Shown in pieces: positions 1-64,000 of a stretch of DNA of 64,000 bases (position 1 is its first letter; every line of letters begins with the position of its first letter). A model generated the notes under the pieces. The model was not told the DNA's origin. It searched no databases and saw only the letters and a list, made by a program, of their open reading frames with translations. Source of the DNA: an uncultured Opitutia bacterium (GTDB taxonomy: Bacteria > Verrucomicrobiota > Verrucomicrobiia > Opitutales > Opitutaceae); assembly GCA_903902745.1 (NCBI GenBank), contig CAIUWA010000014.1, positions 62,001 to 126,000 on the forward strand, read 5' to 3'. The position numbers and the translations under genes are program-made.

Positions 1-132
1 CCCGGCCACCTGCAGCATGCGCAGAAGGGCGAGTTCGAACCGACGGAGCGCGACCTGCTCCGGGCCCGGTGTCTGCGCGCAGAGTTTGCAAATTTTCCGC
101 GTCCGGCCTTTGTTAATCCCGGCCAGAACTGA
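1..132 (+). CDS. possible C-terminal end of an unidentified gene (5' cut by window edge)
   Basis: Reading frame 1 is open from the window edge to a TGA at 130-132 and would give 43 residues with mixed, protein-like composition (charged stretch around EFEPTERDLL). I do not recognise it. An open stretch of 44 codons is weak evidence in GC-rich DNA, so it may be only the upstream region of clpC. It ends 19 bases before the clpC start, which would fit a tandem arrangement. Confidence 0.3.
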   Translation, partial: PGHLQHAQKGEFEPTERDLLRARCLRAEFANFPRPAFVNPGQN

Positions 133-151
133 CCCGACCAACTATCCATTT

Positions 152-2671
<2,520 letters not shown>

Positions 2672-2699
2672 AAAAAGACGGCCAACCGCCGTTGAAAGG

Positions 2700-2737
2700 A
2701 ATCCCGCCCCGAGATCAAGGGAGGCGGGATTTTTTTG
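2700..2737 (+). terminator. intrinsic terminator of clpC
   Basis: AATCCCGCC at 2700-2708 pairs perfectly with GGCGGGATT at 2723-2731. The 14-base loop is followed by a run of T to 2736, so this is a textbook rho-independent terminator 28 bases after the clpC stop codon. Confidence 0.9.
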
Positions 2738-2975
2738 CGAGGTAGGTCGCGCTTTCCACAACACGCCGGTCTGGCCGCCTCTGATTTCCGAAAATGCCGA
2801 ATGGTAGGGCGCGGACTCCGCTCCGCGCCGGGCATAAGGATAAGCGCTGCCCAGGAACGAGCGGCTCCGTAAGAGCTCTGGGGTGTTCCCGGCGGCGAGC
2901 GGAGTCGCCGCCCTACCGGTTGGGCGCTGTGATTCTGCGCTTCGCACGGAACCGCGGATAGGCTAGCGAAGAACC
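2738..2975. other. intergenic region between clpC and the 2976 gene
   Basis: The 304-base gap after clpC (2672-2975) holds the terminator, the family C inverted repeat (2803-2918) and a short leader. I see no convincing promoter, and there is no ribosome binding site before ATG 2976. Confidence 0.6.
2803..2918. repeat. family C inverted repeat, unit C1
   Basis: The left arm (2803-2831) starts GGTAGGGCG and contains GACTCCGCTC. The right arm (2891-2918) is its imperfect reverse complement and ends GCCGCCCTACC. Related GGTAGGG...CCCTACC units occur at 27911, 54676 and 56830. Confidence 0.75.
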
Positions 2976-4790
2976 ATGTCCGGTCGTGCGACCCTAGCTC
3001 TTGTCGTGATTGCGCTTGCTGCGCCGTTACGTGTCCTGGCTGACCTGGAGCCCATCACCGAGGCGGAGGCTTTGCTTCCGCCCACGCCAGCGCGTCTGGC
3101 CGCCTTGGCCGACGAGGGGGCGCGCAACAACTGGACCGGGGTCGACACAGTAGCCCGCCAGGCTGCCGTCACCGCCTATGCCCGCGAGAAAATCAATGCC
3201 GCGGAAGGCTGGCTGTATGTGCACCGCTGGGCGCGGTTGTTTGCGGAGACCGAGGCCGAGTTCGTGATCAAATGGATTCCGGCGGTGGAGGCGGCGAAGG
3301 TAGCCCACGGCAACATGGCCCGGAGTTATGCCAGCACCGACCGGCCGCTCGGCCAGTTCCTGGCCCCCGGGCTGAAAAAGTGGTTTTTGGACAATGCCGG
3401 GTTCTCGGACGAGTTCTTCTCGCTGCTTTCCCCGGTCGATTACTTGCCGCAGGTTTTTGCCCTGCTGAATGAGATTTATCAGGCGGATCCCGCCCGCTTC
3501 AAGCAGTACGCCTCACTCGCCCTGGCCATTGCGGTGGACTACGACCTGCCGCCGCCGCCGGACTGGCCGCACGCGCAGGTGAGCCCCGCCGCCTTGCCGC
3601 GCCGCTGGCCGCGCGCCAGCGAGGCCTTTGCCTGGTGGGTGCGCGAAGACCGCGCCGGACACACCTACCAGCGTTTGACCCGACTGGGGGCGGATGAACT
3701 CAAGTTCCTCGTCGATGCCGCCGCGCCGTTTGCGGAGCTGGAATGGTCGCAGAAAACGGTGGCGTATCCCTTGGCCGAGCTGCCACTCGCCTACTCGATG
3801 ATCCGCTACCGGATGGATCGCATCCAGGGCCAGCAGATGGTCTGGGCGGGAAAAAGCTACCGGCTCTACGATGTGCTGCAGGACGGTGGCATTTGTGTCG
3901 ACCAGGCCTACTTTGCCGCCGAGGCCGGCAAGGCTCGGGGCGTTCCAACCCTGCTGTTTCTCGGGGCGGGGCTCGATGGACGCCACGCCTGGTTCGGCTA
4001 TCTCGACGGCGACCAACGCTGGCAGTTGGATGCCGGGCGCTATGCCGAGCAGCGCTTCATCACGGGCACGGTCTACGATCCCCAGACCTGGCGGATTCTG
4101 ACCGACCATGAGATCAAGTTTCTCTCCGAGCGTTTTCGCGCACTGCCGGCCTATCACCAGTCGCGCATCCATGCAGCCTTCGCCGAGGAATTCCTGCATG
4201 ACCATCGTGCGGCCGAGGCGGCCGCCAGCGCGCGCAAGGCCGTCAACTACGAGCGGCGCAACCTCGACGCCTGGGAAATCCTGCTGTCCGCCCAGCAGGC
4301 CCAGGGTGCGAAAGCCGCTGTGGTTGAGGGAACGTTGCGGGAGGCGGCAATGGCATTTCAGCGTTACCCGGACCTGGAAGCCGGCTTCAGCAACCAGCTG
4401 ACGGCAAATCTGCGGGCGCGGGGAGAGAAGAGTCTGGCGGATTTCGAGGAGGCCCGCCTGGCGAAGAAATACCAGGTGGAACGCAGCGATCTCAGCATCC
4501 AGCAGGCGGTCGGAATCCTGCGGCGCAGTTTCGAAACACAGCCCGAGGCCGAGCAGGTTCGCACCTATAACTCCACGGTGGACAAATACGGCCGCGACGG
4601 GGGCATGGAGTTTTTTGACAAGATCGTCGTCGTGTTCGCCGAGCACCTCGTGCAGCTGGGCGATAAGGCCGGCGCCATGCGCGCGATCGACTACGCGCGG
4701 GGGGCGCTCACGATTGAGCCGGGCCGTCAACTCGACGTGGAAATGAACAACCTGGTCACGCGCTTGAAGAAAACGGGCGCGTCACGCTAG
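2976..4790 (+). CDS. secreted transglutaminase-like protein
   Basis: A 604-residue protein with an N-terminal signal peptide (hydrophobic residues 5-22), so probably periplasmic or envelope-bound. The central part shows the papain-like transglutaminase triad: Cys about 307 in GGICVDQAY, His about 337 in GRHAWFGY and Asp about 352 in QLDAGRY. The C-terminal 200 residues are helical and TPR-like. Substrate is unknown; bacterial members of this fold often act as peptidases or peptide cross-linkers. It stands alone, 4 bases from the convergent LysR gene, with a family C repeat upstream. Fold assignment is fairly sure and function is open. Confidence 0.7.
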   Translation: MSGRATLALVVIALAAPLRVLADLEPITEAEALLPPTPARLAALADEGARNNWTGVDTVARQAAVTAYAREKINAAEGWLYVHRWARLFAETEAEFVIKWIPAVEAAKVAHGNMARSYASTDRPLGQFLAPGLKKWFLDNAGFSDEFFSLLSPVDYLPQVFALLNEIYQADPARFKQYASLALAIAVDYDLPPPPDWPHAQVSPAALPRRWPRASEAFAWWVREDRAGHTYQRLTRLGADELKFLVDAAAPFAELEWSQKTVAYPLAELPLAYSMIRYRMDRIQGQQMVWAGKSYRLYDVLQDGGICVDQAYFAAEAGKARGVPTLLFLGAGLDGRHAWFGYLDGDQRWQLDAGRYAEQRFITGTVYDPQTWRILTDHEIKFLSERFRALPAYHQSRIHAAFAEEFLHDHRAAEAAASARKAVNYERRNLDAWEILLSAQQAQGAKAAVVEGTLREAAMAFQRYPDLEAGFSNQLTANLRARGEKSLADFEEARLAKKYQVERSDLSIQQAVGILRRSFETQPEAEQVRTYNSTVDKYGRDGGMEFFDKIVVVFAEHLVQLGDKAGAMRAIDYARGALTIEPGRQLDVEMNNLVTRLKKTGASR

Positions 4791-4794
4791 ACGG

Positions 4795-5718
4795 CTACGG
4801 CTTGGGCGGAGCGGTCATCGCCTCTGCGGCCACGCCGAGAAAGGCCGCCAGGGCCGGATCGGGCGTAGGGGGTTGCCGCCAGCCGAGCACCAGCCGGCTC
4901 TCCGGCGCGGGACCCGTGAGCGGATGAAAACTCACTTCGGGCGGCAGGTGCTGGGCCTCGGACGGAGTCATGAAGGTGGCCCCAAGTCCGGCCCGCACGA
5001 GGCCGATGCCGTTGGCCCGCGGCCAGACTTCCTCGGCGATGACGGGGGTGACCCCGGCCCCGGCGAAGGCGGCGAGGATGCGATCGTAGAAGCCCGGGTT
5101 GTGCTTGCGGGGAAAGAGCACGAAGGGGGTGGCGACGAGATCGCGCAGGCGCAGCGCGGCCTTTTTCGCGAGGGGATGACCGGCGGGCAGGAGGACGCCA
5201 TTGCGCTCGCGCAGCAGCAGGCGGGTGCGCAGTCCCGGAGTGGGGGCATCGGGATGAAAAAAGCCGCAGGCGATGTCCCCGTGCTGCAGGGCGGCGAGCT
5301 GGGCGGAAGTCGGGGATTCGTTCAGTTCCAGCCGGACGCCGGGAAAACGGCGGCTGAACTCGCGCAGAATGCGCGGCAGGACCGTGGCCATCGCGAGACC
5401 GGTGAAGGCCACGCGGACCTGGCCGGTTTTGCCGCCCGCCACGGCCTTCAACTCCCTCGTCATGCCGGTGAGCGTGCGCAGGACCGGCTCCACCCGCTCT
5501 GCGAGCAGCCGGCCGGCCGGGGTAAGCTCCACCCGGCGGCGCGAGCGGATGAAGAGGGCCACACCCAGCTCGGCCTCCAGCTGGGCGATCTGGCGGCTGA
5601 GCGCGGGCTGGGCGATGGCCAGCGCCTCGGCCGCCTGCCGGAAATGCAGCCGCCGGGCCACCTCGTGGAAGTAAACGAGGTGCCGGAGCTCGAACGGATA
5701 CTGATACTCACGAGGCAT
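4795..5718 (-). CDS. LysR-family transcriptional regulator
   Basis: A 307-residue DNA-binding regulator. The N-terminal winged helix-turn-helix (about residues 8-67) has the family hallmark LSRQIAQLEAELGVALF. The rest is the periplasmic-binding-like effector domain (about 90-295). ATG at 5718 is preferred over the TTG one codon upstream. It is divergent from leuC-leuD across a 198-base gap that carries a partial dyad (5733-5769), so control of leucine biosynthesis and of its own gene is a reasonable inference. The inducer cannot be read from the sequence. Confidence 0.9.
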   Translation of the reverse strand: MPREYQYPFELRHLVYFHEVARRLHFRQAAEALAIAQPALSRQIAQLEAELGVALFIRSRRRVELTPAGRLLAERVEPVLRTLTGMTRELKAVAGGKTGQVRVAFTGLAMATVLPRILREFSRRFPGVRLELNESPTSAQLAALQHGDIACGFFHPDAPTPGLRTRLLLRERNGVLLPAGHPLAKKAALRLRDLVATPFVLFPRKHNPGFYDRILAAFAGAGVTPVIAEEVWPRANGIGLVRAGLGATFMTPSEAQHLPPEVSFHPLTGPAPESRLVLGWRQPPTPDPALAAFLGVAAEAMTAPPKP

Positions 5719-5732
5719 CAATAGCTACCAAA

Positions 5733-5769
5733 CAGGTATTTTCAGGCATGGCAATATTCTGGTAACCTG
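5733..5769. promoter_or_regulatory. possible LysR operator dyad
   Basis: CAGGT at 5733-5737 and ACCTG at 5765-5769 form an interrupted dyad around an AT-richer centre (GCAATATTCTGGTAA). It begins 14 bases upstream of the lysR start and lies between divergent genes, a usual place for a LysR autoregulatory site. The half-sites are short, so this is tentative. Confidence 0.35.
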
Positions 5770-5782
5770 CGTGGATGAAATT

Positions 5783-5859
5783 TTGCCCCAAAGGCACGGA
5801 GACCCGAAGATCCTTCCAAGGGGAAGTGGTTTGCTCCGGGTCTCCGGGCCTTTGTGGCA
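5783..5859. repeat. family A inverted repeat, unit A1
   Basis: The arm at 5783-5808 (AAAGGCACGGAGACCCGAAG core) is repeated inverted at 5834-5859 (CTCCGGGTCTCCGGGCCTTT core). It lies in the leader of leuC. Confidence 0.75.
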
Positions 5860-5916
5860 GTTTTCATTTCTGAAAGATTGAATCAACACGCACCTTCATT
5901 TTCACTCCTTCTCCCC

Positions 5917-7332
5917 ATGGCCAAATCTCTCTTCCAAAAAGTCTGGGACGCCCACGCGGTCCGGACGCTGGCCAATGGCCAGACCCAGCTGCTCATCGGC
6001 ACGCACCTCATCCACGAGGTGACCAGCCCGCAGGCCTTCGGCATGCTGCGCGATCTCGGCCTGAAGGTGGCCATGCCGCACCGCACCTTCGCCACGGTGG
6101 ACCACATCGTCCCGACCGACCAGTTTGCTGAGCCGTTCGCCGATCCGCTGGCCGACGAGATGATCAAGGAACTGCGCAAGAACTGCCAGCAGTTCGGCAT
6201 CACGTTCTTCGACCGTGCCACCGGCAAGCAGGGCATCGTGCACATTGTCGGGCCTGAGCAGGGCATCACGCAGCCCGGCACGACGATCGCCTGTGGCGAC
6301 TCGCACACCAGCACGCACGGCGCCTTTGGCGCGATCGCCTTCGGCATCGGTACCAGCCAGGTGCGCGACGTGCTGGCGACCCAGTGCATGGCGCTGGGCC
6401 GGCTCAAGGTTCGCCGCATCAATGTCACCGGCAAACTCCGTCCGGGCGTCTACGCCAAGGACGTCATCCTGCACATCATCCGCACGCTCGGCGTGAACGG
6501 CGGCACGGGCTTCGCCTACGAATATGGTGGCGAGGTCTTTGACCGCTTCTCCATGGAGGAGCGCATGACCGTCTGCAACATGTCCATCGAGGGCGGCGCC
6601 CGCGCCGGCTATGTGAATCCGGACGAGACGACCTGCGCCTACCTGAAGGGCCGGCCCTACGCGCCGAAGGGCGCCGCCTGGGATGCAGCCGTGACCCGCT
6701 GGAAGAGCTTCGCGAGCGATCCGGACTGCAAGTACGACGATGTGGTCACGATCAACGCCGCGGACATCGCGCCGACCGTGACCTGGGGCATCAATCCCGG
6801 CCAGGGCATCGCGATCACCGAGACCATCCCCGATCCCGCAAAAACCACGGCGGTGGACGAGAAAGCCTCCATCGAGGAGGCGCTCGCCTACATGAAGCTC
6901 AAGCCCGGCGCCCCCATCAAAGGCACGCGGATCGATGTCGCCTTCCTGGGCTCGTGCACCAACGGGCGGCTTAGCGATTTCAAGGAAGTCGCCCGCTATC
7001 TGAAGGGCAAGCATGTGGCGCCGGGAGTGAAGGCCATCGCGGTGCCCGGATCGCAGGGTGTCGGCGTGCTTTGCGCCGAGCTCGGCATCGACCAGGTCTT
7101 CCGGGACGCCGGCTTCGAGTGGCGTAACGCGGGCTGTTCGATGTGCCTGGCGATGAACCCCGACAAGCTGGTCGGCGACCAGCTCTGCGCGAGCTCCTCC
7201 AACCGCAACTTCAAGGGCCGCCAGGGCAGTCCCACCGGCCGCACCCTCCTCATGAGCCCGCTCATGGTCGCCGCCGCCGCCGTCACCGGCAGCGTGGCGG
7301 ACGCCCGCGAGGTCTTCGCCGTGACTAATTGA
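5917..7332 (+). CDS. leuC: 3-isopropylmalate dehydratase large subunit
   Basis: The 471-residue aconitase-family subunit that, with LeuD, isomerises 2-isopropylmalate to 3-isopropylmalate in leucine synthesis. The three [4Fe-4S] ligands are present: Cys347 in GSCTNGR, and Cys407 and Cys410 in NAGCSMC. These are the positions found in E. coli Leu[14 protein letters not shown] is also conserved. ATG 5917 gives the usual [13 protein letters not shown] start; an upstream ATG at 5854 would add 21 residues translated partly from the repeat. leuD follows after 45 bases. leuA and leuB are not in the window. Confidence 0.97.
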
Positions 7333-7339
7333 TCCGTTT

Positions 7340-7376
7340 TTCAGCCTTCAAAATTTCAGCTTTCAACTTTTTCCTC
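7340..7376. repeat. family D pyrimidine-rich unit D1
   Basis: TTCAGCCTTCAAAATTTCAG followed by CTTTCAACTTTTTCCTCC lies directly before the leuD start codon. It resembles one arm of the family D elements at 16548, 22698 and 43318. No opposite arm is seen. Confidence 0.5.
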
Positions 7377-7377
7377 C

Positions 7378-7980
7378 ATGGCTCTCGCAAAAATCACTTC
7401 CGTCACCGGTCGCGGCGTCTGCGTCCCCGGCAATGACATCGACACCGACCGCATCATCCCGGCGCGCTACCTCAAGTGTGTGACCTTCGATGGGCTGGGC
7501 GAGGGGTTGTTCTACGACGTGCGCAAAAATGCCGACGGCTCGGACAAGCCGCATCCGCTCAACGAGGCGCGCTTCAAGGGGGCGACCATCCTGCTTTCCG
7601 GGGCGAATTTCGGCTGCGGGTCCTCCCGCGAGCACGCTCCGCAGGCGATCCAGAAGTACGGCTTCCGCGCGATCGTCGCCGAGAACTTCGCCGAGATCTT
7701 CTTCGGTAACTCGATCACCCTCGGGTTGCCCTGCCTGAACGCGGACCGGGCGGACATCGCCCGCCTGGCGGCCGCCGTCGCGGCGAACCCCGCGCTGGAG
7801 ATTGTCGTGGATGTCGCGAAGCAGGAGATCCGCTTCGGCGGCCAGACCGTGAAGGCCAGTATCCGCGACTCCGCGCGGGATGCCCTGATCAACGGCCGCT
7901 GGGATGCCATCGGAGAGCTGATCGAGGGCCTCCCGGCCGCCACGGCAACGGCGGGAAAGCTGCCGTATATGGCAGCTTAG
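7378..7980 (+). CDS. leuD: 3-isopropylmalate dehydratase small subunit
   Basis: A 200-residue partner of LeuC forming the swivelling half of isopropylmalate isomerase. Family marks are DIDTDRIIPARYL near the N terminus, GANFGCGSSREHAP near residues 76-89, and NSITLGLPC. The length is normal. It lies 45 bases after leuC and is almost certainly co-transcribed. The start is preceded by a C/T tract (family D repeat) rather than a Shine-Dalgarno sequence. Confidence 0.96.
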   Translation: MALAKITSVTGRGVCVPGNDIDTDRIIPARYLKCVTFDGLGEGLFYDVRKNADGSDKPHPLNEARFKGATILLSGANFGCGSSREHAPQAIQKYGFRAIVAENFAEIFFGNSITLGLPCLNADRADIARLAAAVAANPALEIVVDVAKQEIRFGGQTVKASIRDSARDALINGRWDAIGELIEGLPAATATAGKLPYMAA

Positions 7981-8000
7981 GAGGATTAAATCCCCTGATA

Positions 8001-8028
8001 AGGCGCGGGCGGAGCCACCGTCCTACCG
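8001..8028. repeat. family C half unit C2
   Basis: AGGCGCGGGCGGAGCCACCG then TCCTACC resembles the right arm of unit C1. The partner arm is missing. Confidence 0.4.
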
Positions 8029-8113
8029 GATAGCCATGGGTGGGGAGAGACATTCGCACTTTTTATGAACCTTTGCTTCCCAAAGGCGTCATATCCCGAC
8101 ACATCTTCCACTT

Positions 8114-8686
8114 ATGTTCTTCGCCGCGATCGAGGTCTTCAAGGGAGCGGGGCTCCTGATTTATCCGCTGGGCCTTTGCTCGGCGGTGGCTGTCTTCATC
8201 ATCTTCGAGCGCGCGTTTGCGCTGCGCCGGGTTGCGGTCATGCCGCAGGACCTCGTCGACGCCGTCGTGGCGGGCCGTCCGCTGGTCGGCGGCAAACATA
8301 CGGTGCTCGCGCGCATCGTGGAATTCGCTGAGCAGCACCAGAATGACGCCGGCGCCATCAAGGCCTTCGCCAGGCTTGAAATCAACCGCATGGAGCGCGG
8401 CATCCCGTATCTCGACGTCATCTATGCCGCCGCGCCCCTCATCGGCCTCACCGGCACGGTGACGGGTCTGTTGCGAGTGTTCTCCCAGATCTCGCCCGAC
8501 ACCGGCCTGCCGGATCCCGTGCAGTTTACCTCGGGCGTGGCGCTCGCGCTGTCCGCGACGGTCATCGGCCTCACCATCGCCATTCCGTCTCTGGTGGGCA
8601 GCGGTTACCTGCAGCGCAAGATCGAGAACTACGCGGCGCAGCTCGACGTGCTGCTCGAGCGCATCCTTCAGCGCGGCCGGTCATGA
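8114..8686 (+). CDS. exbB: MotA/TolQ/ExbB proton channel family protein
   Basis: A 190-residue inner-membrane protein with a transmembrane segment near residues 13-31 and two more after residue 105. The conserved channel motif PLIGLTGTVTGLL starts near residue 109. Together with the next gene it forms an ExbB/ExbD- or TolQ/TolR-type proton-driven motor. The stop overlaps the exbD start (ATGA at 8683-8686), which indicates translational coupling. No tonB, tolA or pal is adjacent, so Exb versus Tol is undecided. Confidence 0.9.
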   Translation: MFFAAIEVFKGAGLLIYPLGLCSAVAVFIIFERAFALRRVAVMPQDLVDAVVAGRPLVGGKHTVLARIVEFAEQHQNDAGAIKAFARLEINRMERGIPYLDVIYAAAPLIGLTGTVTGLLRVFSQISPDTGLPDPVQFTSGVALALSATVIGLTIAIPSLVGSGYLQRKIENYAAQLDVLLERILQRGRS

Positions 8687-9081
8687 GCGAACTGCGCGCC
8701 AAACGCCGGAAACGGCCCGAGCTCAACCTCGTGCCGTTAATCGACGTGCTCGTGATGCTGATTTTCTTCGCGTTCGTCACGATGCAGTTCAAGTCGGCCG
8801 CCACGCTCAACATCACGCTGCCGAAGGTCGATACCGCGGGCAAAAACGAGTTCAAGGGCACCAACACCATCGCGATCGACAAGGACGGCACCATTTCCTT
8901 CAACGGCAAGGCCGTGACCGAGGAGCAGCTCGTGGCGGTGCTCGAGCAGGTCCACAATATCGACAAGGACATCCCGGTGCTCATCAAGGCGGACGAGACC
9001 ACGCAGTTGAAGAAGCTCGCCTTCGTCATGGACGCCTGCCGCAAGACCGGGCTGAACAAGTTTAGTCTCCAGAGCCGCTGA
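8683..9081 (+). CDS. exbD: ExbD/TolR family biopolymer transport protein
   Basis: A 132-residue protein with a short basic cytoplasmic N terminus, one transmembrane helix (about residues 19-37) and a periplasmic domain. The essential membrane aspartate is Asp21 in VPLIDVLVMLIFF. The C-terminal half (EEQLVAVLEQ, VLIKADETT) matches the ExbD periplasmic fold. Overlap with exbB by four bases fixes the start. Confidence 0.9.
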   Translation: MSELRAKRRKRPELNLVPLIDVLVMLIFFAFVTMQFKSAATLNITLPKVDTAGKNEFKGTNTIAIDKDGTISFNGKAVTEEQLVAVLEQVHNIDKDIPVLIKADETTQLKKLAFVMDACRKTGLNKFSLQSR

Positions 9082-9118
9082 TCGGGAGACGAGGGCCGAG
9101 ACAGGGGACGGTCGACAG

Positions 9119-9147
9119 GGTAGGGGCGTTGCTTGACGACGCCCGGC
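9119..9147. repeat. family C-like short hairpin C9
   Basis: GGTAGGGGCG is followed by a short hairpin (GGGCGTTGCTTGACGACGCCC) and then GG. It lies between exbD and the family A unit at 9164. Confidence 0.4.
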
Positions 9148-9163
9148 TAGAGCTTCCGGATAA

Positions 9164-9254
9164 TTTCGCACAGAGACGCAGGGGCGCGGAGCACAATCCC
9201 GTAAATTGTTTTTTGGTTTAAAATCCTTTGCGTCACTGCGCCTCTGCGCGAAAC
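9164..9254. repeat. family A inverted repeat, unit A2
   Basis: The left arm (9164-9190) reads TTTCGCACAGAGACGCAGGG then GCGCGGA. The right arm (9226-9254) holds GCGTCACTGCGCCTCTGCGC then GAAA. The spacer is AT-rich (TTGTTTTTTGGTTTAAAATC). The right arm ends 22 bases before the SDR start. Confidence 0.85.
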
Positions 9255-9276
9255 TGTCCGACGGTTTTAATATCCC

Positions 9277-9963
9277 ATGAAGATCGTCATCACCGGAGTC
9301 ACTCGCGGACTGGGACGGGCGCTCGTCCCGGAATTCATCCAGGCCGGTCACACCGTGATCGGCTGCGGGCGGAGCGGCTCGGAAATCTTCGACCTGCGCA
9401 CGACCCACGCAGCGCCGCATGACTTCTCGGTTGTGGATGTGGCCATCGATAGCAAGGTTGCGCTCTGGGCGGCGAAGGTGCTCGAGAACGAAAGTCCGCC
9501 TGATTTGCTAATCAACAACGCCGCCCTCATGAACCGGCCCTCGTCGTTGTGGGAGCAGGACGACCGGGAGTTTACGAAGCTGGTGGACGTGAACATCCGG
9601 GGTGTCATGAACGTCATCCGCCATTTTGTCCCGGCGATGGTCGCGCGGAAAAAGGGCGTGATCATCAACCTCAGCTCCGGCTGGGGCCGCAGTGTTTCAC
9701 CCGAGGTGGCGCCGTATTGCGCCTCCAAGTGGGCCATCGAAGGCCTCACCAAGGCCCTCGCAGAGGAGCTGCCAAAGGGCATGGCGGCCATCCCGCTCAA
9801 CCCCGGCGTGATCGACACCGACATGCTCCGCCAGGCCTGGTCCGACGGCGCCGCGAGCTATCCCAAAGCCGAGGCTTGGGCGAAAACCGCCGCCCCTTAC
9901 ATTCTCAAGCTCGGCCCCAAACACAACGGCCAGTCCCTCAGCGTTGGCGGCTACGAGGACTGA
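9277..9963 (+). CDS. short-chain dehydrogenase/reductase
   Basis: A 228-residue Rossmann-fold oxidoreductase. The nucleotide motif TGVTRGLGRA lies near the N terminus, followed by NNAALMN, the serine of INLSSGWG and the active-site YCASKWAIEGL near residues 148-158. SDR specificity cannot be read from these motifs. It ends 6 bases from the convergent fabV gene, and a family A repeat occupies its leader. Confidence 0.85.
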   Translation: MKIVITGVTRGLGRALVPEFIQAGHTVIGCGRSGSEIFDLRTTHAAPHDFSVVDVAIDSKVALWAAKVLENESPPDLLINNAALMNRPSSLWEQDDREFTKLVDVNIRGVMNVIRHFVPAMVARKKGVIINLSSGWGRSVSPEVAPYCASKWAIEGLTKALAEELPKGMAAIPLNPGVIDTDMLRQAWSDGAASYPKAEAWAKTAAPYILKLGPKHNGQSLSVGGYED

Positions 9964-9969
9964 GCTGAC

Positions 9970-11157
9970 TCAGGTCAGCGGGAGGTGCGGCTCGACGTCG
10001 GCTTCGTAGTTGATGCCGGCGAGGCCGAAGCCGAAGAGCTTCATGAATTCGCTGCGGTAGCCGGCGATGTCGGTCAGGGCGGCGAGGTTCTCGGTCGTGA
10101 CCTGCGGCCAGATGCGGGCGACCTCGGCTTGGACGGCGGGCCTCATCTCGAGGTCGTCGATGCGCACGCGGCCGCCGGCGTCGAAGTTGAGCGCGGAACC
10201 GTTGTACATCTGCGTGGCGAAGAGCCGTTGGATCTGTTCGATGCAGCCTTCGTGCGTGCCGTTCGCCTTCATGATCTTGTAGAGGATCGAAATGTAGAGC
10301 GGCACGACCGGGATGGCCGAGCTGGCCTGGGTGACGAGCGCCTTGTTGACTGAGATAAAGGCGCGGCCGTAGCCGTGGGCCTTGAGCTGGGCGTCGATCT
10401 TCTTGGCGGAACGCTCAAGGTCGTTCTTCGCGAGGCCGATGGTGCCGTTCTTGTAGATGGCCCAGGTGACCTCGGGTCCGATGTACGAATAGGCCACCGC
10501 GGTGGCACCGGGAGCGAGCAGCTTGGCGTCGGCCAAGGCGTTCATCCAGAACTCCCAGTCCTCGCCACCCATGACGGCAGACGTGTCGGCGATCTCGGCC
10601 TCATTGGCGGGCCCGATGGTGATTTCACTGACGATGCCCTTGTCGGTGTCGACGGTCTTGTTCGTATAAGGCTCGCCGACGGGCTTGAGGACGGACTTGT
10701 GGACGACGCCGGTGCGCGGATGCGTGCGGCGGGGCGAAGCGAGCGAGTAGACGACGAGGTCGATCGGCCCCATGTCGCGCTTGATGATGGCGAGGGCCTG
10801 CTGCTTGAGATCGTCGGAGAAAGCGTCGCCATTTAGGTTGGCGGCATAAAGGCCGGCCGCCCGGGCCGCGTCGGTAAAGGCGATGGAGTTGTACCACCCA
10901 GGGGTGGCGGGACGGCCCTCCTCGGAAGGGCGCTCAAAGAATACCCCCAGGGTTTTGGCTCCGCTGCCAAAGGCCGCCGTGATGCGGGAGGAGAGGCCGT
11001 AACCGGTGGAAGCCCCGATCACCAGGACGGACTTGGGGCCGTCCTTGATGGGCCCCTTCCGTTTGACGTATTCGATTTGCTCCCGGACATGGGAGGCGCA
11101 GCCGAGTGGATGGGCGGTGACGCAGACGAAGCCGCGAACCTTGGGTTTTATGACCAT
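9970..11157 (-). CDS. fabV: enoyl-[acyl-carrier-protein] reductase FabV
   Basis: A 395-residue NADH-dependent trans-2-enoyl reductase of the FabV/TER family, completing the fatty-acid elongation cycle. Family marks are the N-terminal IKPKVRGFVCVTAHPLGC, the nucleotide site VIGASTGYGLSSRI near residue 48, and the active region AYSYIGPEVTW with IYKNGTIGLAK. FabV is typically insensitive to triclosan, which is family knowledge and not visible here. ATG 11157 gives the standard length; the frame runs open to 11229, but that part is not family-like. A hairpin sits directly upstream of the start codon. Confidence 0.95.
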   Translation of the reverse strand: MVIKPKVRGFVCVTAHPLGCASHVREQIEYVKRKGPIKDGPKSVLVIGASTGYGLSSRITAAFGSGAKTLGVFFERPSEEGRPATPGWYNSIAFTDAARAAGLYAANLNGDAFSDDLKQQALAIIKRDMGPIDLVVYSLASPRRTHPRTGVVHKSVLKPVGEPYTNKTVDTDKGIVSEITIGPANEAEIADTSAVMGGEDWEFWMNALADAKLLAPGATAVAYSYIGPEVTWAIYKNGTIGLAKNDLERSAKKIDAQLKAHGYGRAFISVNKALVTQASSAIPVVPLYISILYKIMKANGTHEGCIEQIQRLFATQMYNGSALNFDAGGRVRIDDLEMRPAVQAEVARIWPQVTTENLAALTDIAGYRSEFMKLFGFGLAGINYEADVEPHLPLT

Positions 11158-11158
11158 A

Positions 11159-11178
11159 CGCCCCAAGGTTTCGGGGCG
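11159..11178 (-). promoter_or_regulatory. hairpin directly upstream of the fabV start codon
   Basis: On the minus strand CGCCCC, loop GAAACCTT and GGGGCG form a perfect 6-bp GC stem ending one base before ATG 11157. It covers the usual ribosome-binding region, so it could limit initiation. Function is inferred only from position. Confidence 0.45.
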
Positions 11179-11207
11179 GAGTGCGGGTGGCAAGTGTCGA
11201 CTTGCGC

Positions 11208-11237
11208 AGAAAACAAACAGCCCGAGCAAGCTCGGGC
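11208..11237 (-). terminator. likely terminator of the sigma/anti-sigma operon
   Basis: On the minus strand GCCCGAG, loop CTTG and CTCGGGC (11237-11220) are followed by TGTTTGTTTTC. It lies between the end of the anti-sigma gene and fabV. The stem is perfect but the T tract is broken. Confidence 0.6.
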
Positions 11238-11327
11238 CCTACATGGCTATATGGCTTCGCATAATGAAATTTGGGTGTGGGGCCCACCTTGGTAAGGCTT
11301 CCGTTTAAAATCCCAATCGATTCAATT

Positions 11328-11362
11328 GCGAAGAGTGAAGAGCGAAGAGTGAAGGGTGAAGG
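11328..11362. repeat. family D-like purine-rich direct repeat D6
   Basis: Three tandem GCGAAGAGTGAAGA-type units (GCGAAGAGTGAAGAGCGAAG then AGTGAAGGGTGAAGG) lie 3' of the anti-sigma gene. They are related to other GAGAGT/GAAG-rich arms in the window. Confidence 0.5.
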
Positions 11363-11431
11363 CGTGGCTGAGGCGACTGGGCGGATTCCCGATTGATTTC
11401 AGCCTCGTCACCTCGGCTGCTACCTTGCGAC

Positions 11432-12343
11432 TCAGTGGCTGAGCAGCACGAACGGGCCCTCGGCCTTGGGGACGCCGCCCTTGCGTTCGAGCGTGACGGC
11501 AAAGGCATTGATTGCCGAGATGGGCTGGTCGGCCTTGAACTGGACGCGGGCGACACCATTGGCATCGACGGTGAACACCCCGCCGTTGACGGGATTCTGG
11601 TACTTGGGATCGACGACCCACAGCTGGTAATCCTGATTCTGGGCCAGCGCCGGAAGCTTTTCGACGGCCAGCAAGCCTTCCTGGCGCGACGGATTCCAAA
11701 CCGCCACGGCCACGGCCTGCGGCGAGTTGCCCAGCATGGAGCTGAGGGTGGAGATATTGAACTGGGCCAGGTCGCCCTCTGCCTTGAGCTGCTGATTGAG
11801 AGCGGCCACGCGCTGGTTGGCGGCGGCGGCCTCGCTGGCCGTGGTGGCAAGCTGCCGCTGGGTGTCAGCAAGCTGCCGGCCGGAATTGTCCATCTGCTGG
11901 TTGAGAACGATGCGCTCCGCCTCGAGCCGGTTCGCGGTGTCGCGGAGCACGAGTTGCGCGAGGCGCGCCTCGGTGCGCTGGTTGGCGGCTTCCTCGCGGG
12001 TCGCGAGCAGATCCTGCCCGAGCCAGGCGGCGACCAGGGCAAAGCCCGCCGCCGCGGCCCAGGGGATCAACGTGGGCAGGCGGAAGGGCAGGATTGTATT
12101 GCGGCCGGTTTCCCGGGGCTGAGCTTGGCCGATTTGCTGCAGCACGCGGGCCTTGAGGGCGGCGTCCGGCACCGCCGCCGGGGCGGTGAGCGCAAGCATG
12201 GCAGCCGCCTCGCGCAATTCCCGCACGAGCGCCTGCAGTTGGGGATCACTTGCCAGTTGCGTTTCGAACGCGGCCAGTTCCGCACCCTCGAGCAGGTCGA
12301 GGGCGTGAAGCGAGGCCAGTTCTTCGGTGCGTTCGTCGATCAT
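11432..12343 (-). CDS. RskA-like anti-sigma factor
   Basis: A 303-residue membrane protein. The cytoplasmic N-terminal part (about 1-90) starts ERTEELASLHALDLLEGAEL, as in anti-sigma-K factors. One transmembrane helix spans about 92-110, a long Gln/Ala-rich coiled coil covers about 113-190, and the extracytoplasmic RskA-type domain has YQLWVVDP and GGVFTVDANG. The zinc HxxxCxxC motif is absent, as in RskA. The start codon overlaps the sigma-factor stop (12340-12343), so the pair is translationally coupled. It presumably holds the sigma factor inactive at the membrane. Confidence 0.88.
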   Translation of the reverse strand: MIDERTEELASLHALDLLEGAELAAFETQLASDPQLQALVRELREAAAMLALTAPAAVPDAALKARVLQQIGQAQPRETGRNTILPFRLPTLIPWAAAAGFALVAAWLGQDLLATREEAANQRTEARLAQLVLRDTANRLEAERIVLNQQMDNSGRQLADTQRQLATTASEAAAANQRVAALNQQLKAEGDLAQFNISTLSSMLGNSPQAVAVAVWNPSRQEGLLAVEKLPALAQNQDYQLWVVDPKYQNPVNGGVFTVDANGVARVQFKADQPISAINAFAVTLERKGGVPKAEGPFVLLSH

Positions 12344-12936
12344 GACGGCTGGGGAAGGGAGTCGCGGAGCCGGAGCAGACCGCGGCGGATGCGGGCCTTG
12401 ATGGTGCCGAGAGGCTCGCGCAGTTTGTCCGCGATTTCCTGCTGGGTGAGGCCGCTGAAGAATGCGAGCTGGAGCGCGCGCTGCTGGTCGGCGGGCAGGG
12501 CTGCCACGGCCGCGCGCACGGTGACGGCCTTTTCCTTGAGGCTGAGCGCGTCGGCCGAATCACCCTCGTCGCCGGCGGAGGCATAGCCGAGTTCCTCGGG
12601 CGAACTCGCGGTGAGCAGCTCGGCGCGGCGTTTCCGCATACGGATGCGGTCGATGGCGCGGTTGCGGGTGAGCGTGACTGCCCAGGAGAATGCCGAGCCG
12701 CGGCCCGGTTCAAAAACAGCGGCCTTTTCCCACATGGCGAGAAAGACCTCCTGGATGATGTCCTCGGCTTCCCGGGCATCGTGCAGGATCCGCAGGGCGG
12801 TGGCGTAGAGCGGCCGCGAGAATCGGTCATACAGCGCGGTGAAAGCCGTCCGGTCTCCCCGCGCGACCCTCTGAAGGAGGTCGGCATCGATCCGGGAGCG
12901 GTCGCCGGGCTCTTCACTGGGCGTGAAATCCGTCAT
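12340..12936 (-). CDS. ECF RNA polymerase sigma factor, SigK type
   Basis: A 198-residue sigma-70 family factor with only regions 2 and 4. Region 2 (about 36-102) contains YDRFSRPLYATALRILHDAR and DIIQEVFLAMW. Region 4 (about 140-190) contains LPADQQRALQLAFFSGLTQQ and EIADKLREPLGTIKARIRRG. ATG 12936 (MTDFTPSEE) gives the normal ECF length; the frame extends 38 codons upstream without family similarity. It is followed by its anti-sigma gene with a 4-base overlap. Target promoters are not evident. Confidence 0.92.
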   Translation of the reverse strand: MTDFTPSEEPGDRSRIDADLLQRVARGDRTAFTALYDRFSRPLYATALRILHDAREAEDIIQEVFLAMWEKAAVFEPGRGSAFSWAVTLTRNRAIDRIRMRKRRAELLTASSPEELGYASAGDEGDSADALSLKEKAVTVRAAVAALPADQQRALQLAFFSGLTQQEIADKLREPLGTIKARIRRGLLRLRDSLPQPS

Positions 12937-13246
12937 GCGTTTCGTCGGGGAATGGCCGCCACCTGATCCGATCGCGTAAGCGGCGAACGAACCCGGCAGG
13001 CATGACGGCACGAGGAGCATTTCCGAATCATACGCGTAACAGAGGGCCAAGGATGCACAGGGCTGGTGGTAGGCGAGGTAAATTCAAGATCGGGTTCTGG
13101 CGGGATCGGACAGTCAAGAGTCCAGAGCTGAGAGTCGAGAGCCAGAAAGCCGGAGCGGAATCCCGTAAGGCCGAGAGGATTCCGGGACCTGCTACCAGGC
13201 TGGGCACTTAGCTCTCGACTCTCAGCCCTCGACTTCACTTTCCCGC
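12937..13246. other. intergenic region upstream of the sigma-factor gene
   Basis: A 310-base gap holding the sigma-factor leader and a family D inverted repeat (13111-13240). I see no convincing gene or RNA. Confidence 0.6.
13111..13240. repeat. family D inverted repeat, unit D5
   Basis: The left arm (13111-13142) contains GAGCTGAGAGTCGAGAGC. The right arm (13210-13240) contains GCTCTCGACTCTCAGC. The cores are reverse complements with one base offset, separated by about 67 bases. Confidence 0.7.
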
Positions 13247-13339
13247 TCACAGCACGGCGAGCCCGATGAGTCCGAGCACGATGAGCAGGGCTAGGATCGA
13301 GAGGATGGTTCTTTCGCGAGTCGTAACGGGCAGAGGCAT
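13247..13339 (-). CDS. 30-residue single-pass membrane peptide after the exosortase gene
   Basis: A small frame from ATG 13339 to TGA encodes MPLPVTTRERTI followed by a run of Leu, Ile, Val, Ala and Gly to the C terminus (about residues 12-30). It starts 26 bases after the exosortase stop on the same strand. Basic/polar residues then one hydrophobic helix would orient it in the inner membrane. It lacks a PEP-type sorting motif. It may be an accessory or regulatory peptide of the exosortase operon. Codon-by-codon it reads cleanly, but short length limits certainty. Confidence 0.5.
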   Translation of the reverse strand: MPLPVTTRERTILSILALLIVLGLIGLAVL

Positions 13340-13365
13340 GGGGCAGCTCAATTCCGGATTTCAAA

Positions 13366-14985
13366 TCAGAGGCCGAGGGGCTGGAGATGGGAGAAAATCT
13401 CCGTGACCAGTGGTTCGTGGGCGATGTCGACCCAGGGGTGATTGCTGGAGAGCCGGATGAACATCTGGTCGCCGGCGTGGCGGAAGCCATAGCGGACGGC
13501 GATAGCGAGCAGGTTGCGCGGGGAAAGCGGGTCGAGGTAGCGGACCGGCTGGTGGTCGTAGAGGTGCCAGAACCAGACATACTGCGGGAAGCCATTGCTG
13601 CGAAAAAGCCGGTATTCCGCCTCGACGGTTTCGCGGCCACCGGTGCCGAGACGTTCGCGGGTGGGGTTCATCGCCACCGGTTCCCATCCGGCACCCGGCC
13701 AGCAGGCATCGGGCGTGTGCGTGGCCACGAGGCTGGCACTGGCCTGGCCCGGCGCCCAATAAGCGATGTAGACAGTAATCTGAAGTCCAGTGCCGTCGGC
13801 GGCGCCGCGGAGGTACGTGCGCTGCACGAAGTGATCTGTTTGCAGCGTGTCCTTGAAGCGGTTGAGGTCGTTGGAGGTGATTACCTGCCAGCTTGAGGGA
13901 TGCAGCGGCAGCACCGCCTCGAGATTGGGCGGGGAGGGCGCAGGAGGCAACGGCGTGAGCACCCGATGCAGCGCAAAGAAGACCGCCAGCGTCGCGGCGA
14001 GTCCGAGTGCGCCGGCCAGCAACCGCTGGGCTCCCTTGGGCGCCAGCACTCCGACGGGCGGCGCCACGGTTTCCGGTGCGGCGGGCATTTCGCGGCGTTC
14101 CAGCAGCAGGGCCAGTCCACCCAGCAGCAAGGCGGTCACCCCGAGCACGGCATAACCGGTGAGGTCGTGCCAGTGGCCGCTGATGTCGACGCCTGCATTG
14201 GCCAGCAGTGTGAGTGTCAGCGAGCGAATGAAGTTCATCGCCAGGGCGAGAGGTGCGGCGAGTCCAATGATGAGGGCGCGGGCTCCGGGGCGGTGGACGA
14301 GGCAGCCGGAGAAGAAAAAGCCGGCGAAGACACAGGAGATGAGGCTGCGCACACCGCTGCAGGCCTCCTCGATGCCCACCGTGGAGCGCGCGAGCTCGAT
14401 GATGTTGCCATGCTGATTGGCGGCGATGCCCAGCAGGTGCAGGGCACGGACGACGTTTTCCGAAACCCAAAGCTGCAGGGCGATCGTCAGGCGGCTGTAG
14501 GTTCCGGGCGGGATCGGGGCGCTCAGGATCCAGATACCGGCCGCCAGCACGGAACTCCAATTAAACGGGATCAATCGAACCTTGTCGCCGGCGAAGACGA
14601 TCAGTCCGGCGAACAGCAGACACGCGAGGGCGGCTGCCATCGCGAAACCGACCAGCGCATGCGACCATTCAAGGGCGGCGGCGTAGAGGCCTCCGGCGAT
14701 GAGCGCGAGGAGGCCAAGGCTGAGCATGACGAAAAGGAGAAGGCGCGTCCCGGCGGTGGCGGGCAGATAACGCGGTGGGCCGCTGCTCCGGGCCTCATAG
14801 AGCATCAACAGGAAAATCACCGGCATGAACAGGCCGTGGGAAAGATCGGGATTATGGAGCCACTGCGGCCAGAGAAGGGCCGTGAGTCCGGTGATGAGCA
14901 GGACCAGCAGGCCGAGGTTCACCCATCCCAGCACGGTGGGTGAGGGAGACACGCGGGAGGCGGGCAGAGCGGAGTCGCCGGTCAT
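13366..14985 (-). CDS. exosortase with fused EpsI-type C-terminal domain
   Basis: A 539-residue inner-membrane protein. The first 320 residues form a multi-pass exosortase core with the predicted triad: Cys209 in EEACSGVRS, Arg254 in MNFIRSLTL and His271/His273 in SGHWHDLTG. Exosortases cleave and anchor proteins with PEP-CTERM-like tails and are linked to exopolysaccharide export. The last 200 residues form the EpsI-type periplasmic domain with THTPDACWPGAGW. ATG 14985 lies four bases after the stop of the preceding TPR gene. No obvious PEP-CTERM substrate is encoded in the window. Confidence 0.88.
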   Translation of the reverse strand: MTGDSALPASRVSPSPTVLGWVNLGLLVLLITGLTALLWPQWLHNPDLSHGLFMPVIFLLMLYEARSSGPPRYLPATAGTRLLLFVMLSLGLLALIAGGLYAAALEWSHALVGFAMAAALACLLFAGLIVFAGDKVRLIPFNWSSVLAAGIWILSAPIPPGTYSRLTIALQLWVSENVVRALHLLGIAANQHGNIIELARSTVGIEEACSGVRSLISCVFAGFFFSGCLVHRPGARALIIGLAAPLALAMNFIRSLTLTLLANAGVDISGHWHDLTGYAVLGVTALLLGGLALLLERREMPAAPETVAPPVGVLAPKGAQRLLAGALGLAATLAVFFALHRVLTPLPPAPSPPNLEAVLPLHPSSWQVITSNDLNRFKDTLQTDHFVQRTYLRGAADGTGLQITVYIAYWAPGQASASLVATHTPDACWPGAGWEPVAMNPTRERLGTGGRETVEAEYRLFRSNGFPQYVWFWHLYDHQPVRYLDPLSPRNLLAIAVRYGFRHAGDQMFIRLSSNHPWVDIAHEPLVTEIFSHLQPLGL

Positions 14986-14989
14986 GTTT

Positions 14990-16582
14990 TCAGGAACGCC
15001 GGCCCGCGGGGCTGACGGGATGTCCGGCGGAATACCGGGCGAGCAGGATGTAGGTGATGTCCAGCGGCAGGGGCAGCGATGGTAGAAACGCCTCGATGTG
15101 GCGCGGCGGTGGCTTGCCCAGGAAAAAATCCTCAAATCCGGCAATGGTCAGCGGGGAAGAGTTCGGAGTCTGGTCGAGCAGCAGGGCTGCGGCATGCATC
15201 TTTTTGAAATCCCCGGAGATCCCGGCGGCGCAAAACAACACCGCCAGGGCATTGTGATTTTCCGCGGTGGCCGCGAGTGGCGCGGCCTCGAGCCGGGCAA
15301 AAACTCGGTCCAGCACGGATTGGTTCGGATATTTGGCCAGGTGGGTGCCGAGCAACTCCATGATGGGGCCGGTCGGGCGCGGGGTCAGCAGCAGCGCCAC
15401 GTCGCTGTCCAGCAGGCTCAGCCAGCCCAACTGGGCATAGGCATCGAGCCGCAGGGCGTAGCGTTCGTCATCATGGATACGCTCGCCGTACTTCGTGATG
15501 AGATCGAGGGTCAGGCGGGGCTGCTTGAGTTCAAGGAGGCTTTTCGCCTGGAAATACGGCACAAACGGATCGGTGGCATCGGGCCAGATTTGGTTCAGGC
15601 CCGCGATCGCCTGGCCTTCCTGCCCAGTGCGGATCAGCAGCTCGGCCGTGACCACCCTGTGCCATTGCGGGGCGAGGGGACCCGGGCCGGCGATGAAGCG
15701 GCGCAGGGGCACGTCGTCGCCGGATTGCCGGGTGGCGAACAACAGGGCGTTCATCCAGTAGCCGGCATGGACGGGGTCGTTGCGCCGGAACTGGGCGGAG
15801 GCGAGCTCCTTGATCTGGGCGTAGTCGCTGCGGGCCAGCAACGCGCGGTGCCAGGCATCTGCGGTTCGGTCGTTCTTCGCGGGATGCTCCGCGAGCAGGC
15901 GGGCATAGAGGCGGTCGGAGAGCCCCGGCTGGGTGATCTGCCAGAGTGAGGCCAGGGCGAAGCCGATGTCGTAGTCGCCCGGTGCCAGTTCATAGGCGTA
16001 GGAAAGGGAAAAAAGCGCTCCCTTGATGTTGTTGGTGGCGAGGGCTTCGGCTCCCTTCTTCAGGAAATAGCGGGCCCGCGCCATGTTGATCTGCGACCAG
16101 GCGGGCGGCCAGGCCACGGCTTTGTAACTGACCGGGTAGCCGATGCCGCGGAAAGCGGCAAACACCAGCAGGGTTGTCACGAGGTAGGTGGTGGCCAGGC
16201 CCGTGCCATAAAAGCCAAAGGCCCGGCCCCAGAAGGGACGGACGTCGGCAGCATTCACGGAACAGCGCAGGCCGTCGGGTGTTTCCACGAGCAGGGGGCA
16301 CACCCGGCGAAACCGGCCCGGGCGGGCCCACATCAAGGCGGCATCGCAGTTCGTCTCAAAAGCCCGGCCCGAATCACTGACGGACTGACAAGGGCAACGC
16401 GAATCCGGGCGCAGGCGGAAGAGGGTCTTCCGCCCGTTCCAATAGAGCAACGCCCAGAGAAGGCGGAAAAAATCAGCGATCCAGCCGGCCACGCTGTCAG
16501 GGTAGGTTGCCGGTTCACTCCCGCAACGCGAAACGCAGCATGCAATCAAAGCTCCAATCACCAACCTCCAATGAATCTTCAA
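14990..16582 (-). CDS. exosortase-operon membrane protein with helical repeats
   Basis: Up to 530 residues. The N-terminal region has a hydrophobic stretch, then CPCQSVSDSG and two further cysteines around CPLL and LRCSV, and a transmembrane helix near residues 126-146. The rest is all-helical TPR-like repeats. It is four bases upstream of the exosortase gene, so the two are one operon. The far start (TTG 16582) lies inside a family D repeat and yields a lipobox-like VIGALIAC that may be accidental. GTG 16492 is an alternative start. I do not recognise a named family; a role in export or polysaccharide assembly is inferred from context. Confidence 0.7.
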   Translation of the reverse strand: MKIHWRLVIGALIACCVSRCGSEPATYPDSVAGWIADFFRLLWALLYWNGRKTLFRLRPDSRCPCQSVSDSGRAFETNCDAALMWARPGRFRRVCPLLVETPDGLRCSVNAADVRPFWGRAFGFYGTGLATTYLVTTLLVFAAFRGIGYPVSYKAVAWPPAWSQINMARARYFLKKGAEALATNNIKGALFSLSYAYELAPGDYDIGFALASLWQITQPGLSDRLYARLLAEHPAKNDRTADAWHRALLARSDYAQIKELASAQFRRNDPVHAGYWMNALLFATRQSGDDVPLRRFIAGPGPLAPQWHRVVTAELLIRTGQEGQAIAGLNQIWPDATDPFVPYFQAKSLLELKQPRLTLDLITKYGERIHDDERYALRLDAYAQLGWLSLLDSDVALLLTPRPTGPIMELLGTHLAKYPNQSVLDRVFARLEAAPLAATAENHNALAVLFCAAGISGDFKKMHAAALLLDQTPNSSPLTIAGFEDFFLGKPPPRHIEAFLPSLPLPLDITYILLARYSAGHPVSPAGRRS

Positions 16583-16610
16583 CCTTCAAGCCTAGGAAAT
16601 TGAAATTTAG
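16548..16610. repeat. family D element D2
   Basis: GCTCCAATCACCAACCTCCA then ATGAATCTTCAACCTTCAAG, followed by an AT-rich GAAATTGAAATTTAGGATTT then GGAGTTTC, resembles both arms of D4 at 43218-43346 in shorter form. It overlaps the possible start of the TPR gene. Confidence 0.5.
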
Positions 16611-16678
16611 GATTTGGAGTTTCGCGGCCGCCGCGGCCCGGGCTCGACACCGGCAAAACCCCGCCCACGCTTTCCCGC

Positions 16679-17128
16679 ATGGCCACGATCTACGAAAAAC
16701 TCCGCGCCGACATCATCACCGCCATGAAGGCGCGCGATGCGGGCAAGGCGCTCATTCTCCGCACCACGGACGCCGCGATTCAACGCGCCGCCATGGACGC
16801 CAGCAAGCCGATCGACGACGCGCTGGTCATCACGGTCCTCCGCAAGGCCGTCAAAAACCTGACTGACGCCAAGGCGGAATTTGCCAAGGGCGGGCGGGCC
16901 GACCTCGTCGCAGCCAACGAGGCCGAGATCAAGCTGCTGGAACAGTATCTTCCCGCCGGGCTGGAGCCCGCCAAACTCGAGGCCCTCATCGCCGAGGCCA
17001 TCGCGGCGACCGGCGCCACCTCGAAGAAGGAGATGGGCAAGGTCATCGGCGCGCTCAAGCAGCGGCCGGAGGCCCCGCTGATCGACTTCGGCGCCGTCAG
17101 CAAGCTCATCCAGGCGAAGCTGCCGTAA
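16679..17128 (+). CDS. GatB/YqeY domain-containing protein
   Basis: A 149-residue cytoplasmic protein matching the YqeY family, which resembles the tail domain of GatB amidotransferase subunits. Visible family features are the N-terminal IYEKLRADIITAMKARDAGK, LLEQYLPAGL, and the C-terminal GATSKKEMGKVIGALKQRP. YqeY proteins often sit near rpsU, dnaG or gatB and their exact role is uncertain. Here it is alone and convergent with a GH28 gene, with a family C hairpin between them. Confidence 0.88.
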   Translation: MATIYEKLRADIITAMKARDAGKALILRTTDAAIQRAAMDASKPIDDALVITVLRKAVKNLTDAKAEFAKGGRADLVAANEAEIKLLEQYLPAGLEPAKLEALIAEAIAATGATSKKEMGKVIGALKQRPEAPLIDFGAVSKLIQAKLP

Positions 17129-17141
17129 GCTGCGGATCCTT

Positions 17142-17240
17142 CCGATGCAGGGGCGTGCCTCGTGTACGCCCGGTTTGGTGATCGGATGTCTTGGTCAGAT
17201 CACGCGTATCGGGCGTACGCAAGGTACGCCCCTGCATCGG
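17142..17240. repeat. family C-like inverted repeat C3
   Basis: The arm CCGATGCAGGGGCGTGCCTC (to 17172) is repeated inverted at 17210-17240, 31 bases per arm with four mismatches. It lies between convergent genes and could act as a bidirectional transcription stop, although it lacks a T tract. Confidence 0.8.
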
Positions 17241-17261
17241 ACAATGCCTGCGGCCTTCGCC

Positions 17262-18572
17262 TTACTTCGCCGTGTTGGGCAGCGCCGGCGCGGGCATGAC
17301 GGCGGGAAGTTGGAATTCCTCGCCGTTCACGCGGACGTTTTTCAGCACAATGTTTTCCACCGGGCCGAGCGCGAACTGGCGGTCGGCGAGGGTGAGGTCG
17401 ATGTTCTCCAGGGTGATCCCGGTGATGACATCGCCGGCGTTGCCGCGCAGCGTGCCCATGCTGCGGAATTTGCCCGAGATGTTCCGAATCGTGACGTTCC
17501 GCACCATGCGCGAGGGCGCCGGCTGGCCCTTCAGGTCGAAGAACTGGAGCCAGGGCGCGACATTCAGGATGCGGCCGCTGCCGGTCAGCTTGATGTTCTC
17601 GATCGTGATGTTCTCATAAAGCTGCGGGGTGTCGGGCCGGAGCTTGAGCGTAAGCAGGGTCGCACTGCCGGAGATGGTGTTGTTGCGCGCGGTGACGTTG
17701 CGCACGATGGTCGCCTCGCTCCCGCAGGTCATGCCGCCGCCATCACCGAATTCACAGTCCTCCACCAGGATGTTCTCCACGGGCGGGCTGCTGGCGTCCT
17801 TCGTGGCGAAGGGGCCCTTGCTACCCTTGAAGGCGATGTCGTCGTCGTTCACCGAGATATAGCACTTCCGGATCGTCACATTCTGGCAGCTGTCGATGTC
17901 CATGCCGTCCGTGCTCGGTCCGCGGAGCCCGTTGACGGCGCTGGGCACAGTAATGCGCAGCCCCTCGATGACGACGCCGTTGCTGTTATAGACATGCAGG
18001 TTCCAGAAACCGGAGTCCTGGAAAGCCAGGCCCTCGATGCGAACGTCCTTGCAGCGGTCAATGAACATCAGGCGCGGACGCTCGACCTCGAGGTTGGTGC
18101 ATTTCGGGTTCTCCTTGCGCCGCGCCCAGAACGCATTCCAGAACGTCACGCCATTGCCATCGAGACGGCCCTTCCCACCGATGCGGACGCGGTCCATGCC
18201 CTGCGCATTGACGAGGGCCATGCGCCAGGGTTCGAAATGCCCCTCGATGCGGGTCTCGCGCTTGGGGTAGTCTTCGATCTGGTCGGAGCCAAAGAGGACG
18301 GCACCTTCATCGAGGTAGAGCTCGACGCCGGACTTCAAGAAAATGGAGCCGCTCCGGAATTTTCCGGCGGGAACCACCACCACGCCGCCATGGTTCGCCT
18401 GGGCCTGGTCGATCGCCTTCTGGATCGCGGCGGTGTTGAGGGTCGTACCGTCGCCCACTGCGCCGAAATCGGCGATGGAGAGGCGCTTCAGCTCGGCACC
18501 GGCCAGCAGTGAAGCGGAGGCCAGGCTGGCGAGAAGGAGGGCGAGGGAGAGGAGGGGTTGGCGGGTGCTCAT
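17262..18572 (-). CDS. secreted GH28-like glycoside hydrolase
   Basis: A 436-residue parallel beta-helix protein with a signal peptide (residues 1-27), then the GH28 entry motif DFGAVGDGTTLNTAAIQKAI. The active region is partly conserved: TDGMDID near 222 and VNDDDIAFK near 241 supply the acidic residues. The usual Gly-His-Gly motif appears as GGGMTCGSE, so the histidine is missing. Polygalacturonase or rhamnogalacturonan-hydrolase activity is therefore likely but substrate is open. The PL22-like gene 134 bases upstream on the same strand fits pectin use. Confidence 0.85.
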   Translation of the reverse strand: MSTRQPLLSLALLLASLASASLLAGAELKRLSIADFGAVGDGTTLNTAAIQKAIDQAQANHGGVVVVPAGKFRSGSIFLKSGVELYLDEGAVLFGSDQIEDYPKRETRIEGHFEPWRMALVNAQGMDRVRIGGKGRLDGNGVTFWNAFWARRKENPKCTNLEVERPRLMFIDRCKDVRIEGLAFQDSGFWNLHVYNSNGVVIEGLRITVPSAVNGLRGPSTDGMDIDSCQNVTIRKCYISVNDDDIAFKGSKGPFATKDASSPPVENILVEDCEFGDGGGMTCGSEATIVRNVTARNNTISGSATLLTLKLRPDTPQLYENITIENIKLTGSGRILNVAPWLQFFDLKGQPAPSRMVRNVTIRNISGKFRSMGTLRGNAGDVITGITLENIDLTLADRQFALGPVENIVLKNVRVNGEEFQLPAVMPAPALPNTAK

Positions 18573-18587
18573 GGGGGAGGGAGGGGA

Positions 18588-18718
18588 AAAGTAAGAAGTA
18601 TGAAAAATGAAGGAAGATGAATTTTCGCGCAGAGGCGCTGGGACGCAGAGAGTGAAGCAGGGTGGACGAGAAGGAGCAGGAGAGGGAAAGTGGTTTCTTC
18701 CCGTTTTTAATTCTTACT
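18588..18718. repeat. family B inverted repeat B1 (contains a family A half unit)
   Basis: The left arm (18588-18622) is AAAAGTAAGAAGTATGAAAA then ATGAAGGAAGATGAA. The right arm (18695-18718) contains TTTTTAATTCTTACT and overlaps the PL22-like stop codon. A family A half unit lies inside. Confidence 0.65.
18622..18651. repeat. family A half unit A3
   Basis: TTTTCGCGCAGAGGCGCTGG then GACGCAGAG matches left arms of A5 and A9. No right arm is found. It is nested between the B1 arms. Confidence 0.7.
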
Positions 18719-20029
18719 GGCCTCGGCCTTGGCGACCTCGACGGCAAACACATAGGTGGGACCGAACATGTTCGAGCGAAAGATCACGTGTTTTTGATCC
18801 GGCGTAAAAAAGGCGTTGGGCTCGAGCGTGTATTTGTTCTTGTGCAGACTCACGAGGCGCTCGGGGTGAAAAATGCCCGGGCGCACCAGGTTCTCGCCCA
18901 GCGAACCCGAGTCGTTGAGCAACTCGGGACGAAAAAGGTAAACCCATTCGTTCTCGGATGACGCCCATTCCACGACGGTGTCGGAACCGCCATCACCGCA
19001 AAAGAGCGTTTTGTCCGGCGATTGATCGTAGTGGATCGACCAGGCGTTGATATTCACATGATACCATGATCGTTCGCCGGTTTCGACATTGTAGCCGCCC
19101 GTGAAGTGATCCACGCCCCACGGGAAACGGATTTCATACCAGATGGTCTTGCCGTCCCGGCTCCAGAATTCATGCCCCGCCGCTTCCAATCCCATCGTCC
19201 GCTTGTGCACGAGGGTGTTCTTGCTGCCATCGGCGCGAATGGTCCAGATGCGATCAACCTTCCACCAGGTGCCCTCGTGGCAATACATCAGCAGGTTGGG
19301 ATCGGTGGGCGAGAACTGCAGGTGATTCAGCCAGTCGGTGCTGTGCTCGAGGATATTGGTGATTTTCCCACTGCGAAGATCGACCGTGAACATCGTCATC
19401 GGCTGGCGTTCGGCGAGGCGGGCGTCCATCATCAACACCTTGTCCACGGCGGCGCCGAGCACCTTGCCGCGGTTGGCCACTTCACTCTGGCTGACGGGCG
19501 CCATGGCGGGCTGCTGCTTGGCCGCATTGGCGCGTGGCGCGGCCGAGGGGTCGGTTTCGTTGAACGTGCCGGCGCCCAGGGTTTCGTCGGCATTGATGCT
19601 GGACACCCCCATGCGCGGCGGCAGGTCGGCGATCTTGCGGGTTTCACCCGTGTCGATGTTCGTGCCGTAAAGCGTCGAGCCGCCGCCGGCGGCGGAATTT
19701 TTCGTGTAATAAACCGTCGGCGTCTTGTGACCGACGACAATGACCCGGGCGGGAGCCGGGACCAGCGGCCGGGTCTTGAAGGTCGTGAGATCGAGCACGG
19801 CGATGCCGCCACCCGTCGTGTACACCATGTTCTTGCCGTCGGGCGTGCAGGAGTTGTCGTTGAAGTAGAGGCTGGCGGAGCCGGGCTCGTCCGTCACCCG
19901 GGTGACGCGATGACCGGTGTCGGGATCAATCCACGACTTGGGCGGCGGCGTGTCGGCGGCCGCGGCGGCCAGCGGAAGGTTCGTGGCGAGAAGGAGGGCA
20001 AGGGCCAGGGACAGCTTGGGTATGATCAT
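18707..20029 (-). CDS. secreted oligogalacturonate lyase-like (PL22-type) beta-propeller protein
   Basis: A 440-residue protein with a signal peptide (about 1-24) and TolB-like beta-propeller blades starting DPDTGHRVTRVT. Motifs expected for oligogalacturonate lyase are present: LLMYCHEG near 246, GHEFWSRDG near 288 and SIHYDQSPD near 333, supplying histidines for a metal site. Known PL22 enzymes are cytoplasmic, so the signal peptide is unusual. A paralogue lies at 62317-63678. The stop codon is part of a family B arm. Confidence 0.8.
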   Translation of the reverse strand: MIIPKLSLALALLLATNLPLAAAAADTPPPKSWIDPDTGHRVTRVTDEPGSASLYFNDNSCTPDGKNMVYTTGGGIAVLDLTTFKTRPLVPAPARVIVVGHKTPTVYYTKNSAAGGGSTLYGTNIDTGETRKIADLPPRMGVSSINADETLGAGTFNETDPSAAPRANAAKQQPAMAPVSQSEVANRGKVLGAAVDKVLMMDARLAERQPMTMFTVDLRSGKITNILEHSTDWLNHLQFSPTDPNLLMYCHEGTWWKVDRIWTIRADGSKNTLVHKRTMGLEAAGHEFWSRDGKTIWYEIRFPWGVDHFTGGYNVETGERSWYHVNINAWSIHYDQSPDKTLFCGDGGSDTVVEWASSENEWVYLFRPELLNDSGSLGENLVRPGIFHPERLVSLHKNKYTLEPNAFFTPDQKHVIFRSNMFGPTYVFAVEVAKAEASKN

Positions 20030-20248
20030 GGGGCGGGGGGACGGGGAAACAGACAGGCGGCAGACAATTCAGGGGGCATCGGCCAGACGCTTGATGACTG
20101 CCAGAGGTGACGGTGCGAATCAAGAAGGGCAAAAGAGAAAGGGAGGGTGGAGAGGCCTTCCGGTGATTTCGCGAAAATCATACCGGCCGTGTCTAGCCTT
20201 CCCTCCCGGATGCAACTTCCCCTAGATCAGTGTGCCCCTGCTACTGCC

Positions 20249-22210
20249 ATGTCCCGCCGCTCCCATCAATCCCCCTCCGCTCTGGCTGGAACTGTCCCGC
20301 CGATTGTCCCGGCGGCCGCGGCGATTCCCTCCGGGTCGACCTGGGGCAGCGGCGAGTGGCTATTTATTCTGGGCCTCGTCCTGGCGGTCTTCGCGGCCTA
20401 TCAGCCGGCGTGGCACGCGGGTTTCATCTGGGACGATGACGCCCATGTCATGCCTCCGGACCTGCGCTCGTGGCACGGCCTCTGGCGCATCTGGTTCGAG
20501 GTGGGCGCGGTGCAGCAATATTATCCCCTCCTGCACACCTTTTCGTGGTTGGAATACCCTCTCTTCGGCGACAACCCGGTGGGATATCATCTGGTCAACA
20601 TCGGCGTGCATGCGCTGAACGCGGTACTGCTCTGGCTCATCCTGCGCCGGCTGCGGGTACCGGGCGCGCAGTTGGCCGCGGGCATCTTCGCCCTCCACCC
20701 GGTGATGGTCGAGTCGGTGGCTTGGATCACGGAAATTAAAAACACGCTGTCGGGGGCGTTTTGCTTCGGGGCCGCGCTGGCTTACCTCCGCTTTGATGAA
20801 GACCGCCGGCGAAGCTCGTATGCCCTGGCCCTGGGTTTGTTCACGCTCGCGGTATTGAGCAAGACGACGGCGGCGACATTGCCTGGCGCGCTCCTGGTGG
20901 TGCTCTGGTGGCAGCGGGGCTCGCTGGTCAGGCGCCGGGATTGGCTGCCACTACTGCCTTTTTTTGCCATTGGGGCAGCCGACGGACTGTTCGTCGCGTG
21001 GGTTGAATGGAAGGTGATCGGGGCGCAGGGGGCGGACTTTGCGTTCACGTTTGTCGAACGCGGGCTGATTGCCGGCCGTGCGATCTGGTTTTACCTCGGC
21101 AAAATCATCTGGCCCGCGGACCTGATCTTCATCTATCCGCGCTGGGCCATCAGCCAGGCGGAGGCTGGGCAGTTCCTCTATCCCCTCGCAGTATTGGCCG
21201 GGCTGGGCGGACTCTGGCTGACCCGGTGGCGTTCGCGTGCGCCCCTCGCCGCCGCGCTGATTTTCATCGGCACGCTCCTGCCAGTGCTGGGATTTCTCAA
21301 CGTCTACTTGTTCGTGTTCTCGTTCGTGGCGGACCACTTACAGTATCTCGCCTCGGTGGGCGTGATCGTTATCGCCGCGGCGGGTGGCGTGGAGCTGAGG
21401 CGCTGGCTCGGCGCGCCGCTGGTGCGCGGCTTGGGATTCGTCCTGCTGGCCGTGCTCGGCGTTCTGACCTGGCGGCAGAGCCGGATGTATCGCGACGCGG
21501 AAACGCTTTACCGGCGGACGCTCGATAAAAATCCGGCCGCCTGGCTCGCGCACGGCAACCTCGGCGGGCTGCTCGTGAAGGCGGGCCGCTACGACGAAGC
21601 CATCGAACACCTGGCGATCGCGCGGAAGTTTCATCCGGAGAAGACGGAGCTGATGTTCAACCTCAGCCTGGCCCTGCTCCGCCAGCATCGTCCGGCGGAG
21701 GCCGTTCCGGTTTTGGAGGAGCTCCTGCGTGCCAAGCCGGATGATGTCGAAAGCCTGGTCTATCTGGGCGACGCGCTGGTGGTGCAGCAGAAGATTGCGG
21801 AGGCCGTTCCTTATTATGAGCGGGCCGTCCGGCTCAATCCCGACCTCGCCGCCGTGCAAAACAATCTGGGCAACGCGCTGCTCGCGACCGGCCGGCTGGA
21901 CGAGGCCATCGGCCATTTCGAGCAGGTGCTTCGGCTCAACCCCGGCGCGCTCGAGGCCCACTATAATCTCGGCCTCGTCTTCGCGCATCTGGGCCGACTC
22001 CCGGAGGCGATCGCGCACGACGAGGTGGTGCTGCGGCTCAAGCCGGATGACGCCGAGGCACAATTCAACCTCGCCACCGTTTTGTTGCAGGCGGGCCGGG
22101 CGGGGGAGTCCATCCCGCATTTCCAGTCGGCCCTGCGCCTTGAGCCCGGGCTCAGTCCGGCGCGAGCCGGGCTGGAAGCGGCCCGCCGGCAGATGCCTTT
22201 GGCCCGGTAA
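20249..22210 (+). CDS. TMTC-like polytopic membrane protein with TPR repeats
   Basis: A 653-residue protein. Residues about 36-430 hold around ten transmembrane helices with a GT-C-type acidic motif FIWDDDAHV near 60-67 in the first large loop and ALHPVMVESVAWITEIKN further on. Residues about 440-653 are at least five TPR units (AHYNLGLVFAHLGRLPEAIA is one). This architecture matches eukaryotic TMTC O-mannosyltransferases and many bacterial homologues. Activity is inferred. ATG 20249 is chosen because the 34 upstream codons lack similarity. It is a single gene. Confidence 0.82.
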   Translation: MSRRSHQSPSALAGTVPPIVPAAAAIPSGSTWGSGEWLFILGLVLAVFAAYQPAWHAGFIWDDDAHVMPPDLRSWHGLWRIWFEVGAVQQYYPLLHTFSWLEYPLFGDNPVGYHLVNIGVHALNAVLLWLILRRLRVPGAQLAAGIFALHPVMVESVAWITEIKNTLSGAFCFGAALAYLRFDEDRRRSSYALALGLFTLAVLSKTTAATLPGALLVVLWWQRGSLVRRRDWLPLLPFFAIGAADGLFVAWVEWKVIGAQGADFAFTFVERGLIAGRAIWFYLGKIIWPADLIFIYPRWAISQAEAGQFLYPLAVLAGLGGLWLTRWRSRAPLAAALIFIGTLLPVLGFLNVYLFVFSFVADHLQYLASVGVIVIAAAGGVELRRWLGAPLVRGLGFVLLAVLGVLTWRQSRMYRDAETLYRRTLDKNPAAWLAHGNLGGLLVKAGRYDEAIEHLAIARKFHPEKTELMFNLSLALLRQHRPAEAVPVLEELLRAKPDDVESLVYLGDALVVQQKIAEAVPYYERAVRLNPDLAAVQNNLGNALLATGRLDEAIGHFEQVLRLNPGALEAHYNLGLVFAHLGRLPEAIAHDEVVLRLKPDDAEAQFNLATVLLQAGRAGESIPHFQSALRLEPGLSPARAGLEAARRQMPLAR

Positions 22211-22282
22211 AACCGGCGAATGTCCATGCTACGTGCAGCAAGACTTCAGCAGGCTCCTACAAGGAGAAAACCAAGCCAGACC

Positions 22283-23026
22283 CTAGCTCGTACCGCCTGC
22301 CGCCGCCGGCTTGCGTACATACTTGCCGCGGCGTGAACCGCTGCGGCCCTGGGGCGCGAGGCGCTGACCCGGCTCGCTGTAGGGATGGCGGCGGTAGCCA
22401 CCCCGCGCGGGATCGGAGGCGCAACGGATCTGGAAGTCCTGCATGCGCTGAAAGATTTCCAGCAGTTGGACCGGCCGGGAGTAACGGTCGAGCCCAGCAT
22501 GCTCGAGGACCAGCAGCAGCTCATGCACGGCCTCGAGCGTGGAGAGGCACCCCGCTTGCGGCTGCTGCTTGATGACATACCGGCTCGGCGCCGAGGGCGT
22601 GAACATGATGCGCGGGATTTTTTGGAGGCTGGGAGTCAGCTTCAGCATCTTGCGCGCTCCGCTCCAGGTCGCATCGAGTAGGATGACCACCAGCCGGCGC
22701 TGGTGGAGTTGAAGGTTGAAAGCCGGGAGTTGAGAGCTTTCGGAAAGATTGGTGGCGTGCTTCCCGGGGTAGAGGAGTACGGGAAAGTTTTTCGGTTCGC
22801 GGAGCAGGGACTGGACGGCCTCGTGATCGTCGAACGCGAGACCCATGTGCAGCTCGCTGTTGGGCAGGCAGAGCTGGGTAAGGCGTCCGGTGCCGGCCTT
22901 CTCGTGCTTGAATTCCTTTGGATGCATCAGGAAGACGAAGCGTGTCCGCGTCGCCATTGGCTGGAGCGACGCGCACCAGCAGAGTGGCTTCGGCCAGAAG
23001 CAGCGGTAGCACATCTCGCGGGACAT
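22283..23026 (-). CDS. DTW domain protein, probable tRNA-uridine aminocarboxypropyltransferase
   Basis: A 247-residue member of the DTW/TapT family, which adds a 3-amino-3-carboxypropyl group to tRNA uridines using SAM. The N-terminal cysteine cluster C6, C9, C16, C18 and the motif DATW at 118-121 (for DTW) are present. Residues about 94-108 are encoded by a family D repeat unit, so part of the protein seems to derive from it. The C-terminal tail is rich in Arg and Gly. The start abuts a family B arm shared with the divergent S4 gene. Confidence 0.85.
   Translation of the reverse strand: MSREMCYRCFWPKPLCWCASLQPMATRTRFVFLMHPKEFKHEKAGTGRLTQLCLPNSELHMGLAFDDHEAVQSLLREPKNFPVLLYPGKHATNLSESSQLPAFNLQLHQRRLVVILLDATWSGARKMLKLTPSLQKIPRIMFTPSAPSRYVIKQQPQAGCLSTLEAVHELLLVLEHAGLDRYSRPVQLLEIFQRMQDFQIRCASDPARGGYRRHPYSEPGQRLAPQGRSGSRRGKYVRKPAAAGGTS
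22698..22740. repeat. family D unit D3 inside the DTW coding sequence
   Basis: Plus strand GGAGTTGAAGGTTGAAAGCC then GGGAGTTGAGAGCTTTC matches family D arms. On the coding strand it encodes the in-frame segment SESSQLPAFNLQLH. Confidence 0.6.
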
Positions 23027-23210
23027 GGGGGAAGTAAGAAGAATGATGTAAGAATTAAGAAGCCGGATTTGTTCACGCGAAGCCGCAAAGGTCGCGAAGA
23101 ATCCATCGATGCATTGCTTTTCCAGTCTTCGCGAGCTTCGCGGCTTCGCGTGAGACGCCCCCGGCCTTTCCGACTTCTTAATTCATCATACTTCGTTCTT
23201 ACTTTTCTCC
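23027..23210. repeat. family B inverted repeat B3 (encloses A4)
   Basis: The left arm (23029-23065) contains GGAAGTAAGAAGAATGATGT then AAGAATTAAGAAG. The right arm (23170-23207) contains CTTCTTAATTCATCATACTT. Each arm directly abuts the start codon of one of two divergent genes. Confidence 0.85.
23072..23154. repeat. family A variant inverted repeat A4
   Basis: TTCACGCGAAGCCGCAAAGG (23072) pairs with the inverted arm ending CGCGGCTTCGCGTGAG-like sequence (23126-23154). It sits inside the B3 loop. Confidence 0.8.
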
Positions 23211-23447
23211 ATGAATCCAGCCAGCCCTGCCGATCCTCGTCCGGTCGTCGTCCGTGCAACGCCCATCGAACTCGCCCAGTTCATCAAATTTGGCGGCCTG
23301 GCCGAGAGCGGCGGCGCCGCGAAGCAGGCAATCAGCCAGGGGCGCGTGCTTGTCAACGGCGTGGCGGAGACGCGCAAGGGCCGGAAGCTCGTCGTCGGCG
23401 ACCAGGTGGCGTTCGGGGGCCAAACCCTGGTGGTGGCTTCCCAGTAG
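23211..23447 (+). CDS. S4 domain RNA-binding protein
   Basis: A 78-residue protein made almost wholly of one S4 domain: LAQFIKFGGLAESGGAAKQA then ISQGRVLVNG and RKGRKLVVGDQV. This matches the small YbcJ/YaaA-type S4 proteins that bind structured RNA. The ATG immediately follows the C/T-rich arm of repeat B3. Divergent from the DTW gene. Confidence 0.88.
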   Translation: MNPASPADPRPVVVRATPIELAQFIKFGGLAESGGAAKQAISQGRVLVNGVAETRKGRKLVVGDQVAFGGQTLVVASQ

Positions 23448-23532
23448 GGGCGATTTCGGCGGAAGCTTCCAGTTGCACTTGCGGGGCAGTCCTCGCACTT
23501 TCTCCGGTTCGGGCCGTCAGTGCGCCCGAACC

Positions 23533-24642
23533 ATGCCTTTGCAACGTCTCCAAAATCTCAGCGCACATTTTTTCTCGGCCTTGCGGAGCTGGTCCGCGCG
23601 GGCAGGGGCCTGGGTGCAGGCGCGACCCCGGCTGGCAGGCTGGCTGTATCCGCGCGAGGCCACGCCGGATAAACGCTACCGCGACTTCAACCGGTGGTAT
23701 TTCGACAACTTTTACGAGCAGGAGCGGATGCTGGCCGACCGGCAGCGCATGAATTTCTACCATGCGGCCATCAAGCGGCACATCCAGCCGGGCGACCGTG
23801 TGGTCGATCTCGGGACCGGGACCGGAATCCTGGCGGCCTTCGCCGCCCGGCGCGGCGCATCTAAGGTCTATGCCATCGATCACTCGGGGATTCTCAAGCA
23901 TGCCCGGACCCTGGCGGCGGCCAACCGGATCGAGCACGTCGAATTCATCGCCACCCACAGCAAGGAGTTCACCGTCGACGAGCGCGTCGATGTGATCCTC
24001 CACGAGCAGATGGGCGACTGCCTGTTTGACGAGGCGATGGTGGCCAACGTCACGGACCTGCGGGACCGGGTGCTCAAGCCGGGCGGCCTGATCCTGCCGA
24101 GCCGCTTCGACCTGTTCTGCGAGCCGGTTAAGCTGAAGGACGCGCGCCAGGTGCCCTTCATCTGGGAGCTCAACGTGCACGGCTACGATTATACCAGCCT
24201 GGAGCGGAGCCGGCCGCAGGAGCCGGGATATTATCACATGCGCTGCAGCGACCTCGGCTTGGTGGAGCATTTTCTCGGCGAGCCGGAACCGGTGCTCTCG
24301 GTCGACCTGCATACCTTGAACGAGGCCGACCTGCCGCTTGAGCTGCACTTCACGCGCACGGTCGTGAACGCCGGCCGGCTGGATGGCTACGCGGTTTACT
24401 TCTGCGCCCGCGTGGATGGCGACCTTTCCCTCGCGACCGGCCCGCTGGATCCCGGTCGCGCCCCGCACTGGGGCTTTCGCATCCTGCGCACGGACCGTGA
24501 CGATTTTGAGGCCGGCGACATCATCGAGGTCACCCTGCGGGCCGATCGCTGGTCGGATCCGGACTCATGGCGCTGGAGCCATGTGAAGCGTTCCGCGGCG
24601 AACGCGATCCCGCGCGAGCCAGCCGGGATGGATTGCGGTTGA
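23533..24642 (+). CDS. PRMT-like class I methyltransferase
   Basis: A 369-residue SAM-dependent methyltransferase resembling protein arginine methyltransferases. Motif I is VVDLGTGTGILAAFAARRGA (90-109), with acidic Asp116 after strand 2. The double-E-like loop is E158-Q-M-G-D-C-L-F-D-E167, and PHW at 311-313 resembles the THW loop. A beta-barrel C-terminal half is suggested by length. True PRMTs are uncommon in bacteria. Substrate is unknown. ATG 23533 lies 85 bases after the S4 gene; the open frame before it overlaps that gene. Confidence 0.8.
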   Translation: MPLQRLQNLSAHFFSALRSWSARAGAWVQARPRLAGWLYPREATPDKRYRDFNRWYFDNFYEQERMLADRQRMNFYHAAIKRHIQPGDRVVDLGTGTGILAAFAARRGASKVYAIDHSGILKHARTLAAANRIEHVEFIATHSKEFTVDERVDVILHEQMGDCLFDEAMVANVTDLRDRVLKPGGLILPSRFDLFCEPVKLKDARQVPFIWELNVHGYDYTSLERSRPQEPGYYHMRCSDLGLVEHFLGEPEPVLSVDLHTLNEADLPLELHFTRTVVNAGRLDGYAVYFCARVDGDLSLATGPLDPGRAPHWGFRILRTDRDDFEAGDIIEVTLRADRWSDPDSWRWSHVKRSAANAIPREPAGMDCG

Positions 24643-24695
24643 TGTGGCAAAAGCCGCTCCCGCATTCTGCGCCGCGGCGCATCGCCGATTTTAGC

Positions 24696-26516
24696 TCAGG
24701 GTTTTAGCTTGGCGCGCAGGAACTTGAGGACGCCGGCGTGCCGGATGTAGCGATGCCAGACAAAGACGAGGTCGAACAACAGGGTTGCCAGCCACCAGAG
24801 GTAAAGAAACGCGGCGATGGCAATCAGCACGGGCCAGAGCGAACCGTGCTCCTGAGGCAGACGGGCCTGGAGAATGGCGGTGGCCAGCAGGGTCGCGCCG
24901 GTCAGCCAGATCATCTGTTTCAGCCCGCTGAGTCCTTCATGCTGCGGTGGACCCAGTTTCAACCAGCTGCGCCAGCCGCGTAAATTCACGATGAGGATGA
25001 TGCCGACCAGGGCGGCGCTGCCGAACAGCACGCCCAGGCCCGGAGACAGTTTGTGCGGCAGCGTCTCCAGCCACGCCAGCTCGCCCGTCTGCACAGCCCG
25101 CACCGCCGGATCCACCAGCCAAAAGATGAATGCAGAAATCGCATAGACCGCCGCACCCGTGAAAAACCAGAACGCCCCCTTCGTCAGCCGCGTCAGTCGC
25201 AGCCAGACGGTCGTGCCGGCCAGCAGGCCGCCCAGGGCGAGGACGTTGGGCAGCAGGTATTCCTGCGTTTGAGCCGCGTTGGGGTGAAGAAAGTCCCCGA
25301 CATTCTTGTAGAGGATATAAACACCGAGGAAAATAATCAGCAGCGGCAGGAGATATCCGGCGACATAACTGACCAAGCGGGGCCCCAGCAGGTTGGGCGG
25401 ACCCTTCGCGAGTTTCTTCTGCTCCGGCTCGGTGGGCGCGGGCGACGGCGTGACGACCTTGCGGATGAAATGACCGAACACCTCCGAATCATTCCAGTAA
25501 TCCACATGCGCCTTCCCCGGCAGGTAATAGCGGCTGAAGGCAAAGTCATCCGCCTTGTCGAAGGCAAAGACCCGGTTGTATCCCGTCCGCTCCAGCCAGT
25601 CCCACGCGGTGTCCAGCTCGAAGCCGACGGGATCGCCGTAGTCGGCATAGTTGACCCAGCGGATCCGCGGCTGGCCAGCCGCGGGCAGGAAAGTCGGCCG
25701 GTGAAATTTCTCGAACAAGCCGGGCCACAGGATGAGATGCTTGTCGATGGGCGACCCGATGGTCATGAACCCGCGCACCCGGCTGATCCAGGGATGGCGG
25801 GCGGGATCGTCGGCCGCCTCGAGCAAGGCCAGCCAGGAAACGACCGTGCCCTCGCTGTGGGTCACGACGTGGATTTCGGCGGTGGGGTACGTCGCCTCAA
25901 CCGCCTGCAGGACCTGGTGGAAGCGCCCGACCACCTCCGCCCGGATCGGGTTGAAATCGGCCATCAGCTGCACGTCGCCGAGAAAGGAATCGAGCACGGC
26001 CTTGAGGTTGAAATCGAAGAGCCCTGTTTTCCGGGCGAGGAAAAGCAGGGCCTCGATCACCGTGATGGCCTCGATGATTTCCTCCAGTACCATCCGGATG
26101 CGGCGGTAATCAATGGCCGGGTCGTCGGGATTTTTCCGGGCGGCCATGACACGCACGCGATTCACCACCGAGCGTGCCCAGGCCTTGGTTTCCTGCAGGG
26201 TATAACCTTCATTCGAAATCCGGCGGGCGATATCGGCCCAGTGGACTTCCGCGAAGCCCATTTCTCCGGTCAAGCCCGCGCGAACGGGCGGATCGGTCAG
26301 GACCAAGGCTGGCAGCTTGTGCTCGAGCGTCCCGTACAGCGCACCCAGCGGCACCATGCCCGGATACCCAAAGTGGTCGCAAAAACGGACCACCGTCGAA
26401 AGAGCCGTCTCGTTGCGCACCTGGTCGCCGATGCCATGGACGGTGACGATGATCTTCATCTTTTTCTCCGGTGGGAGTCCGGGCGAGACGACGGGGATCG
26501 TTGACGGGGTTGTCAT
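24696..26516 (-). CDS. hydrolase-like N-terminal domain fused to a multi-pass membrane domain
   Basis: A 606-residue protein. The first 350 residues resemble an alpha/beta hydrolase: IIVTVHGIGD at 22-31 (oxyanion region), and VVTHSEGTVVSW with Ser221 as probable nucleophile (GxSxG variant H-S-E-G). From about residue 390 there are around five transmembrane helices with short loops, ending in a basic tail. I do not know a named family for this fusion. A membrane lipase or esterase is possible. Translation could also start at ATG 26459, just before the hydrolase domain. It is convergent with the PRMT-like gene. Confidence 0.7.
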   Translation of the reverse strand: MTTPSTIPVVSPGLPPEKKMKIIVTVHGIGDQVRNETALSTVVRFCDHFGYPGMVPLGALYGTLEHKLPALVLTDPPVRAGLTGEMGFAEVHWADIARRISNEGYTLQETKAWARSVVNRVRVMAARKNPDDPAIDYRRIRMVLEEIIEAITVIEALLFLARKTGLFDFNLKAVLDSFLGDVQLMADFNPIRAEVVGRFHQVLQAVEATYPTAEIHVVTHSEGTVVSWLALLEAADDPARHPWISRVRGFMTIGSPIDKHLILWPGLFEKFHRPTFLPAAGQPRIRWVNYADYGDPVGFELDTAWDWLERTGYNRVFAFDKADDFAFSRYYLPGKAHVDYWNDSEVFGHFIRKVVTPSPAPTEPEQKKLAKGPPNLLGPRLVSYVAGYLLPLLIIFLGVYILYKNVGDFLHPNAAQTQEYLLPNVLALGGLLAGTTVWLRLTRLTKGAFWFFTGAAVYAISAFIFWLVDPAVRAVQTGELAWLETLPHKLSPGLGVLFGSAALVGIILIVNLRGWRSWLKLGPPQHEGLSGLKQMIWLTGATLLATAILQARLPQEHGSLWPVLIAIAAFLYLWWLATLLFDLVFVWHRYIRHAGVLKFLRAKLKP

Positions 26517-26680
26517 GACTTATCGGCTGGGGGCTTCAGCAGGCTGGCTTCACCGGAGGGTGAGCGGGATGCGCAAAACTTTACGGGACGGGTCTCAGCG
26601 TCAAAGCACAACTCATGCTGGCAGCCGGCCCAAATGCTTTAGGGTTCCAATGCGGGGGACGCGGCTTCATCGACTGGGTC

Positions 26681-27916
26681 ATGTCGTTTTCGTCCCTTGG
26701 CCTGTCCGAGCCGCTGATCCGCGCCGTCACGGAGCGGAATTATCCGGCGGCCACGCCGATTCAGGCCGCCGCCATTCCGGCGGTGTTGCGCGGAAACGAT
26801 GTCTGGGCCTCGGCGCAGACGGGTTCGGGCAAAACCGCCGCCTTCGCGCTGCCGATCCTGCAAAGGCTGTCCACCAGCCGACGGGAATCACCCCGGCCGG
26901 TCCGCGCGCTGGTTTTGGCGCCGACGCGCGAACTTGCGGCGCAGATCGGGGAATCATTCCGGGCTTATGGGCGGCATCTACCCGCGCCGCCTAAGATCGC
27001 CGTTGTTTTTGGCGGCGTTTCGATCAACCCGCAGATGATGGAGCTGCGCGGGGGCGCCGATATCGTGGTGGCCACGCCGGGCCGATTACTGGACTTGGTC
27101 GAGCGCAATGCCCTATGGCTTGCCGCCATTTCAACCCTGGTGCTCGATGAGGCCGACCGCCTGTTCGCACTCGGCTTTGCGGATGAACTCGCACGCGTCA
27201 TCGCACTGCTCCCGGCCCGCCGCCAAAACCTGCTTTTCTCCGCCACGTTCCCGCCGGCCGTGCAGGCGCTTGCGGAAAACCTGCTGCGCAATCCCGTCCG
27301 GATCGATGTGCCGGTCGTTGCCGCTCTCGCGCCTGTCATCCTGCAGCGGGCGATCGAGGTCGATCCCCCGCGGCGGACGCAGCTGCTGCGCCATTTGATT
27401 CAGGAGCACCACTGGACCCGCGTCCTGGTTTTTGTCGCGACCAAGTACGCCACCGAGCATGTCGCGGATAAGCTGCGTCGCGCCGGACTCGCGGCCACCG
27501 CGCTCCACGGTGAACTCAGTCAGGGCGCGCGCACGCAGGCGCTGGCGGACTTCAAGGCGTCCCGGGTGCAGGTGCTTGTCGCCACCGATGTGGCCGCCCG
27601 TGGCCTGGATATCGCGCAGCTGCCGGTAGTGGTGAACTACGATCTCCCGCGTTCCGCGGTGGACCACCTGCACCGCATCGGCCGGACCGGTCGAGCAGGG
27701 GAGAGCGGCGTCGCCGTCAGTTTCATCAGTGCGGGCACCGCGGCGCACTTCCGCCTGATTGAAAAACGCCACCGCCTCAGCCTGCCCCGCGAGCAGATCG
27801 CCGGCTTCGAGCCCGTCGAACTTGCCGTGCCGCCGCCCTTGTCGACCGGCGGGGTGAAGGGGAGGCGAAAGAGCAAGAAGGACAAGCTGCGAGAGGCGGC
27901 GCAGGAAAAGAGGTAG
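26681..27916 (+). CDS. rhlE: DEAD-box ATP-dependent RNA helicase, RhlE type
   Basis: A 411-residue helicase with the full motif set in order: Q motif region (FSSLGLSEPLIRAV, TPIQAAAIP), motif I AQTGSGKT, Ia PTRELA, Ib TPGRLLD, II DEAD, III SATFP, V ATDVAARGLD and VI HRIGRTGRAG. A short basic tail (GRRKSKKDK) follows, as in RhlE proteins. It unwinds RNA in ribosome assembly or decay. ATG 26681 starts at the family N terminus. Its stop codon is part of a family C repeat. Confidence 0.93.
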   Translation: MSFSSLGLSEPLIRAVTERNYPAATPIQAAAIPAVLRGNDVWASAQTGSGKTAAFALPILQRLSTSRRESPRPVRALVLAPTRELAAQIGESFRAYGRHLPAPPKIAVVFGGVSINPQMMELRGGADIVVATPGRLLDLVERNALWLAAISTLVLDEADRLFALGFADELARVIALLPARRQNLLFSATFPPAVQALAENLLRNPVRIDVPVVAALAPVILQRAIEVDPPRRTQLLRHLIQEHHWTRVLVFVATKYATEHVADKLRRAGLAATALHGELSQGARTQALADFKASRVQVLVATDVAARGLDIAQLPVVVNYDLPRSAVDHLHRIGRTGRAGESGVAVSFISAGTAAHFRLIEKRHRLSLPREQIAGFEPVELAVPPPLSTGGVKGRRKSKKDKLREAAQEKR

Positions 27917-27993
27917 GGCGAGGCGTCCCGACCGAGCCGCGGTCTTGGACCGTGAGCCTGCCGAACGGCTCACCCGGAGGGTTCGCCCTACCT
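27911..27993. repeat. family C inverted repeat, unit C4
   Basis: AGGTAGGGCGAGGCGTCCCG is balanced by GAGGGTTCGCCCTACCT at the end, with inner CCGAACGGCTCACCC. The helicase stop TAG is part of the left arm. Confidence 0.8.
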
Positions 27994-28019
27994 AAAACCA
28001 ACACCCCAGAACCTTCCCC

Positions 28020-28832
28020 GTGCCCCTCATTGACCGTCTTTTTTCCATCGGAGCCGTCCGCAAGGCGGTCTGGCGGATCTGGTATCCCTTTCTCACCCGA
28101 CGCCTGCGGGATGAGGAGGTACTCTTCCTGAACTATGCCTTCGAGACGGAGCCGCCGCTGGGCCTGCCACTTGCTCCAGCCGACGAGCCCAATCGCGGGT
28201 GCATCCAGCTTTATCATCATGTCGCCACTCAGGCGGATCTCGGAGGAAAGAAAATCCTCGAAGTAAGCTGCGGGCATGGCGGCGGTGCATCATGGCTCAC
28301 GCGTACCCTGCGTCCGGCGAACTACACCGGCCTCGATTTGAATGCCACCGGCATCCGGTTCTGCCGGCGCCGCCATCAGGTGGACGGGCTTTCCTTCGTG
28401 CAGGGCGATGCCGAGAACCTGCCGTTTGCGGACCAGGCTTTCGACGCTGTGCTCAACGTCGAGGCCTCGCATTGCTATCCCCGGTTTCCGCGATTCCTGA
28501 CCGAGGTGGCGCGCGTCCTCCGGCCGGGCGGAAATTTTCTGTATGCCGACTTTCGCTTCCGGGACAATCCCGTGAGCGACACCCTGGGTGAATGGGAACG
28601 TGCGCTGGCAGCAGCGCCCCTGCGGCTGCTGCAAACGCGGGTGATCAACGCCGAGGTGCGGCGGGGCATGGATCTGAATTCGGAGCGCTCCCAGGAGCTG
28701 ATCGTCCGCCACCTGCCCGGCTTCATGCACTCGCTCGGCCGGGACTTTGCCGGCATCCGGGACTCGCGCGTCTACAATGCGCTGAGGGTCGGGGAGATTT
28801 CCTACCGGTCCTATTGCTTCGTCAAAAAATAA
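28020..28832 (+). CDS. SAM-dependent methyltransferase, class I
   Basis: A 270-residue enzyme with motif [16 protein letters not shown] (79-93), then [11 protein letters not shown] and [20 protein letters not shown]. The layout resembles lipid or polyketide methyltransferases such as the phthiotriolone type, with a hydrophobic N-terminal segment ([12 protein letters not shown]). It starts with GTG after a C-rich leader. The substrate is unknown. Composite F/B repeats begin 8 bases after the stop. Confidence 0.82.
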
Positions 28833-28840
28833 GAAGGCAC

Positions 28841-28878
28841 CCGCCGTCGCTCTGCGAGCTATAGCGTGGCAGGGAAGG
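28841..28878. repeat. family F direct repeat, copy 1
   Basis: CCGCCGTCGCTCTGCGAGCT then ATAGCGTGGCAGGGAAGG resembles the second copy at 30475. Both copies follow a stop codon at once and lead into a family B arm. Confidence 0.7.
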
Positions 28879-28879
28879 A

Positions 28880-29053
28880 TGAGTTAAGAAGTTAGGATTT
28901 AGCACCCAACGGGAGGCGTCCGCATTTCCAGCAGGACTTCGCGTCCTGAGTAATCCGCCGGCTTGGTGGTCACCGTTTCTCTTTTCCGGCGTCTGGCTGC
29001 CGAGTCCGCAATTTTCTGGTTTCAACCTTCCGACTTCTTCCTTCTTACTTTCA
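28880..29053. repeat. family B inverted repeat, unit B4
   Basis: The left arm contains GAGTTAAGAAGTTAGGATTT. The right arm (29026-29051) contains CCGACTTCTTCCTTCTTACT. Arms are degenerate, with about 125 bases between them. Confidence 0.55.
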
Positions 29054-29070
29054 GTCCCACCCCATACCCC

Positions 29071-30474
29071 ATGACCTCCCGATTCCTATCCCCCCGCGCG
29101 CTTGTCGCGTTTTGCTGCCTCGCCCTTGCTCCGCTCGTCTCGGCCGCGCAGTCCATGCCGGCCACGTCGTTCAAATTCCAGTTCGGCGCCACCAAGGCCG
29201 CGCCGGGCTACACCCTGGTTCCGACCACTGCCGTCTATTCGCGGGAAGCCGGCTATGGTTTCGAGCCCGGTACAGCCGTGACCGCCGTCACCCGGGACAC
29301 CGGCGACGCACTGCAGCGTGGCGCCGTCACCGCCACCGGGATTTTGACTTTTTCAGTCAAGGTACCGGAGGGTAACTACCGCGTCACGGTCACCCTGGGC
29401 GACCCCACCGCGGCGTCCACGGTCACGGTCAAGGCCGAGGCCCGCCGCCTGATGGTGGAGCATCTCAGCACGGCTGCGGGTCAGTTCGCCACCCGCACGT
29501 TCATGGTCAATATCCGCAGTCCGCGGATTTCCACCGGTGGCGAGGTCATTCTCGACAGCCGCGAGATGAATCTGGAGACCCATGAGGCGATCAGCCGCGG
29601 GTGGGACGACAAGCTTACCCTCGCGTTCAGCGACACGCATCCGGCGGTGGCGGCGATTGAAATCAAGAAGGTGGATGATGTTACCACCTTGTTCATTCTG
29701 GGTGATTCGACTGTCACCGATCAGGGTGGCGGCGGTGGCAGCTGGGGCCAGATGGCCCCGCGCTGGTTCAAGCCCGAGGTCGTGGTCGCGAACCACGCCG
29801 AGTCCGGCGAGACGCTCAAGGGCTTCCTGAAGGAACGGCGCTGGGAGAAGGTGCTCGATTCACTCAAGGCCGGTGACTACGTCCTGATCGAATTCGGCAC
29901 CAACGACTCCAAGAGCACCGGCCCGCAGAACATGTATCCCAACCAGGATTTCGCCGAAACCTTCGCGCCGGCGAATACGACCTACAAGGAGCTCCTCAAG
30001 CGGTTCGCCTCCGATGTACAGAAGAAGGGTGGCTTTCCCATCATCGCCTCCCCCTCGGCCCGCCGGCAGGACAACCTAAGTGGACCGGGAACGCTGTCGG
30101 CCTATGCCATCGCCGCGATGGAAGTGGCCAAGGAGATTGGCGTCCCCGGTATCGACCTCAATTACATGGGCCGCCAGATCAACACCGCCCTCGGTGACGA
30201 GGCCCCGAAGCAATTCGGTGACCAGACCCACCATGTTGACTATGGTGCCTACCTGCAGTCGAAGTGCATCGTGCTCGGGATGAAGCAAAACAATCTCCCG
30301 ATCGCGAAGTTCATCGTGGACGACTTCGGCGCCTTCGACCCGACGCATCCCCAGCCGACACCGTCCACCTTCCTGGTCCCGGCCGACCCCCGCCCAGCGG
30401 GTGGTGGCGGACGTGGCGCCCGCGCGGGCGGTCCCGGTGGCGCGCCTGGAGCCGCGGTTGATGGTAAGAAGTAA
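29071..30474 (+). CDS. rhamnogalacturonan acetylesterase-like SGNH hydrolase (CE12 type)
   Basis: A 467-residue secreted esterase that would remove acetyl groups from rhamnogalacturonan. After a signal peptide (about 1-25) an N-terminal beta domain (about 28-200) begins FKFQFGATKAAPGYTLV, as in two-domain YesT-like enzymes. The SGNH part has block I FILGDSTVTDQ (Ser213), block III EFGTNDSK near 276 and block V DQTHHVDYG near 385. The last 30 residues are Gly/Ala/Pro-rich. ATG 29071 gives a clean signal peptide. The gene is framed by family F and B repeats. Confidence 0.88.
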   Translation: MTSRFLSPRALVAFCCLALAPLVSAAQSMPATSFKFQFGATKAAPGYTLVPTTAVYSREAGYGFEPGTAVTAVTRDTGDALQRGAVTATGILTFSVKVPEGNYRVTVTLGDPTAASTVTVKAEARRLMVEHLSTAAGQFATRTFMVNIRSPRISTGGEVILDSREMNLETHEAISRGWDDKLTLAFSDTHPAVAAIEIKKVDDVTTLFILGDSTVTDQGGGGGSWGQMAPRWFKPEVVVANHAESGETLKGFLKERRWEKVLDSLKAGDYVLIEFGTNDSKSTGPQNMYPNQDFAETFAPANTTYKELLKRFASDVQKKGGFPIIASPSARRQDNLSGPGTLSAYAIAAMEVAKEIGVPGIDLNYMGRQINTALGDEAPKQFGDQTHHVDYGAYLQSKCIVLGMKQNNLPIAKFIVDDFGAFDPTHPQPTPSTFLVPADPRPAGGGGRGARAGGPGGAPGAAVDGKK

Positions 30475-30510
30475 CCCGCCTTCGCTGCGAGCTATCGCGA
30501 GGCAAGGAAG
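30475..30510. repeat. family F direct repeat, copy 2
   Basis: CCCGCCTTCGCTGCGAGCTA then TCGCGAGGCAAGGAAG matches copy 1 at 28841 with a few differences. It starts immediately after the esterase stop codon. Confidence 0.7.
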
Positions 30511-30616
30511 GAAGATTTAAGAAGGTTCGTGTGGCTCGCGCATGGGCACGAGCGATGAGGAGATTTGGCCGCACCGGTCGGAGTTTCTTCCTCCCTAATT
30601 CATACTTCTTACTTTC
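30505..30616. repeat. family B inverted repeat, unit B5
   Basis: The left arm (30505-30526) reads AGGAAGGAAGATTTAAGAAG. The right arm (30585-30616) contains CTAATTCATACTTCTTACTT. Confidence 0.6.
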
Positions 30617-30648
30617 CACCCGTCCCCGGGCTGCTTCATTCTTGCCGG

Positions 30649-32304
30649 ATGGACAGCACCCCCAGCCCGGACCGCGCTCCCGAGCCTTCCGCCGACCTCC
30701 TGCGCCGGCAGGCCGAGCTCAACGAAATTGGGATCGCCCTCTCGCAGGAGAAGAATCTCGACCGGCTGCTGGAGAGCATCCTGCTGGCGGCGAAAAAAAT
30801 CACGAATGCCGACGGGGGCACGATCTACCGGCGTCATGCTGCCAGCCGGAACACGCTTAACTTTGAGATCATCCGCACCGACTCGCTCGGCATTGCGATG
30901 GGCGGAACCACCGGCACCCAGGTCCCTTTCGCGCCGGTGCAGCTCCGGGATGATGCCGGGCAGGAGAACACCTCGATGGTCGTGGCCTACTCGGTGCTGA
31001 AGGATTGCACCGTGGCGATCACCGACGCCTATCAGGAGGAAGGTTTCGATTTTTCCGGCACGAAGGCCTTCGACCAGCGCACGGGCTACCGCTCGCAGTC
31101 GTTTCTCACGGTGCCGATGAAGGACCACGAGGGCGAGATCATCGGCGTGCTGCAGTTGATCAACGCGAAGGATCGCACCACCGGGAAGATCGTGGCGTTC
31201 AGCGAGACCGACGAGCGCCTGGCCCAGTCGCTGGCCTCGCAGGCCGCCGTGGCGCTGACGAACCGCCTGCTGATCATCCAGCTGGAAAACCTGTTTGAGT
31301 CTTTCATCCAGCTGCTCAACCAGGCGATTGACGAAAAATCCGCGTACACCGGCGGTCACTGTCACCGTGTTCCCATCCTGACGATGCTGCTGGCCGAGGC
31401 CGCCAACCGCACCTCGGCGGGTCCTCTGGCGGGTTGGGAGATGACGGACAAGGACCGCTACGAGCTCAAGATTGCCGCGCTCCTGCACGACTGCGGCAAG
31501 GTCACCACGCCCGTTCACATCGTGGACAAGGCCACCAAGCTGCAGACCATCTATGACCGGATCGACCTGCTCGACACCCGCTTTGAGGTGATCAAGCGCG
31601 ATGCCGAGATCGAATTGCTGCGGGCCAAGGCCGCCGCCGCACCAGCCGAGGCGAAGGCGCTCGAGGAGGCCCACCGCGAGCGGCTGAGAAAAATCGAGGA
31701 CGACCGCTGGTTCCTGCGCATCTGCAACGTCGGCAGCGAGGCGATGCAACCGGGTGCGGCCGAGCGGGTGCATGCGATCGCGCGCAAATACCGCTGGAAA
31801 AACTGGCGGGGCGAGGAGGTTGATTTCCTGAGCGAAAACGAGGTCGAGAACCTCACGATTTCCTTCGGCACGCTGACGGCGGCCGAGCGGCGGGTCATCA
31901 ACCGCCACGTCGAGGTCTCGATCCGCATGCTCGAGGCGCTGCCCTGGCCGCGCCATCTCCGGAACGTGCCGGAGTTTGCCGGCGGGCATCACGAGCGCAT
32001 GGACGGCAAGGGTTATCCGCGCGGCCTCAAGCGCGACGAGATGTCGGTGCAGGCGCGCATCATGGGCATCGCGGACATCTTCGAGGCGCTCACGGCGAAG
32101 GACCGGCCCTACAAGGCGGGGAAGACGCTGACGGAATCGCTGAACATCCTCGGCCTGATGAAGCTGAACGGCCACATCGATCCCGATCTCTTCGACATCT
32201 TCATCCGGGAGCGCGTGTACGAGAACTACGCGAGGGAATTCATGGATCCCAAGCAGGTTGACGCCGTGGACGTGAAGCAGATCCCGGGATATTCCGGAGA
32301 TTGA
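30649..32304 (+). CDS. GAF and HD-GYP domain protein, probable cyclic-di-GMP phosphodiesterase
   Basis: A 551-residue cytoplasmic signalling protein. A GAF sensor domain spans about 25-205. The HD-GYP domain starts with HCHRVPIL near 237 and LLHDCGK near 278, then continues at HHERMDGKGYPRGLKRDEM near 446. HD-GYP proteins hydrolyse cyclic di-GMP using a metal centre formed by these residues. About 110 residues, including a predicted coiled coil (RAKAAAAPAEAKALEEAHRE), separate the HD and GYP parts, longer than usual. ATG 30649 starts directly before the first helix. Confidence 0.9.
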   Translation: MDSTPSPDRAPEPSADLLRRQAELNEIGIALSQEKNLDRLLESILLAAKKITNADGGTIYRRHAASRNTLNFEIIRTDSLGIAMGGTTGTQVPFAPVQLRDDAGQENTSMVVAYSVLKDCTVAITDAYQEEGFDFSGTKAFDQRTGYRSQSFLTVPMKDHEGEIIGVLQLINAKDRTTGKIVAFSETDERLAQSLASQAAVALTNRLLIIQLENLFESFIQLLNQAIDEKSAYTGGHCHRVPILTMLLAEAANRTSAGPLAGWEMTDKDRYELKIAALLHDCGKVTTPVHIVDKATKLQTIYDRIDLLDTRFEVIKRDAEIELLRAKAAAAPAEAKALEEAHRERLRKIEDDRWFLRICNVGSEAMQPGAAERVHAIARKYRWKNWRGEEVDFLSENEVENLTISFGTLTAAERRVINRHVEVSIRMLEALPWPRHLRNVPEFAGGHHERMDGKGYPRGLKRDEMSVQARIMGIADIFEALTAKDRPYKAGKTLTESLNILGLMKLNGHIDPDLFDIFIRERVYENYAREFMDPKQVDAVDVKQIPGYSGD

Positions 32305-32322
32305 GCTGTGGGGGTTGCTCGA

Positions 32323-32378
32323 ACGGTAGGCCCGGTCGATGACCTGGCCGTCAAGCCACCTCAGCGAGGTGGCCTACA
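32323..32378. repeat. family C-like inverted repeat, unit C7
   Basis: GGTAGGCCCGGTCGATGACC on the left and CACCTCAGCGAGGTGGCCTA on the right, between the HD-GYP gene and the convergent 92-residue gene. The right part matches the left part of C8 at 39769 in inverted form. Confidence 0.6.
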
Positions 32379-32380
32379 AC

Positions 32381-32659
32381 TCAATCCGTTGGATCCGCAG
32401 GGGAGGCAGGAGGATTCGCCGGATCCAATTTTTTTCCACCAGTCTGCTTGTTCGGAATATGCGCCGCCCGGCGCAGGACCTCGCTCTTGGAGGTGCCGAG
32501 ACGGGAAGCGATCACATTAAGGCGGACTGCTTCGGCCTGGGTGAGTGTGGTCAGGCGGTCGGTACCATCGCGGTCGACCCAGTTCACATGGTGCAGCTTC
32601 TGGCGCGACCCCTTGACCAGGTCGCGCAGGAAGGCGTGTTCGGCATCGGGCAAGTCCAT
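32381..32659 (-). CDS. small hypothetical protein with helix-turn-helix-like segment
   Basis: A 92-residue soluble protein that I do not recognise. It contains RLTTLTQAEAVRLNVIASRL followed by GTSKSEVLRRAAHI, which suggests a helical DNA-binding unit (helix-turn-helix or ribbon-helix-helix type). The C-terminal tail is Pro-rich. A family B repeat begins 19 bases upstream of its start; that repeat is shared with the divergent SDR gene. Codon use is like the neighbours. Confidence 0.6.
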   Translation of the reverse strand: MDLPDAEHAFLRDLVKGSRQKLHHVNWVDRDGTDRLTTLTQAEAVRLNVIASRLGTSKSEVLRRAAHIPNKQTGGKKLDPANPPASPADPTD

Positions 32660-32677
32660 GCAGGCAGGATAGGGGAA

Positions 32678-32779
32678 GGAAGAAGTAAGAAGGAAGAATT
32701 AAGAATACGGGGAATCCCCGGGGCCCGGCTTGCCCCATGGTCCTACGGCTTTTCTTAATTCTTCCTTCTTACTTCTTCC
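32678..32779. repeat. family B inverted repeat, unit B6 (perfect 28-base arms)
   Basis: The left arm (32678-32705) starts GGAAGAAGTAAGAAGGAAGA and ends ATTAAGAA. The right arm (32752-32779) is its exact reverse complement, 28 of 28. The spacer is 46 bases. It is the best-preserved copy of family B in the window. Confidence 0.95.
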
Positions 32780-32797
32780 TTTTCCATTCTGGTCGCC

Positions 32798-33556
32798 ATG
32801 GACACCCCTGCAAAAGTCGCCATTGTCACCGGAGCCGGATCAGGCATTGGGCGCGCCACCGCGCAGACCCTGCTCCGGGCCGGATATTCCGTCGTGCTCG
32901 CTGGACGGCGGCAGGATGCCCTCGAGGGCACGGCCCGGGAATCCGGTGCCCCCGCCGCCCGGTTCTTGGTCGTCCCCACCGACATCACGGATCCCGTCAC
33001 TGTGGCCCGCCTCTTTGAACGAACCCGCGAGACCTTCGGTCGGCTCGATGTGCTCTTCAACAATGCCGGGGTGAGCCCGCCCGGCGTGCTACTTGAGGAC
33101 GTGCCTTACGAGCAGTGGAAGCTGATCATCGACACGAATCTCACCGGGCCTTTCCTCTGCACCCAGCAGGCTTTCCGGCTGATGAAAAGCCAGCAACCGC
33201 GCGGCGGGCGCATCATCAACAACGGCTCCATTTCGGCCCACGTGCCGCGGCCCAACTCCGCGCCCTACTCCTGTGCCAAGCACGCCATCACCGGCCTCAC
33301 GAAATCGGCGTCGCTCGACGGGCGGCGCTTCGACATCGCCTGCGGGCAGATCGACATCGGCAACGCCGACACGCCGATGGCGCAAAAGATGAAAAAGGGT
33401 GTGCCGCAGGCCAGTGGCGCGATCGCCGTGGAACCGACGATTTCGGCCCAGCATGTGGCGGACGCCGTGCTCTACATGGCGAATCTCCCGCTCGACGCCA
33501 ACGTGCCCTCCATCACCGTCATGGCGACCCAGATGCCATACGCGGGCCGAGGCTAG
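32798..33556 (+). CDS. short-chain dehydrogenase/reductase
   Basis: A 252-residue classical SDR with NAD(P) motif [10 protein letters not shown] (residues 11-20), NNAGVSPPG near 86, the serine of [10 protein letters not shown] and the catalytic [14 protein letters not shown] near 157. It sits between a GAF/HD-GYP gene and an alpha-L-rhamnosidase gene, so a sugar-derived substrate (uronate or rhamnose metabolism) is plausible but unproven. Family B repeats flank it on both sides. Confidence 0.85.
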
Positions 33557-33565
33557 GAATGGGAC

Positions 33566-33697
33566 GAAGTGAGAAGGAAGAATTAAGAAATGCGGAAGAC
33601 GGAATTCTCGCGAGCGAGGTTCGTGAACCATCACCTTTTCGCCTCGGGACCGCGCGTGAGTCCTTCTGATCCTTCTTAATTCTTCCTTCCTGCTTCC
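33566..33697. repeat. family B inverted repeat, unit B7
   Basis: The left arm (33566-33589) is GAAGTGAGAAGGAAGAATTA then AGAA. The right arm (33671-33697) is CCTTCTTAATTCTTCCTTCC then TGCTTCC. The right arm reaches the stop codon of the rhamnosidase gene. Confidence 0.85.
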
Positions 33698-36426
33698 TAC
33701 TTGGTCATCGCGGGTGCGCCGAAGTGGTAGACGCCCGCTGGCACGGTGAAGGTTAGCCGGCCGTTGAGGGCGCGGGCGTTGGTCGCCTCGCGCAAATCGG
33801 CCAGGGGCCGGCCGGACTCGGTTACACCGTTGTCTGAAGCGGAAGGGATGGCGATCTGCGCCTGCGTGTTGGGCGGGACGGTGACGTCGAGCTCCAGCCG
33901 CCGGTTGACGAAGTGCCACTCCGAAACCGCGAGGCCATAGGGCGTCTCGAGGCTGGCCTTCGCCTGCGTCAGGCCGCCACCCGGGGTCGGCGCGACTTCA
34001 AATCGTTTCCAGCCCGCGCCGGTGGCATCGGGCTTGAGTCCCGCGACGGTGTCGTAGAGCCAGCCGATCACAGAGCCGTAGGCGTAGTGGTTGAATGAGT
34101 TCATGCCTTCCGGATTGAACCCCTGTTCCGGCGTCCAGCTGTCCCAGCGCTCCCAGATCGTGGTCGCGCCGTTCTTCACGCTGAACAGCCAGCCGGGATA
34201 GGATTCCTGCAACAGCACCGTGTACGCGAGGTCGGCGTGACCGGTCTCGCTCAACACGGGGGTCACCAGTGGCGTCCCGAGGAATCCGGTCGCGAGATGG
34301 TTGTTCTTTTCCGCGAACTTCCGCAGGAGTTGCGCGGTGGATTTTTCGCGCAGATTGTCCGGCATCAGGTTGAAGCCGAGCGCGAGCAGGTAGGCGGTCT
34401 GTTCGTCGCTGGTGACGCGGCCGTCATCGGTGATGAACTCGCGGCGAAAGGCCTCGCGGATCTGCGCGAACAACGCCCGGTCGCGCTCAGCCGCCGTCGT
34501 GCGGCCCAGTTCCGCGGCGATGCGGCCGGCAATATCGGTCACGTGCGCATAGTACGCCGTGGCGATGAGCAGATACGGTGTTGGGGCCTCGGCGGGCTTG
34601 AAACCCGGTGCGAGCCAGTCGCCATAGCTGCGGGTGCTGCGGCGCAGGCCATCGGGGTAATCGCGCGCCTGGGCCTCGACCCAGCGCTGGATCGTGTCGA
34701 AGTTCTCATCGAGCAGCCGGCGGTCGCCCGTGTGCAGCCAGGTTACATAGGGAATGATCACCGCGGCATCGCCCCAGCCGGTGCTGCCGTAGCGGAGGCC
34801 GATGTCCGGCGCGACGTCCGCGAAGCCGCTGACGCCGCCTGGCTCATCGCGATAGCTGTCGCGCAACGCGGCGAGCCATTGGCGGTAGAACGCGCCGCTC
34901 GCAAAATTGTAGTTGGCAGTGGGGGAGAAGACCTGCGCGTCGCCGGTCCAGCCCAGGCGCTCGTCGCGCTGCGGGCAGTCCGTCGGCACCTCGAGGAAAT
35001 TGCCCTTCTGGCTCCAGAGCGTGTTGGCGTAGAGTTTGTTCAGCAGCGGGTTTGAGCATTCAAAAAACCCGATGCGGGGCAGGTCCGTATGGACGACGAT
35101 GCCCGTGACCGCATCGTCCGCGGGCGCGGCGACGCCACTCAGCTCCACGTAGCGGAAGCCGAAAAACGTGAACTGCGGCTCCCACGTCTCGACGCCTCCG
35201 CCGCGGGCGATGTAGTCCGCCGTGGCGTGCGCGGTGCGGAGGTTGGCCGTGTAGATCCCGCCGTCGGGACCGAGCATTTCGGCGAAGCGCAGCGTAATCT
35301 CCTGGCCCGCGGGCGCGCTCGCCTTGAGCCGCGCCCAGCCCACCATGTTCTGCCCGAGATCATAGAGAAACACGCCCGGTCGGACCTCGCGCCGCGAGAC
35401 CGGCCGCACTTCCTCGGTCCGCCGCACCGGCGGCGACAGCCGCGCGGTGAGCGCGACAGCGGGAATGCCCTGCATCTGTGCGGGGTGCCAGTTCCACGTC
35501 TGCCTCGCGCCGGTCAATCCGCTCCAGCCCGGATCGTCGCGGCGGGCATCGAACGTTTCCCCATAATAAATTGCCTGTGCAGTGATCGGTCCTTCCGCCC
35601 ATTGCGTGTCCTTGCCGGTGGCAACGACTGTGACCTTGCCCGCGGCATCGGTCAGCTCAAGCCACGCCGACACCAGTGGCTGCGAGCCCGCCTGCGTCCC
35701 GCGCATCATCGTGCTGCTGTACCAGCCGTCGCCCAGGATGAGCCCGAGCGCATTGGGGCCGGCCTGCAGCTGTGGCGTCACGTCGTAGGCGACATAAAAA
35801 ACGCGTTTCCGATAATCCGGCCAGCCGGGGAGGAAAAGGTCCTCGGTGACCTTGTGGCCGTTGATCCACGGCTCGACGAGACCGAAGGCCGACAGGTAGA
35901 GGCGCGCCTTCACCGGTGCCGAGTCGATCGTGAATTCCTGGCGGAAATAGCGTGCGCGGGGCGCCGTGCCTCGCGCCACGGTTCCGCCGTCACCCACCCA
36001 TGCCGCCGGCCAGGCGCTGCCGAGCAGGCCGGTCTCAAACGTTGCCGGCGCGCTCCAGCCGCTGTCGCGCTCCCGCTCATCCCACACGCGCACCTGCCAC
36101 GCATAGCGCGTCTTCGCGGCCGCGGCGAACTGGGGCAGGCTTACCCACTGCGATTGGTCGGACGCGGTCCGGGGCAACTCCAGCGCGGCGCCCGCAGGCT
36201 GGCCGTCCGCTGCGAGCGCCGTGACGCGCAGTTGGAACGCCGTCTGGCGAGCGCCGCGCGTGGTGGAGTCGAGCCGCCAGGAAAAGCGCGGGGCCGTCGA
36301 CTCAATGAGTGTGGGCTCGACGAGGCCTTCACAGGTGAGATGGGAGACCGTGAAGGCGGTTTCCGCTGCCGGCAGCGGGAGTGCCATGATCGAAAAAGCC
36401 AGCAGGGAGGTTAGCCGGGGGTACAT
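33697..36426 (-). CDS. secreted alpha-L-rhamnosidase, GH78
   Basis: A 909-residue glycoside hydrolase that removes terminal alpha-L-rhamnose, as from rhamnogalacturonan side chains. A signal peptide (about 1-22) is followed by beta domains (CEGLVEPTLIESTAPRFSW, PWINGHKV). The (alpha/alpha)6 barrel has the signature DCPQRDERLGWTGDAQVF near 475-492 with catalytic acidic residues, then TTIWERWDSW near 752. A C-terminal beta domain ends the protein. ATG 36426 begins a clean signal peptide; the 60 residues upstream are not family-like. Confidence 0.94.
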   Translation of the reverse strand: MYPRLTSLLAFSIMALPLPAAETAFTVSHLTCEGLVEPTLIESTAPRFSWRLDSTTRGARQTAFQLRVTALAADGQPAGAALELPRTASDQSQWVSLPQFAAAAKTRYAWQVRVWDERERDSGWSAPATFETGLLGSAWPAAWVGDGGTVARGTAPRARYFRQEFTIDSAPVKARLYLSAFGLVEPWINGHKVTEDLFLPGWPDYRKRVFYVAYDVTPQLQAGPNALGLILGDGWYSSTMMRGTQAGSQPLVSAWLELTDAAGKVTVVATGKDTQWAEGPITAQAIYYGETFDARRDDPGWSGLTGARQTWNWHPAQMQGIPAVALTARLSPPVRRTEEVRPVSRREVRPGVFLYDLGQNMVGWARLKASAPAGQEITLRFAEMLGPDGGIYTANLRTAHATADYIARGGGVETWEPQFTFFGFRYVELSGVAAPADDAVTGIVVHTDLPRIGFFECSNPLLNKLYANTLWSQKGNFLEVPTDCPQRDERLGWTGDAQVFSPTANYNFASGAFYRQWLAALRDSYRDEPGGVSGFADVAPDIGLRYGSTGWGDAAVIIPYVTWLHTGDRRLLDENFDTIQRWVEAQARDYPDGLRRSTRSYGDWLAPGFKPAEAPTPYLLIATAYYAHVTDIAGRIAAELGRTTAAERDRALFAQIREAFRREFITDDGRVTSDEQTAYLLALGFNLMPDNLREKSTAQLLRKFAEKNNHLATGFLGTPLVTPVLSETGHADLAYTVLLQESYPGWLFSVKNGATTIWERWDSWTPEQGFNPEGMNSFNHYAYGSVIGWLYDTVAGLKPDATGAGWKRFEVAPTPGGGLTQAKASLETPYGLAVSEWHFVNRRLELDVTVPPNTQAQIAIPSASDNGVTESGRPLADLREATNARALNGRLTFTVPAGVYHFGAPAMTK

Positions 36427-36662
36427 GGGCAAGGATGTGAGGCAACCCCGCGGCGACCGCAAAGGCAATTTAGCGCAAAGCTCAGGCAAGTAATCCCTGT
36501 TGTTCCAGAGCTGGGGCGCAACAAGGACTGAGAACACCATCTCCTGGCATGCGGTCTCTGGCCACTGATCATCCGACGATCCGATCATCAGGTGCTTCTC
36601 TGCCACCTTCCGGCTGGTGCTACGGTGCGGCCATGTTTATCTGATGGTGTATCCCCGTCCCC

Positions 36663-38093
36663 ATGCGCGCTTTCCTTGGATGCTTCTTCGCTGTCGTGCT
36701 CGTGGCCGCCGCGCAGGGCGCGGCGGATTTCAAGGGCCGGATCCTGCCCAAGGTCGCCTGCGAGGCGGATGCAACGCAGACCTACGCGATCTATGTGCCG
36801 TCGGCCTACAGCCCCGAAAAAAAGTGGCCGGTGATCTTCTGCTTTGATCCCGGGGCTCGGGGGACCGCCCCGGTCGAGCGGTTGCAGTCGGCCGCGGAAA
36901 AATACGGCTACATCGTCGCGGGTTCGCTGACCTCGCGCAACGGCCCGGTCGCGGCGAATATCGCCGCGATGCAGGCAATGGTGAACGATGTGAATGCGCA
37001 CCTCGCGATCGATCCCAACCGCCTTTACGCCGCGGGCCTGTCGGGCGGGGCGCGGGTCGCGACGCAAATGGCTCTCGGGGGCCTCGCGAAGGGCGTGATT
37101 GCCTGCAGCGCGGGATTTCCGGACCCGGAGGAGATTCCGGGGCGGGTGCCGTTTGTCTTTTTCGGCACCGCGGGAACGGAGGATTTCAACTACGGTGAAA
37201 TGAAGCGGCTCGACAGCGACCTGACCGACCGCAAGGCGGCCCACCGCATCGTCGTGTTCAACGGGACGCACGAGTGGGCGCCGGTGGCGTTGCTGGCGGA
37301 GGCGGTCGAGTGGCTGGACCTGCAGGCGATGCGCACGGGGGCACGCCCGCGGGACGAGGCCCTGATCCAAGCGGCGCTACAAACGCGGCTGGCCGCGGTA
37401 CCGGCGGCGCCGGGTCCGGAGCGCTGGCTCGCGTTGCGGGCGCTCACCGCGGATTTGCAGGGCCTTACCGACACCCGTGCGTATGAACAGCAGGTCAAGG
37501 AATTGGGCGCGGCCCGCAGCGTGAAGGACTGGCAGAAGAACGAACTCGCGCTGGGGCGGCGCGAGGAAGCGCAGCGGGAGAAGCTCGAGGACCTCGCGGT
37601 GGGCGGCTCGGCCGCGGCGCAGCGAAAGTTCGCGGCTGAACTGCGGCAGGCGGCGGATGCTGCCGAGGACACGGGCGAGCGGCGGCTGGCGCGGCGCGTG
37701 ATCACGGGCTTCCTGATGAGCGGTCGCGACGCGACCCGCGGACTCTTTGAACAGAAGGACTACGCAACCGCGGCAGACCGCCTAGAACTGGAAGTCGCGC
37801 TCCGACCCGGCCAGCCGCGGACCTGGTACGACCTCGCGCGGGCGCACGCGCTTGACGGCAGCAAACCCCGCGCGCTCGAGGCGCTGAAGCAGGCCGTCGC
37901 CGCCGGCTTCCACGACACGCCGCGGGCGGAAGCCGATCCGGCGTTCGCGAAGCTGGTCGGGGATCCGGCCTTTCAGGAGCTGCTCGTTGCGATGAAAACC
38001 ACCGCCGCCATCGCGCCACCTGAGACCGATTTGGATGATGGGCGGCCGTTGCGGGGTGGGCGGGGGCAGCAAGAAGGCAGAAGGAAGAACTAG
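36663..38093 (+). CDS. secreted alpha/beta hydrolase with helical C-terminal part
   Basis: A 476-residue protein with a signal peptide (about 1-20). The first 230 residues resemble dienelactone hydrolase or PHB depolymerase-like esterases: nucleophile Ser126 in AAGLSGGARVA, and a histidine near 202 in FNGTHEWAP. The remainder (about 240-470) is helical, TPR-like near the end (YDLARAHALDGSKPRALEAL). The last eight residues (QQEGRRKN) are encoded by a family B arm. It may release esters from plant polysaccharide, judging from its neighbours. Confidence 0.72.
   Translation: MRAFLGCFFAVVLVAAAQGAADFKGRILPKVACEADATQTYAIYVPSAYSPEKKWPVIFCFDPGARGTAPVERLQSAAEKYGYIVAGSLTSRNGPVAANIAAMQAMVNDVNAHLAIDPNRLYAAGLSGGARVATQMALGGLAKGVIACSAGFPDPEEIPGRVPFVFFGTAGTEDFNYGEMKRLDSDLTDRKAAHRIVVFNGTHEWAPVALLAEAVEWLDLQAMRTGARPRDEALIQAALQTRLAAVPAAPGPERWLALRALTADLQGLTDTRAYEQQVKELGAARSVKDWQKNELALGRREEAQREKLEDLAVGGSAAAQRKFAAELRQAADAAEDTGERRLARRVITGFLMSGRDATRGLFEQKDYATAADRLELEVALRPGQPRTWYDLARAHALDGSKPRALEALKQAVAAGFHDTPRAEADPAFAKLVGDPAFQELLVAMKTTAAIAPPETDLDDGRPLRGGRGQQEGRRKN
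38070..38093. repeat. family B half unit B9 in coding sequence
   Basis: AGCAAGAAGGCAGAAGGAAG then AACT resembles family B left arms and forms the end and stop of the hydrolase gene. No right arm was found. Confidence 0.5.
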
Positions 38094-38128
38094 GCCGGAG
38101 TCCGGCATCAGGCCTCCGGCCTTCCACG

Positions 38129-39622
38129 TTACCGCACGGCCACCGCCGCGAAGCGCTCCGGATGGGCGGCCTCGCCCTTGAAACCGGGGTAAGTCAGGCC
38201 GGTGACATCATGCGCCTCGAGCGCATGGGTGAAGTAGTCGGGCCGGTTGGCACCCCAGGAAATCTGGCAGCGCTGCAGGGCCACGTTGTCCGCGAACCGC
38301 ACGTGGATGCCGGGATTGCCGTGCTCCTCGATGGGCGGATAGGCCGACGTCGTGGGGCGGTTGTCCCACAGGCCGCCCCGATACTTTGTCTCGCGGTTGA
38401 GGGTGACCGCCACGTTGTCGAAGGAGACATCCTGGATGCGGCTCTCCTTGCAGCCGCTGATCCGCACACTGTTTTCGGAATGGCCGGTGACGTTTTCGAC
38501 CCGCACGTTGCGGATCTGACCGATTTTACCGCCGGGAGTGCGGGGCACTGCGGTGAAGGAGACCGCCTCGCCGCGACCCCACCACGGATCCGAGTGATAG
38601 CGCGACTTGAAGGTGATGTCGCGAAAGACGATGTCGTGGATATCTCCCTCGTCCCGCAACTGGATGTTGCAGCCGCGGCAGCTGCTGCGGATCTCGCAGC
38701 GCTCGAAGCGCACGTGGTGAATCGGGCGGGTGGTCTCGGTGCCGACCTTCAGGCCGGAATCCTGGGTCTCAATCACGCAGTCGTGCACATGGATGTTGGC
38801 GGTCTCGCCATAGGAGGCAAAGGCCCGCGCGGCCTTCACCACGATCGCATCATCGCCGCAGACCACATGGCAGTTCCGGATTTCGACGTCGCGACTGTGG
38901 TCGGGGTCGATGCCGTCGCAGTTGGGCACGTCGAGCTGGTTCTGGATCTTGACGCCGTCAACGAGCACCCGGTCGCAGCCCACCATGTGGAGCGTGCGGA
39001 TGGGCGCCTGATGGAAAGTGATGTCGCGGACCTCCAGATCGCGGCAACTGACAAGAAAGGCGAGGGTGGGCCGGAAATCAACGGGCCGCCACCATTCGTC
39101 CTTCTCGTCGAATTGGGTCATGAAATCGGGGGAGTGGCCATCGATGCGTCCGGTGCCTGTCAGGCTCAGGCCCACGGCATCGCGGGCCGTGAGCACCGCA
39201 CCAGCTCGCTCGGCCGGTGCCGGCTCCACGCCCGGGGTCCGGTTTTGAGCCGCGCGCACCGCCGCCAGCACCGCGGCGCCCGCCGGATAATCCTCCGGTC
39301 GGCTGCTGATGCGGAGCGTGGCATCATCGGCGAGGTGAAAGTCGATGCCGCTCCGGAGCTCGAGGGTACCGACCAGAAAGGACCGGCCACCAGGCACGAT
39401 CACCCGGCCGCCGACCGCCGCCGCGGCATCGATCGCCCGCTGGATGGCGACGGTGTCCAGCGTGGTGCCGTCGCCCGCCGCGCCGAAATCGCCGACATTG
39501 AATTCGCGCCGGCCGGCCCGGCCCAGCGTCTTGCAGGCCGGTCCCAGCCCGCAAGCGACGACGGCGGTCACACGAGTAAGGAGGCCGAGAGCTTGGCGGC
39601 GGGAAAAATCAAGCTGGGGCAT
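38129..39622 (-). CDS. exported GH28-family glycoside hydrolase
   Basis: A 497-residue beta-helix protein. The N terminus (SRRQALGLLTRV) looks like a Tat signal, with a lipobox-like cysteine near residue 34 (LGPACKTLG). The GH28 entry motif DFGAAGDGTTLDTVAIQRAI follows. Acidic active-site positions appear in NCDGIDPDHS and VCGDDAIVVKA. TQDSGLKVGTE replaces the usual Gly-His-Gly motif. It probably cleaves galacturonan or rhamnogalacturonan. Convergent with the alpha/beta hydrolase gene. Confidence 0.85.
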   Translation of the reverse strand: MPQLDFSRRQALGLLTRVTAVVACGLGPACKTLGRAGRREFNVGDFGAAGDGTTLDTVAIQRAIDAAAAVGGRVIVPGGRSFLVGTLELRSGIDFHLADDATLRISSRPEDYPAGAAVLAAVRAAQNRTPGVEPAPAERAGAVLTARDAVGLSLTGTGRIDGHSPDFMTQFDEKDEWWRPVDFRPTLAFLVSCRDLEVRDITFHQAPIRTLHMVGCDRVLVDGVKIQNQLDVPNCDGIDPDHSRDVEIRNCHVVCGDDAIVVKAARAFASYGETANIHVHDCVIETQDSGLKVGTETTRPIHHVRFERCEIRSSCRGCNIQLRDEGDIHDIVFRDITFKSRYHSDPWWGRGEAVSFTAVPRTPGGKIGQIRNVRVENVTGHSENSVRISGCKESRIQDVSFDNVAVTLNRETKYRGGLWDNRPTTSAYPPIEEHGNPGIHVRFADNVALQRCQISWGANRPDYFTHALEAHDVTGLTYPGFKGEAAHPERFAAVAVR

Positions 39623-39768
39623 GGGGCAGGCGTGTGGCGGTTAAGACAACCAGCGCGAAATGCGCGCTGAGGGGATAGGCAAAAGTCCACCGATCGACGC
39701 CCGCTTTGCAACGCGAACTTGTTCAGCGTAGCCAACGGTGGGTTTAAACCCGCCCTTTTGGGCCTCGG

Positions 39769-39820
39769 TTGTAGGCCACCTCGCTGAGGTCGCGCCAGGT
39801 CAGCGAACTGGTCCTACAGG
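39769..39820. repeat. family C-like inverted repeat, unit C8
   Basis: TTGTAGGCCACCTCGCTGAG on the left and a GGTCCTACAGG right end. The left part is the reverse complement of part of C7 at 32352-32378. Confidence 0.6.
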
Positions 39821-39900
39821 TCGGCATACTTTAGAGCCAGTCCCGCCGTACCATAGGTGCAGTCTTGCGGCCGTCTGCAAACGGTTCCAAACCCATCATC

Positions 39901-40341
39901 ATGAAACCCACCCCGTTCATTGCCCTGCTCGCCCTCGGACTTGTCTCCCGTCTCACCGCCATTGATGCGCCTCCGACTGAGGTGGTGATGGTCGATCACG
40001 CGAAGATGGCCGACGCCTTTGCCAAGGGCCTGCCGCTCCTGCTCAACAGCAGCTACAAAATCTCGGCCGGCCGCCGCGTCATGCCCGGCATTGTCGAGGT
40101 TCACGGACGGGACACCGACATCCTCATCGTATCCGAGGGCACCGCCACGTTCGTCACGGGCGGCACCGTGGTGGAGCCGAAGGAAACCGGGGCCGACGAG
40201 ATTCGGGGCACAGCGATCAAGGGCGGCGTGCCGCACCATCTGTCCAAGGGCGACATGATCGTGATTCCACCGAACACCCCGCACTGGTTCAGCGAAGTGA
40301 ACGGGACCTTTCTCTATTACGTCATCAAGGTGACCAAGTAA
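39901..40341 (+). CDS. secreted cupin-domain protein
   Basis: A 146-residue protein with a signal peptide (about 1-19), then one cupin barrel. Motif 1 is seen as VEVHGRDTDILIVSEGTATF and motif 2 as PPNTPHWFSEVNGT, with a probable metal histidine in each. Periplasmic location is predicted. Cupins this small serve many roles; binding or isomerising a sugar acid would suit the region but is not shown. ATG 39901 is preferred over an ATG 12 codons upstream. Confidence 0.82.
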   Translation: MKPTPFIALLALGLVSRLTAIDAPPTEVVMVDHAKMADAFAKGLPLLLNSSYKISAGRRVMPGIVEVHGRDTDILIVSEGTATFVTGGTVVEPKETGADEIRGTAIKGGVPHHLSKGDMIVIPPNTPHWFSEVNGTFLYYVIKVTK

Positions 40342-40400
40342 GGTTCTGCTTCCAGCCTAGCAGGATTTCCGCGTGCTGCAGCGTCTTTGAGGGATAATCC

Positions 40401-42017
40401 TCAGGTTTCAGGATCTGGCGTCGAGCCGCGCAGGAGGGTCTCCTCGTGATCCAGCAATTGCTGGAGCGGCCGGTGGACTTCCTCGATGATCTTGCCGCTG
40501 CGCCAAAGGTCGTCGAGGGCCTGTCGCTCGGCGTGGAGCGCGGCCGAGCGGTAGTGATGCCCCGCACTCCGGCGCCGGTGCGCGCGAACGCGGGTTTCGC
40601 CCTGCGCCGTCAACGAGGCCAGCCGGCGCTCGTATTCCTCCATCACGGCCTCGAGGGAGGCCTTCATCTCGGGCGTGGTGGCGGAAACCTCCATCGCCTT
40701 CAGGGTCTTCAGCCCGGCGTCGACCGCGGTGATGCGGGCGAGCAGTTCCTCCTTGGGCCGCTCCGCGTCCTCGCGGATGCCGAGGCGGTGGATAAGCCAT
40801 TCCAGCGTGGTGCCCTGGAGGAGCAGGGTCACGGCGATGACGCCGAAGGCGAGGAAGATGACGATGTCGCGGCCGGGAAAGGGCGAGCCGTCGGGCAGCA
40901 GGAGCGGGATGGACAGCGCGGCGGCGAGGGTGACGGTGCCGCGCATGCCAGCCCAGCCCACAACGAGCACCGCCTGCTTGGAGGCGGCCCTTTCCTTGGC
41001 GCGGACTTTGGGCAGCAGAAAGGGCAGGTACGTGCCGGGGAAAACCCAGAGGAGACGCGCGCCCATCGCCGTGAACGCAACGGCGGCGGTGAACCAGACG
41101 AGCTGAAAGTTCGTATACTGGCCGTGCACCGTGGCCAACAGCCCGGGAAATTGCAGGCCGAGGAGAACGAAGGCGATGCCGTTGAGCCAGAAGATCAGCA
41201 GGCTCCAGACGGCGAAGGCCGTCTGGCGCGTTTCCGCATCCATCCGCACCGGGTCGCGCCAGCCCGAGTAGAGTCCGGCCGCAACGACTGCGAGCACTCC
41301 GGATCCGCCGAGGTGTTCGGCCGCGAGGTAGGCGGCGTAGGGGGTCATCAGGGAAAGGGTGATCTCGATGAGCGGGTCGCTCACGTGCAGGCGCTGGAGC
41401 AGGTCGCGCAGTCGTCCGATGCCATAGCCGGTGGCCAGGCCGATCAGAAAACCGCCAACGGCGAGAAATGAAAATTCCACCGCGATGCTCCGCAGGGAAA
41501 ACGTCCCGGCGACCACGGCGGCGATGGCGAACTTGAAGGCGGTCAGGCCCGTGGCGTCGTTCATCAGGCTTTCGCCATTGAGGATGGTGCTCATCCGCGC
41601 GGGCACGCGGAGGCGCTCGGTGATGGCGTTGACCGCCACGGCGTCGGTGGGTGAGACGATGGCGCCAAGGGCGAACGCCATGGCGAGTGGCAGCGCGGGA
41701 ATGAGCCAGTGGGCCACAAAGCCCACGGTGACCGTGGTGAACGTGACCAGCCCGATGGCGAGCAGGAGAATGGGGCGCTTGGCCCGGACGAATTCCCGCA
41801 GCGGCATGAGCCAGCCGTCGGAGAAAAGCAGGGGCGGGAGGAAGCAGACGAAGAAAAATCCCGGATCGAGCTCGATCCGCGGGAACGCGGGCACGAGGGC
41901 GGCGCCAATGCCGCCGAAGAGATAGGTGATGAGCTGCGGCCAGGGGAGCCAGCGTCCGACCACGCTGAGGCTCGCGATGAGCAGGAGCAGGATCAGGGCA
42001 TGTTCGAATTGGAGCAT
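40401..42017 (-). CDS. Na+/H+ antiporter, NhaP/CPA1 family
   Basis: A 538-residue inner-membrane exchanger. About 12 transmembrane helices cover residues 1-410, with CPA1 marks SPTDAVAVNAI near 124 and NGESLMNDATGLTAFK near 147. A cytoplasmic C-terminal tail of about 120 residues (GETRVRAHRRRSAG) is likely regulatory. It imports protons in exchange for sodium or potassium for pH and salt balance. The start codon lies eight bases from a family B arm. Confidence 0.92.
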   Translation of the reverse strand: MLQFEHALILLLLIASLSVVGRWLPWPQLITYLFGGIGAALVPAFPRIELDPGFFFVCFLPPLLFSDGWLMPLREFVRAKRPILLLAIGLVTFTTVTVGFVAHWLIPALPLAMAFALGAIVSPTDAVAVNAITERLRVPARMSTILNGESLMNDATGLTAFKFAIAAVVAGTFSLRSIAVEFSFLAVGGFLIGLATGYGIGRLRDLLQRLHVSDPLIEITLSLMTPYAAYLAAEHLGGSGVLAVVAAGLYSGWRDPVRMDAETRQTAFAVWSLLIFWLNGIAFVLLGLQFPGLLATVHGQYTNFQLVWFTAAVAFTAMGARLLWVFPGTYLPFLLPKVRAKERAASKQAVLVVGWAGMRGTVTLAAALSIPLLLPDGSPFPGRDIVIFLAFGVIAVTLLLQGTTLEWLIHRLGIREDAERPKEELLARITAVDAGLKTLKAMEVSATTPEMKASLEAVMEEYERRLASLTAQGETRVRAHRRRSAGHHYRSAALHAERQALDDLWRSGKIIEEVHRPLQQLLDHEETLLRGSTPDPET

Positions 42018-42024
42018 CGGTCGA

Positions 42025-42214
42025 AAATAAGAAGTAAGAAGGAAAAATCAGGAAGTACAGCGAGCGATCAAGTCGGAGCCATGCGCGCGACATTGATTTC
42101 GTTGGTGGGCATGGGGGCTGCTGGCTCGAGGGTGTCCGGTCGCGGCCAGGTTCCGCTGCCGGCTGGCAGTCTCTTGCCGGCCCATCATAATTCTTCCTTC
42201 TGCCTTCTACCTTT
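42025..42214. repeat. family B inverted repeat, unit B8
   Basis: The left arm (42025-42056) contains AATAAGAAGTAAGAAGGAAA. The right arm (42187-42214) contains AATTCTTCCTTCTGCCTTCT. They face the starts of divergent nhaP and transglutaminase genes. Confidence 0.7.
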
Positions 42215-42256
42215 CCTCGCATGGAACCACGCCGGGGAAAAGCGTTCATTCAAGCC

Positions 42257-43210
42257 ATGTCCTACGCATCCACTTCGCTGGCGTTCGCTCCTAAAAATCC
42301 GGGCCCGGAGCCCGCCCCGGAGCTGGAATTGCTCGTGCGGGTGGGATGCCGGCTGGTGTATGACGCGGGGCAGACGGTGCCACTGGTCTTGAGCGTGCGG
42401 CCGCAAGGCCATGAAGGTCACGCGGTGGTGGCCGAATCGCTGACCCTGGGGGAGGGCCGGCCGGTGGAGAAATTCACGGATGTGCACGGCAACACCGTCG
42501 AGCGGGTGTTGATCCCAGCCGGGCGCACGGAAATCCGGCACGATTCGCTGGTCGCGGTGTCGGCCGCGCCGGACAACGCCTTTCTTCCTCAGACGGAGGC
42601 GGTGCCGGTGGCCGGGCTTTCGCCCGCGCTGCTGCGATATGTGCTGCCGAGCCGGTATTGCGATTCGGACAAGCTGCTTAATTTTGCCTGGGAGAAGTTT
42701 GGCCACGTACCGAACGGCCGGGCGCGGGTGCAGGCGATTAGCGACTGGCTCCACGCGAACATCGAGTACCGGTTTGGGTCGGGCCGGCCGGACCTGTCGG
42801 CCTGGGACATCATCCAGCGCGGGTATGGCGTGTGTCGCGATTATGCGCACACCGGCGTCGCGCTGTGCCGCAGCTTCAACCTCCCGGCGCGGTATGTGAC
42901 GGGGCATCTGCCCGACATCGGCTATGTCGACCCCGGGTCGCCGATGGATTTCCACGCCTACTTCGAAGTCTGGCTCGACGGCGCCTGGCTGACCTTCGAC
43001 GCGCGCTACAACGTGCCCCGGATCGGACGCATCAAGATTGCGGCGGGCCTCGATGCGGTGGACACCGCGTTTGCCACGATTTACGGGGCGATCAATCTGA
43101 GTTATTTTGAAGTCTGGGCGTACCAGGTCGCGCCCGGGACGGTGGCGATCGGGGATCCGATCGATCTCTCGATGCGGATCGACAGCTCGACGGTGGTAAG
43201 ACGGCGCTGA
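42257..43210 (+). CDS. transglutaminase family protein (bacterial TGc type)
   Basis: A 317-residue cytoplasmic protein. The N-terminal beta domain (about 1-120) is followed by a transglutaminase-like core with Cys about 193 in GYGVCRDYAHTGV, His about 234 in MDFHAYFEVWL and Asp about 251 in TFDARYN. Such proteins are often next to circularly permuted ATP-grasp genes, which are absent here. Likely a peptidase or cross-linker of unknown target. ATG 42257 is chosen; ATG 42221 would add 12 residues. Confidence 0.82.
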   Translation: MSYASTSLAFAPKNPGPEPAPELELLVRVGCRLVYDAGQTVPLVLSVRPQGHEGHAVVAESLTLGEGRPVEKFTDVHGNTVERVLIPAGRTEIRHDSLVAVSAAPDNAFLPQTEAVPVAGLSPALLRYVLPSRYCDSDKLLNFAWEKFGHVPNGRARVQAISDWLHANIEYRFGSGRPDLSAWDIIQRGYGVCRDYAHTGVALCRSFNLPARYVTGHLPDIGYVDPGSPMDFHAYFEVWLDGAWLTFDARYNVPRIGRIKIAAGLDAVDTAFATIYGAINLSYFEVWAYQVAPGTVAIGDPIDLSMRIDSSTVVRRR

Positions 43211-43217
43211 TCGCGCG

Positions 43218-43346
43218 GAAGCTCCAAATTCCAACCTTCAGGGAAACCTCTATCATTCAAGTGCCGGTCAAATATTCCAAGGGCCGGCTGATCTTTTTGA
43301 GGATTGGAGATTCATTCGAGGTTGGAACTTGGAATTTGGAGCTTCC
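43218..43346. repeat. family D inverted repeat, unit D4
   Basis: The left arm (43218-43240) is GGAAGCTCCAAATTCCAACC then TTC. The right arm (43318-43346) is GAGGTTGGAACTTGGAATTT then GGAGCTTCC. They pair along 20 or more bases with a 4-base internal insertion, around a 77-base loop. Confidence 0.85.
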
Positions 43347-43405
43347 TCCGTCACCGCTTAAGAACGCGTTTTGACTTTAACGGCCAACTGGCAGACTGGT
43401 TTTTT

Positions 43406-44380
43406 ATGCAACTCGGAGGCATCCATCATCTCACGGCGGTGACCGCAAATGCATCGGCCAACCACGCCTTCTACACGCGCACCCTCGGCCTGCGGCTGGT
43501 CAAGAAATCGGTGAACCAGGACGACGTATCGGCCTACCATCTGTTCTACGCCGATGGCGAGGCAACGCCGGGGACCGATCTGACGTTTTTCGACTGGCCG
43601 GTGGCGCGGGAGCAGCGCGGCTCGAACAGCATTGTGCGCACCGGGCTGCGCGTGGGCAGCGAGGCGAGCCTGCAGTGGTGGAAGAAATATTTCGAGCGCC
43701 TGACGATCCCGCACCGGGACATCGGCGAGCGCGCCGGCCGGGCGACCCTCGATTTCGAGGATTTTGAAGGCCAGCGCTTCGGGCTCGTCGTGGATGATTC
43801 GAAGGCGCCGGTCCATCCTTGGGCCAAGAGCCCGGTCCCGACCGAGCATCAGATCCGTGGCTTGGGCCCCATCATGCTGAGCGTACCGTCGCTCCAGCCG
43901 ACGGAGCAGGTGCTCACGGAAGTTCTCAACATGCGAAAGGGGAAATTGATCGAGGTGAAGCGTAACCTCGTGTCCAGCGGCCACGATCAAATCGGGGCGA
44001 CCCAGGTGCAGGTCTTTGAAATGGGCCCGGGCGGACCGGGGGCGGAATTGCACGTCGTCGTGGAGCCGGGGGCGCGTCACGCGCGCCAGGGCGCGGGCGC
44101 GGTGCACCACGTGGCCTTCCGCACGACGGCGAAGGAATACCTTGCCTGGGCGGAGCGGTTGGAAAAACTCGGCATGCGCTCCAGCGGTCCCGTGAACCGG
44201 TTTTATTTCCAAAGCCTCTATTTCCGCGAGCCGAACGGCATCCTGTTCGAGATTGCCACGGACGAGCCCGGCTTCACCGCCGACGAGCCGATGGACCAGC
44301 TCGGCGAGAAACTGGCGCTGCCGCCCTTCCTGGAAGGCCGGAGGAAAGAGATCGAAGCAGGCCTAAAGCCTTTGGCTTAA
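43406..44380 (+). CDS. VOC-family ring-cleaving dioxygenase
   Basis: A 324-residue metal-dependent dioxygenase of the glyoxalase/bleomycin fold (LinE/MhqO/YkcA group). Two VOC modules are present: GGIHHLTAVTANASANHAFY at the N terminus and GAVHHVAFRTT near residue 234. The metal ligands would be the histidines of these motifs and the glutamate in EPNGILFEIATDEPG. It would cleave catechol- or hydroquinone-like rings. ATG 43406 gives the family N terminus. It stands alone between repeats D4 and A5. Confidence 0.88.
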   Translation: MQLGGIHHLTAVTANASANHAFYTRTLGLRLVKKSVNQDDVSAYHLFYADGEATPGTDLTFFDWPVAREQRGSNSIVRTGLRVGSEASLQWWKKYFERLTIPHRDIGERAGRATLDFEDFEGQRFGLVVDDSKAPVHPWAKSPVPTEHQIRGLGPIMLSVPSLQPTEQVLTEVLNMRKGKLIEVKRNLVSSGHDQIGATQVQVFEMGPGGPGAELHVVVEPGARHARQGAGAVHHVAFRTTAKEYLAWAERLEKLGMRSSGPVNRFYFQSLYFREPNGILFEIATDEPGFTADEPMDQLGEKLALPPFLEGRRKEIEAGLKPLA

Positions 44381-44392
44381 GCCAGACGGATG

Positions 44393-44516
44393 GTTTTCGC
44401 GCAGAGGCGCTGGGCCGCGGAGCAATCCGAGTCATAAACCATGAGAAGAGCTTGGCCTTGGGACGCAGGCCTTGATCTCTTCGGGCTCTGCGCCGCCGCG
44501 CCTTTGCGCGAATTTT
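44393..44516. repeat. family A inverted repeat, unit A5
   Basis: The left arm (44393-44421) is TTTTCGCGCAGAGGCGCTGG then GCCGCGGAG. The right arm (44485-44516) holds CTCTGCGCCGCCGCGCCTTT then GCGCGAA. It fills the gap between the convergent dioxygenase and ffh genes. Confidence 0.85.
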
Positions 44517-44523
44517 CTTTGGG

Positions 44524-45867
44524 CTACATTCCCGGAAAGCCGCCTTTGCCCTTCATGGCCTCGATCTGGCGCATCATCTTTTTGGCGCCGCCGCCCTTCA
44601 TCATCTGCATCATTTTCTGCATCTGCTGGAACTGCTTCATGAGCTGATTTACCTCGACGATTTTCACGCCGGAGCCAGTGGCGATGCGTTTGCGGCGATT
44701 GCCATTCAAGATGTCAGGTTTGCGGCGTTCCTGCGGCGTCATCGACTTGATGATGGCTTCCGTGCGGGCCATCTGCTGGTCGGCGCCTTCGGGGAGCTGC
44801 ATGCCGCTCATGCCGGGCATCATGCCGATGATGCTCTGCATCGAGCCCATTTTCTTCACCTGCTGCATCTGCGCGAGGAAGTCCTCGAGGTTGAAGTCCG
44901 CCTTGCGCATCTTTTCGGCCATGCGCTCGGCTTCCTGCTGGTCGATGTTCTCCTGCGCCTTCTCAACGAGTGAGACCACATCGCCCATGCCGAGGATGCG
45001 GGAGGCGAGCCGGTCGGGGTAAAACGTGTCGAAGTCGCCGGTCTTTTCGCCGGTGCCGATGAACTTGATCGGCACGCCGGTGATGGCCTTCATCGACAGC
45101 GCCGCGCCGCCGCGAGCATCGCCGTCGAGCTTGGTCAGAACGAGGCCGGTGAGGGCGAGCGCGTCGTGGAACGCCTTGGCAACGTTGACGGCTTCCTGGC
45201 CGAGCGCGCCATCGGCGACGAGCAGCACCTCGTCGGGCTGCACTTTTGCGTGGAGGCGCTTCACTTCTTCGATGAGGTCGGCGTCGATTTGCAGACGGCC
45301 GGCGGTGTCGAAGATGATGCAGTCGCAGGCTGCAGCCTGCGCGGCGGCGAGGGCGGCGACGCCGATGGCGGGGACGTCCTTTGACGCACGGTCGGCGTAG
45401 AAGGCGAGTTCCTCCTGCTTCGCCAGGATCTCGAGCTGGTCGATGGCGGCCGGGCGGTAGATGTCGCACGCCGCAACGAGCGGGCGGTAGCCGCGCTTTT
45501 TCAACAGCTTGCCGAGCTTGGCGGTGGAGGTGGTCTTGCCCGAGCCGTGGAGGCCGACCATCAGGATCTTGAGCGGGCGGACGGGGGAGAGGTCGGTCGA
45601 GCCCTCGCCGAGGAGCCGGACGAGTTCATCGTTGATGATCTTGACGACCTGCTGGCCGGGGGTGACGGACTTGGTGACCTGCTGGCCGACGCACTGTAGC
45701 TGGACGCGCTCGACGAAATCGCGGGCGACCTTGAAATGGACATCAGCGGCGAGGAGGGCGGTGCGGACCTCCTGGAGGGTCTCCGCCATGTTGGCCTCGG
45801 AAAGCTGGCCGACCCCGCGCAGGTTGCGGAGGGCGCTGCCGAGTTTGTCGGTCAATGATTCAAACAT
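44524..45867 (-). CDS. ffh: signal recognition particle protein Ffh (SRP54)
   Basis: The 447-residue GTPase that, with 4.5S RNA, delivers nascent membrane proteins to FtsY. An N-terminal helical bundle (1-90) is followed by the G domain with [14 protein letters not shown] near 105-118, DTAGRL near 189 and [10 protein letters not shown] near 247. The M domain is methionine-rich ([18 protein letters not shown]) and ends with [18 protein letters not shown]. The length is normal for bacteria. A 4.5S RNA gene was not recognised in the window. Confidence 0.97.
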
Positions 45868-45922
45868 GAGAATGGGCAGTGAAACCGGTTGGCCGCCCTA
45901 ATCCATGCTAATTATTCCGGAT

Positions 45923-46003
45923 GTTTCACACAGAGGCACGGAGAACACAGAGCCAAGCCGATGACTTGCTTTCTCTGTGTCCTCTGTGTCTCCGTGCGAA
46001 ACC
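45923..46003. repeat. family A inverted repeat, unit A6
   Basis: The left arm (45923-45951) reads TTTCACACAGAGGCACGGAG then AACACAGAG. The right arm (45971-46003) reads TTCTCTGTGTCCTCTGTGTC then TCCGTGCGAAACC. Confidence 0.9.
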
Positions 46004-46023
46004 TTTCCGGATGAGTCCATGCC

Positions 46024-46404
46024 CTAATTGGCTACCCGTTTAATACCATCCTTGAGCAGCGGAACATTGAAATTGATGAGCAATCCGATTTTAAGCCCCG
46101 ACAAACGGAGGTAGGTGAGAAGCTGCTTGAAATGCACCGGCTGAATAGCGTCCACTGATTTCAATTCCACCAATACCCGTTCGGCTACAAGCAGGTCGGC
46201 ACGAAACGGGTCGGGAAATTTGAGCCCCGCGTAAGTAATGGGAATGACCTTCTGCTGTTCAACCACAAGGCCGCGTTTGGAAAGCTCGTGGGCGAGAACC
46301 GTTTCATAGACCGATTCGAGCAAGCCGGGGCCAAGCTCCCGATGGATTTTCAAGGAAGCATCAATGATGACGGCGGTAATTTCATTTTCGATTATATGTA
46401 TCAT
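46024..46404 (-). CDS. GxxExxY family protein (PD-(D/E)XK nuclease-like)
   Basis: A 126-residue protein of the GxxExxY family, named after the motif seen at 27-33 (GLLESVY). A PD-(D/E)XK-like site is suggested by Glu30, Asp70 in RADLLV, and Glu80 and Lys82 in VLVELKS, followed by HFKQLLTYLRLSG. The family is common in environmental bacteria and its role is not established. ATG 46404 is chosen; the open frame to 46470 is less family-like. It lies between family A units A6 and A7. Base composition looks more AT-rich than its neighbours, which may indicate transfer. Confidence 0.85.
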   Translation of the reverse strand: MIHIIENEITAVIIDASLKIHRELGPGLLESVYETVLAHELSKRGLVVEQQKVIPITYAGLKFPDPFRADLLVAERVLVELKSVDAIQPVHFKQLLTYLRLSGLKIGLLINFNVPLLKDGIKRVAN

Positions 46405-46501
46405 GTTCCAGGAGGTTTCGCCTGAAGGCGTTGAGACACTGAACTTGCGCAGATGATAAAACGTCAGCATGCGGCCAAATCTTTCACTCTAATATGGCTT
46501 A

Positions 46502-46532
46502 CTCCGTGTCCTCTGTGACTCTGTGTGAAACC
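46502..46532. repeat. family A half unit A7
   Basis: CTCCGTGTCCTCTGTGACTC then TGTGTGAAACC matches the right arm of A6 at 45971-46003. No left arm is adjacent; the GxxExxY gene lies between A6 and this copy. Confidence 0.8.
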
Positions 46533-46591
46533 TTCTTCTGTCAAAAATAGTGTGGCCTAGTGAAGGGAAAGCCCCGACGCTCCCGGTCCCT

Positions 46592-47080
46592 ATGAACCCT
46601 GTTCTCAAGCTGTTGATCGAAGGCGGTCAGCTCACGACGGCGCAACTCGCGCAGGTCGCGGGCTTGTCCGAGGCCGCGGTGAACCAGCACCTGGAACAGT
46701 TGAAGAAGGAGAAAATCTTCCTCGGCTGGCGTCCGGTGCTCGATCTTTCGCACGAGGCCACCGCCGCCGCCGCCGTGCGCGCCGTCATCGAGGTCAAGAT
46801 CACCCCGGAGCGCGGGGGCGGGTTCAACCGGCTCGCCGGGCGCATCAGCCGGTTCGACGAGGTCGAGTCGTGCTACCTCATGTCGGGCGGGTTCGACCTG
46901 CTGCTCTTCGTCAAGGGTCCGTCGCTCCAGAAGGTCGCGGGCTTCGTCTCGGAGAAGCTCTCGACGGTCGAGGGCGTGCTGTCGACGTCCACCCACTTCA
47001 TGCTGCGCTGCTACAAGGACCAGGGCTTCCAGTTCGAGCAGGGCGAGGCGCAGGGCACGCGGCTCAACGTCGCTCCCTGA
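46592..47080 (+). CDS. Lrp/AsnC-family transcriptional regulator
   Basis: A 162-residue regulator with an N-terminal helix-turn-helix (about 12-45, LTTAQLAQVAGLSEAAVNQH) and a RAM ligand-binding domain (about 70-150, FDEVESCYLMSGGFDLLLFV). Such proteins sense amino acids. It is 15 bases upstream of an aminotransferase gene, so it likely regulates that gene or the same pathway. Confidence 0.88.
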   Translation: MNPVLKLLIEGGQLTTAQLAQVAGLSEAAVNQHLEQLKKEKIFLGWRPVLDLSHEATAAAAVRAVIEVKITPERGGGFNRLAGRISRFDEVESCYLMSGGFDLLLFVKGPSLQKVAGFVSEKLSTVEGVLSTSTHFMLRCYKDQGFQFEQGEAQGTRLNVAP

Positions 47081-47095
47081 CCGGAGGCATCTCCC

Positions 47096-48277
47096 ATGAG
47101 TACCGACCCAAAACAATGGGTGGCGGGCCACGTGGCCGCGCTGCCCAAGAGCGGCATCCGCGACTTCTTCGAACTGGTGGCCAAGATGAAGGGCCAGGAC
47201 GTGATCTCACTCGGCGTGGGCGAACCCGATTTTGTCACGCCGTGGCACATCCGCGAGGCGGCCATCTATGCCCTGGAGAAGGGCAAGACCTACTACACTT
47301 CCAACCTTGGTCTGATCGAACTGCGCCGCGCGATCGCGGACTATGTCGCGGAGCACTTCAACGTCAGCTACCGCCCGGAAGACCAGGTCATCATCACCGT
47401 CGGTGTCAGCGAGGCGCTCGATCTCGCCTGCCGCGCGTTCATCAATCCCGGCGACAAGGTGATGTACCACCAGCCGTGCTATGTGTCGTACCACCCGAGC
47501 ATCGCGCTGGCGCACGGGCAGGGCATCGCGGTGCCGACCTATGCGAAGGACAACTTTGCGCTGACGGCCGAGGCGCTGCGCGCCGCGTGGCAGCCCGGGG
47601 CGAAGCTGCTCATGCTCAACCTCCCGTGCAACCCGACCGGCGGCACGTGCAGCGTGGAGCAGCTGGAGAAGATCGCCGCTTTCTGCCGCGAGAAGGACCT
47701 GCTGGTGCTGACCGACGAGATTTATTCCGAGCTGAGCTTTGACGGCCCGCACACGAGCATCGCGAGCCTGCCGGGCATGGCGGAGCGCACGATCTTCCTG
47801 CACGGCTTCTCGAAGGCGTTCGCGATGACCGGCTGGCGCATCGGCTATGCCTGCGGCCCGGCGGCGCTGATCGACGCGATGATGAAGGTGCACCAGTACA
47901 CCATGCTGTGCGCGTCGATCATCGCGCAGGAGGCGGCGCTCGAGGCGCTGCTGCGCGGTCGTGACGGCATGCTTCAGATGCGCGAGCAGTACCACCGCCG
48001 TCGCGATCTCGTGGTGCGCCGCTTCAACGAGGCCGGCCTCAAGTGCCACTCGCCGCGCGGTTCCTTCTATGCCTTCCCCGATGTGACCTCGACCGGTCGC
48101 ACCGAGAAAGAATTTGCCGTGGGACTGCTCGAAAAGGAAAAGGTGGCCGTGGTGCCGGGCGTGGCCTTCGGGCCAAATGGCGCCGGCCATGTGCGCGCCT
48201 GTTTTGCCACCAGCTACGAGCAGCTCATCGAGGCGTGCGACCGGATCGACCGGTTTGTGCAAGGCAAGGCGAAGTAA
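47096..48277 (+). CDS. class I/II PLP-dependent aminotransferase
   Basis: A 393-residue fold-type I aminotransferase. The PLP lysine is Lys240 in [16 protein letters not shown], with Asn179 in LPCNPTGG, Asp207 and Tyr210 in LTDEIYSE. It is in the same subgroup as archaeal/bacterial aromatic or aspartate aminotransferases, but the amino acid is not predictable. This is one of few genes here with a Shine-Dalgarno sequence (GGAGG at 47083-47087, 8 bases before ATG). It is co-transcribed with the Lrp gene. Confidence 0.9.
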   Translation: MSTDPKQWVAGHVAALPKSGIRDFFELVAKMKGQDVISLGVGEPDFVTPWHIREAAIYALEKGKTYYTSNLGLIELRRAIADYVAEHFNVSYRPEDQVIITVGVSEALDLACRAFINPGDKVMYHQPCYVSYHPSIALAHGQGIAVPTYAKDNFALTAEALRAAWQPGAKLLMLNLPCNPTGGTCSVEQLEKIAAFCREKDLLVLTDEIYSELSFDGPHTSIASLPGMAERTIFLHGFSKAFAMTGWRIGYACGPAALIDAMMKVHQYTMLCASIIAQEAALEALLRGRDGMLQMREQYHRRRDLVVRRFNEAGLKCHSPRGSFYAFPDVTSTGRTEKEFAVGLLEKEKVAVVPGVAFGPNGAGHVRACFATSYEQLIEACDRIDRFVQGKAK

Positions 48278-48350
48278 ATTTACAGGAGCTAACCAAGGGA
48301 ACGGAGTTTTCGTTCTCGGTTGCCTCTGTTTCCTCCTGTAAAACAAAACC

Positions 48351-49814
48351 ATGAATCGCACCGTTGCTATCGTCGGCCGACCCAATGTCGGCAAAAGCCG
48401 GCTCTTCAACCGGCTGGCGCGGAAGCGCATTTCCATCGTGCACGACCAGCCGGGCGTGACGCGCGATGTCATCTCCGCGGAGATCAAGGAGGGCGCCTAC
48501 ACGTTACTCGACACGGGTGGCCTCGGCTACAAGGGCATCGACACGCCCGCCGCGCTCACGGCGGCGTCGGAGGAGCAGGTGGGCTTTGCGATCGATACGG
48601 CCGCGGTGATTCTCTTTGTGGTCGACGGACTCGAAGGCCTGACCGGGCTGGACGAGCGCATCGCCACGCGCCTGCGCCGGAGCAAAAAGAAAGTCATCCT
48701 GGTGGTGAACAAGGCGGACTTCGACGACCACAAGGTGGAACTCGCCGACGCCTACAAACTCGGATTGGGCGAACCGCTGCGCATTTCCGCCGAGCACGGT
48801 AATGGCGAGGAGGAGTTGCGTGTCGCGATCCTCGCCCTGCTCGCGCCGCTGCCGGAGCCGGACGCCTTGGCCCCGGTCAAGACCGCGGCCGATCCGCTCT
48901 GCTTCTGCTTCATCGGCCGGCCCAATGTCGGCAAGTCCTCGCTCGGCAACCGCCTGCTGCAAAGCGACCGCCTGATCGTGAGCCCGGTGCCCGGCACGAC
49001 GCGCGACGCCATCGAGCTGCCCTTTGAATTCAAGGGTCGCGACAAGAAGCTCTATCCCTTCCGGTTGATCGACACCGCGGGCATCAAGGCCGCCACCAAG
49101 CTGGCCTCGCCGATCGAGTATTTTTCGCGCCTGCGCTCGCTCGACGCGATCCAGCGCGCCGATGTCGTCTTCCTCGTGCTCGATGCGATGGAGGGCGTTA
49201 CCCAGCAGGACAAGGCGATCGCCGGCGAGGCACTGAAGGAGCGCAAGCCGATCGTCATCGTCGTCAACAAGTGGGACCTCGTACAGGCGGCGTTCAAGCA
49301 GCAGGGCGGCTTCAAGCCCTACAAAAGCGACCGCGATTACCGCGAGAAGTACGAGCACGCGCTGTTCGAGCGCCTGTACTTCACGCCGGGCTCGCCCCTA
49401 ATCTTTGCCTCGGCCATGAGCGACTACGAGATCGACCGCATGCTTAACGCCGCGGTGCAGCTCAACCGCACCCTCGACAAGAAACTGCCCACCGCGAAGC
49501 TCAACCAGGTGCTCGGCCATCTGACCGAGCGGACGCCGCCGCCCTCCATCGCCGGCCGCCGCTTCCGGATCTACTACGCCACGCAGACGTCCACCCGGCC
49601 ATTCCGCATCAAGCTGTTTTGCAACCGAGAGGAGAAGCTGACCGAGCAGTACCGCCGCTATCTCGAGGCCGGACTGGTGAAGGAGTTCGGCTTGAACGGC
49701 TGCCCGATTTATTTCGATCTCATTGGCAAAAAACGGGACGAGGCGCGGGGCAGCCGCGGCGGCGGCCACGCGTCGGCCGAGTACAAATCCGAGCATGAAA
49801 CTATCGAAGACTGA
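48351..49814 (+). CDS. der: ribosome-assembly GTPase Der (EngA)
   Basis: A 487-residue protein with two tandem G domains needed for 50S subunit maturation. The first has GRPNVGKSRLFNRL near residue 8 and DTGGLG near 56; the second has GRPNVGKSSLGNRLL near 189 and DTAGIK near 241, with NKWDL near 305. A KH-like C-terminal domain ends with a short basic tail. The reading frame overlaps the next gene by 20 bases. Family length and motifs are standard. Confidence 0.97.
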   Translation: MNRTVAIVGRPNVGKSRLFNRLARKRISIVHDQPGVTRDVISAEIKEGAYTLLDTGGLGYKGIDTPAALTAASEEQVGFAIDTAAVILFVVDGLEGLTGLDERIATRLRRSKKKVILVVNKADFDDHKVELADAYKLGLGEPLRISAEHGNGEEELRVAILALLAPLPEPDALAPVKTAADPLCFCFIGRPNVGKSSLGNRLLQSDRLIVSPVPGTTRDAIELPFEFKGRDKKLYPFRLIDTAGIKAATKLASPIEYFSRLRSLDAIQRADVVFLVLDAMEGVTQQDKAIAGEALKERKPIVIVVNKWDLVQAAFKQQGGFKPYKSDRDYREKYEHALFERLYFTPGSPLIFASAMSDYEIDRMLNAAVQLNRTLDKKLPTAKLNQVLGHLTERTPPPSIAGRRFRIYYATQTSTRPFRIKLFCNREEKLTEQYRRYLEAGLVKEFGLNGCPIYFDLIGKKRDEARGSRGGGHASAEYKSEHETIED

Positions 49815-50712
49815 TTACCGTGGCGGCGGCGCGCTCGTGCTGGCGACGCCGGCCCTCGAACTGGTGCTGACGACCTCCGTCGGGCCGCGCGTCGTATCCT
49901 TGCGCTCGCTGGTGGGCCGGGCGGGAAACCTGTTTCTGGAGCAGCCGGCCGGCGAACAGCGCTACCACGGTTATTACCTGCGCGGCGGGCACCGGCTCTG
50001 GCACGCGCCCGAGGATATCGTCCGGAGTTACCAGCCCGATGACGAGCCGCTGGAGGTGAAGCTGCTGCCGAAGGGCGTGGCTCTGACGCAGCCGGTTGAG
50101 GCGCTGACTGGCCTGCAAAAGGGGATGAAGATTGAGCTGATGGGCAGCCGCACGGTGAAGGTCACGCACACGCTGACCAACCGCGGAGTCTGGGCGGTCG
50201 ATTGCGCTCCGTGGGCGATCACGATGTTTCGCCCGGGCGGTCATGGAGTGCTGCCGCTCCTGCCGAAAGGCGACCACGCGCGGGGCGATCTGCTGCCGAC
50301 CTATGCGCTGGTGCCCTGGAGCTTCACGGATCTCTCGCTGCCGGTGTGGGAGCTGCATCGCGATTTCATCGGCGTCAATGTGGCGAAGGCAAAGCAGGCG
50401 CAAAAACTCGGCCTCACGAATTATCCCGGCTGGTCGGCCTACTGGCTCGAAGGGACGACGTTCGTGAAATACGCCGCGGTGAATACCGCGGCGGCGTATC
50501 CGGATCTCGGCAGCTGTTTCGAGACCTTCACGAACGGGGACATGATCGAGCTCGAGACCCTCGGGCCGCTGGCGAAGCTCGAGTCGGGCCGCAGCTCGGC
50601 GCATGTGGAATACTGGGGCGTGCTCGACGGTTTGCCCAAGCCGGACACCGATGCGGCGTTCGCGAAGAAATTTGCCCCGGCGGTGAAGGCTTGGCTGGGA
50701 AAGTTGAAATAG
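49795..50712 (+). CDS. DUF4380-like galactose mutarotase-like protein
   Basis: A 305-residue soluble protein with an aldose-epimerase-like beta-sandwich pattern: GPRVVSLRSLVGRAGNLF and GGHRLWHAPED near the N terminus, VTHTLTNRGVWAVDCAPWAI in the middle. This suits the DUF4380/mutarotase superfamily. No signal peptide is seen. The start ATG 49795 overlaps der by 20 bases, implying co-translation. Its sugar ligand is unknown. Confidence 0.7.
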   Translation: MKLSKTDYRGGGALVLATPALELVLTTSVGPRVVSLRSLVGRAGNLFLEQPAGEQRYHGYYLRGGHRLWHAPEDIVRSYQPDDEPLEVKLLPKGVALTQPVEALTGLQKGMKIELMGSRTVKVTHTLTNRGVWAVDCAPWAITMFRPGGHGVLPLLPKGDHARGDLLPTYALVPWSFTDLSLPVWELHRDFIGVNVAKAKQAQKLGLTNYPGWSAYWLEGTTFVKYAAVNTAAAYPDLGSCFETFTNGDMIELETLGPLAKLESGRSSAHVEYWGVLDGLPKPDTDAAFAKKFAPAVKAWLGKLK

Positions 50713-50720
50713 CCTCGGCA

Positions 50721-50796
50721 TGTTTCACGCAGAGACGCGGAGAACGCAGAGATTCAAACCCCGCATGACTCTGCGTCCTCCGCGCCTCTGCGTGAA
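50721..50796. repeat. family A inverted repeat, unit A8
   Basis: The left arm (50721-50751) is TGTTTCACGCAGAGACGCGG then AGAACGCAGAG. The right arm (50767-50796) is GACTCTGCGTCCTCCGCGCC then TCTGCGTGAA. A 15-base loop gives one of the tightest hairpins of the family. Confidence 0.92.
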
Positions 50797-50827
50797 CAAT
50801 GCCTGAGCCGGCTTGAATTGATTTCCG

Positions 50828-51799
50828 ATGACACCGCTGCGTCTAGTTTTCCTTGGTTCCGATCCGATCGCGCTTCCGCTGCTGGACTGGCTGGCGGGGG
50901 AGGGTGCGGCGTTGGCGCAGGTTACTGCCGTCTTCACGCAGCCTGACCGCCCAGCGGGCCGAGGACAGAAGGTCCGTCCGAACGCGGTCAAGGCCTGGGC
51001 CCTTGAGCGCGGCCTGCCGGTTTATCAGCCGGAAAAGCTCACGGAGGAAGTCCGGGCCCAGCTGGCGGCGCTCGGCGCGGACGTCGCCCTGGTGATGGCC
51101 TATGGGCACATCCTCCGGGAGGAGTTCATCGCCATGCCGCGGCTCGGCACGCTCAATTTGCACGCCTCGATCCTGCCGAAGTATCGCGGGGCCTCGCCAA
51201 TCCAGGCGGCTATCGCCGGCGGCGAGCACGAGACCGGCGTGACCCTGATGCGCATCGTGCGCCGGCTCGATGCCGGACCGGTGGCCGACGTGGAGCGCGT
51301 GCCGATCGCGCCGTTGGACACGGCGGTGGAGATTGAGGGCAAGCTGGCCGCGGCGTGCGTACCGCTAGTCGCGCGCGCGCTCCCGGGACTGCTCGCCGGC
51401 TCGCTGGTCTTCGCGGCACAGGATGAGACGGCGGCGACACATTGCCGGCGGTTGGAGAAGGAAGATGGCGCGTTGGACTTCAGTGCTCCTGCCGCAGTCC
51501 TGGCCGCGCGGATCAACGGGCTTTTCCCCTGGCCCGGCTGCACGACGACCATCAATGACCAAGTCGTTAAGCTTGGCCTGGCCGATGTGGTAGACGGCGG
51601 GGGTGCGGCTGGAGAAGTGCGCGGCACGGATGCAGCCGGCCTGCTCGTCGGAACCGGAGCCGGATTGCTGCGCTTGCGGCGGTTGCAGCGGCCCGGTGGG
51701 CGGATGTTGAATGCCGATGAGTTCCTGCGCGGGTTTCCCGTGGCGACGGGGACCCGGCTAGGCTCCCATCCCATGTCGGTGCTGTTGACACGGAGCTGA
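50828..51799 (+). CDS. fmt: methionyl-tRNA formyltransferase
   Basis: A 323-residue enzyme that formylates initiator Met-tRNA using 10-formyl-tetrahydrofolate. The N-terminal Rossmann domain begins LRLVFLGSDPIALPLLDWL. The signature LNLHASILPKYRGASPIQAA near 110-129 includes the catalytic His, and an Asp in GVTLMRIVRRLDAGPV. The C-terminal domain (about 210-323) is OB-like. def is not nearby. The leader holds repeat A8. Confidence 0.96.
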   Translation: MTPLRLVFLGSDPIALPLLDWLAGEGAALAQVTAVFTQPDRPAGRGQKVRPNAVKAWALERGLPVYQPEKLTEEVRAQLAALGADVALVMAYGHILREEFIAMPRLGTLNLHASILPKYRGASPIQAAIAGGEHETGVTLMRIVRRLDAGPVADVERVPIAPLDTAVEIEGKLAAACVPLVARALPGLLAGSLVFAAQDETAATHCRRLEKEDGALDFSAPAAVLAARINGLFPWPGCTTTINDQVVKLGLADVVDGGGAAGEVRGTDAAGLLVGTGAGLLRLRRLQRPGGRMLNADEFLRGFPVATGTRLGSHPMSVLLTRS

Positions 51800-51867
51800 G
51801 TTGGGCGTGTAACTTCAAAGAGATGGACGGCGGCCGGAATGAATCACGTTCGACTAGCGTCGAGCCG

Positions 51868-51961
51868 ACACACCCCGGCGCTGCGCGCCACCCCTCCTGA
51901 TAGAGGGGAACAGATTGGATCCCCTCTAAAAAGAGGGGTGCCCGACAGGGCGGGGTGTGTT
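51868..51961. repeat. family E long near-palindrome
   Basis: ACACACCCCGGCGCTGCGCG then CCACCCCTCCTGATAGAGGGG forms the left arm. CCCCTCTAAAAAGAGGGGTG then CCCGACAGGGCGGGGTGTGT forms the right arm. Each arm also has its own small CCCCTC/GAGGGG hairpin. Single copy in the window, downstream of fmt. Confidence 0.85.
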
Positions 51962-52036
51962 GCTTGGCTCAGCTTGTGGGGGAAACCACGGCTCGGTCAG
52001 AATCCTTCCCCGTCTGCCGTACGTCAAATATCCGGA

Positions 52037-52906
52037 CTACCGCACGCCCTCAGCGGTCGGTTTCATTTGCGCCAGCTTGCGGGCCGCCGCCTCGGGGATT
52101 TTTGGCACCGCCGCCGGGGCGTAATTGATGATGGTCATCGTCTCGTGCTTTTCCTCCATCGGGGCACTTTCATCGATCCGGCCCTCTCCCTCCCGGTGAC
52201 CCCCGAGGGGCGGCAACACATTGCGGATCGTCACCGTTGCTTCGGTCCGGACCGTGTAGGTGCGAATCAGGCCGTCCTTGATCTGGAAGCTGAGGCTGCC
52301 GGAGATGTCCTTCACGAGCAGATGCACGGGGTTCGGGCCGAAAACAATACCGGCCATCCGGGGCGAAAGTTCACCGATGATATCATCCCCGGCGGGTTTG
52401 AAGGTCCGCACGTCGCGGATGAGCGCGGCCAATTCCACTTCCGGACGCATCGTGGCGAGCGCCGCGCTGGCGATCTGCAGCGCGTTCCGGCCGGGATCAC
52501 CCTTTTTGATCGCAGCATCCAACAATGGCTGGAGTTCGGCGCGGGTCAGCCAGCCTGCCGGCGTTGAAACCACGCCACCGCTCCCGGCCGGAATGACCGC
52601 TGTCGCGCCGGAATCTCGCGGCGATTCGGCGAAGATCACCGTAGTGGCATCGGATCGTTTCGTTCCCTGCACATGCGGGACAATCCGCTCCACGGTCACG
52701 CTGCCGCGGGATAGTCCGTACGGAGTCTTGAAGACGCCGGAGCTGTTAACACCCCCGGGACTGCCCTCCAGGGTTTCCCATGCATAGCTATGCTGGTCTC
52801 GCAGGCGCTCGAAGGCGGCGGTGACATCGGCGGCAGGATCGGCGTGCAACGGTGCCAACAGGCCCGCGTTGAGCAGGCAGAGGGCGAAATACCGGCATGT
52901 CTTCAT
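52037..52906 (-). CDS. exported hypothetical protein
   Basis: A 289-residue protein with a signal peptide (about 1-22, MKTCRYFALCLLNAGLLAPL). I do not recognise a family. The N-terminal section (ADVTAAFERLRDQHSYAWET) and beta-rich middle resemble secreted lipoprotein-like carriers. The C terminus has ESAPMEEKHETMTIINYAPA. Codon use fits the surroundings. It stands alone between the family E palindrome and the LysM gene. Confidence 0.6.
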   Translation of the reverse strand: MKTCRYFALCLLNAGLLAPLHADPAADVTAAFERLRDQHSYAWETLEGSPGGVNSSGVFKTPYGLSRGSVTVERIVPHVQGTKRSDATTVIFAESPRDSGATAVIPAGSGGVVSTPAGWLTRAELQPLLDAAIKKGDPGRNALQIASAALATMRPEVELAALIRDVRTFKPAGDDIIGELSPRMAGIVFGPNPVHLLVKDISGSLSFQIKDGLIRTYTVRTEATVTIRNVLPPLGGHREGEGRIDESAPMEEKHETMTIINYAPAAVPKIPEAAARKLAQMKPTAEGVR

Positions 52907-53110
52907 CGAGGGCGGGGGTATGACGCCAAAAACGAGAGTTTCGCGCTCTTTGTCAACGGGCGGGGGCTACAAACTGCAGGCCTCAAAACCTCTCGCGACA
53001 GAAATATTCCCATGAGCTGTGACAATACGCAGGCCAGCAGTTCATGAGGCCGGAACTGGCCCGATTACATGCCGCTTGTTTTCGCCGGAGGCTTTGCGCA
53101 AGCTGGCTTC

Positions 53111-53710
53111 ATGGTGAAATTCAGCTGGGTTTTTTCCGGTTTGCTTCTGACGGCGGTCGTTCACGCGCAAAATCCGCAGATTGACCTGGCCAATCTCCGC
53201 GAGGACGTGCGCGGGCTGACGCAGCGGGTGGGGGATCTTTCGCTCCGCCTCGAACAGGTCGAGCAGCAGAACCGGGACCTGAAGAGCAAGGCGGGCACCA
53301 CCGAGCGCACCTTCGTGACGCTCACGCAACTCAACGACGCCATCGCCGACCTCAGCCGCACGCTCAAGTCCGCGGATGCCGCCACCAAGGCCGAGACGCT
53401 CCAGCAGGTCGCGGCGCAGATCGACAAGCTCGCGAAGCAGACGAATGCGGCAATTGATGCTCTGGCCAAGAACATGGCCACGCGCCCGGTGGTCCAGGCC
53501 ACGTTCACGGAGGATTATTCCAAGCAGGGCGTGAGCTACACGGTGATGAAAAACGACAACCTGGCCTCCATCGCGAAGAAGACCGGGGCCAAGCAGCAGG
53601 ACATCATTAACGCCAACAAACTCGCCAATCCGTCGAGCCTGCAGGTCGGCCAGACCCTTTTCATCCCCGGCGGCAACGCTCCCGGGGTGAGCATTCCCGA
53701 AGTCAAATAA
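53111..53710 (+). CDS. secreted LysM-domain protein with coiled coil
   Basis: A 199-residue envelope protein: signal peptide (about 1-20), coiled-coil region (about 25-135, LREDVRGLTQRVGDLSLRLE) and one LysM domain near 147-190 (YTVMKNDNLASIAKKTGAKQ, LQVGQTLFIPGG) that binds peptidoglycan. Its stop is 7 bases from parB, so they are probably co-transcribed. ATG 53111 gives a good signal peptide; an upstream ATG (53069) does not. Confidence 0.82.
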   Translation: MVKFSWVFSGLLLTAVVHAQNPQIDLANLREDVRGLTQRVGDLSLRLEQVEQQNRDLKSKAGTTERTFVTLTQLNDAIADLSRTLKSADAATKAETLQQVAAQIDKLAKQTNAAIDALAKNMATRPVVQATFTEDYSKQGVSYTVMKNDNLASIAKKTGAKQQDIINANKLANPSSLQVGQTLFIPGGNAPGVSIPEVK

Positions 53711-53717
53711 CCAAACC

Positions 53718-54650
53718 ATGGCTGCTCCCAAATCCCGACTTGGCCGCGGACTCGGCGGCCTGATCGCCGCCGCGAAACCCGCGGCGCCCCTTGTTCCCGA
53801 GGCCGCGCCCGCCACGGCTGCGGCCCCGGCGCCCGCCACCACCGGCGCGCCCGGCTATCAGGAAATTTTAACCCACCTCATTGAGCCGAGCCCCTATCAG
53901 GCCCGCCGCGAGATACCCGCCGACCAGCTCAACGAGCTGGCGGAAAGCATCCGCGCCGAGGGGCTCCTGCAGCCCATCGTGGTGCGCCGACAGGGCGACC
54001 GTTTCCAGCTTATCGCGGGCGAACGCCGCTGGCGTGCCTTCCAGCAGCTCCGCCTCAAGACGATTCCCGCCCGCATCGTCGAGGCCAGCAACGCCTCGTC
54101 CGCGGCGCTCGGCCTGATCGAAAACCTGCAGCGCGAAGGGCTGAACGCGATCGAGGAGGCCCACGGTTATGCGAGCCTCATCCGCGACTTCGACCTCACC
54201 CAGGACACTGTCTCCGAACGCGTCGGCAAGGGCCGCGCCACCGTGGCCAACGCTCTGCGCCTCCTCTCGCTGGATGCGGAGCTGCAGGGGTTCGTCGCGA
54301 AAAATCTCCTGAGTGTCGGCCATGCCAAGGTGCTGCTTGGGATCGAGGATGCATCCCAGCGCGGCTTGCTCGCGCGGCGCGTCATCGAGGAAGGCCTCAG
54401 TGTCCGCGCCACGGAGAAACTGACGGAGTCGGCCCGGGCCGCGGGCGGCACGGGCCGGACGAAATCCCGCGCCCGTGGGCTGTCGACGAAGGATGCCGCG
54501 ACCGTGTCGGGCATTGCGCAAAAGCTCACCACTCATTTGGGCGCCCGGGTGGCGGTGCTGCACTCGGCCAAGAAGGGCCGGATCGTGATCGAATACCACG
54601 GGAACGAGGACCTCCAGCGCCTGCTGGAGAAGCTCGGCGTGGAAGCCTGA
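53718..54650 (+). CDS. parB: chromosome-partitioning protein ParB
   Basis: A 310-residue ParB-family CTPase/centromere-binding protein. An Ala/Pro-rich N-terminal stretch begins SRLGRGLGGLIAA as in ParB, then the catalytic arginine region IAGERRWRAFQQL near residue 97 and ALGLIENLQREGLN near 132. A helix-turn-helix (about 160-190) contacts parS, and a C-terminal dimerisation domain ends the protein. parA is not adjacent, which departs from the usual parAB order; I find no parS in the window. Confidence 0.93.
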   Translation: MAAPKSRLGRGLGGLIAAAKPAAPLVPEAAPATAAAPAPATTGAPGYQEILTHLIEPSPYQARREIPADQLNELAESIRAEGLLQPIVVRRQGDRFQLIAGERRWRAFQQLRLKTIPARIVEASNASSAALGLIENLQREGLNAIEEAHGYASLIRDFDLTQDTVSERVGKGRATVANALRLLSLDAELQGFVAKNLLSVGHAKVLLGIEDASQRGLLARRVIEEGLSVRATEKLTESARAAGGTGRTKSRARGLSTKDAATVSGIAQKLTTHLGARVAVLHSAKKGRIVIEYHGNEDLQRLLEKLGVEA

Positions 54651-54675
54651 GGAGAAGGGACGGGCGGTCGCCCGA

Positions 54676-54790
54676 AGGTAGGGCGAACCGTCCCCGGTGA
54701 GCCGTTCGACAAGCTCACGATCCCAGACCGCAGCTCCTCCTTCGCCAAGGCTTCCGCGAGACCAGTCGGCAGGGACGCCTCGTCCTACCA
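54676..54790. repeat. family C inverted repeat, unit C5
   Basis: AGGTAGGGCGAACCGTCCCC at the left and GGGACGCCTCGTCCTACC at the right end. Inner parts share GTGAGCCGTTCGACAAGCTC with unit C4. It fills the parB-secG gap. Confidence 0.8.
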
Positions 54791-54834
54791 ATGATTGACA
54801 ACCCCCGTCCGGGTCTGCTGCGTTAACCCCTCCC

Positions 54835-55257
54835 ATGAGCATTGTCATCTGGATCCTGACCCTCTTCCTCATCCTCACCTCGTTTTTCCTCATCCTCATC
54901 GTGCTCGCCCAGAAGGCGAAGTCCGATGGTGGCGTGGGGGCCGCGATGGGCGGCGGCGTGGCGGAGGCGGCCTTTGGCGCCGAGACCAGCAATGTCCTGT
55001 CCAAATCCACCATCTACGCGTCCATTGCGTTCTTCGTTCTGGCGCTCGTGCTTTATCTGACCCGCCTCCACCAGCAGCACCACGGTCCGGCGGGAGCCGC
55101 GCTGCCGACGATTCCGGTTTCGACGGCGCCCGTGCTGCCTCCGATGGGAAGCCCCGCTCCGGCGGTCGCCGTTCCGCTGACCCCCGCTGCCACCCCCGTC
55201 GGCGCTCCGGCCGCTGCGATGCCCGCTCCGGCTCCGGAGCCCGCCAAGAAGCCCTGA
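54835..55257 (+). CDS. secG: preprotein translocase subunit SecG
   Basis: A 140-residue inner-membrane subunit of the SecYEG channel. Two transmembrane helices (about 3-22 and 59-79) flank the conserved loop [20 protein letters not shown]. The C terminus beyond residue 85 is rich in Ala and Pro and longer than in E. coli SecG. Followed after four bases by the next gene. A TTGACA hexamer at 54795-54800 might be part of its promoter, but the -10 is poor. Confidence 0.93.
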
Positions 55258-55261
55258 TCGC

Positions 55262-56164
55262 GTGATCTCCGACCGGTATGCCACGCCCGCCTGCATTCGG
55301 CGGGCGTTTTTCTTTGGGGTACTGGCCGCGGCCTGTTTCGCGCCGGCGGCCCAGGCCCAGCGAGGCTATCGGCCGCCGCCCGGCTACCTGCAGTTGGGCA
55401 AGCCCGACCAGGACGAGGGACGGCGGATCATCGGGGAATTCCGCGCGATGGGTGCGATGGGCATCACCGGGGACTACTATCTTGAATTTGAACTGCGGGT
55501 GATGCCGCGCCGCGGCGAGGAGAGCAGCTATGCCGGCCGCATGTGGGGCAGCCGCAACGAGCAGGGCGCCATCTCCCGCGTGGGCTTGACGACCGGCGGC
55601 ACCGGGCAGCGCCTGCTGGTGCAAAACGGCCCGCAGGCTGCCGTCTGGAGCGCGGGCGGAACGGCCGGCGAACCGGTGGCCATGCTCGGAGTCGCGGCGC
55701 TCTTCACGCCGCTGGCCGGGACGGACCTGACGCCCTTCGACCTGCAGATGCCCTTTCTTTACTGGCCGGATTTTGTCTTTGAGGGCGTGGCGAAGATCCG
55801 CGGCCGGCCCGCCCATCAGTTCCTGCTTTATCCGCCGGCGGACTTTGCGGCCAAATATCCCGCGCTCACCGGCGTGCGCCTTTATCTCGACACCCAGTTC
55901 CACCAGCCGGTCCAGAGCGACCAGATCGGGGACGGCGGCCGGCTGCTCAAGTCCATGACGGTGCAGGAGCTCAAGAAAATCGGGGAGCAGTGGATTCCCA
56001 AGACGATCGACCTGCGCGACGAGGCCACGCACAACAAGACCCGCTTCAGCGTCACGGGCGCCGCGCTAAGCCAGACTTTTCCCGGCGGGCTGTTTGCGCC
56101 GGCGGCGCTGGCCGACGAGGCGCGTTCACCCGCCGCCGCGAGCGTGACCCGGATCCAACCGTGA
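55262..56164 (+). CDS. exported outer-membrane lipoprotein-sorting-like protein
   Basis: A 300-residue exported protein. Translation from GTG 55262 gives a signal peptide (about 14-32). The C-terminal beta-rich part (IGEQWIPKTIDLRDEATHNK) resembles the LolA/LolB-like family annotated as outer membrane lipoprotein-sorting proteins. There is no lipobox. It is four bases after secG and overlaps the HAD gene by four bases (GTGA), so the three are one operon. Function is not certain. Confidence 0.75.
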   Translation: MISDRYATPACIRRAFFFGVLAAACFAPAAQAQRGYRPPPGYLQLGKPDQDEGRRIIGEFRAMGAMGITGDYYLEFELRVMPRRGEESSYAGRMWGSRNEQGAISRVGLTTGGTGQRLLVQNGPQAAVWSAGGTAGEPVAMLGVAALFTPLAGTDLTPFDLQMPFLYWPDFVFEGVAKIRGRPAHQFLLYPPADFAAKYPALTGVRLYLDTQFHQPVQSDQIGDGGRLLKSMTVQELKKIGEQWIPKTIDLRDEATHNKTRFSVTGAALSQTFPGGLFAPAALADEARSPAAASVTRIQP

Positions 56165-56826
56165 AGGACCGGAAGAAAGCCAGGACCAGTGCCGTTGTTT
56201 TCGACCTGGATGGCACGCTGATCGACAGTCTGCCGCTGGTGTTGCGGGCGTTCTCGCATGCGCTGGAGCCGTTCGGCCCGCGGCCGACGATGGAAATCTT
56301 CGCGAAGCTGGGCGGCCCGCCCCAGCGGATTTTCCACAACCTGCTTAACGGAGCCGAGCATGTGCCGGCCGCGATCAAGCGGCTGGAGGCGTTCAATCGC
56401 GACAACGACCACCTGATCAAGCCGTTTACCGGCGCCGGCGTGATGCTGGCGCAGTTGAAGGAACGCGGGGCGCAACTCGCCGTCTGGACGGGGCGCGATC
56501 GCGAGACCACGGACATCCTGCTACGCGAGCACGGGATGACGGATTTTTTTAACACGGTGATGTGCGGCGACGACCTGCCGACGCACAAGCCGGACCCGCA
56601 GGGCCTGCGCGAAATCCTCGGCCGGCTCGGTGTGGCCGCACCCGAGGCGCTCATGGTGGGTGATGCCGACGTGGATGTCCTCGGAGGCGCGGCTTGCAGC
56701 GTCGACACCGTGCTGATCCGCCATGCGCGCGAAGTGCACCAGGAAGTCAGCGCGAAGGCCTGGCGCACGGTGACATCGCCGTTTGAGGCCTACGAGCTGG
56801 CGCTCGGGCGGGTCGGGGCGAAGTAA
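56161..56826 (+). CDS. HAD-superfamily phosphatase, phosphoglycolate phosphatase-like
   Basis: A 221-residue haloacid-dehalogenase hydrolase. Motif I is FDLDGTLIDS near residue 12, motif II the Thr in VWTGRDRET, motif III the Lys of PTHKPDPQG and motif IV MVGDADVDV. This matches phosphoglycolate phosphatase/PpaX-like enzymes, with a cap of helical type. GTG 56161 overlaps the previous stop, giving translational coupling. The natural phosphate ester is unknown. Confidence 0.88.
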   Translation: MKDRKKARTSAVVFDLDGTLIDSLPLVLRAFSHALEPFGPRPTMEIFAKLGGPPQRIFHNLLNGAEHVPAAIKRLEAFNRDNDHLIKPFTGAGVMLAQLKERGAQLAVWTGRDRETTDILLREHGMTDFFNTVMCGDDLPTHKPDPQGLREILGRLGVAAPEALMVGDADVDVLGGAACSVDTVLIRHAREVHQEVSAKAWRTVTSPFEAYELALGRVGAK

Positions 56827-56829
56827 GCG

Positions 56830-56906
56830 TGGTAGGGCTCGACCTTGGTCGATGCCTCTCCGTCATGGATACGCGGCCGCGGCGCGGACCAAGGTCCGGC
56901 CCTACA
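56830..56906. repeat. family C inverted repeat, unit C6
   Basis: TGGTAGGGCTCGACCTTGGT at the left and GGACCAAGGTCCGGCCCTAC at the right. The spacer is about 30 bases. Confidence 0.8.
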
Positions 56907-56939
56907 AATAAAAACATCGGGCGATTGGGATTAATTCCC

Positions 56940-58073
56940 TCACTTCCCCAGCGCCCGCTCAGTCGTGGCATCGAAGAGGTGCGCGTGGTCGAGGTCGAAG
57001 GTGACCTTGATCCGGTGGCCCGGTTCGAAACGGTCGGTGGGACGCACGCGTGCGATGAAGGACGTGGCCGCGGTATCCAGATAAAGATAAGTCTCGGCGC
57101 CCATCGGCTCGGAAATCTCGACCTTTACCTCGGCCGTGCGGGCTGGATCGGGTGAGGCGAGGGTAAGGGTATCTTGGATGTTTTCCGGCCGGATGCCCAG
57201 GACGATGGGCCGGTCAATGTGGCCGTCCGCTTGGGCGGAAAGCGCGTCGGTGAGTCCGAGGGTGAGCGTAGAGCCGCGCTCGTTGCCCTCGACAAAGGCG
57301 AGCTGGCTGCCGGCGCGGCGGATCGTGCCGCGGAAGAAATTCATCGGCGGGCTCCCGATGAAACCCGCGACGAAGAGGTTGACGGGGTGGTTGTAGAGCA
57401 CGAGCGGCTCGGCCACCTGCATGATGTCGCCGTCGCGCATCACGCAAATTCGGTCGCCCATGGTCATGGCCTCGACCTGGTCGTGCGTGACGTAGATCAT
57501 CGTGGCGCCGAGGCGGGCGTGGAGCTTGGAAATCTCGGTGCGGGTGGTGACGCGCATCTTCGCGTCGAGATTCGAGAGGGGTTCGTCGAACAGGAAGACC
57601 TTCGGCTTGCGTACGATGGCGCGGCCGACGGCCACGCGCTGGCGCTGGCCGCCGGAAAGAGCCTTCGGCCGCCGCTGAAGATAGTCACCGAGGCCCAGCA
57701 TGGCCGCGGCCTCGCGCACGCGGGCGTCGATTTCGGTCGCGGGCAATTTCCGCAATTTCAACCCGAAGGCCATGTTGTCGTAGACGGACATGTGCGGGTA
57801 GAGGGCGTAATTCTGGAAGACCATCGCGATGTCGCGGTCTTTCGGCAGCACCTCGTTCACCACGCGGCCGTCGATGGTGATCGTGCCCGTGGTGATTTCC
57901 TCCAGCCCGGCAATCATGCGCAGCGTCGTGGACTTGCCGCAGCCCGACGGCCCGACCAGCACCATGAACTCGCGGTCCTCGATGGTGAGATTGATGCCGT
58001 TGACCGCCTTCACCCCGGCCCCGCTTTTCTCGGGGTAGATCTTGACGAGGTGCTCGATGACGACTTTGGCCAT
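56940..58073 (-). CDS. ugpC: sugar ABC transporter ATP-binding protein, UgpC/MsmK type
   Basis: A 377-residue ATPase of a CUT1 sugar importer. Walker [10 protein letters not shown] (41-49), Q-loop [16 protein letters not shown], signature [15 protein letters not shown] near 138, Walker B VFLFDEP, and H-loop VTHDQVEAM are intact. A C-terminal TOBE/MOP domain (about 240-377) is typical of MsmK and UgpC, which can serve several transporters. No binding protein or permease genes are nearby, so it probably works with distant ones. ATG 58073 starts the family N terminus. Confidence 0.93.
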
Positions 58074-58203
58074 GGATGGGAAGCGGGGAGGGAAGCCGCG
58101 GTGAAAATCAAGCAAGGGAAAGGTGAGTCAACGCCATACCCCAATTTTTCGTTGCTTGCGGGTCGTCGCGGGTGCCTGCTCACGCGGTTTCCTGCTTCCC
58201 GCC

Positions 58204-58548
58204 ATGCCCGTCAAAAAATCCCCCAGTTGGGCGCCGCTGACGTTTGACCTGACCCAGCCGCAAGCCGCCAAGATCGAGATGGCGCGCCGGACCCTCGGAT
58301 TTGGCACCCAGAGCGAAGTGGTGCGCGCGGCGATCGGGCAGTTTGATTTTTCCAGCTTTGAGGCCAAACGGCCCGTCGAGCGGCAGATCTCCGTCCGGCT
58401 CGCGCCGGAGCTGCGAGAAAAACTTCGGCAACATGCCCGGCGCAAGAACGTGAGCATCGGCGAGCTCCTGCGCGTGGCGCTTGAGCGGCTGGTCACGGCG
58501 AAGGCCGGGTCGCACAAGACGTCAGTTTCGTCCAAACGGAGAAAATAA
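58204..58548 (+). CDS. ribbon-helix-helix-like small protein
   Basis: A 114-residue basic protein with two helical repeats that look like tandem ribbon-helix-helix units: FDLTQPQAAKIEMARRTLGF then TQSEVVRAAIGQ, and ISVRLAPELREKLRQHARRK then NVSIGELLRVALERLV. DNA binding is probable. No toxin gene is adjacent, so I do not call it an antitoxin. ATG 58204 is the natural start. Confidence 0.72.
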   Translation: MPVKKSPSWAPLTFDLTQPQAAKIEMARRTLGFGTQSEVVRAAIGQFDFSSFEAKRPVERQISVRLAPELREKLRQHARRKNVSIGELLRVALERLVTAKAGSHKTSVSSKRRK

Positions 58549-58555
58549 GCGGATT

Positions 58556-58705
58556 GGTTTCGCGCGGAGGCGCAGGGGCGCAGAGCGGGGAAGCGGGCAT
58601 TTATCCGGAGAATACGAGATCGATCCCGGAGCAGGGAGATTGCCTTCATTGCCTCCTAGGTTGTGGCGGGCCGCCCTTCGCGGCTTTGCGCCTCTGCGCG
58701 AAACC
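58556..58705. repeat. family A inverted repeat, unit A9
   Basis: The left arm (58556-58585) reads GGTTTCGCGCGGAGGCGCAG then GGGCGCAGAG. The right arm (58678-58705) ends GCGCCTCTGCGCGAAACC. About 92 bases separate the arms. Confidence 0.85.
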
Positions 58706-58758
58706 ATGCCGGGCTTGCGTTTCCGTTTTCCGGCCCTTTTCGTTTTGGCCCTTTGTCC

Positions 58759-59952
58759 ATGAGCCAATCTCCTGCACCTCTCTCGTCCTGGGCCCGCCAG
58801 GTGGCGCCGTCGCCGACCCTGGCCGTTGATGCCAAAGCCAAGGCCCTGGCCGCCGCCGGGGAGGACGTCTGCGGCTTTGCCGCCGGCGAACCCGACTTCG
58901 ACACGCCCGAGCATATCAAGGCGGCCTGCATCGCCGCGCTGAAGGCCGGCAAGACCAAGTATGCGCCCACCCCCGGCATCGAGCCGCTGCGCGTGGCCAT
59001 TGCCGAGCGCTACCTGACGGACTACGGCCACAAGGTCGCGGCCGGGCAGGTCGTCGTTTCTCCGGGAGGCAAGTTTTCCTGCTACCTTGCGGTGATGGCG
59101 ACGTGTTCACCCGGCGATGAGGCCATCGTGCCCGCGCCGTTTTGGGTGAGCTACCCCGAGATGGTGAAGCTCGCCGGCGCCGTGCCGAAGCTCGTGCTCG
59201 CCGACGACCGCACCGGATTCAAGCTCACGCCCGCCCAGCTGGAGGCGGCGATCACGCCGCGCACGCGGCTTCTCATCCTCAACTCGCCCTCGAACCCGAC
59301 CGGCGCCGTGTACACGCGCGCCGAGCTCGCGGCCCTCGTTGCGGTCGCGGTGAAGCACAACCTCTACATCCTGTCGGACGAGATGTACGAGCATCTCATC
59401 TATGACGGCGCGAAGCCCACGTGCGTCGCCACGCTCAGCCCCGAGGCAGAGGCCCGCACGCTTATCATCGCGGGTTTTTCGAAGACCTATGCCATGACCG
59501 GCTGGCGCATCGGCACGCTGGTCGCACCGGCGCCCCTCGCCAAGGCCGTCTCGGAGCTGCAAAGCCAGATGTCGTCCAACGTCACGACCTTCGCCCAGTA
59601 CGGCGCGCTCGCGGCGCTCACGGAAAAGGAGAAGACCGCCGCCGCGCTTAAGGAGATGCTTGTCGCCTTCGACCGCCGCCGGAAATTCCTGCATGCCGGC
59701 CTCAACCAGATTCCCGGCATGAGCTGCCTGCTCGCCCAGGGCGCGTTCTACCTGTTTCCGAATATTTCCCGCTTTGGCCTGACCGACGTCGAGTTTTGCC
59801 ACCGCCTCCTGGAAACGGAAAAAGTCGCCGCGGTCCCGGGCAGTGCGTTTGGCGCCGAAGGTTACCTTCGTCTCAGCTATGCCACGAGCGACGAGATCAT
59901 CGCCAAGGGCCTCACCCGGCTGGCGAGGTTCTGCGCGACGCTGCGGAAATAA
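58759..59952 (+). CDS. aspC: aspartate aminotransferase (class I, PLP)
   Basis: A 397-residue fold-type I aminotransferase of the subgroup Ib (AspB/AspC of Thermus-type). PLP Lys242 lies in [12 protein letters not shown], Asn179 in [11 protein letters not shown], and Asp207/Tyr210 in LSDEMYEHL. The N-terminal [20 protein letters not shown] is characteristic of this subgroup. The aspartate/2-oxoglutarate reaction is likely. ATG 58759 is preferred, since the upstream frame (from 58663) is translated from the family A repeat. Confidence 0.92.
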
Positions 59953-60067
59953 AGGCCGTCATTCCTGTTCCCTGATGGGACGGGACGCCGGGATGGCCGC
60001 CGCTACAACCAATGGAACCGGTGCTGCCGGTTCTTGAGTTGTCCGGCAATTTTCGGATGATTGCCGC

Positions 60068-60694
60068 ATGGACGCCGAGATTACGCCCACCCCCAATGGA
60101 CCGCTGCACGCCGAGCGGATCAAACTGCTTAAAAACGACCGGGGCGAAACCATCCTCGCCACCGACGAATCGGTCTACCTCTGCCGCTGCGGCGCGTCGA
60201 AGAACAAACCCTATTGCGACGGCTCGCACACGGCGGCCGGTTTTTCCGGCCAGCGGCTGCGGGCGGCCGACGGCAAGGCCGTGGAGTTTGCCGGCCGGGA
60301 AATCACCGTGGTCGATGACTTCAGCCTGTGCGCCCATGCGGGGGCCTGCGTGGAGGGCGCGGCGAAGACGTTTTTCACCAAGGGGCCCGGGGGGCGCGTG
60401 TCCCATCCTGACGCTTCGTCCGCCGGGCAGGTTATCGCCGCCATCCGCCAGTGTCCCTCGGGAGCGCTGCTCTACAAGCTGCAGGGAAAACTCGTCCAGG
60501 ATTATGCCGATCATACCGAGATCCGGGTCGAGAAAGACGGTCCGCTGCATGTGCAGCGCGCGAAGCTCAACGGCCCGGCCCGGCCGGCGACTGAAGACCA
60601 TTACACCCTCTGCCGCTGCGGGGCGTCGCTGAACAAGCCGTTCTGTGACGGCATGCACGCCAAGGTCAGGTTTCAGGACGGCTCCGGGACGTGA
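60068..60694 (+). CDS. CDGSH iron-sulfur domain protein, two CDGSH sites and a ferredoxin-like middle
   Basis: A 208-residue soluble protein with two CDGSH [2Fe-2S] sites, each three Cys and one His: C39, C41, C50, H54 and C182, C184, C193, H197. The middle segment (about 78-135) has C88, C94 and C129 in SLCAHAGACVEG and RQCPSGAL, resembling Fer4_19-type domains. It is 22 bases before a PepSY gene, suggesting joint transcription. A redox or iron-sulfur-transfer role is inferred. Confidence 0.85.
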   Translation: MDAEITPTPNGPLHAERIKLLKNDRGETILATDESVYLCRCGASKNKPYCDGSHTAAGFSGQRLRAADGKAVEFAGREITVVDDFSLCAHAGACVEGAAKTFFTKGPGGRVSHPDASSAGQVIAAIRQCPSGALLYKLQGKLVQDYADHTEIRVEKDGPLHVQRAKLNGPARPATEDHYTLCRCGASLNKPFCDGMHAKVRFQDGSGT

Positions 60695-60716
60695 CTGAAA
60701 CCAGCCCCGGCCGCTC

Positions 60717-61834
60717 GTGCGCAAGATTTCCCTGACTCTGCACCTGTGGCTTGGCTTGCTGGCCGCGGTCTTTCTTTTTGTCGAAGGGACCACCGGGGGA
60801 ATCATGGCCTGGGGTCCGGAGATTTTGCGGATGTTCAATCCGCCGGGGTCACGGACCGAAGCGCGGGTTTATCACCTGCCACCCGGCCCCGGGCCGCTTT
60901 CGTTGACCCGCCTGAGTGCAGTCCTGGAAGAAAAATATCCCGGTTTCCGGATCCGGACCATGCAGTTCTCCCCCGTGCCCGACCTGGCGTGGTCGGCGGA
61001 ACTCCAATCGCCGGCCTCGGCGGCACTGACGGTCTGGTTCAATCCCCGCACGGGCGAGACCCTGGCCGAGCAGCCCGAACCGGTTATTCACTTGGGCTGG
61101 CTGCAGCCACTCGTCCAGACCGCGAGTCACTTCCATGGCGACGCCGCGGCCGGCATCGCCCTTTTATCCTGGCCTGCTCGGGCTTGGTCCTGTGGTGGCC
61201 GCGGCGGATATTCGCGCTCCGGCGGCCGGTTTCATCTTCCGCCCGGACAAATTTCGAGCTGCACAATGCGATCGGATTCTATTCCTCGCTCTTCCTGTTG
61301 TTCTTTTCGTCGACCGCCATGGTCATGTCCGTGTTTTCGCGCCCGACCATGGCGATCATCAGTCGTCTCACCCATACCCCGGTCCGATCAGTCAGCGCGG
61401 CGAGGCGGCCGACCAGTTTCAGGTCGTCCCGTACGCCTCTGCCGGTGCGACTGGACCTCGACCAGGCGCTGCAAGTCGCCGCCCGGGTGTACCCGGGGGT
61501 CACCTTTACCGAGCTCCGGCGGTTGAACGATGGGAATGGAGCACTGGTGTTTTCCTACGAAGAGCGGAACTCCATGCCTCCCCGCACCAGCTCCATTCTA
61601 GTGGATCCGGTCACAGGCAGGGTGCAGGAGATGCAGGACACTGCGAATTTCACTCCGGCGGAAAAATTTGTCCGCGTAACGGTGCGTCAGGTTCACTCCG
61701 GCGAGATTCTGGGCCGGCCTTGGCGCTGGATCGCCGGTTTCTTCAGCTTCATGCTCGCTCTCCTTGCGGTGACGGGACCAGCCATCTGGTGGCTCCGCCG
61801 GAGCGCAAAGCGTGGACCGGAACAGCCCGCCTAG
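60717..61834 (+). pseudogene. frameshifted PepSY-associated TM protein
   Basis: A membrane protein split by one missing base. The first part (from GTG 60717) encodes ISLTLHLWLGLLAAVFLFVE and PVIHLGWLQPLVQTASHFHG. The family-like reading then jumps to another frame near 61162-61165, continuing LACSGLVLWWPRR, GFYSSLFLLFFSSTAMVMSV and FFSFMLALLAVTGPAIWWLR. Adding one T to the four-T run at 61162-61165 gives an unbroken protein of about 372 residues with a PepSY_TM layout. It may be a pseudogene, a sequencing error or a slippage site. Confidence 0.75.
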
Positions 61835-62121
61835 CCGACGGATCCGCCAACCGACGTCAGGGATGGTTCAAGGTGCACCATCGCGATCATGGTCTGGGAC
61901 AGGAATGGTTCGCTGCGGGCCCAATTCAAATCAGAGGAGCTTTCCTTGATCGCATCTTCGACTACCGCGCGGGGTGCCCCGGTGTGCCGTTCAATGCGGG
62001 AGAGCAATTCATCCAGCTGGGCGTCGAAGGATTCGAAATCGTCATCGGTGAGCACGGCCCACCTCCGCTTCAATGTTTCCTTGGTCAAGCTCCAGTCGCT
62101 TTTGATTTCGAGGGTCGTCAT
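61831..62121 (-). CDS. CsbD-like stress protein
   Basis: A 96-residue protein with the CsbD core: IKSDWSLTKETLKRRWAVLT, DDDFESFDAQLDELLSRIER and TGAPRAVVEDAIKE. CsbD proteins are small hydrophilic proteins often under stress sigma-factor control. The C-terminal 30 residues are extra. Its end overlaps the convergent PepSY gene by four bases. Confidence 0.7.
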   Translation of the reverse strand: MTTLEIKSDWSLTKETLKRRWAVLTDDDFESFDAQLDELLSRIERHTGAPRAVVEDAIKESSSDLNWARSEPFLSQTMIAMVHLEPSLTSVGGSVG

Positions 62122-62316
62122 GTTGATGCGTTAGCATAGGCGCTCCGCCGGCCCTTTGCTATGGGTGGTTCGCCTACCGCGGCGTGAGTGGACGGCAGTC
62201 GTGAACCCACGGCTGGTCATTCCCCATCGGAGCCGGCCCGGCTTGATTTGAATTGGGCGGCAACCTTTGGAACCACCGTCCGTCTGCCCAGATGTCAGCT
62301 CGTCACCCCTTTGCCC

Positions 62317-63678
62317 ATGATTACCCCAAAGCCGTTCCCAGCCTTGCGTGCCGCCGCCTTGTCCGCGGCGATTTTCATTTCGTCCGTGACCCTCGCCCGC
62401 GCGGAGGTCACGCCCATGGCGGTGTCAAAAGGGCAGGAGCCGCCAACTTCCTGGGTTGATCCCGACACGGGCCACCGGGTGGTCCGTCTCACGCGGGAGC
62501 CCGGCTCCGCGAGTTTCTATTTCACGGACAATGGCTATACGCCCGACGGCAAGCAGCTGGTTTATACGACGCCCGAGGGAATCTCGGTTCTGGTCCTGGC
62601 CACATTGCAGACCCGGCAGATCGTGCCCGGCCCGGTCCGCGCCATTGTGGTCGGACGGAAGACGCCGACGATATATTATACCAAGCCGACGAAGGATCCG
62701 CTGTATTCGGAGTTGTGGAGCACAAACGTGGACACGGGCGCGACCCGCAAGCTGGCGGAATTGCCGCGTCGCGGGAGCGTGGGGACGATCAATGCCGACG
62801 AGACGCAGGCGGCCGGGACTTACATCGAGGGAGATGCCACAGCTGGCGGCAATTATGACGGACAGACAGCAAAGCAGGCCGACGGGCCGGCCGCCAAGCA
62901 GGCCAACTCGCTCGAACAGCCGGCGAACAAGGTGCAGATGATGGCCGTCCGCCTGGCGGCGAAACTGCCGGTCACCATGTTCAAGGTGGACCTTGCCACG
63001 GGAAAATCGACCACGCTGCTGCAGAGCACGGACTGGCTCAACCACCTCCAGTTTTCACCGACCGACCCGACCCTGCTGATGTATTGTCACGAAGGGGTGA
63101 AGGTGCAGGTGGACCGGATCTGGACCATCCGCACTGATGGCACCAAGAACACGCTGGTGCACACCCGCAGCATCCAGATGGAAGGGGTGGGGCATGAGTG
63201 GTGGAGCCAGGATGGAAAAAACATCTGGTATGACATCAACATCGGCCGGCAAACCCACACGGACGGGGACAAGGATTATCCCACGTACACCCGCGCGCTG
63301 GTCGGATTTGTGGGCGGCTACAACGTGGAGACACAGGAGCGGATCTGGTACCACTACCAGCCGGAGGAGTGGTCCATCCATTTCAACACGAGTCCCGACG
63401 GGACCGTTTTCTGCGGGGACGGAGGCCGTTCGCCCAACTCGCACTGGCTATATCTGTTCCGTCCGGAACGGGTGCAGGATGAGAAGATGCTCGGCGATGA
63501 CCTGATCCGGCTGGGCGCCTTCCACGCCGAGCACTTGGTCAACATGGCCCATCACAACTACAAGCTCGAGCCCAACGTCACCTTCACGCCGGACGCCAAG
63601 TTCATTGTCTTCCGGTCAAACATGTTTGGCCCGACCTACGTCTTTGCCGTCGAGGTTGCCAAGGCGGCCGCGCGCTAG
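62317..63678 (+). CDS. secreted oligogalacturonate lyase-like (PL22-type) protein, paralogue 2
   Basis: A 453-residue beta-propeller protein with a signal peptide (about 1-26), close to the product at 18707-20029 over its full length (for example DPDTGHRVVRLTREPGSASF here and DPDTGHRVTRVTDEPGSASL there). The expected metal-site motifs are LLMYCHEG, GHEWWSQDG and WSIHFNTSPDG. Differences lie in a loop near 180-210 (QTAKQADGPAAKQANS), which is repetitive. ATG 62317 starts a clean signal peptide. It stands alone, about 42 kb from its paralogue. Confidence 0.82.
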   Translation: MITPKPFPALRAAALSAAIFISSVTLARAEVTPMAVSKGQEPPTSWVDPDTGHRVVRLTREPGSASFYFTDNGYTPDGKQLVYTTPEGISVLVLATLQTRQIVPGPVRAIVVGRKTPTIYYTKPTKDPLYSELWSTNVDTGATRKLAELPRRGSVGTINADETQAAGTYIEGDATAGGNYDGQTAKQADGPAAKQANSLEQPANKVQMMAVRLAAKLPVTMFKVDLATGKSTTLLQSTDWLNHLQFSPTDPTLLMYCHEGVKVQVDRIWTIRTDGTKNTLVHTRSIQMEGVGHEWWSQDGKNIWYDINIGRQTHTDGDKDYPTYTRALVGFVGGYNVETQERIWYHYQPEEWSIHFNTSPDGTVFCGDGGRSPNSHWLYLFRPERVQDEKMLGDDLIRLGAFHAEHLVNMAHHNYKLEPNVTFTPDAKFIVFRSNMFGPTYVFAVEVAKAAAR

Positions 63679-63747
63679 CCGGCTGCCGGGACGGATGTCG
63701 GTGAACACCCCATGGTGGCCGGCCGTGGTGGGTCGTATGCTACCGGC

Positions 63748-63891
63748 ATGAATCCATCCCTCCGGCACCTCGTGCCTCTCTTGCTCGCCACGGCGGTTTT
63801 AGTCCTCGTTGCCACCGGTTGCCAGACCTCCAAGGGCTTCGGCAAGGATATGGAGAACCTCGGTGACAAAATTCAGGACAAGGCAAAGTAA
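63748..63891 (+). CDS. entericidin-like small lipoprotein
   Basis: A 47-residue frame, MNPSLRHLVPLLLATAVLVL then VATGCQTSKGFGKD and ENLGDKIQDKAK. The hydrophobic signal followed by a lipobox (VATGC) and the short helical tail GFGKDMENLGDKIQ match EcnA/EcnB lipoproteins. Membrane-anchored after lipidation. ATG 63748 is the only sensible start. Confidence 0.85.
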   Translation: MNPSLRHLVPLLLATAVLVLVATGCQTSKGFGKDMENLGDKIQDKAK

Positions 63892-63916
63892 CCCGCGTCG
63901 CCGCTTCGCGCGGCCC

Positions 63917-64000
63917 TCACAGCGGGCGACTGTGCTCCTTTGGTTCCGCCAGAGGCGTGAAATCGCGTCCGCCGTTGCTCAGCGCCGTGACGCGGGTGAA
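63917..64000 (-). CDS. C-terminal end of an unidentified gene (cut by window edge)
   Basis: On the minus strand the frame is open from the window edge to TGA at 63919-63917. It encodes 27 residues (FTRVTALSNGGRDFTPLAEP then KEHSRPL). The composition looks like a protein end, but it is too short to identify. It is convergent with the entericidin-like gene. Confidence 0.45.
   Translation of the reverse strand, partial: FTRVTALSNGGRDFTPLAEPKEHSRPL

Follow-up and report, generated by a model that had tools for sequence, protein, structure and literature searches.

Heptad and octad words at gene edges, and the inverted repeats they form, in an Opitutaceae bacterium

Purine-rich words of seven or eight letters that run from gene edges into the spacers are a widespread kind of repeat in an uncultured Opitutaceae bacterium. 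The word can differ between close relatives, while its direction stays constant. Here, we analyze a window of 64,000 nucleotides (the whole stretch of DNA under study) together with further parts of the same genome and of its relatives. The family of inverted repeats that is most visible in the window, family B, is one word (GAAGnAA) among at least five heptad or octad families with a common geometry. Relative to the heptads described for Xanthomonas and Nostoc, what differs is that several words coexist, that there are units of 7 and of 8, and that one word has no G-tract. The period, the polarity, the position at the edges, the sharing of a word within a spacer, the lack of detectable arm covariation, and the different words at orthologous spacers are all direct observations. 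As to their origin, we give about an even chance to an intergenic kind of heptad inverted repeat with fast turnover, which would be laid down by a process acting on the DNA and not by selection on pairing.

Family B in the window and in the genome

The first-pass annotation had described two arms of 28 nt that are exact reverse complements. They are, and the perfect stretch is 2 nt longer, with 30 nt in each arm (32676-32705 and 32752-32781); a repeat search extends the inverted repeat to 52 nt at 83% identity. The left arm has its purines on the plus strand and, with heptads counted from 32675, reads GAAGGAA, GAAGTAA, GAAGGAA, GAATTAA, and a final GAA. The right arm has its purine strand on minus, and the loop of 46 nt between them (32706-32751) has no detected similarity to other loops. 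Both arms match the family-B consensus, and hence the 30-mer is perfect. The entire spacer (32660-32797), which separates divergent genes at 32400-32659 (minus) and 32798-33556 (plus), folds as RNA with -79.9 kcal/mol (z -9.0). The open reading frame at 32400-32659 was added by hand and is supported by matches in two congeners (G001 and G002), and elsewhere two called reading frames were merged as 23211-24642, which is out of frame; for these two genes only the spacer-side edges served.

Degenerate copies had been noted at six other sites, and they are seen at 18588, 23027-23210, 28880-29053, 30500-30616, 33566-33697, and 42025-42214. The copy at 18588-18718, in spacer 18573-18706, has a right arm that extends into the end of the next gene, and its RNA fold is not better than shuffled. 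In the divergent spacer at 23031-23204, family-B arms lie outside and a CGCGAAG hairpin (23073-23153) inside. A CCGCC-type palindrome splits the left arm of the copies at 28833-29051 and 30463-30616. Between convergent genes (33566-33696), the arm cores lie at distances of 9 and 0 nt from the ends of the two genes, and in the divergent spacer at 42025-42214 the cores are 13 nt from either predicted start codon; the left arm of this last copy is found in G001 too. The half copy reported near 38070 is there as well, at 38066-38093 on the plus strand, overlapping the stop codon of gene 36663-38093.

Copies also occur in the rest of the genome, the first thing that the annotation had asked to be checked. 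The family-B 24-mer (with one free position) allowing up to 3 mismatches gives 12 forward and 8 reverse matches in the own genome (G000), some of them overlapping, versus 2 forward and 1 reverse for the reversed-pattern control. A position-matrix scan covered 464 kb of G000, that is, the window plus 20 added stretches (L042, L046, L047, and L056 below are G000 stretches outside the window). The matrix was trained on matches that it then recovers; at a threshold of 13 it reports 17 purine (R) and 17 pyrimidine (Y) matches, and one local shuffle reports none (2 at a threshold of 10). Search-selected stretches make up 5/20 of the own set, 6/20 of the relatives' set, and 6/20 of that of G318, a genome of another genus; because 5 of the 20 added own stretches contain family-B matches, the density of family B is a biased estimate, and the other words are unaffected.

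Adjacent family-B matches are ordered RY in 9 cases, YR in 1, and RR or YY in none, which bears out the purine left arm and complementary right arm of the earlier description. Strong cores mostly begin no more than about 33 nt from a CDS edge, with R matches at left edges and Y matches at right ones; exceptions include an interior pair in L042:1344-1778 and weak matches. Family B does exist as a dispersed R...Y family with conserved arms, but it is one word of a class of many words and not a unit of its own.

Words, period, and geometry

In 269 own-genome spacers of 60 nt or more, together 57.8 kb, tandem arrays number 37 at lag 7, where shuffled sequences give 0, and 22 at lag 8, where they give 0.4. 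At lags 4-6 and 9-13 there are 0 to 2 spacer arrays; the 17 at lag 14 and the 7 at lag 15 reflect multiples of the two periods. Coding sequence has 14 arrays at lag 7 and none at lag 8. A slightly looser cut yields 93 spacer arrays, which sort by word into families T (20), C (20), D (14), B (12), and E (11), with families assigned from hand-written word lists and the 16 "other" arrays left out of the family counts. Position 3 of the B unit GAAGnAA is A in 47/47 units, position 6 of the T unit ARTTnGn is G in 81/82, position 3 of the D unit CGGAnGn is G in 55/55, and position 3 of the C unit CTGAMAnn is G in 71/72; the form of the E unit, CGCnGAGr, was judged by eye. Over the entire own genome, matches to the T word number 64 forward and 57 reverse, and those to the C word 13 and 14, with 0 in the reversed control of either.

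The arrays keep to gene edges: 58 of the 93 are within 30 nt of a CDS edge, compared with 40.8 under uniform placement and a maximum of 56 in 2000 trials. Two arrays are close to both edges, which makes 60 near-edge counts: in 55, the purine strand leads away from the CDS, and in the other 5 it leads towards the CDS. Within the same 30 nt, outward-purine arrays are found at 28/255 stop edges and 27/283 start edges, and outward-pyrimidine arrays at 4 and 1, respectively. When an array is the only one of its spacer, outward purine prevails over inward purine by 28 to 4. The genes were called with a simple codon model, which leaves their starts uncertain. One inverted repeat in the window, of TTGGAAT type (43211-43405), has the opposite polarity, with the pyrimidine arm on the left, and is an exception to the outward-purine rule.

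Shine-Dalgarno-like motifs are present just upstream of 2.1% of 285 predicted starts vs. 4.9% in a shifted window further upstream. Leaders in the own genome are rich in pyrimidines and have C at -4 to -1. Few such motifs and pyrimidine-rich leaders had made a role as translation leader attractive, but it is rejected, since arrays in G000 are about equally common at stops and at starts. Arrays occur in 41/157 codirectional, 13/63 divergent, and 9/49 convergent G000 spacers. In own spacers of at least 100 nt without arrays, the left half is the purine-richer one in 103 of 135; for array-free spacers of relatives, the difference between left and right purine content is small (0.495 against 0.477).

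An edge array has a mate of the same family across the spacer in 30/64 cases and across the same CDS in 4/53, where chance is about 3%; on this ground, a gene cassette held between inverted repeats is rejected. This test and that of spelling between neighbors below use 24 of the 46 matrix matches, with weak, doubled, and interior ones excluded. Adjacent named arrays within one spacer are of the same family in 22 of 24 cases, and those 22 comprise 14 facing pairs, 7 in the same orientation, and 1 reversed.

Turnover, composites, and breadth

We compared 17 orthologous spacers and scored three of them, with 88-93% protein identity on both sides, all of which carry different words in congener G002; among the remaining 14, several are without arrays or too diverged to judge. 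At L042:15070-15280, the own genome has CGCAGAGG-type arms and G002 has CACGGAT and TTGAAAG arms. At L042:18188-18391, the own genome has family B outside a CGCAGAG hairpin; the orthologous spacer in G002, 269 nt long, contains the CGCAGAG type plus a further inner hairpin and lacks family B, with a best matrix score of -2.3. At L047:670-1378, the left edge is CGGAGGA in the own genome and ARTTnGn in G002, and the right edge is conserved. By eye, the outward polarity is unchanged in all three.

Spacers on the same stretch tend to share words, with 34 same-family pairs vs. 17 expected (p 1e-4). The excess is weaker genome-wide, where three words give 32 pairs within 10 kb vs. 22.3 (highest permutation 37), a calculation that used at most 100 of the 121 T places, those among the matches listed. 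In spelling, the arms of neighboring spacers are no closer to each other than other arms are (p 0.82), and thus very local recent copying is not seen.

The loops had been described as unrelated, which holds in that 14 own loops from several families show 0 cross-matches. It does not hold for the inner hairpins of two family-B loops (window 23073-23153 and L042:18244-18330), which belong to another dispersed family, CGCGAAG/CGCAGAG, present at several own places. The element at L042:18188-18391, with B arms around a CGCAGAG hairpin, is similar to G001:C187:418-598 (69% over 192 nt), and the G001 contig orthologous to that place is C566, not C187. Two other G001 stretches (L098 and L104) match the left arm and the inner arm of this element jointly. 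A family-B arm together with the same CCGCC-type palindrome recurs at 28833-28898, 30468-30524, and L042:1432-1496, 83-85% identical over 59-66 nt. Such recurring composites suggest, from the sequence, that arms, and sometimes larger composites, were copied between places. On this ground, the earlier idea of a mobile unit with an exchanged spacer keeps some probability; in the own sequence searched, matches between different family-B elements span the arm or the inner hairpin, never the entire element.

The CCGCC...GCGAGCTAT...GGC palindrome is immediately external or internal to heptad arms, at three to four places those of family B; it is also found near L046 7861 and L047 12740, and once beside a CTGAAA arm. 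Heptad or octad hairpins (CGCGAAG, CGCAGAG, ACACGGA) are nested in family-B loops or spacers at 23073-23153, L042 18244-18330, and L095 2096-2636.

The family-B 24-mer with up to 3 mismatches is found in 15 of 57 relatives searched, with the own genome counted; G007, G035, and G043 do not count because their reversed control was as high or higher. With up to 2 mismatches it is found in 14 of 387 Verrucomicrobiota genomes, and the reversed pattern in 17 of 387, a strict control because the reversed pattern, too, is a string of purine heptads; this count gives no support for the exact family-B word beyond the family. The 23-mer is found without mismatch in 13 stretches from named genomes. Verrucomicrobia or Opitutae is the label of 10 of these stretches (from 7 genomes, G001 included); the ones outside Verrucomicrobia are one Okeania, one Hymenobacter, and one Clostridia MAG. 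By eye, a facing arm lies within about 300 nt in 4 of 11 inspected 23-mer stretches, none of them outside Verrucomicrobia.

The geometry extends to relatives. G318, a single contig, has 25 arrays at lag 7 vs. 0 in shuffled sequence, with 19 outward-purine (13/164 stop edges and 6/174 start edges) and 3 outward-pyrimidine, and its spacers carry arrays in 1/32 divergent, 16/110 codirectional, and 4/27 convergent cases. Of 20 stretches of relatives, 18 could be used (two were too short), and they contain 26 arrays. Counting those no more than 30 nt from an edge, outward purine is seen in 14 and outward pyrimidine in 2, the latter both from L123. One relative has long tandem arrays in which GAAGTAA and GAAGGCA units are mixed (L135 7104, G034:C42:22124-22294), which suggests active unit expansion.

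Competing explanations and described systems

How could such repeats come about? The explanation that we prefer starts from what is seen: a purine-rich unit of 7 nt (or 8 nt) is repeated in a short tandem run at one end of a spacer or at both, and its purine strand reads inwards from the CDS edge. Slippage of the unit at the DNA level would make and refresh the runs, and the arms would be copied to the opposite end of the spacer and to other spacers. Transcription from either side of the stronger elements would then produce an R-to-Y hairpin, a putative weak bidirectional transcript boundary, as a secondary effect. Evidence of slippage comes from the tandem runs in G034 and from overlapping matches at C11:89572-89636. 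We prefer writing and copying at the DNA level to a selected RNA hairpin, leader, or terminator because the polarity ignores gene direction, because the two sides of a spacer share the word and not the spelling, and because the word differs between close relatives. Several observations count against this preference. Slippage alone fails for the fixed positions of the units, which look like recognition or common descent; neighboring spacers share words but not the spelling that recent local copying would bring; the composite of B arms around a CGCAGAG hairpin at a non-orthologous congener contig fits the copying of larger units; facing arrays are only 14/22 of same-family neighbors; and the purine bias of relatives' array-free spacers is small.

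Selection on pairing, which the first-pass annotation had proposed and which compensatory changes would reveal, does not survive its check. The arms of a pair differ at 5.0 of 24 positions in 9 own pairs vs. 5.16 when permuted (p 0.36), and at 4.4 vs. 3.9 in 10 pairs of congener G001 (p 0.97); arms within a pair are no more alike than arms between pairs, and selection on pairing is therefore unsupported. A local-score pair test for families B, T, C, and D gives p-values of 0.46, 0.71, 0.12, and 0.16 (9, 4, 5, and 3 pairs). In line with this, we find it unlikely that the repeats are RNA hairpins under selection, acting as bidirectional terminators, insulators, or sequestration of start regions in read-through transcripts. 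The order R-to-Y is identical from both sides, as such a hairpin would have it, and three of five folded spacers beat every shuffle (z -9.0, -3.5, and -3.9), but the other two are no better than shuffled. The left arm is also retained where the right arm is not, at the DTW locus in G002 and at the nhaP locus in G001. The scarcity of arrays in divergent spacers of G318 would favor such a hairpin, but in G000 divergent spacers have about as many as convergent ones. Intrinsic terminators are G+C-rich hairpins followed by a T run, whereas family-B arms make long A/G stems with C/T 3′ arms; terminator-like sites in 23000-42300 number 17 vs. 14.6 (sd 3.9) in shuffles, which is no enrichment. An Rfam scan of 18000-43000 gives no known RNA family above the gathering score, and three sub-threshold matches to miRNA families fall on the hairpin.

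A non-autonomous mobile element (MITE- or REP-like, or a nested composite) with a decaying or replaced interior seems to us similarly improbable. Dispersed copies with inverted ends, some regional clustering, the similarity to a non-orthologous congener contig, and the arm-plus-palindrome composite at three own places speak for it; loops without cross-matches, and family-B elements that share an arm or an inner hairpin and not the entire element, speak against it. The copy number of REP elements is linked to a Y1 (RAYT-type) transposase. Matches to Y1 transposases number 1 in G000, 2 in G001, and 0 in G002, and do not track the copy number of family B, which may speak against mobilization by a RAYT. 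Alternatively, the words could be binding sites for a family of sequence-specific proteins, one per word, that mark gene borders on DNA or RNA. Fixed and free unit positions that recur across loci would suit such sites, and a similar GGGANTN layout appears in the passages on Xanthomonas in PMC4692102; but one genome has at least five words, and congeners with the same genes around a spacer can have different words in it, and we hold this reading to be quite improbable. A long shot, in our estimation, is a bacterial activity not recognized so far that writes DNA in a telomerase-like manner, adding purine-rich units of 7-8 nt to 3′ ends during the repair of breaks in spacers. If true, it would put the same unit on both ends, and their joining, be it direct or through filler, would produce the geometry that recurs here. 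It would also account for outward purines, the same word in different spellings, unrelated or nested loops, changing words, and several words per genome. An outward-purine, spacer-paired, edge-bound geometry is kept over several unrelated words, one of them without G-tracts; since it is constant while words differ at orthologous spacers, the question moves from what binds the sequence to the process that writes it.

The closest described case is that of the GGGAnTn heptads of Xanthomonas and Nostoc (GGGAATC or GGGANTN, and GGGGA(C/T)T; Rehm et al. 2015, PMC4692102), for which the passages compared here give the same pairing and polarity and propose G-quadruplexes. According to those passages, what they share with our repeats is a tandem 7-nt unit in intergenic sequence (here in G000 and G318), many convergent inverted pairs (for B, RY 9 and YR 1), a purine/G strand that lies close to the ORF and points away from it, and a unit with fixed and free positions. 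Going by the same text, our repeats differ in having several words per genome, units of 7 and 8, and another phylum as host. The family-B units GAAGTAA, GAAGGAA, and GAATTAA have no GGG, unlike the heptads of that account; GAAGnAA has no G-tracts, and therefore the G-quadruplex idea does not suit it. Xanthomonas heptads are there said to avoid divergent spacers, which is not clearly so in G000 (13/63).

The TAACTGA direct repeats of Beggiatoaceae, Cyanobacteria, and Bacteroidetes are, in the portions of PMC4679880 used here, also intergenic heptads near start codons, of genes mostly without Shine-Dalgarno, and sporadic across phyla; they differ in being direct (inverted in one of 170 sets), mostly in a single orientation to the start codon, and of one word. 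The intergenic heptamers that SPADE finds abundant across prokaryotes share the period of 7 and the location, and in the relevant passages (PMC6344855) the authors see no clear functional clue and give no analysis of polarity, pairing, or word. Slippage as an idea is attributed to Mrazek and colleagues where PMC4692102 and PMC4679880 cite it; it explains tandem growth and leaves out pairing, polarity, and fixed unit positions. A word search of the literature returned no papers on family-B-like repeat strings, and literature searches returned, among the matches listed, no paper on heptad inverted repeats in Verrucomicrobia.

REP palindromes (PMC3733652) are likewise dispersed and intergenic. 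Compared with them, our repeats have no fixed compact palindrome of 20-40 nt and no GTAG/CGTC tag in the consensus arm, and their arms are far apart with mostly unrelated loops. The window also has two longer dispersed repeats (27898-28008 and 39768-39835), about 50-110 nt long, of which the own genome contains many copies at about 79-95% identity. Unlike the heptad arms, these two look like palindromic REP-like elements. Another dispersed intergenic repeat is the GTAGCGGCGGTCTATGACCGCCG palindrome, found at about 11615 in L047 and about 18996 in L056.
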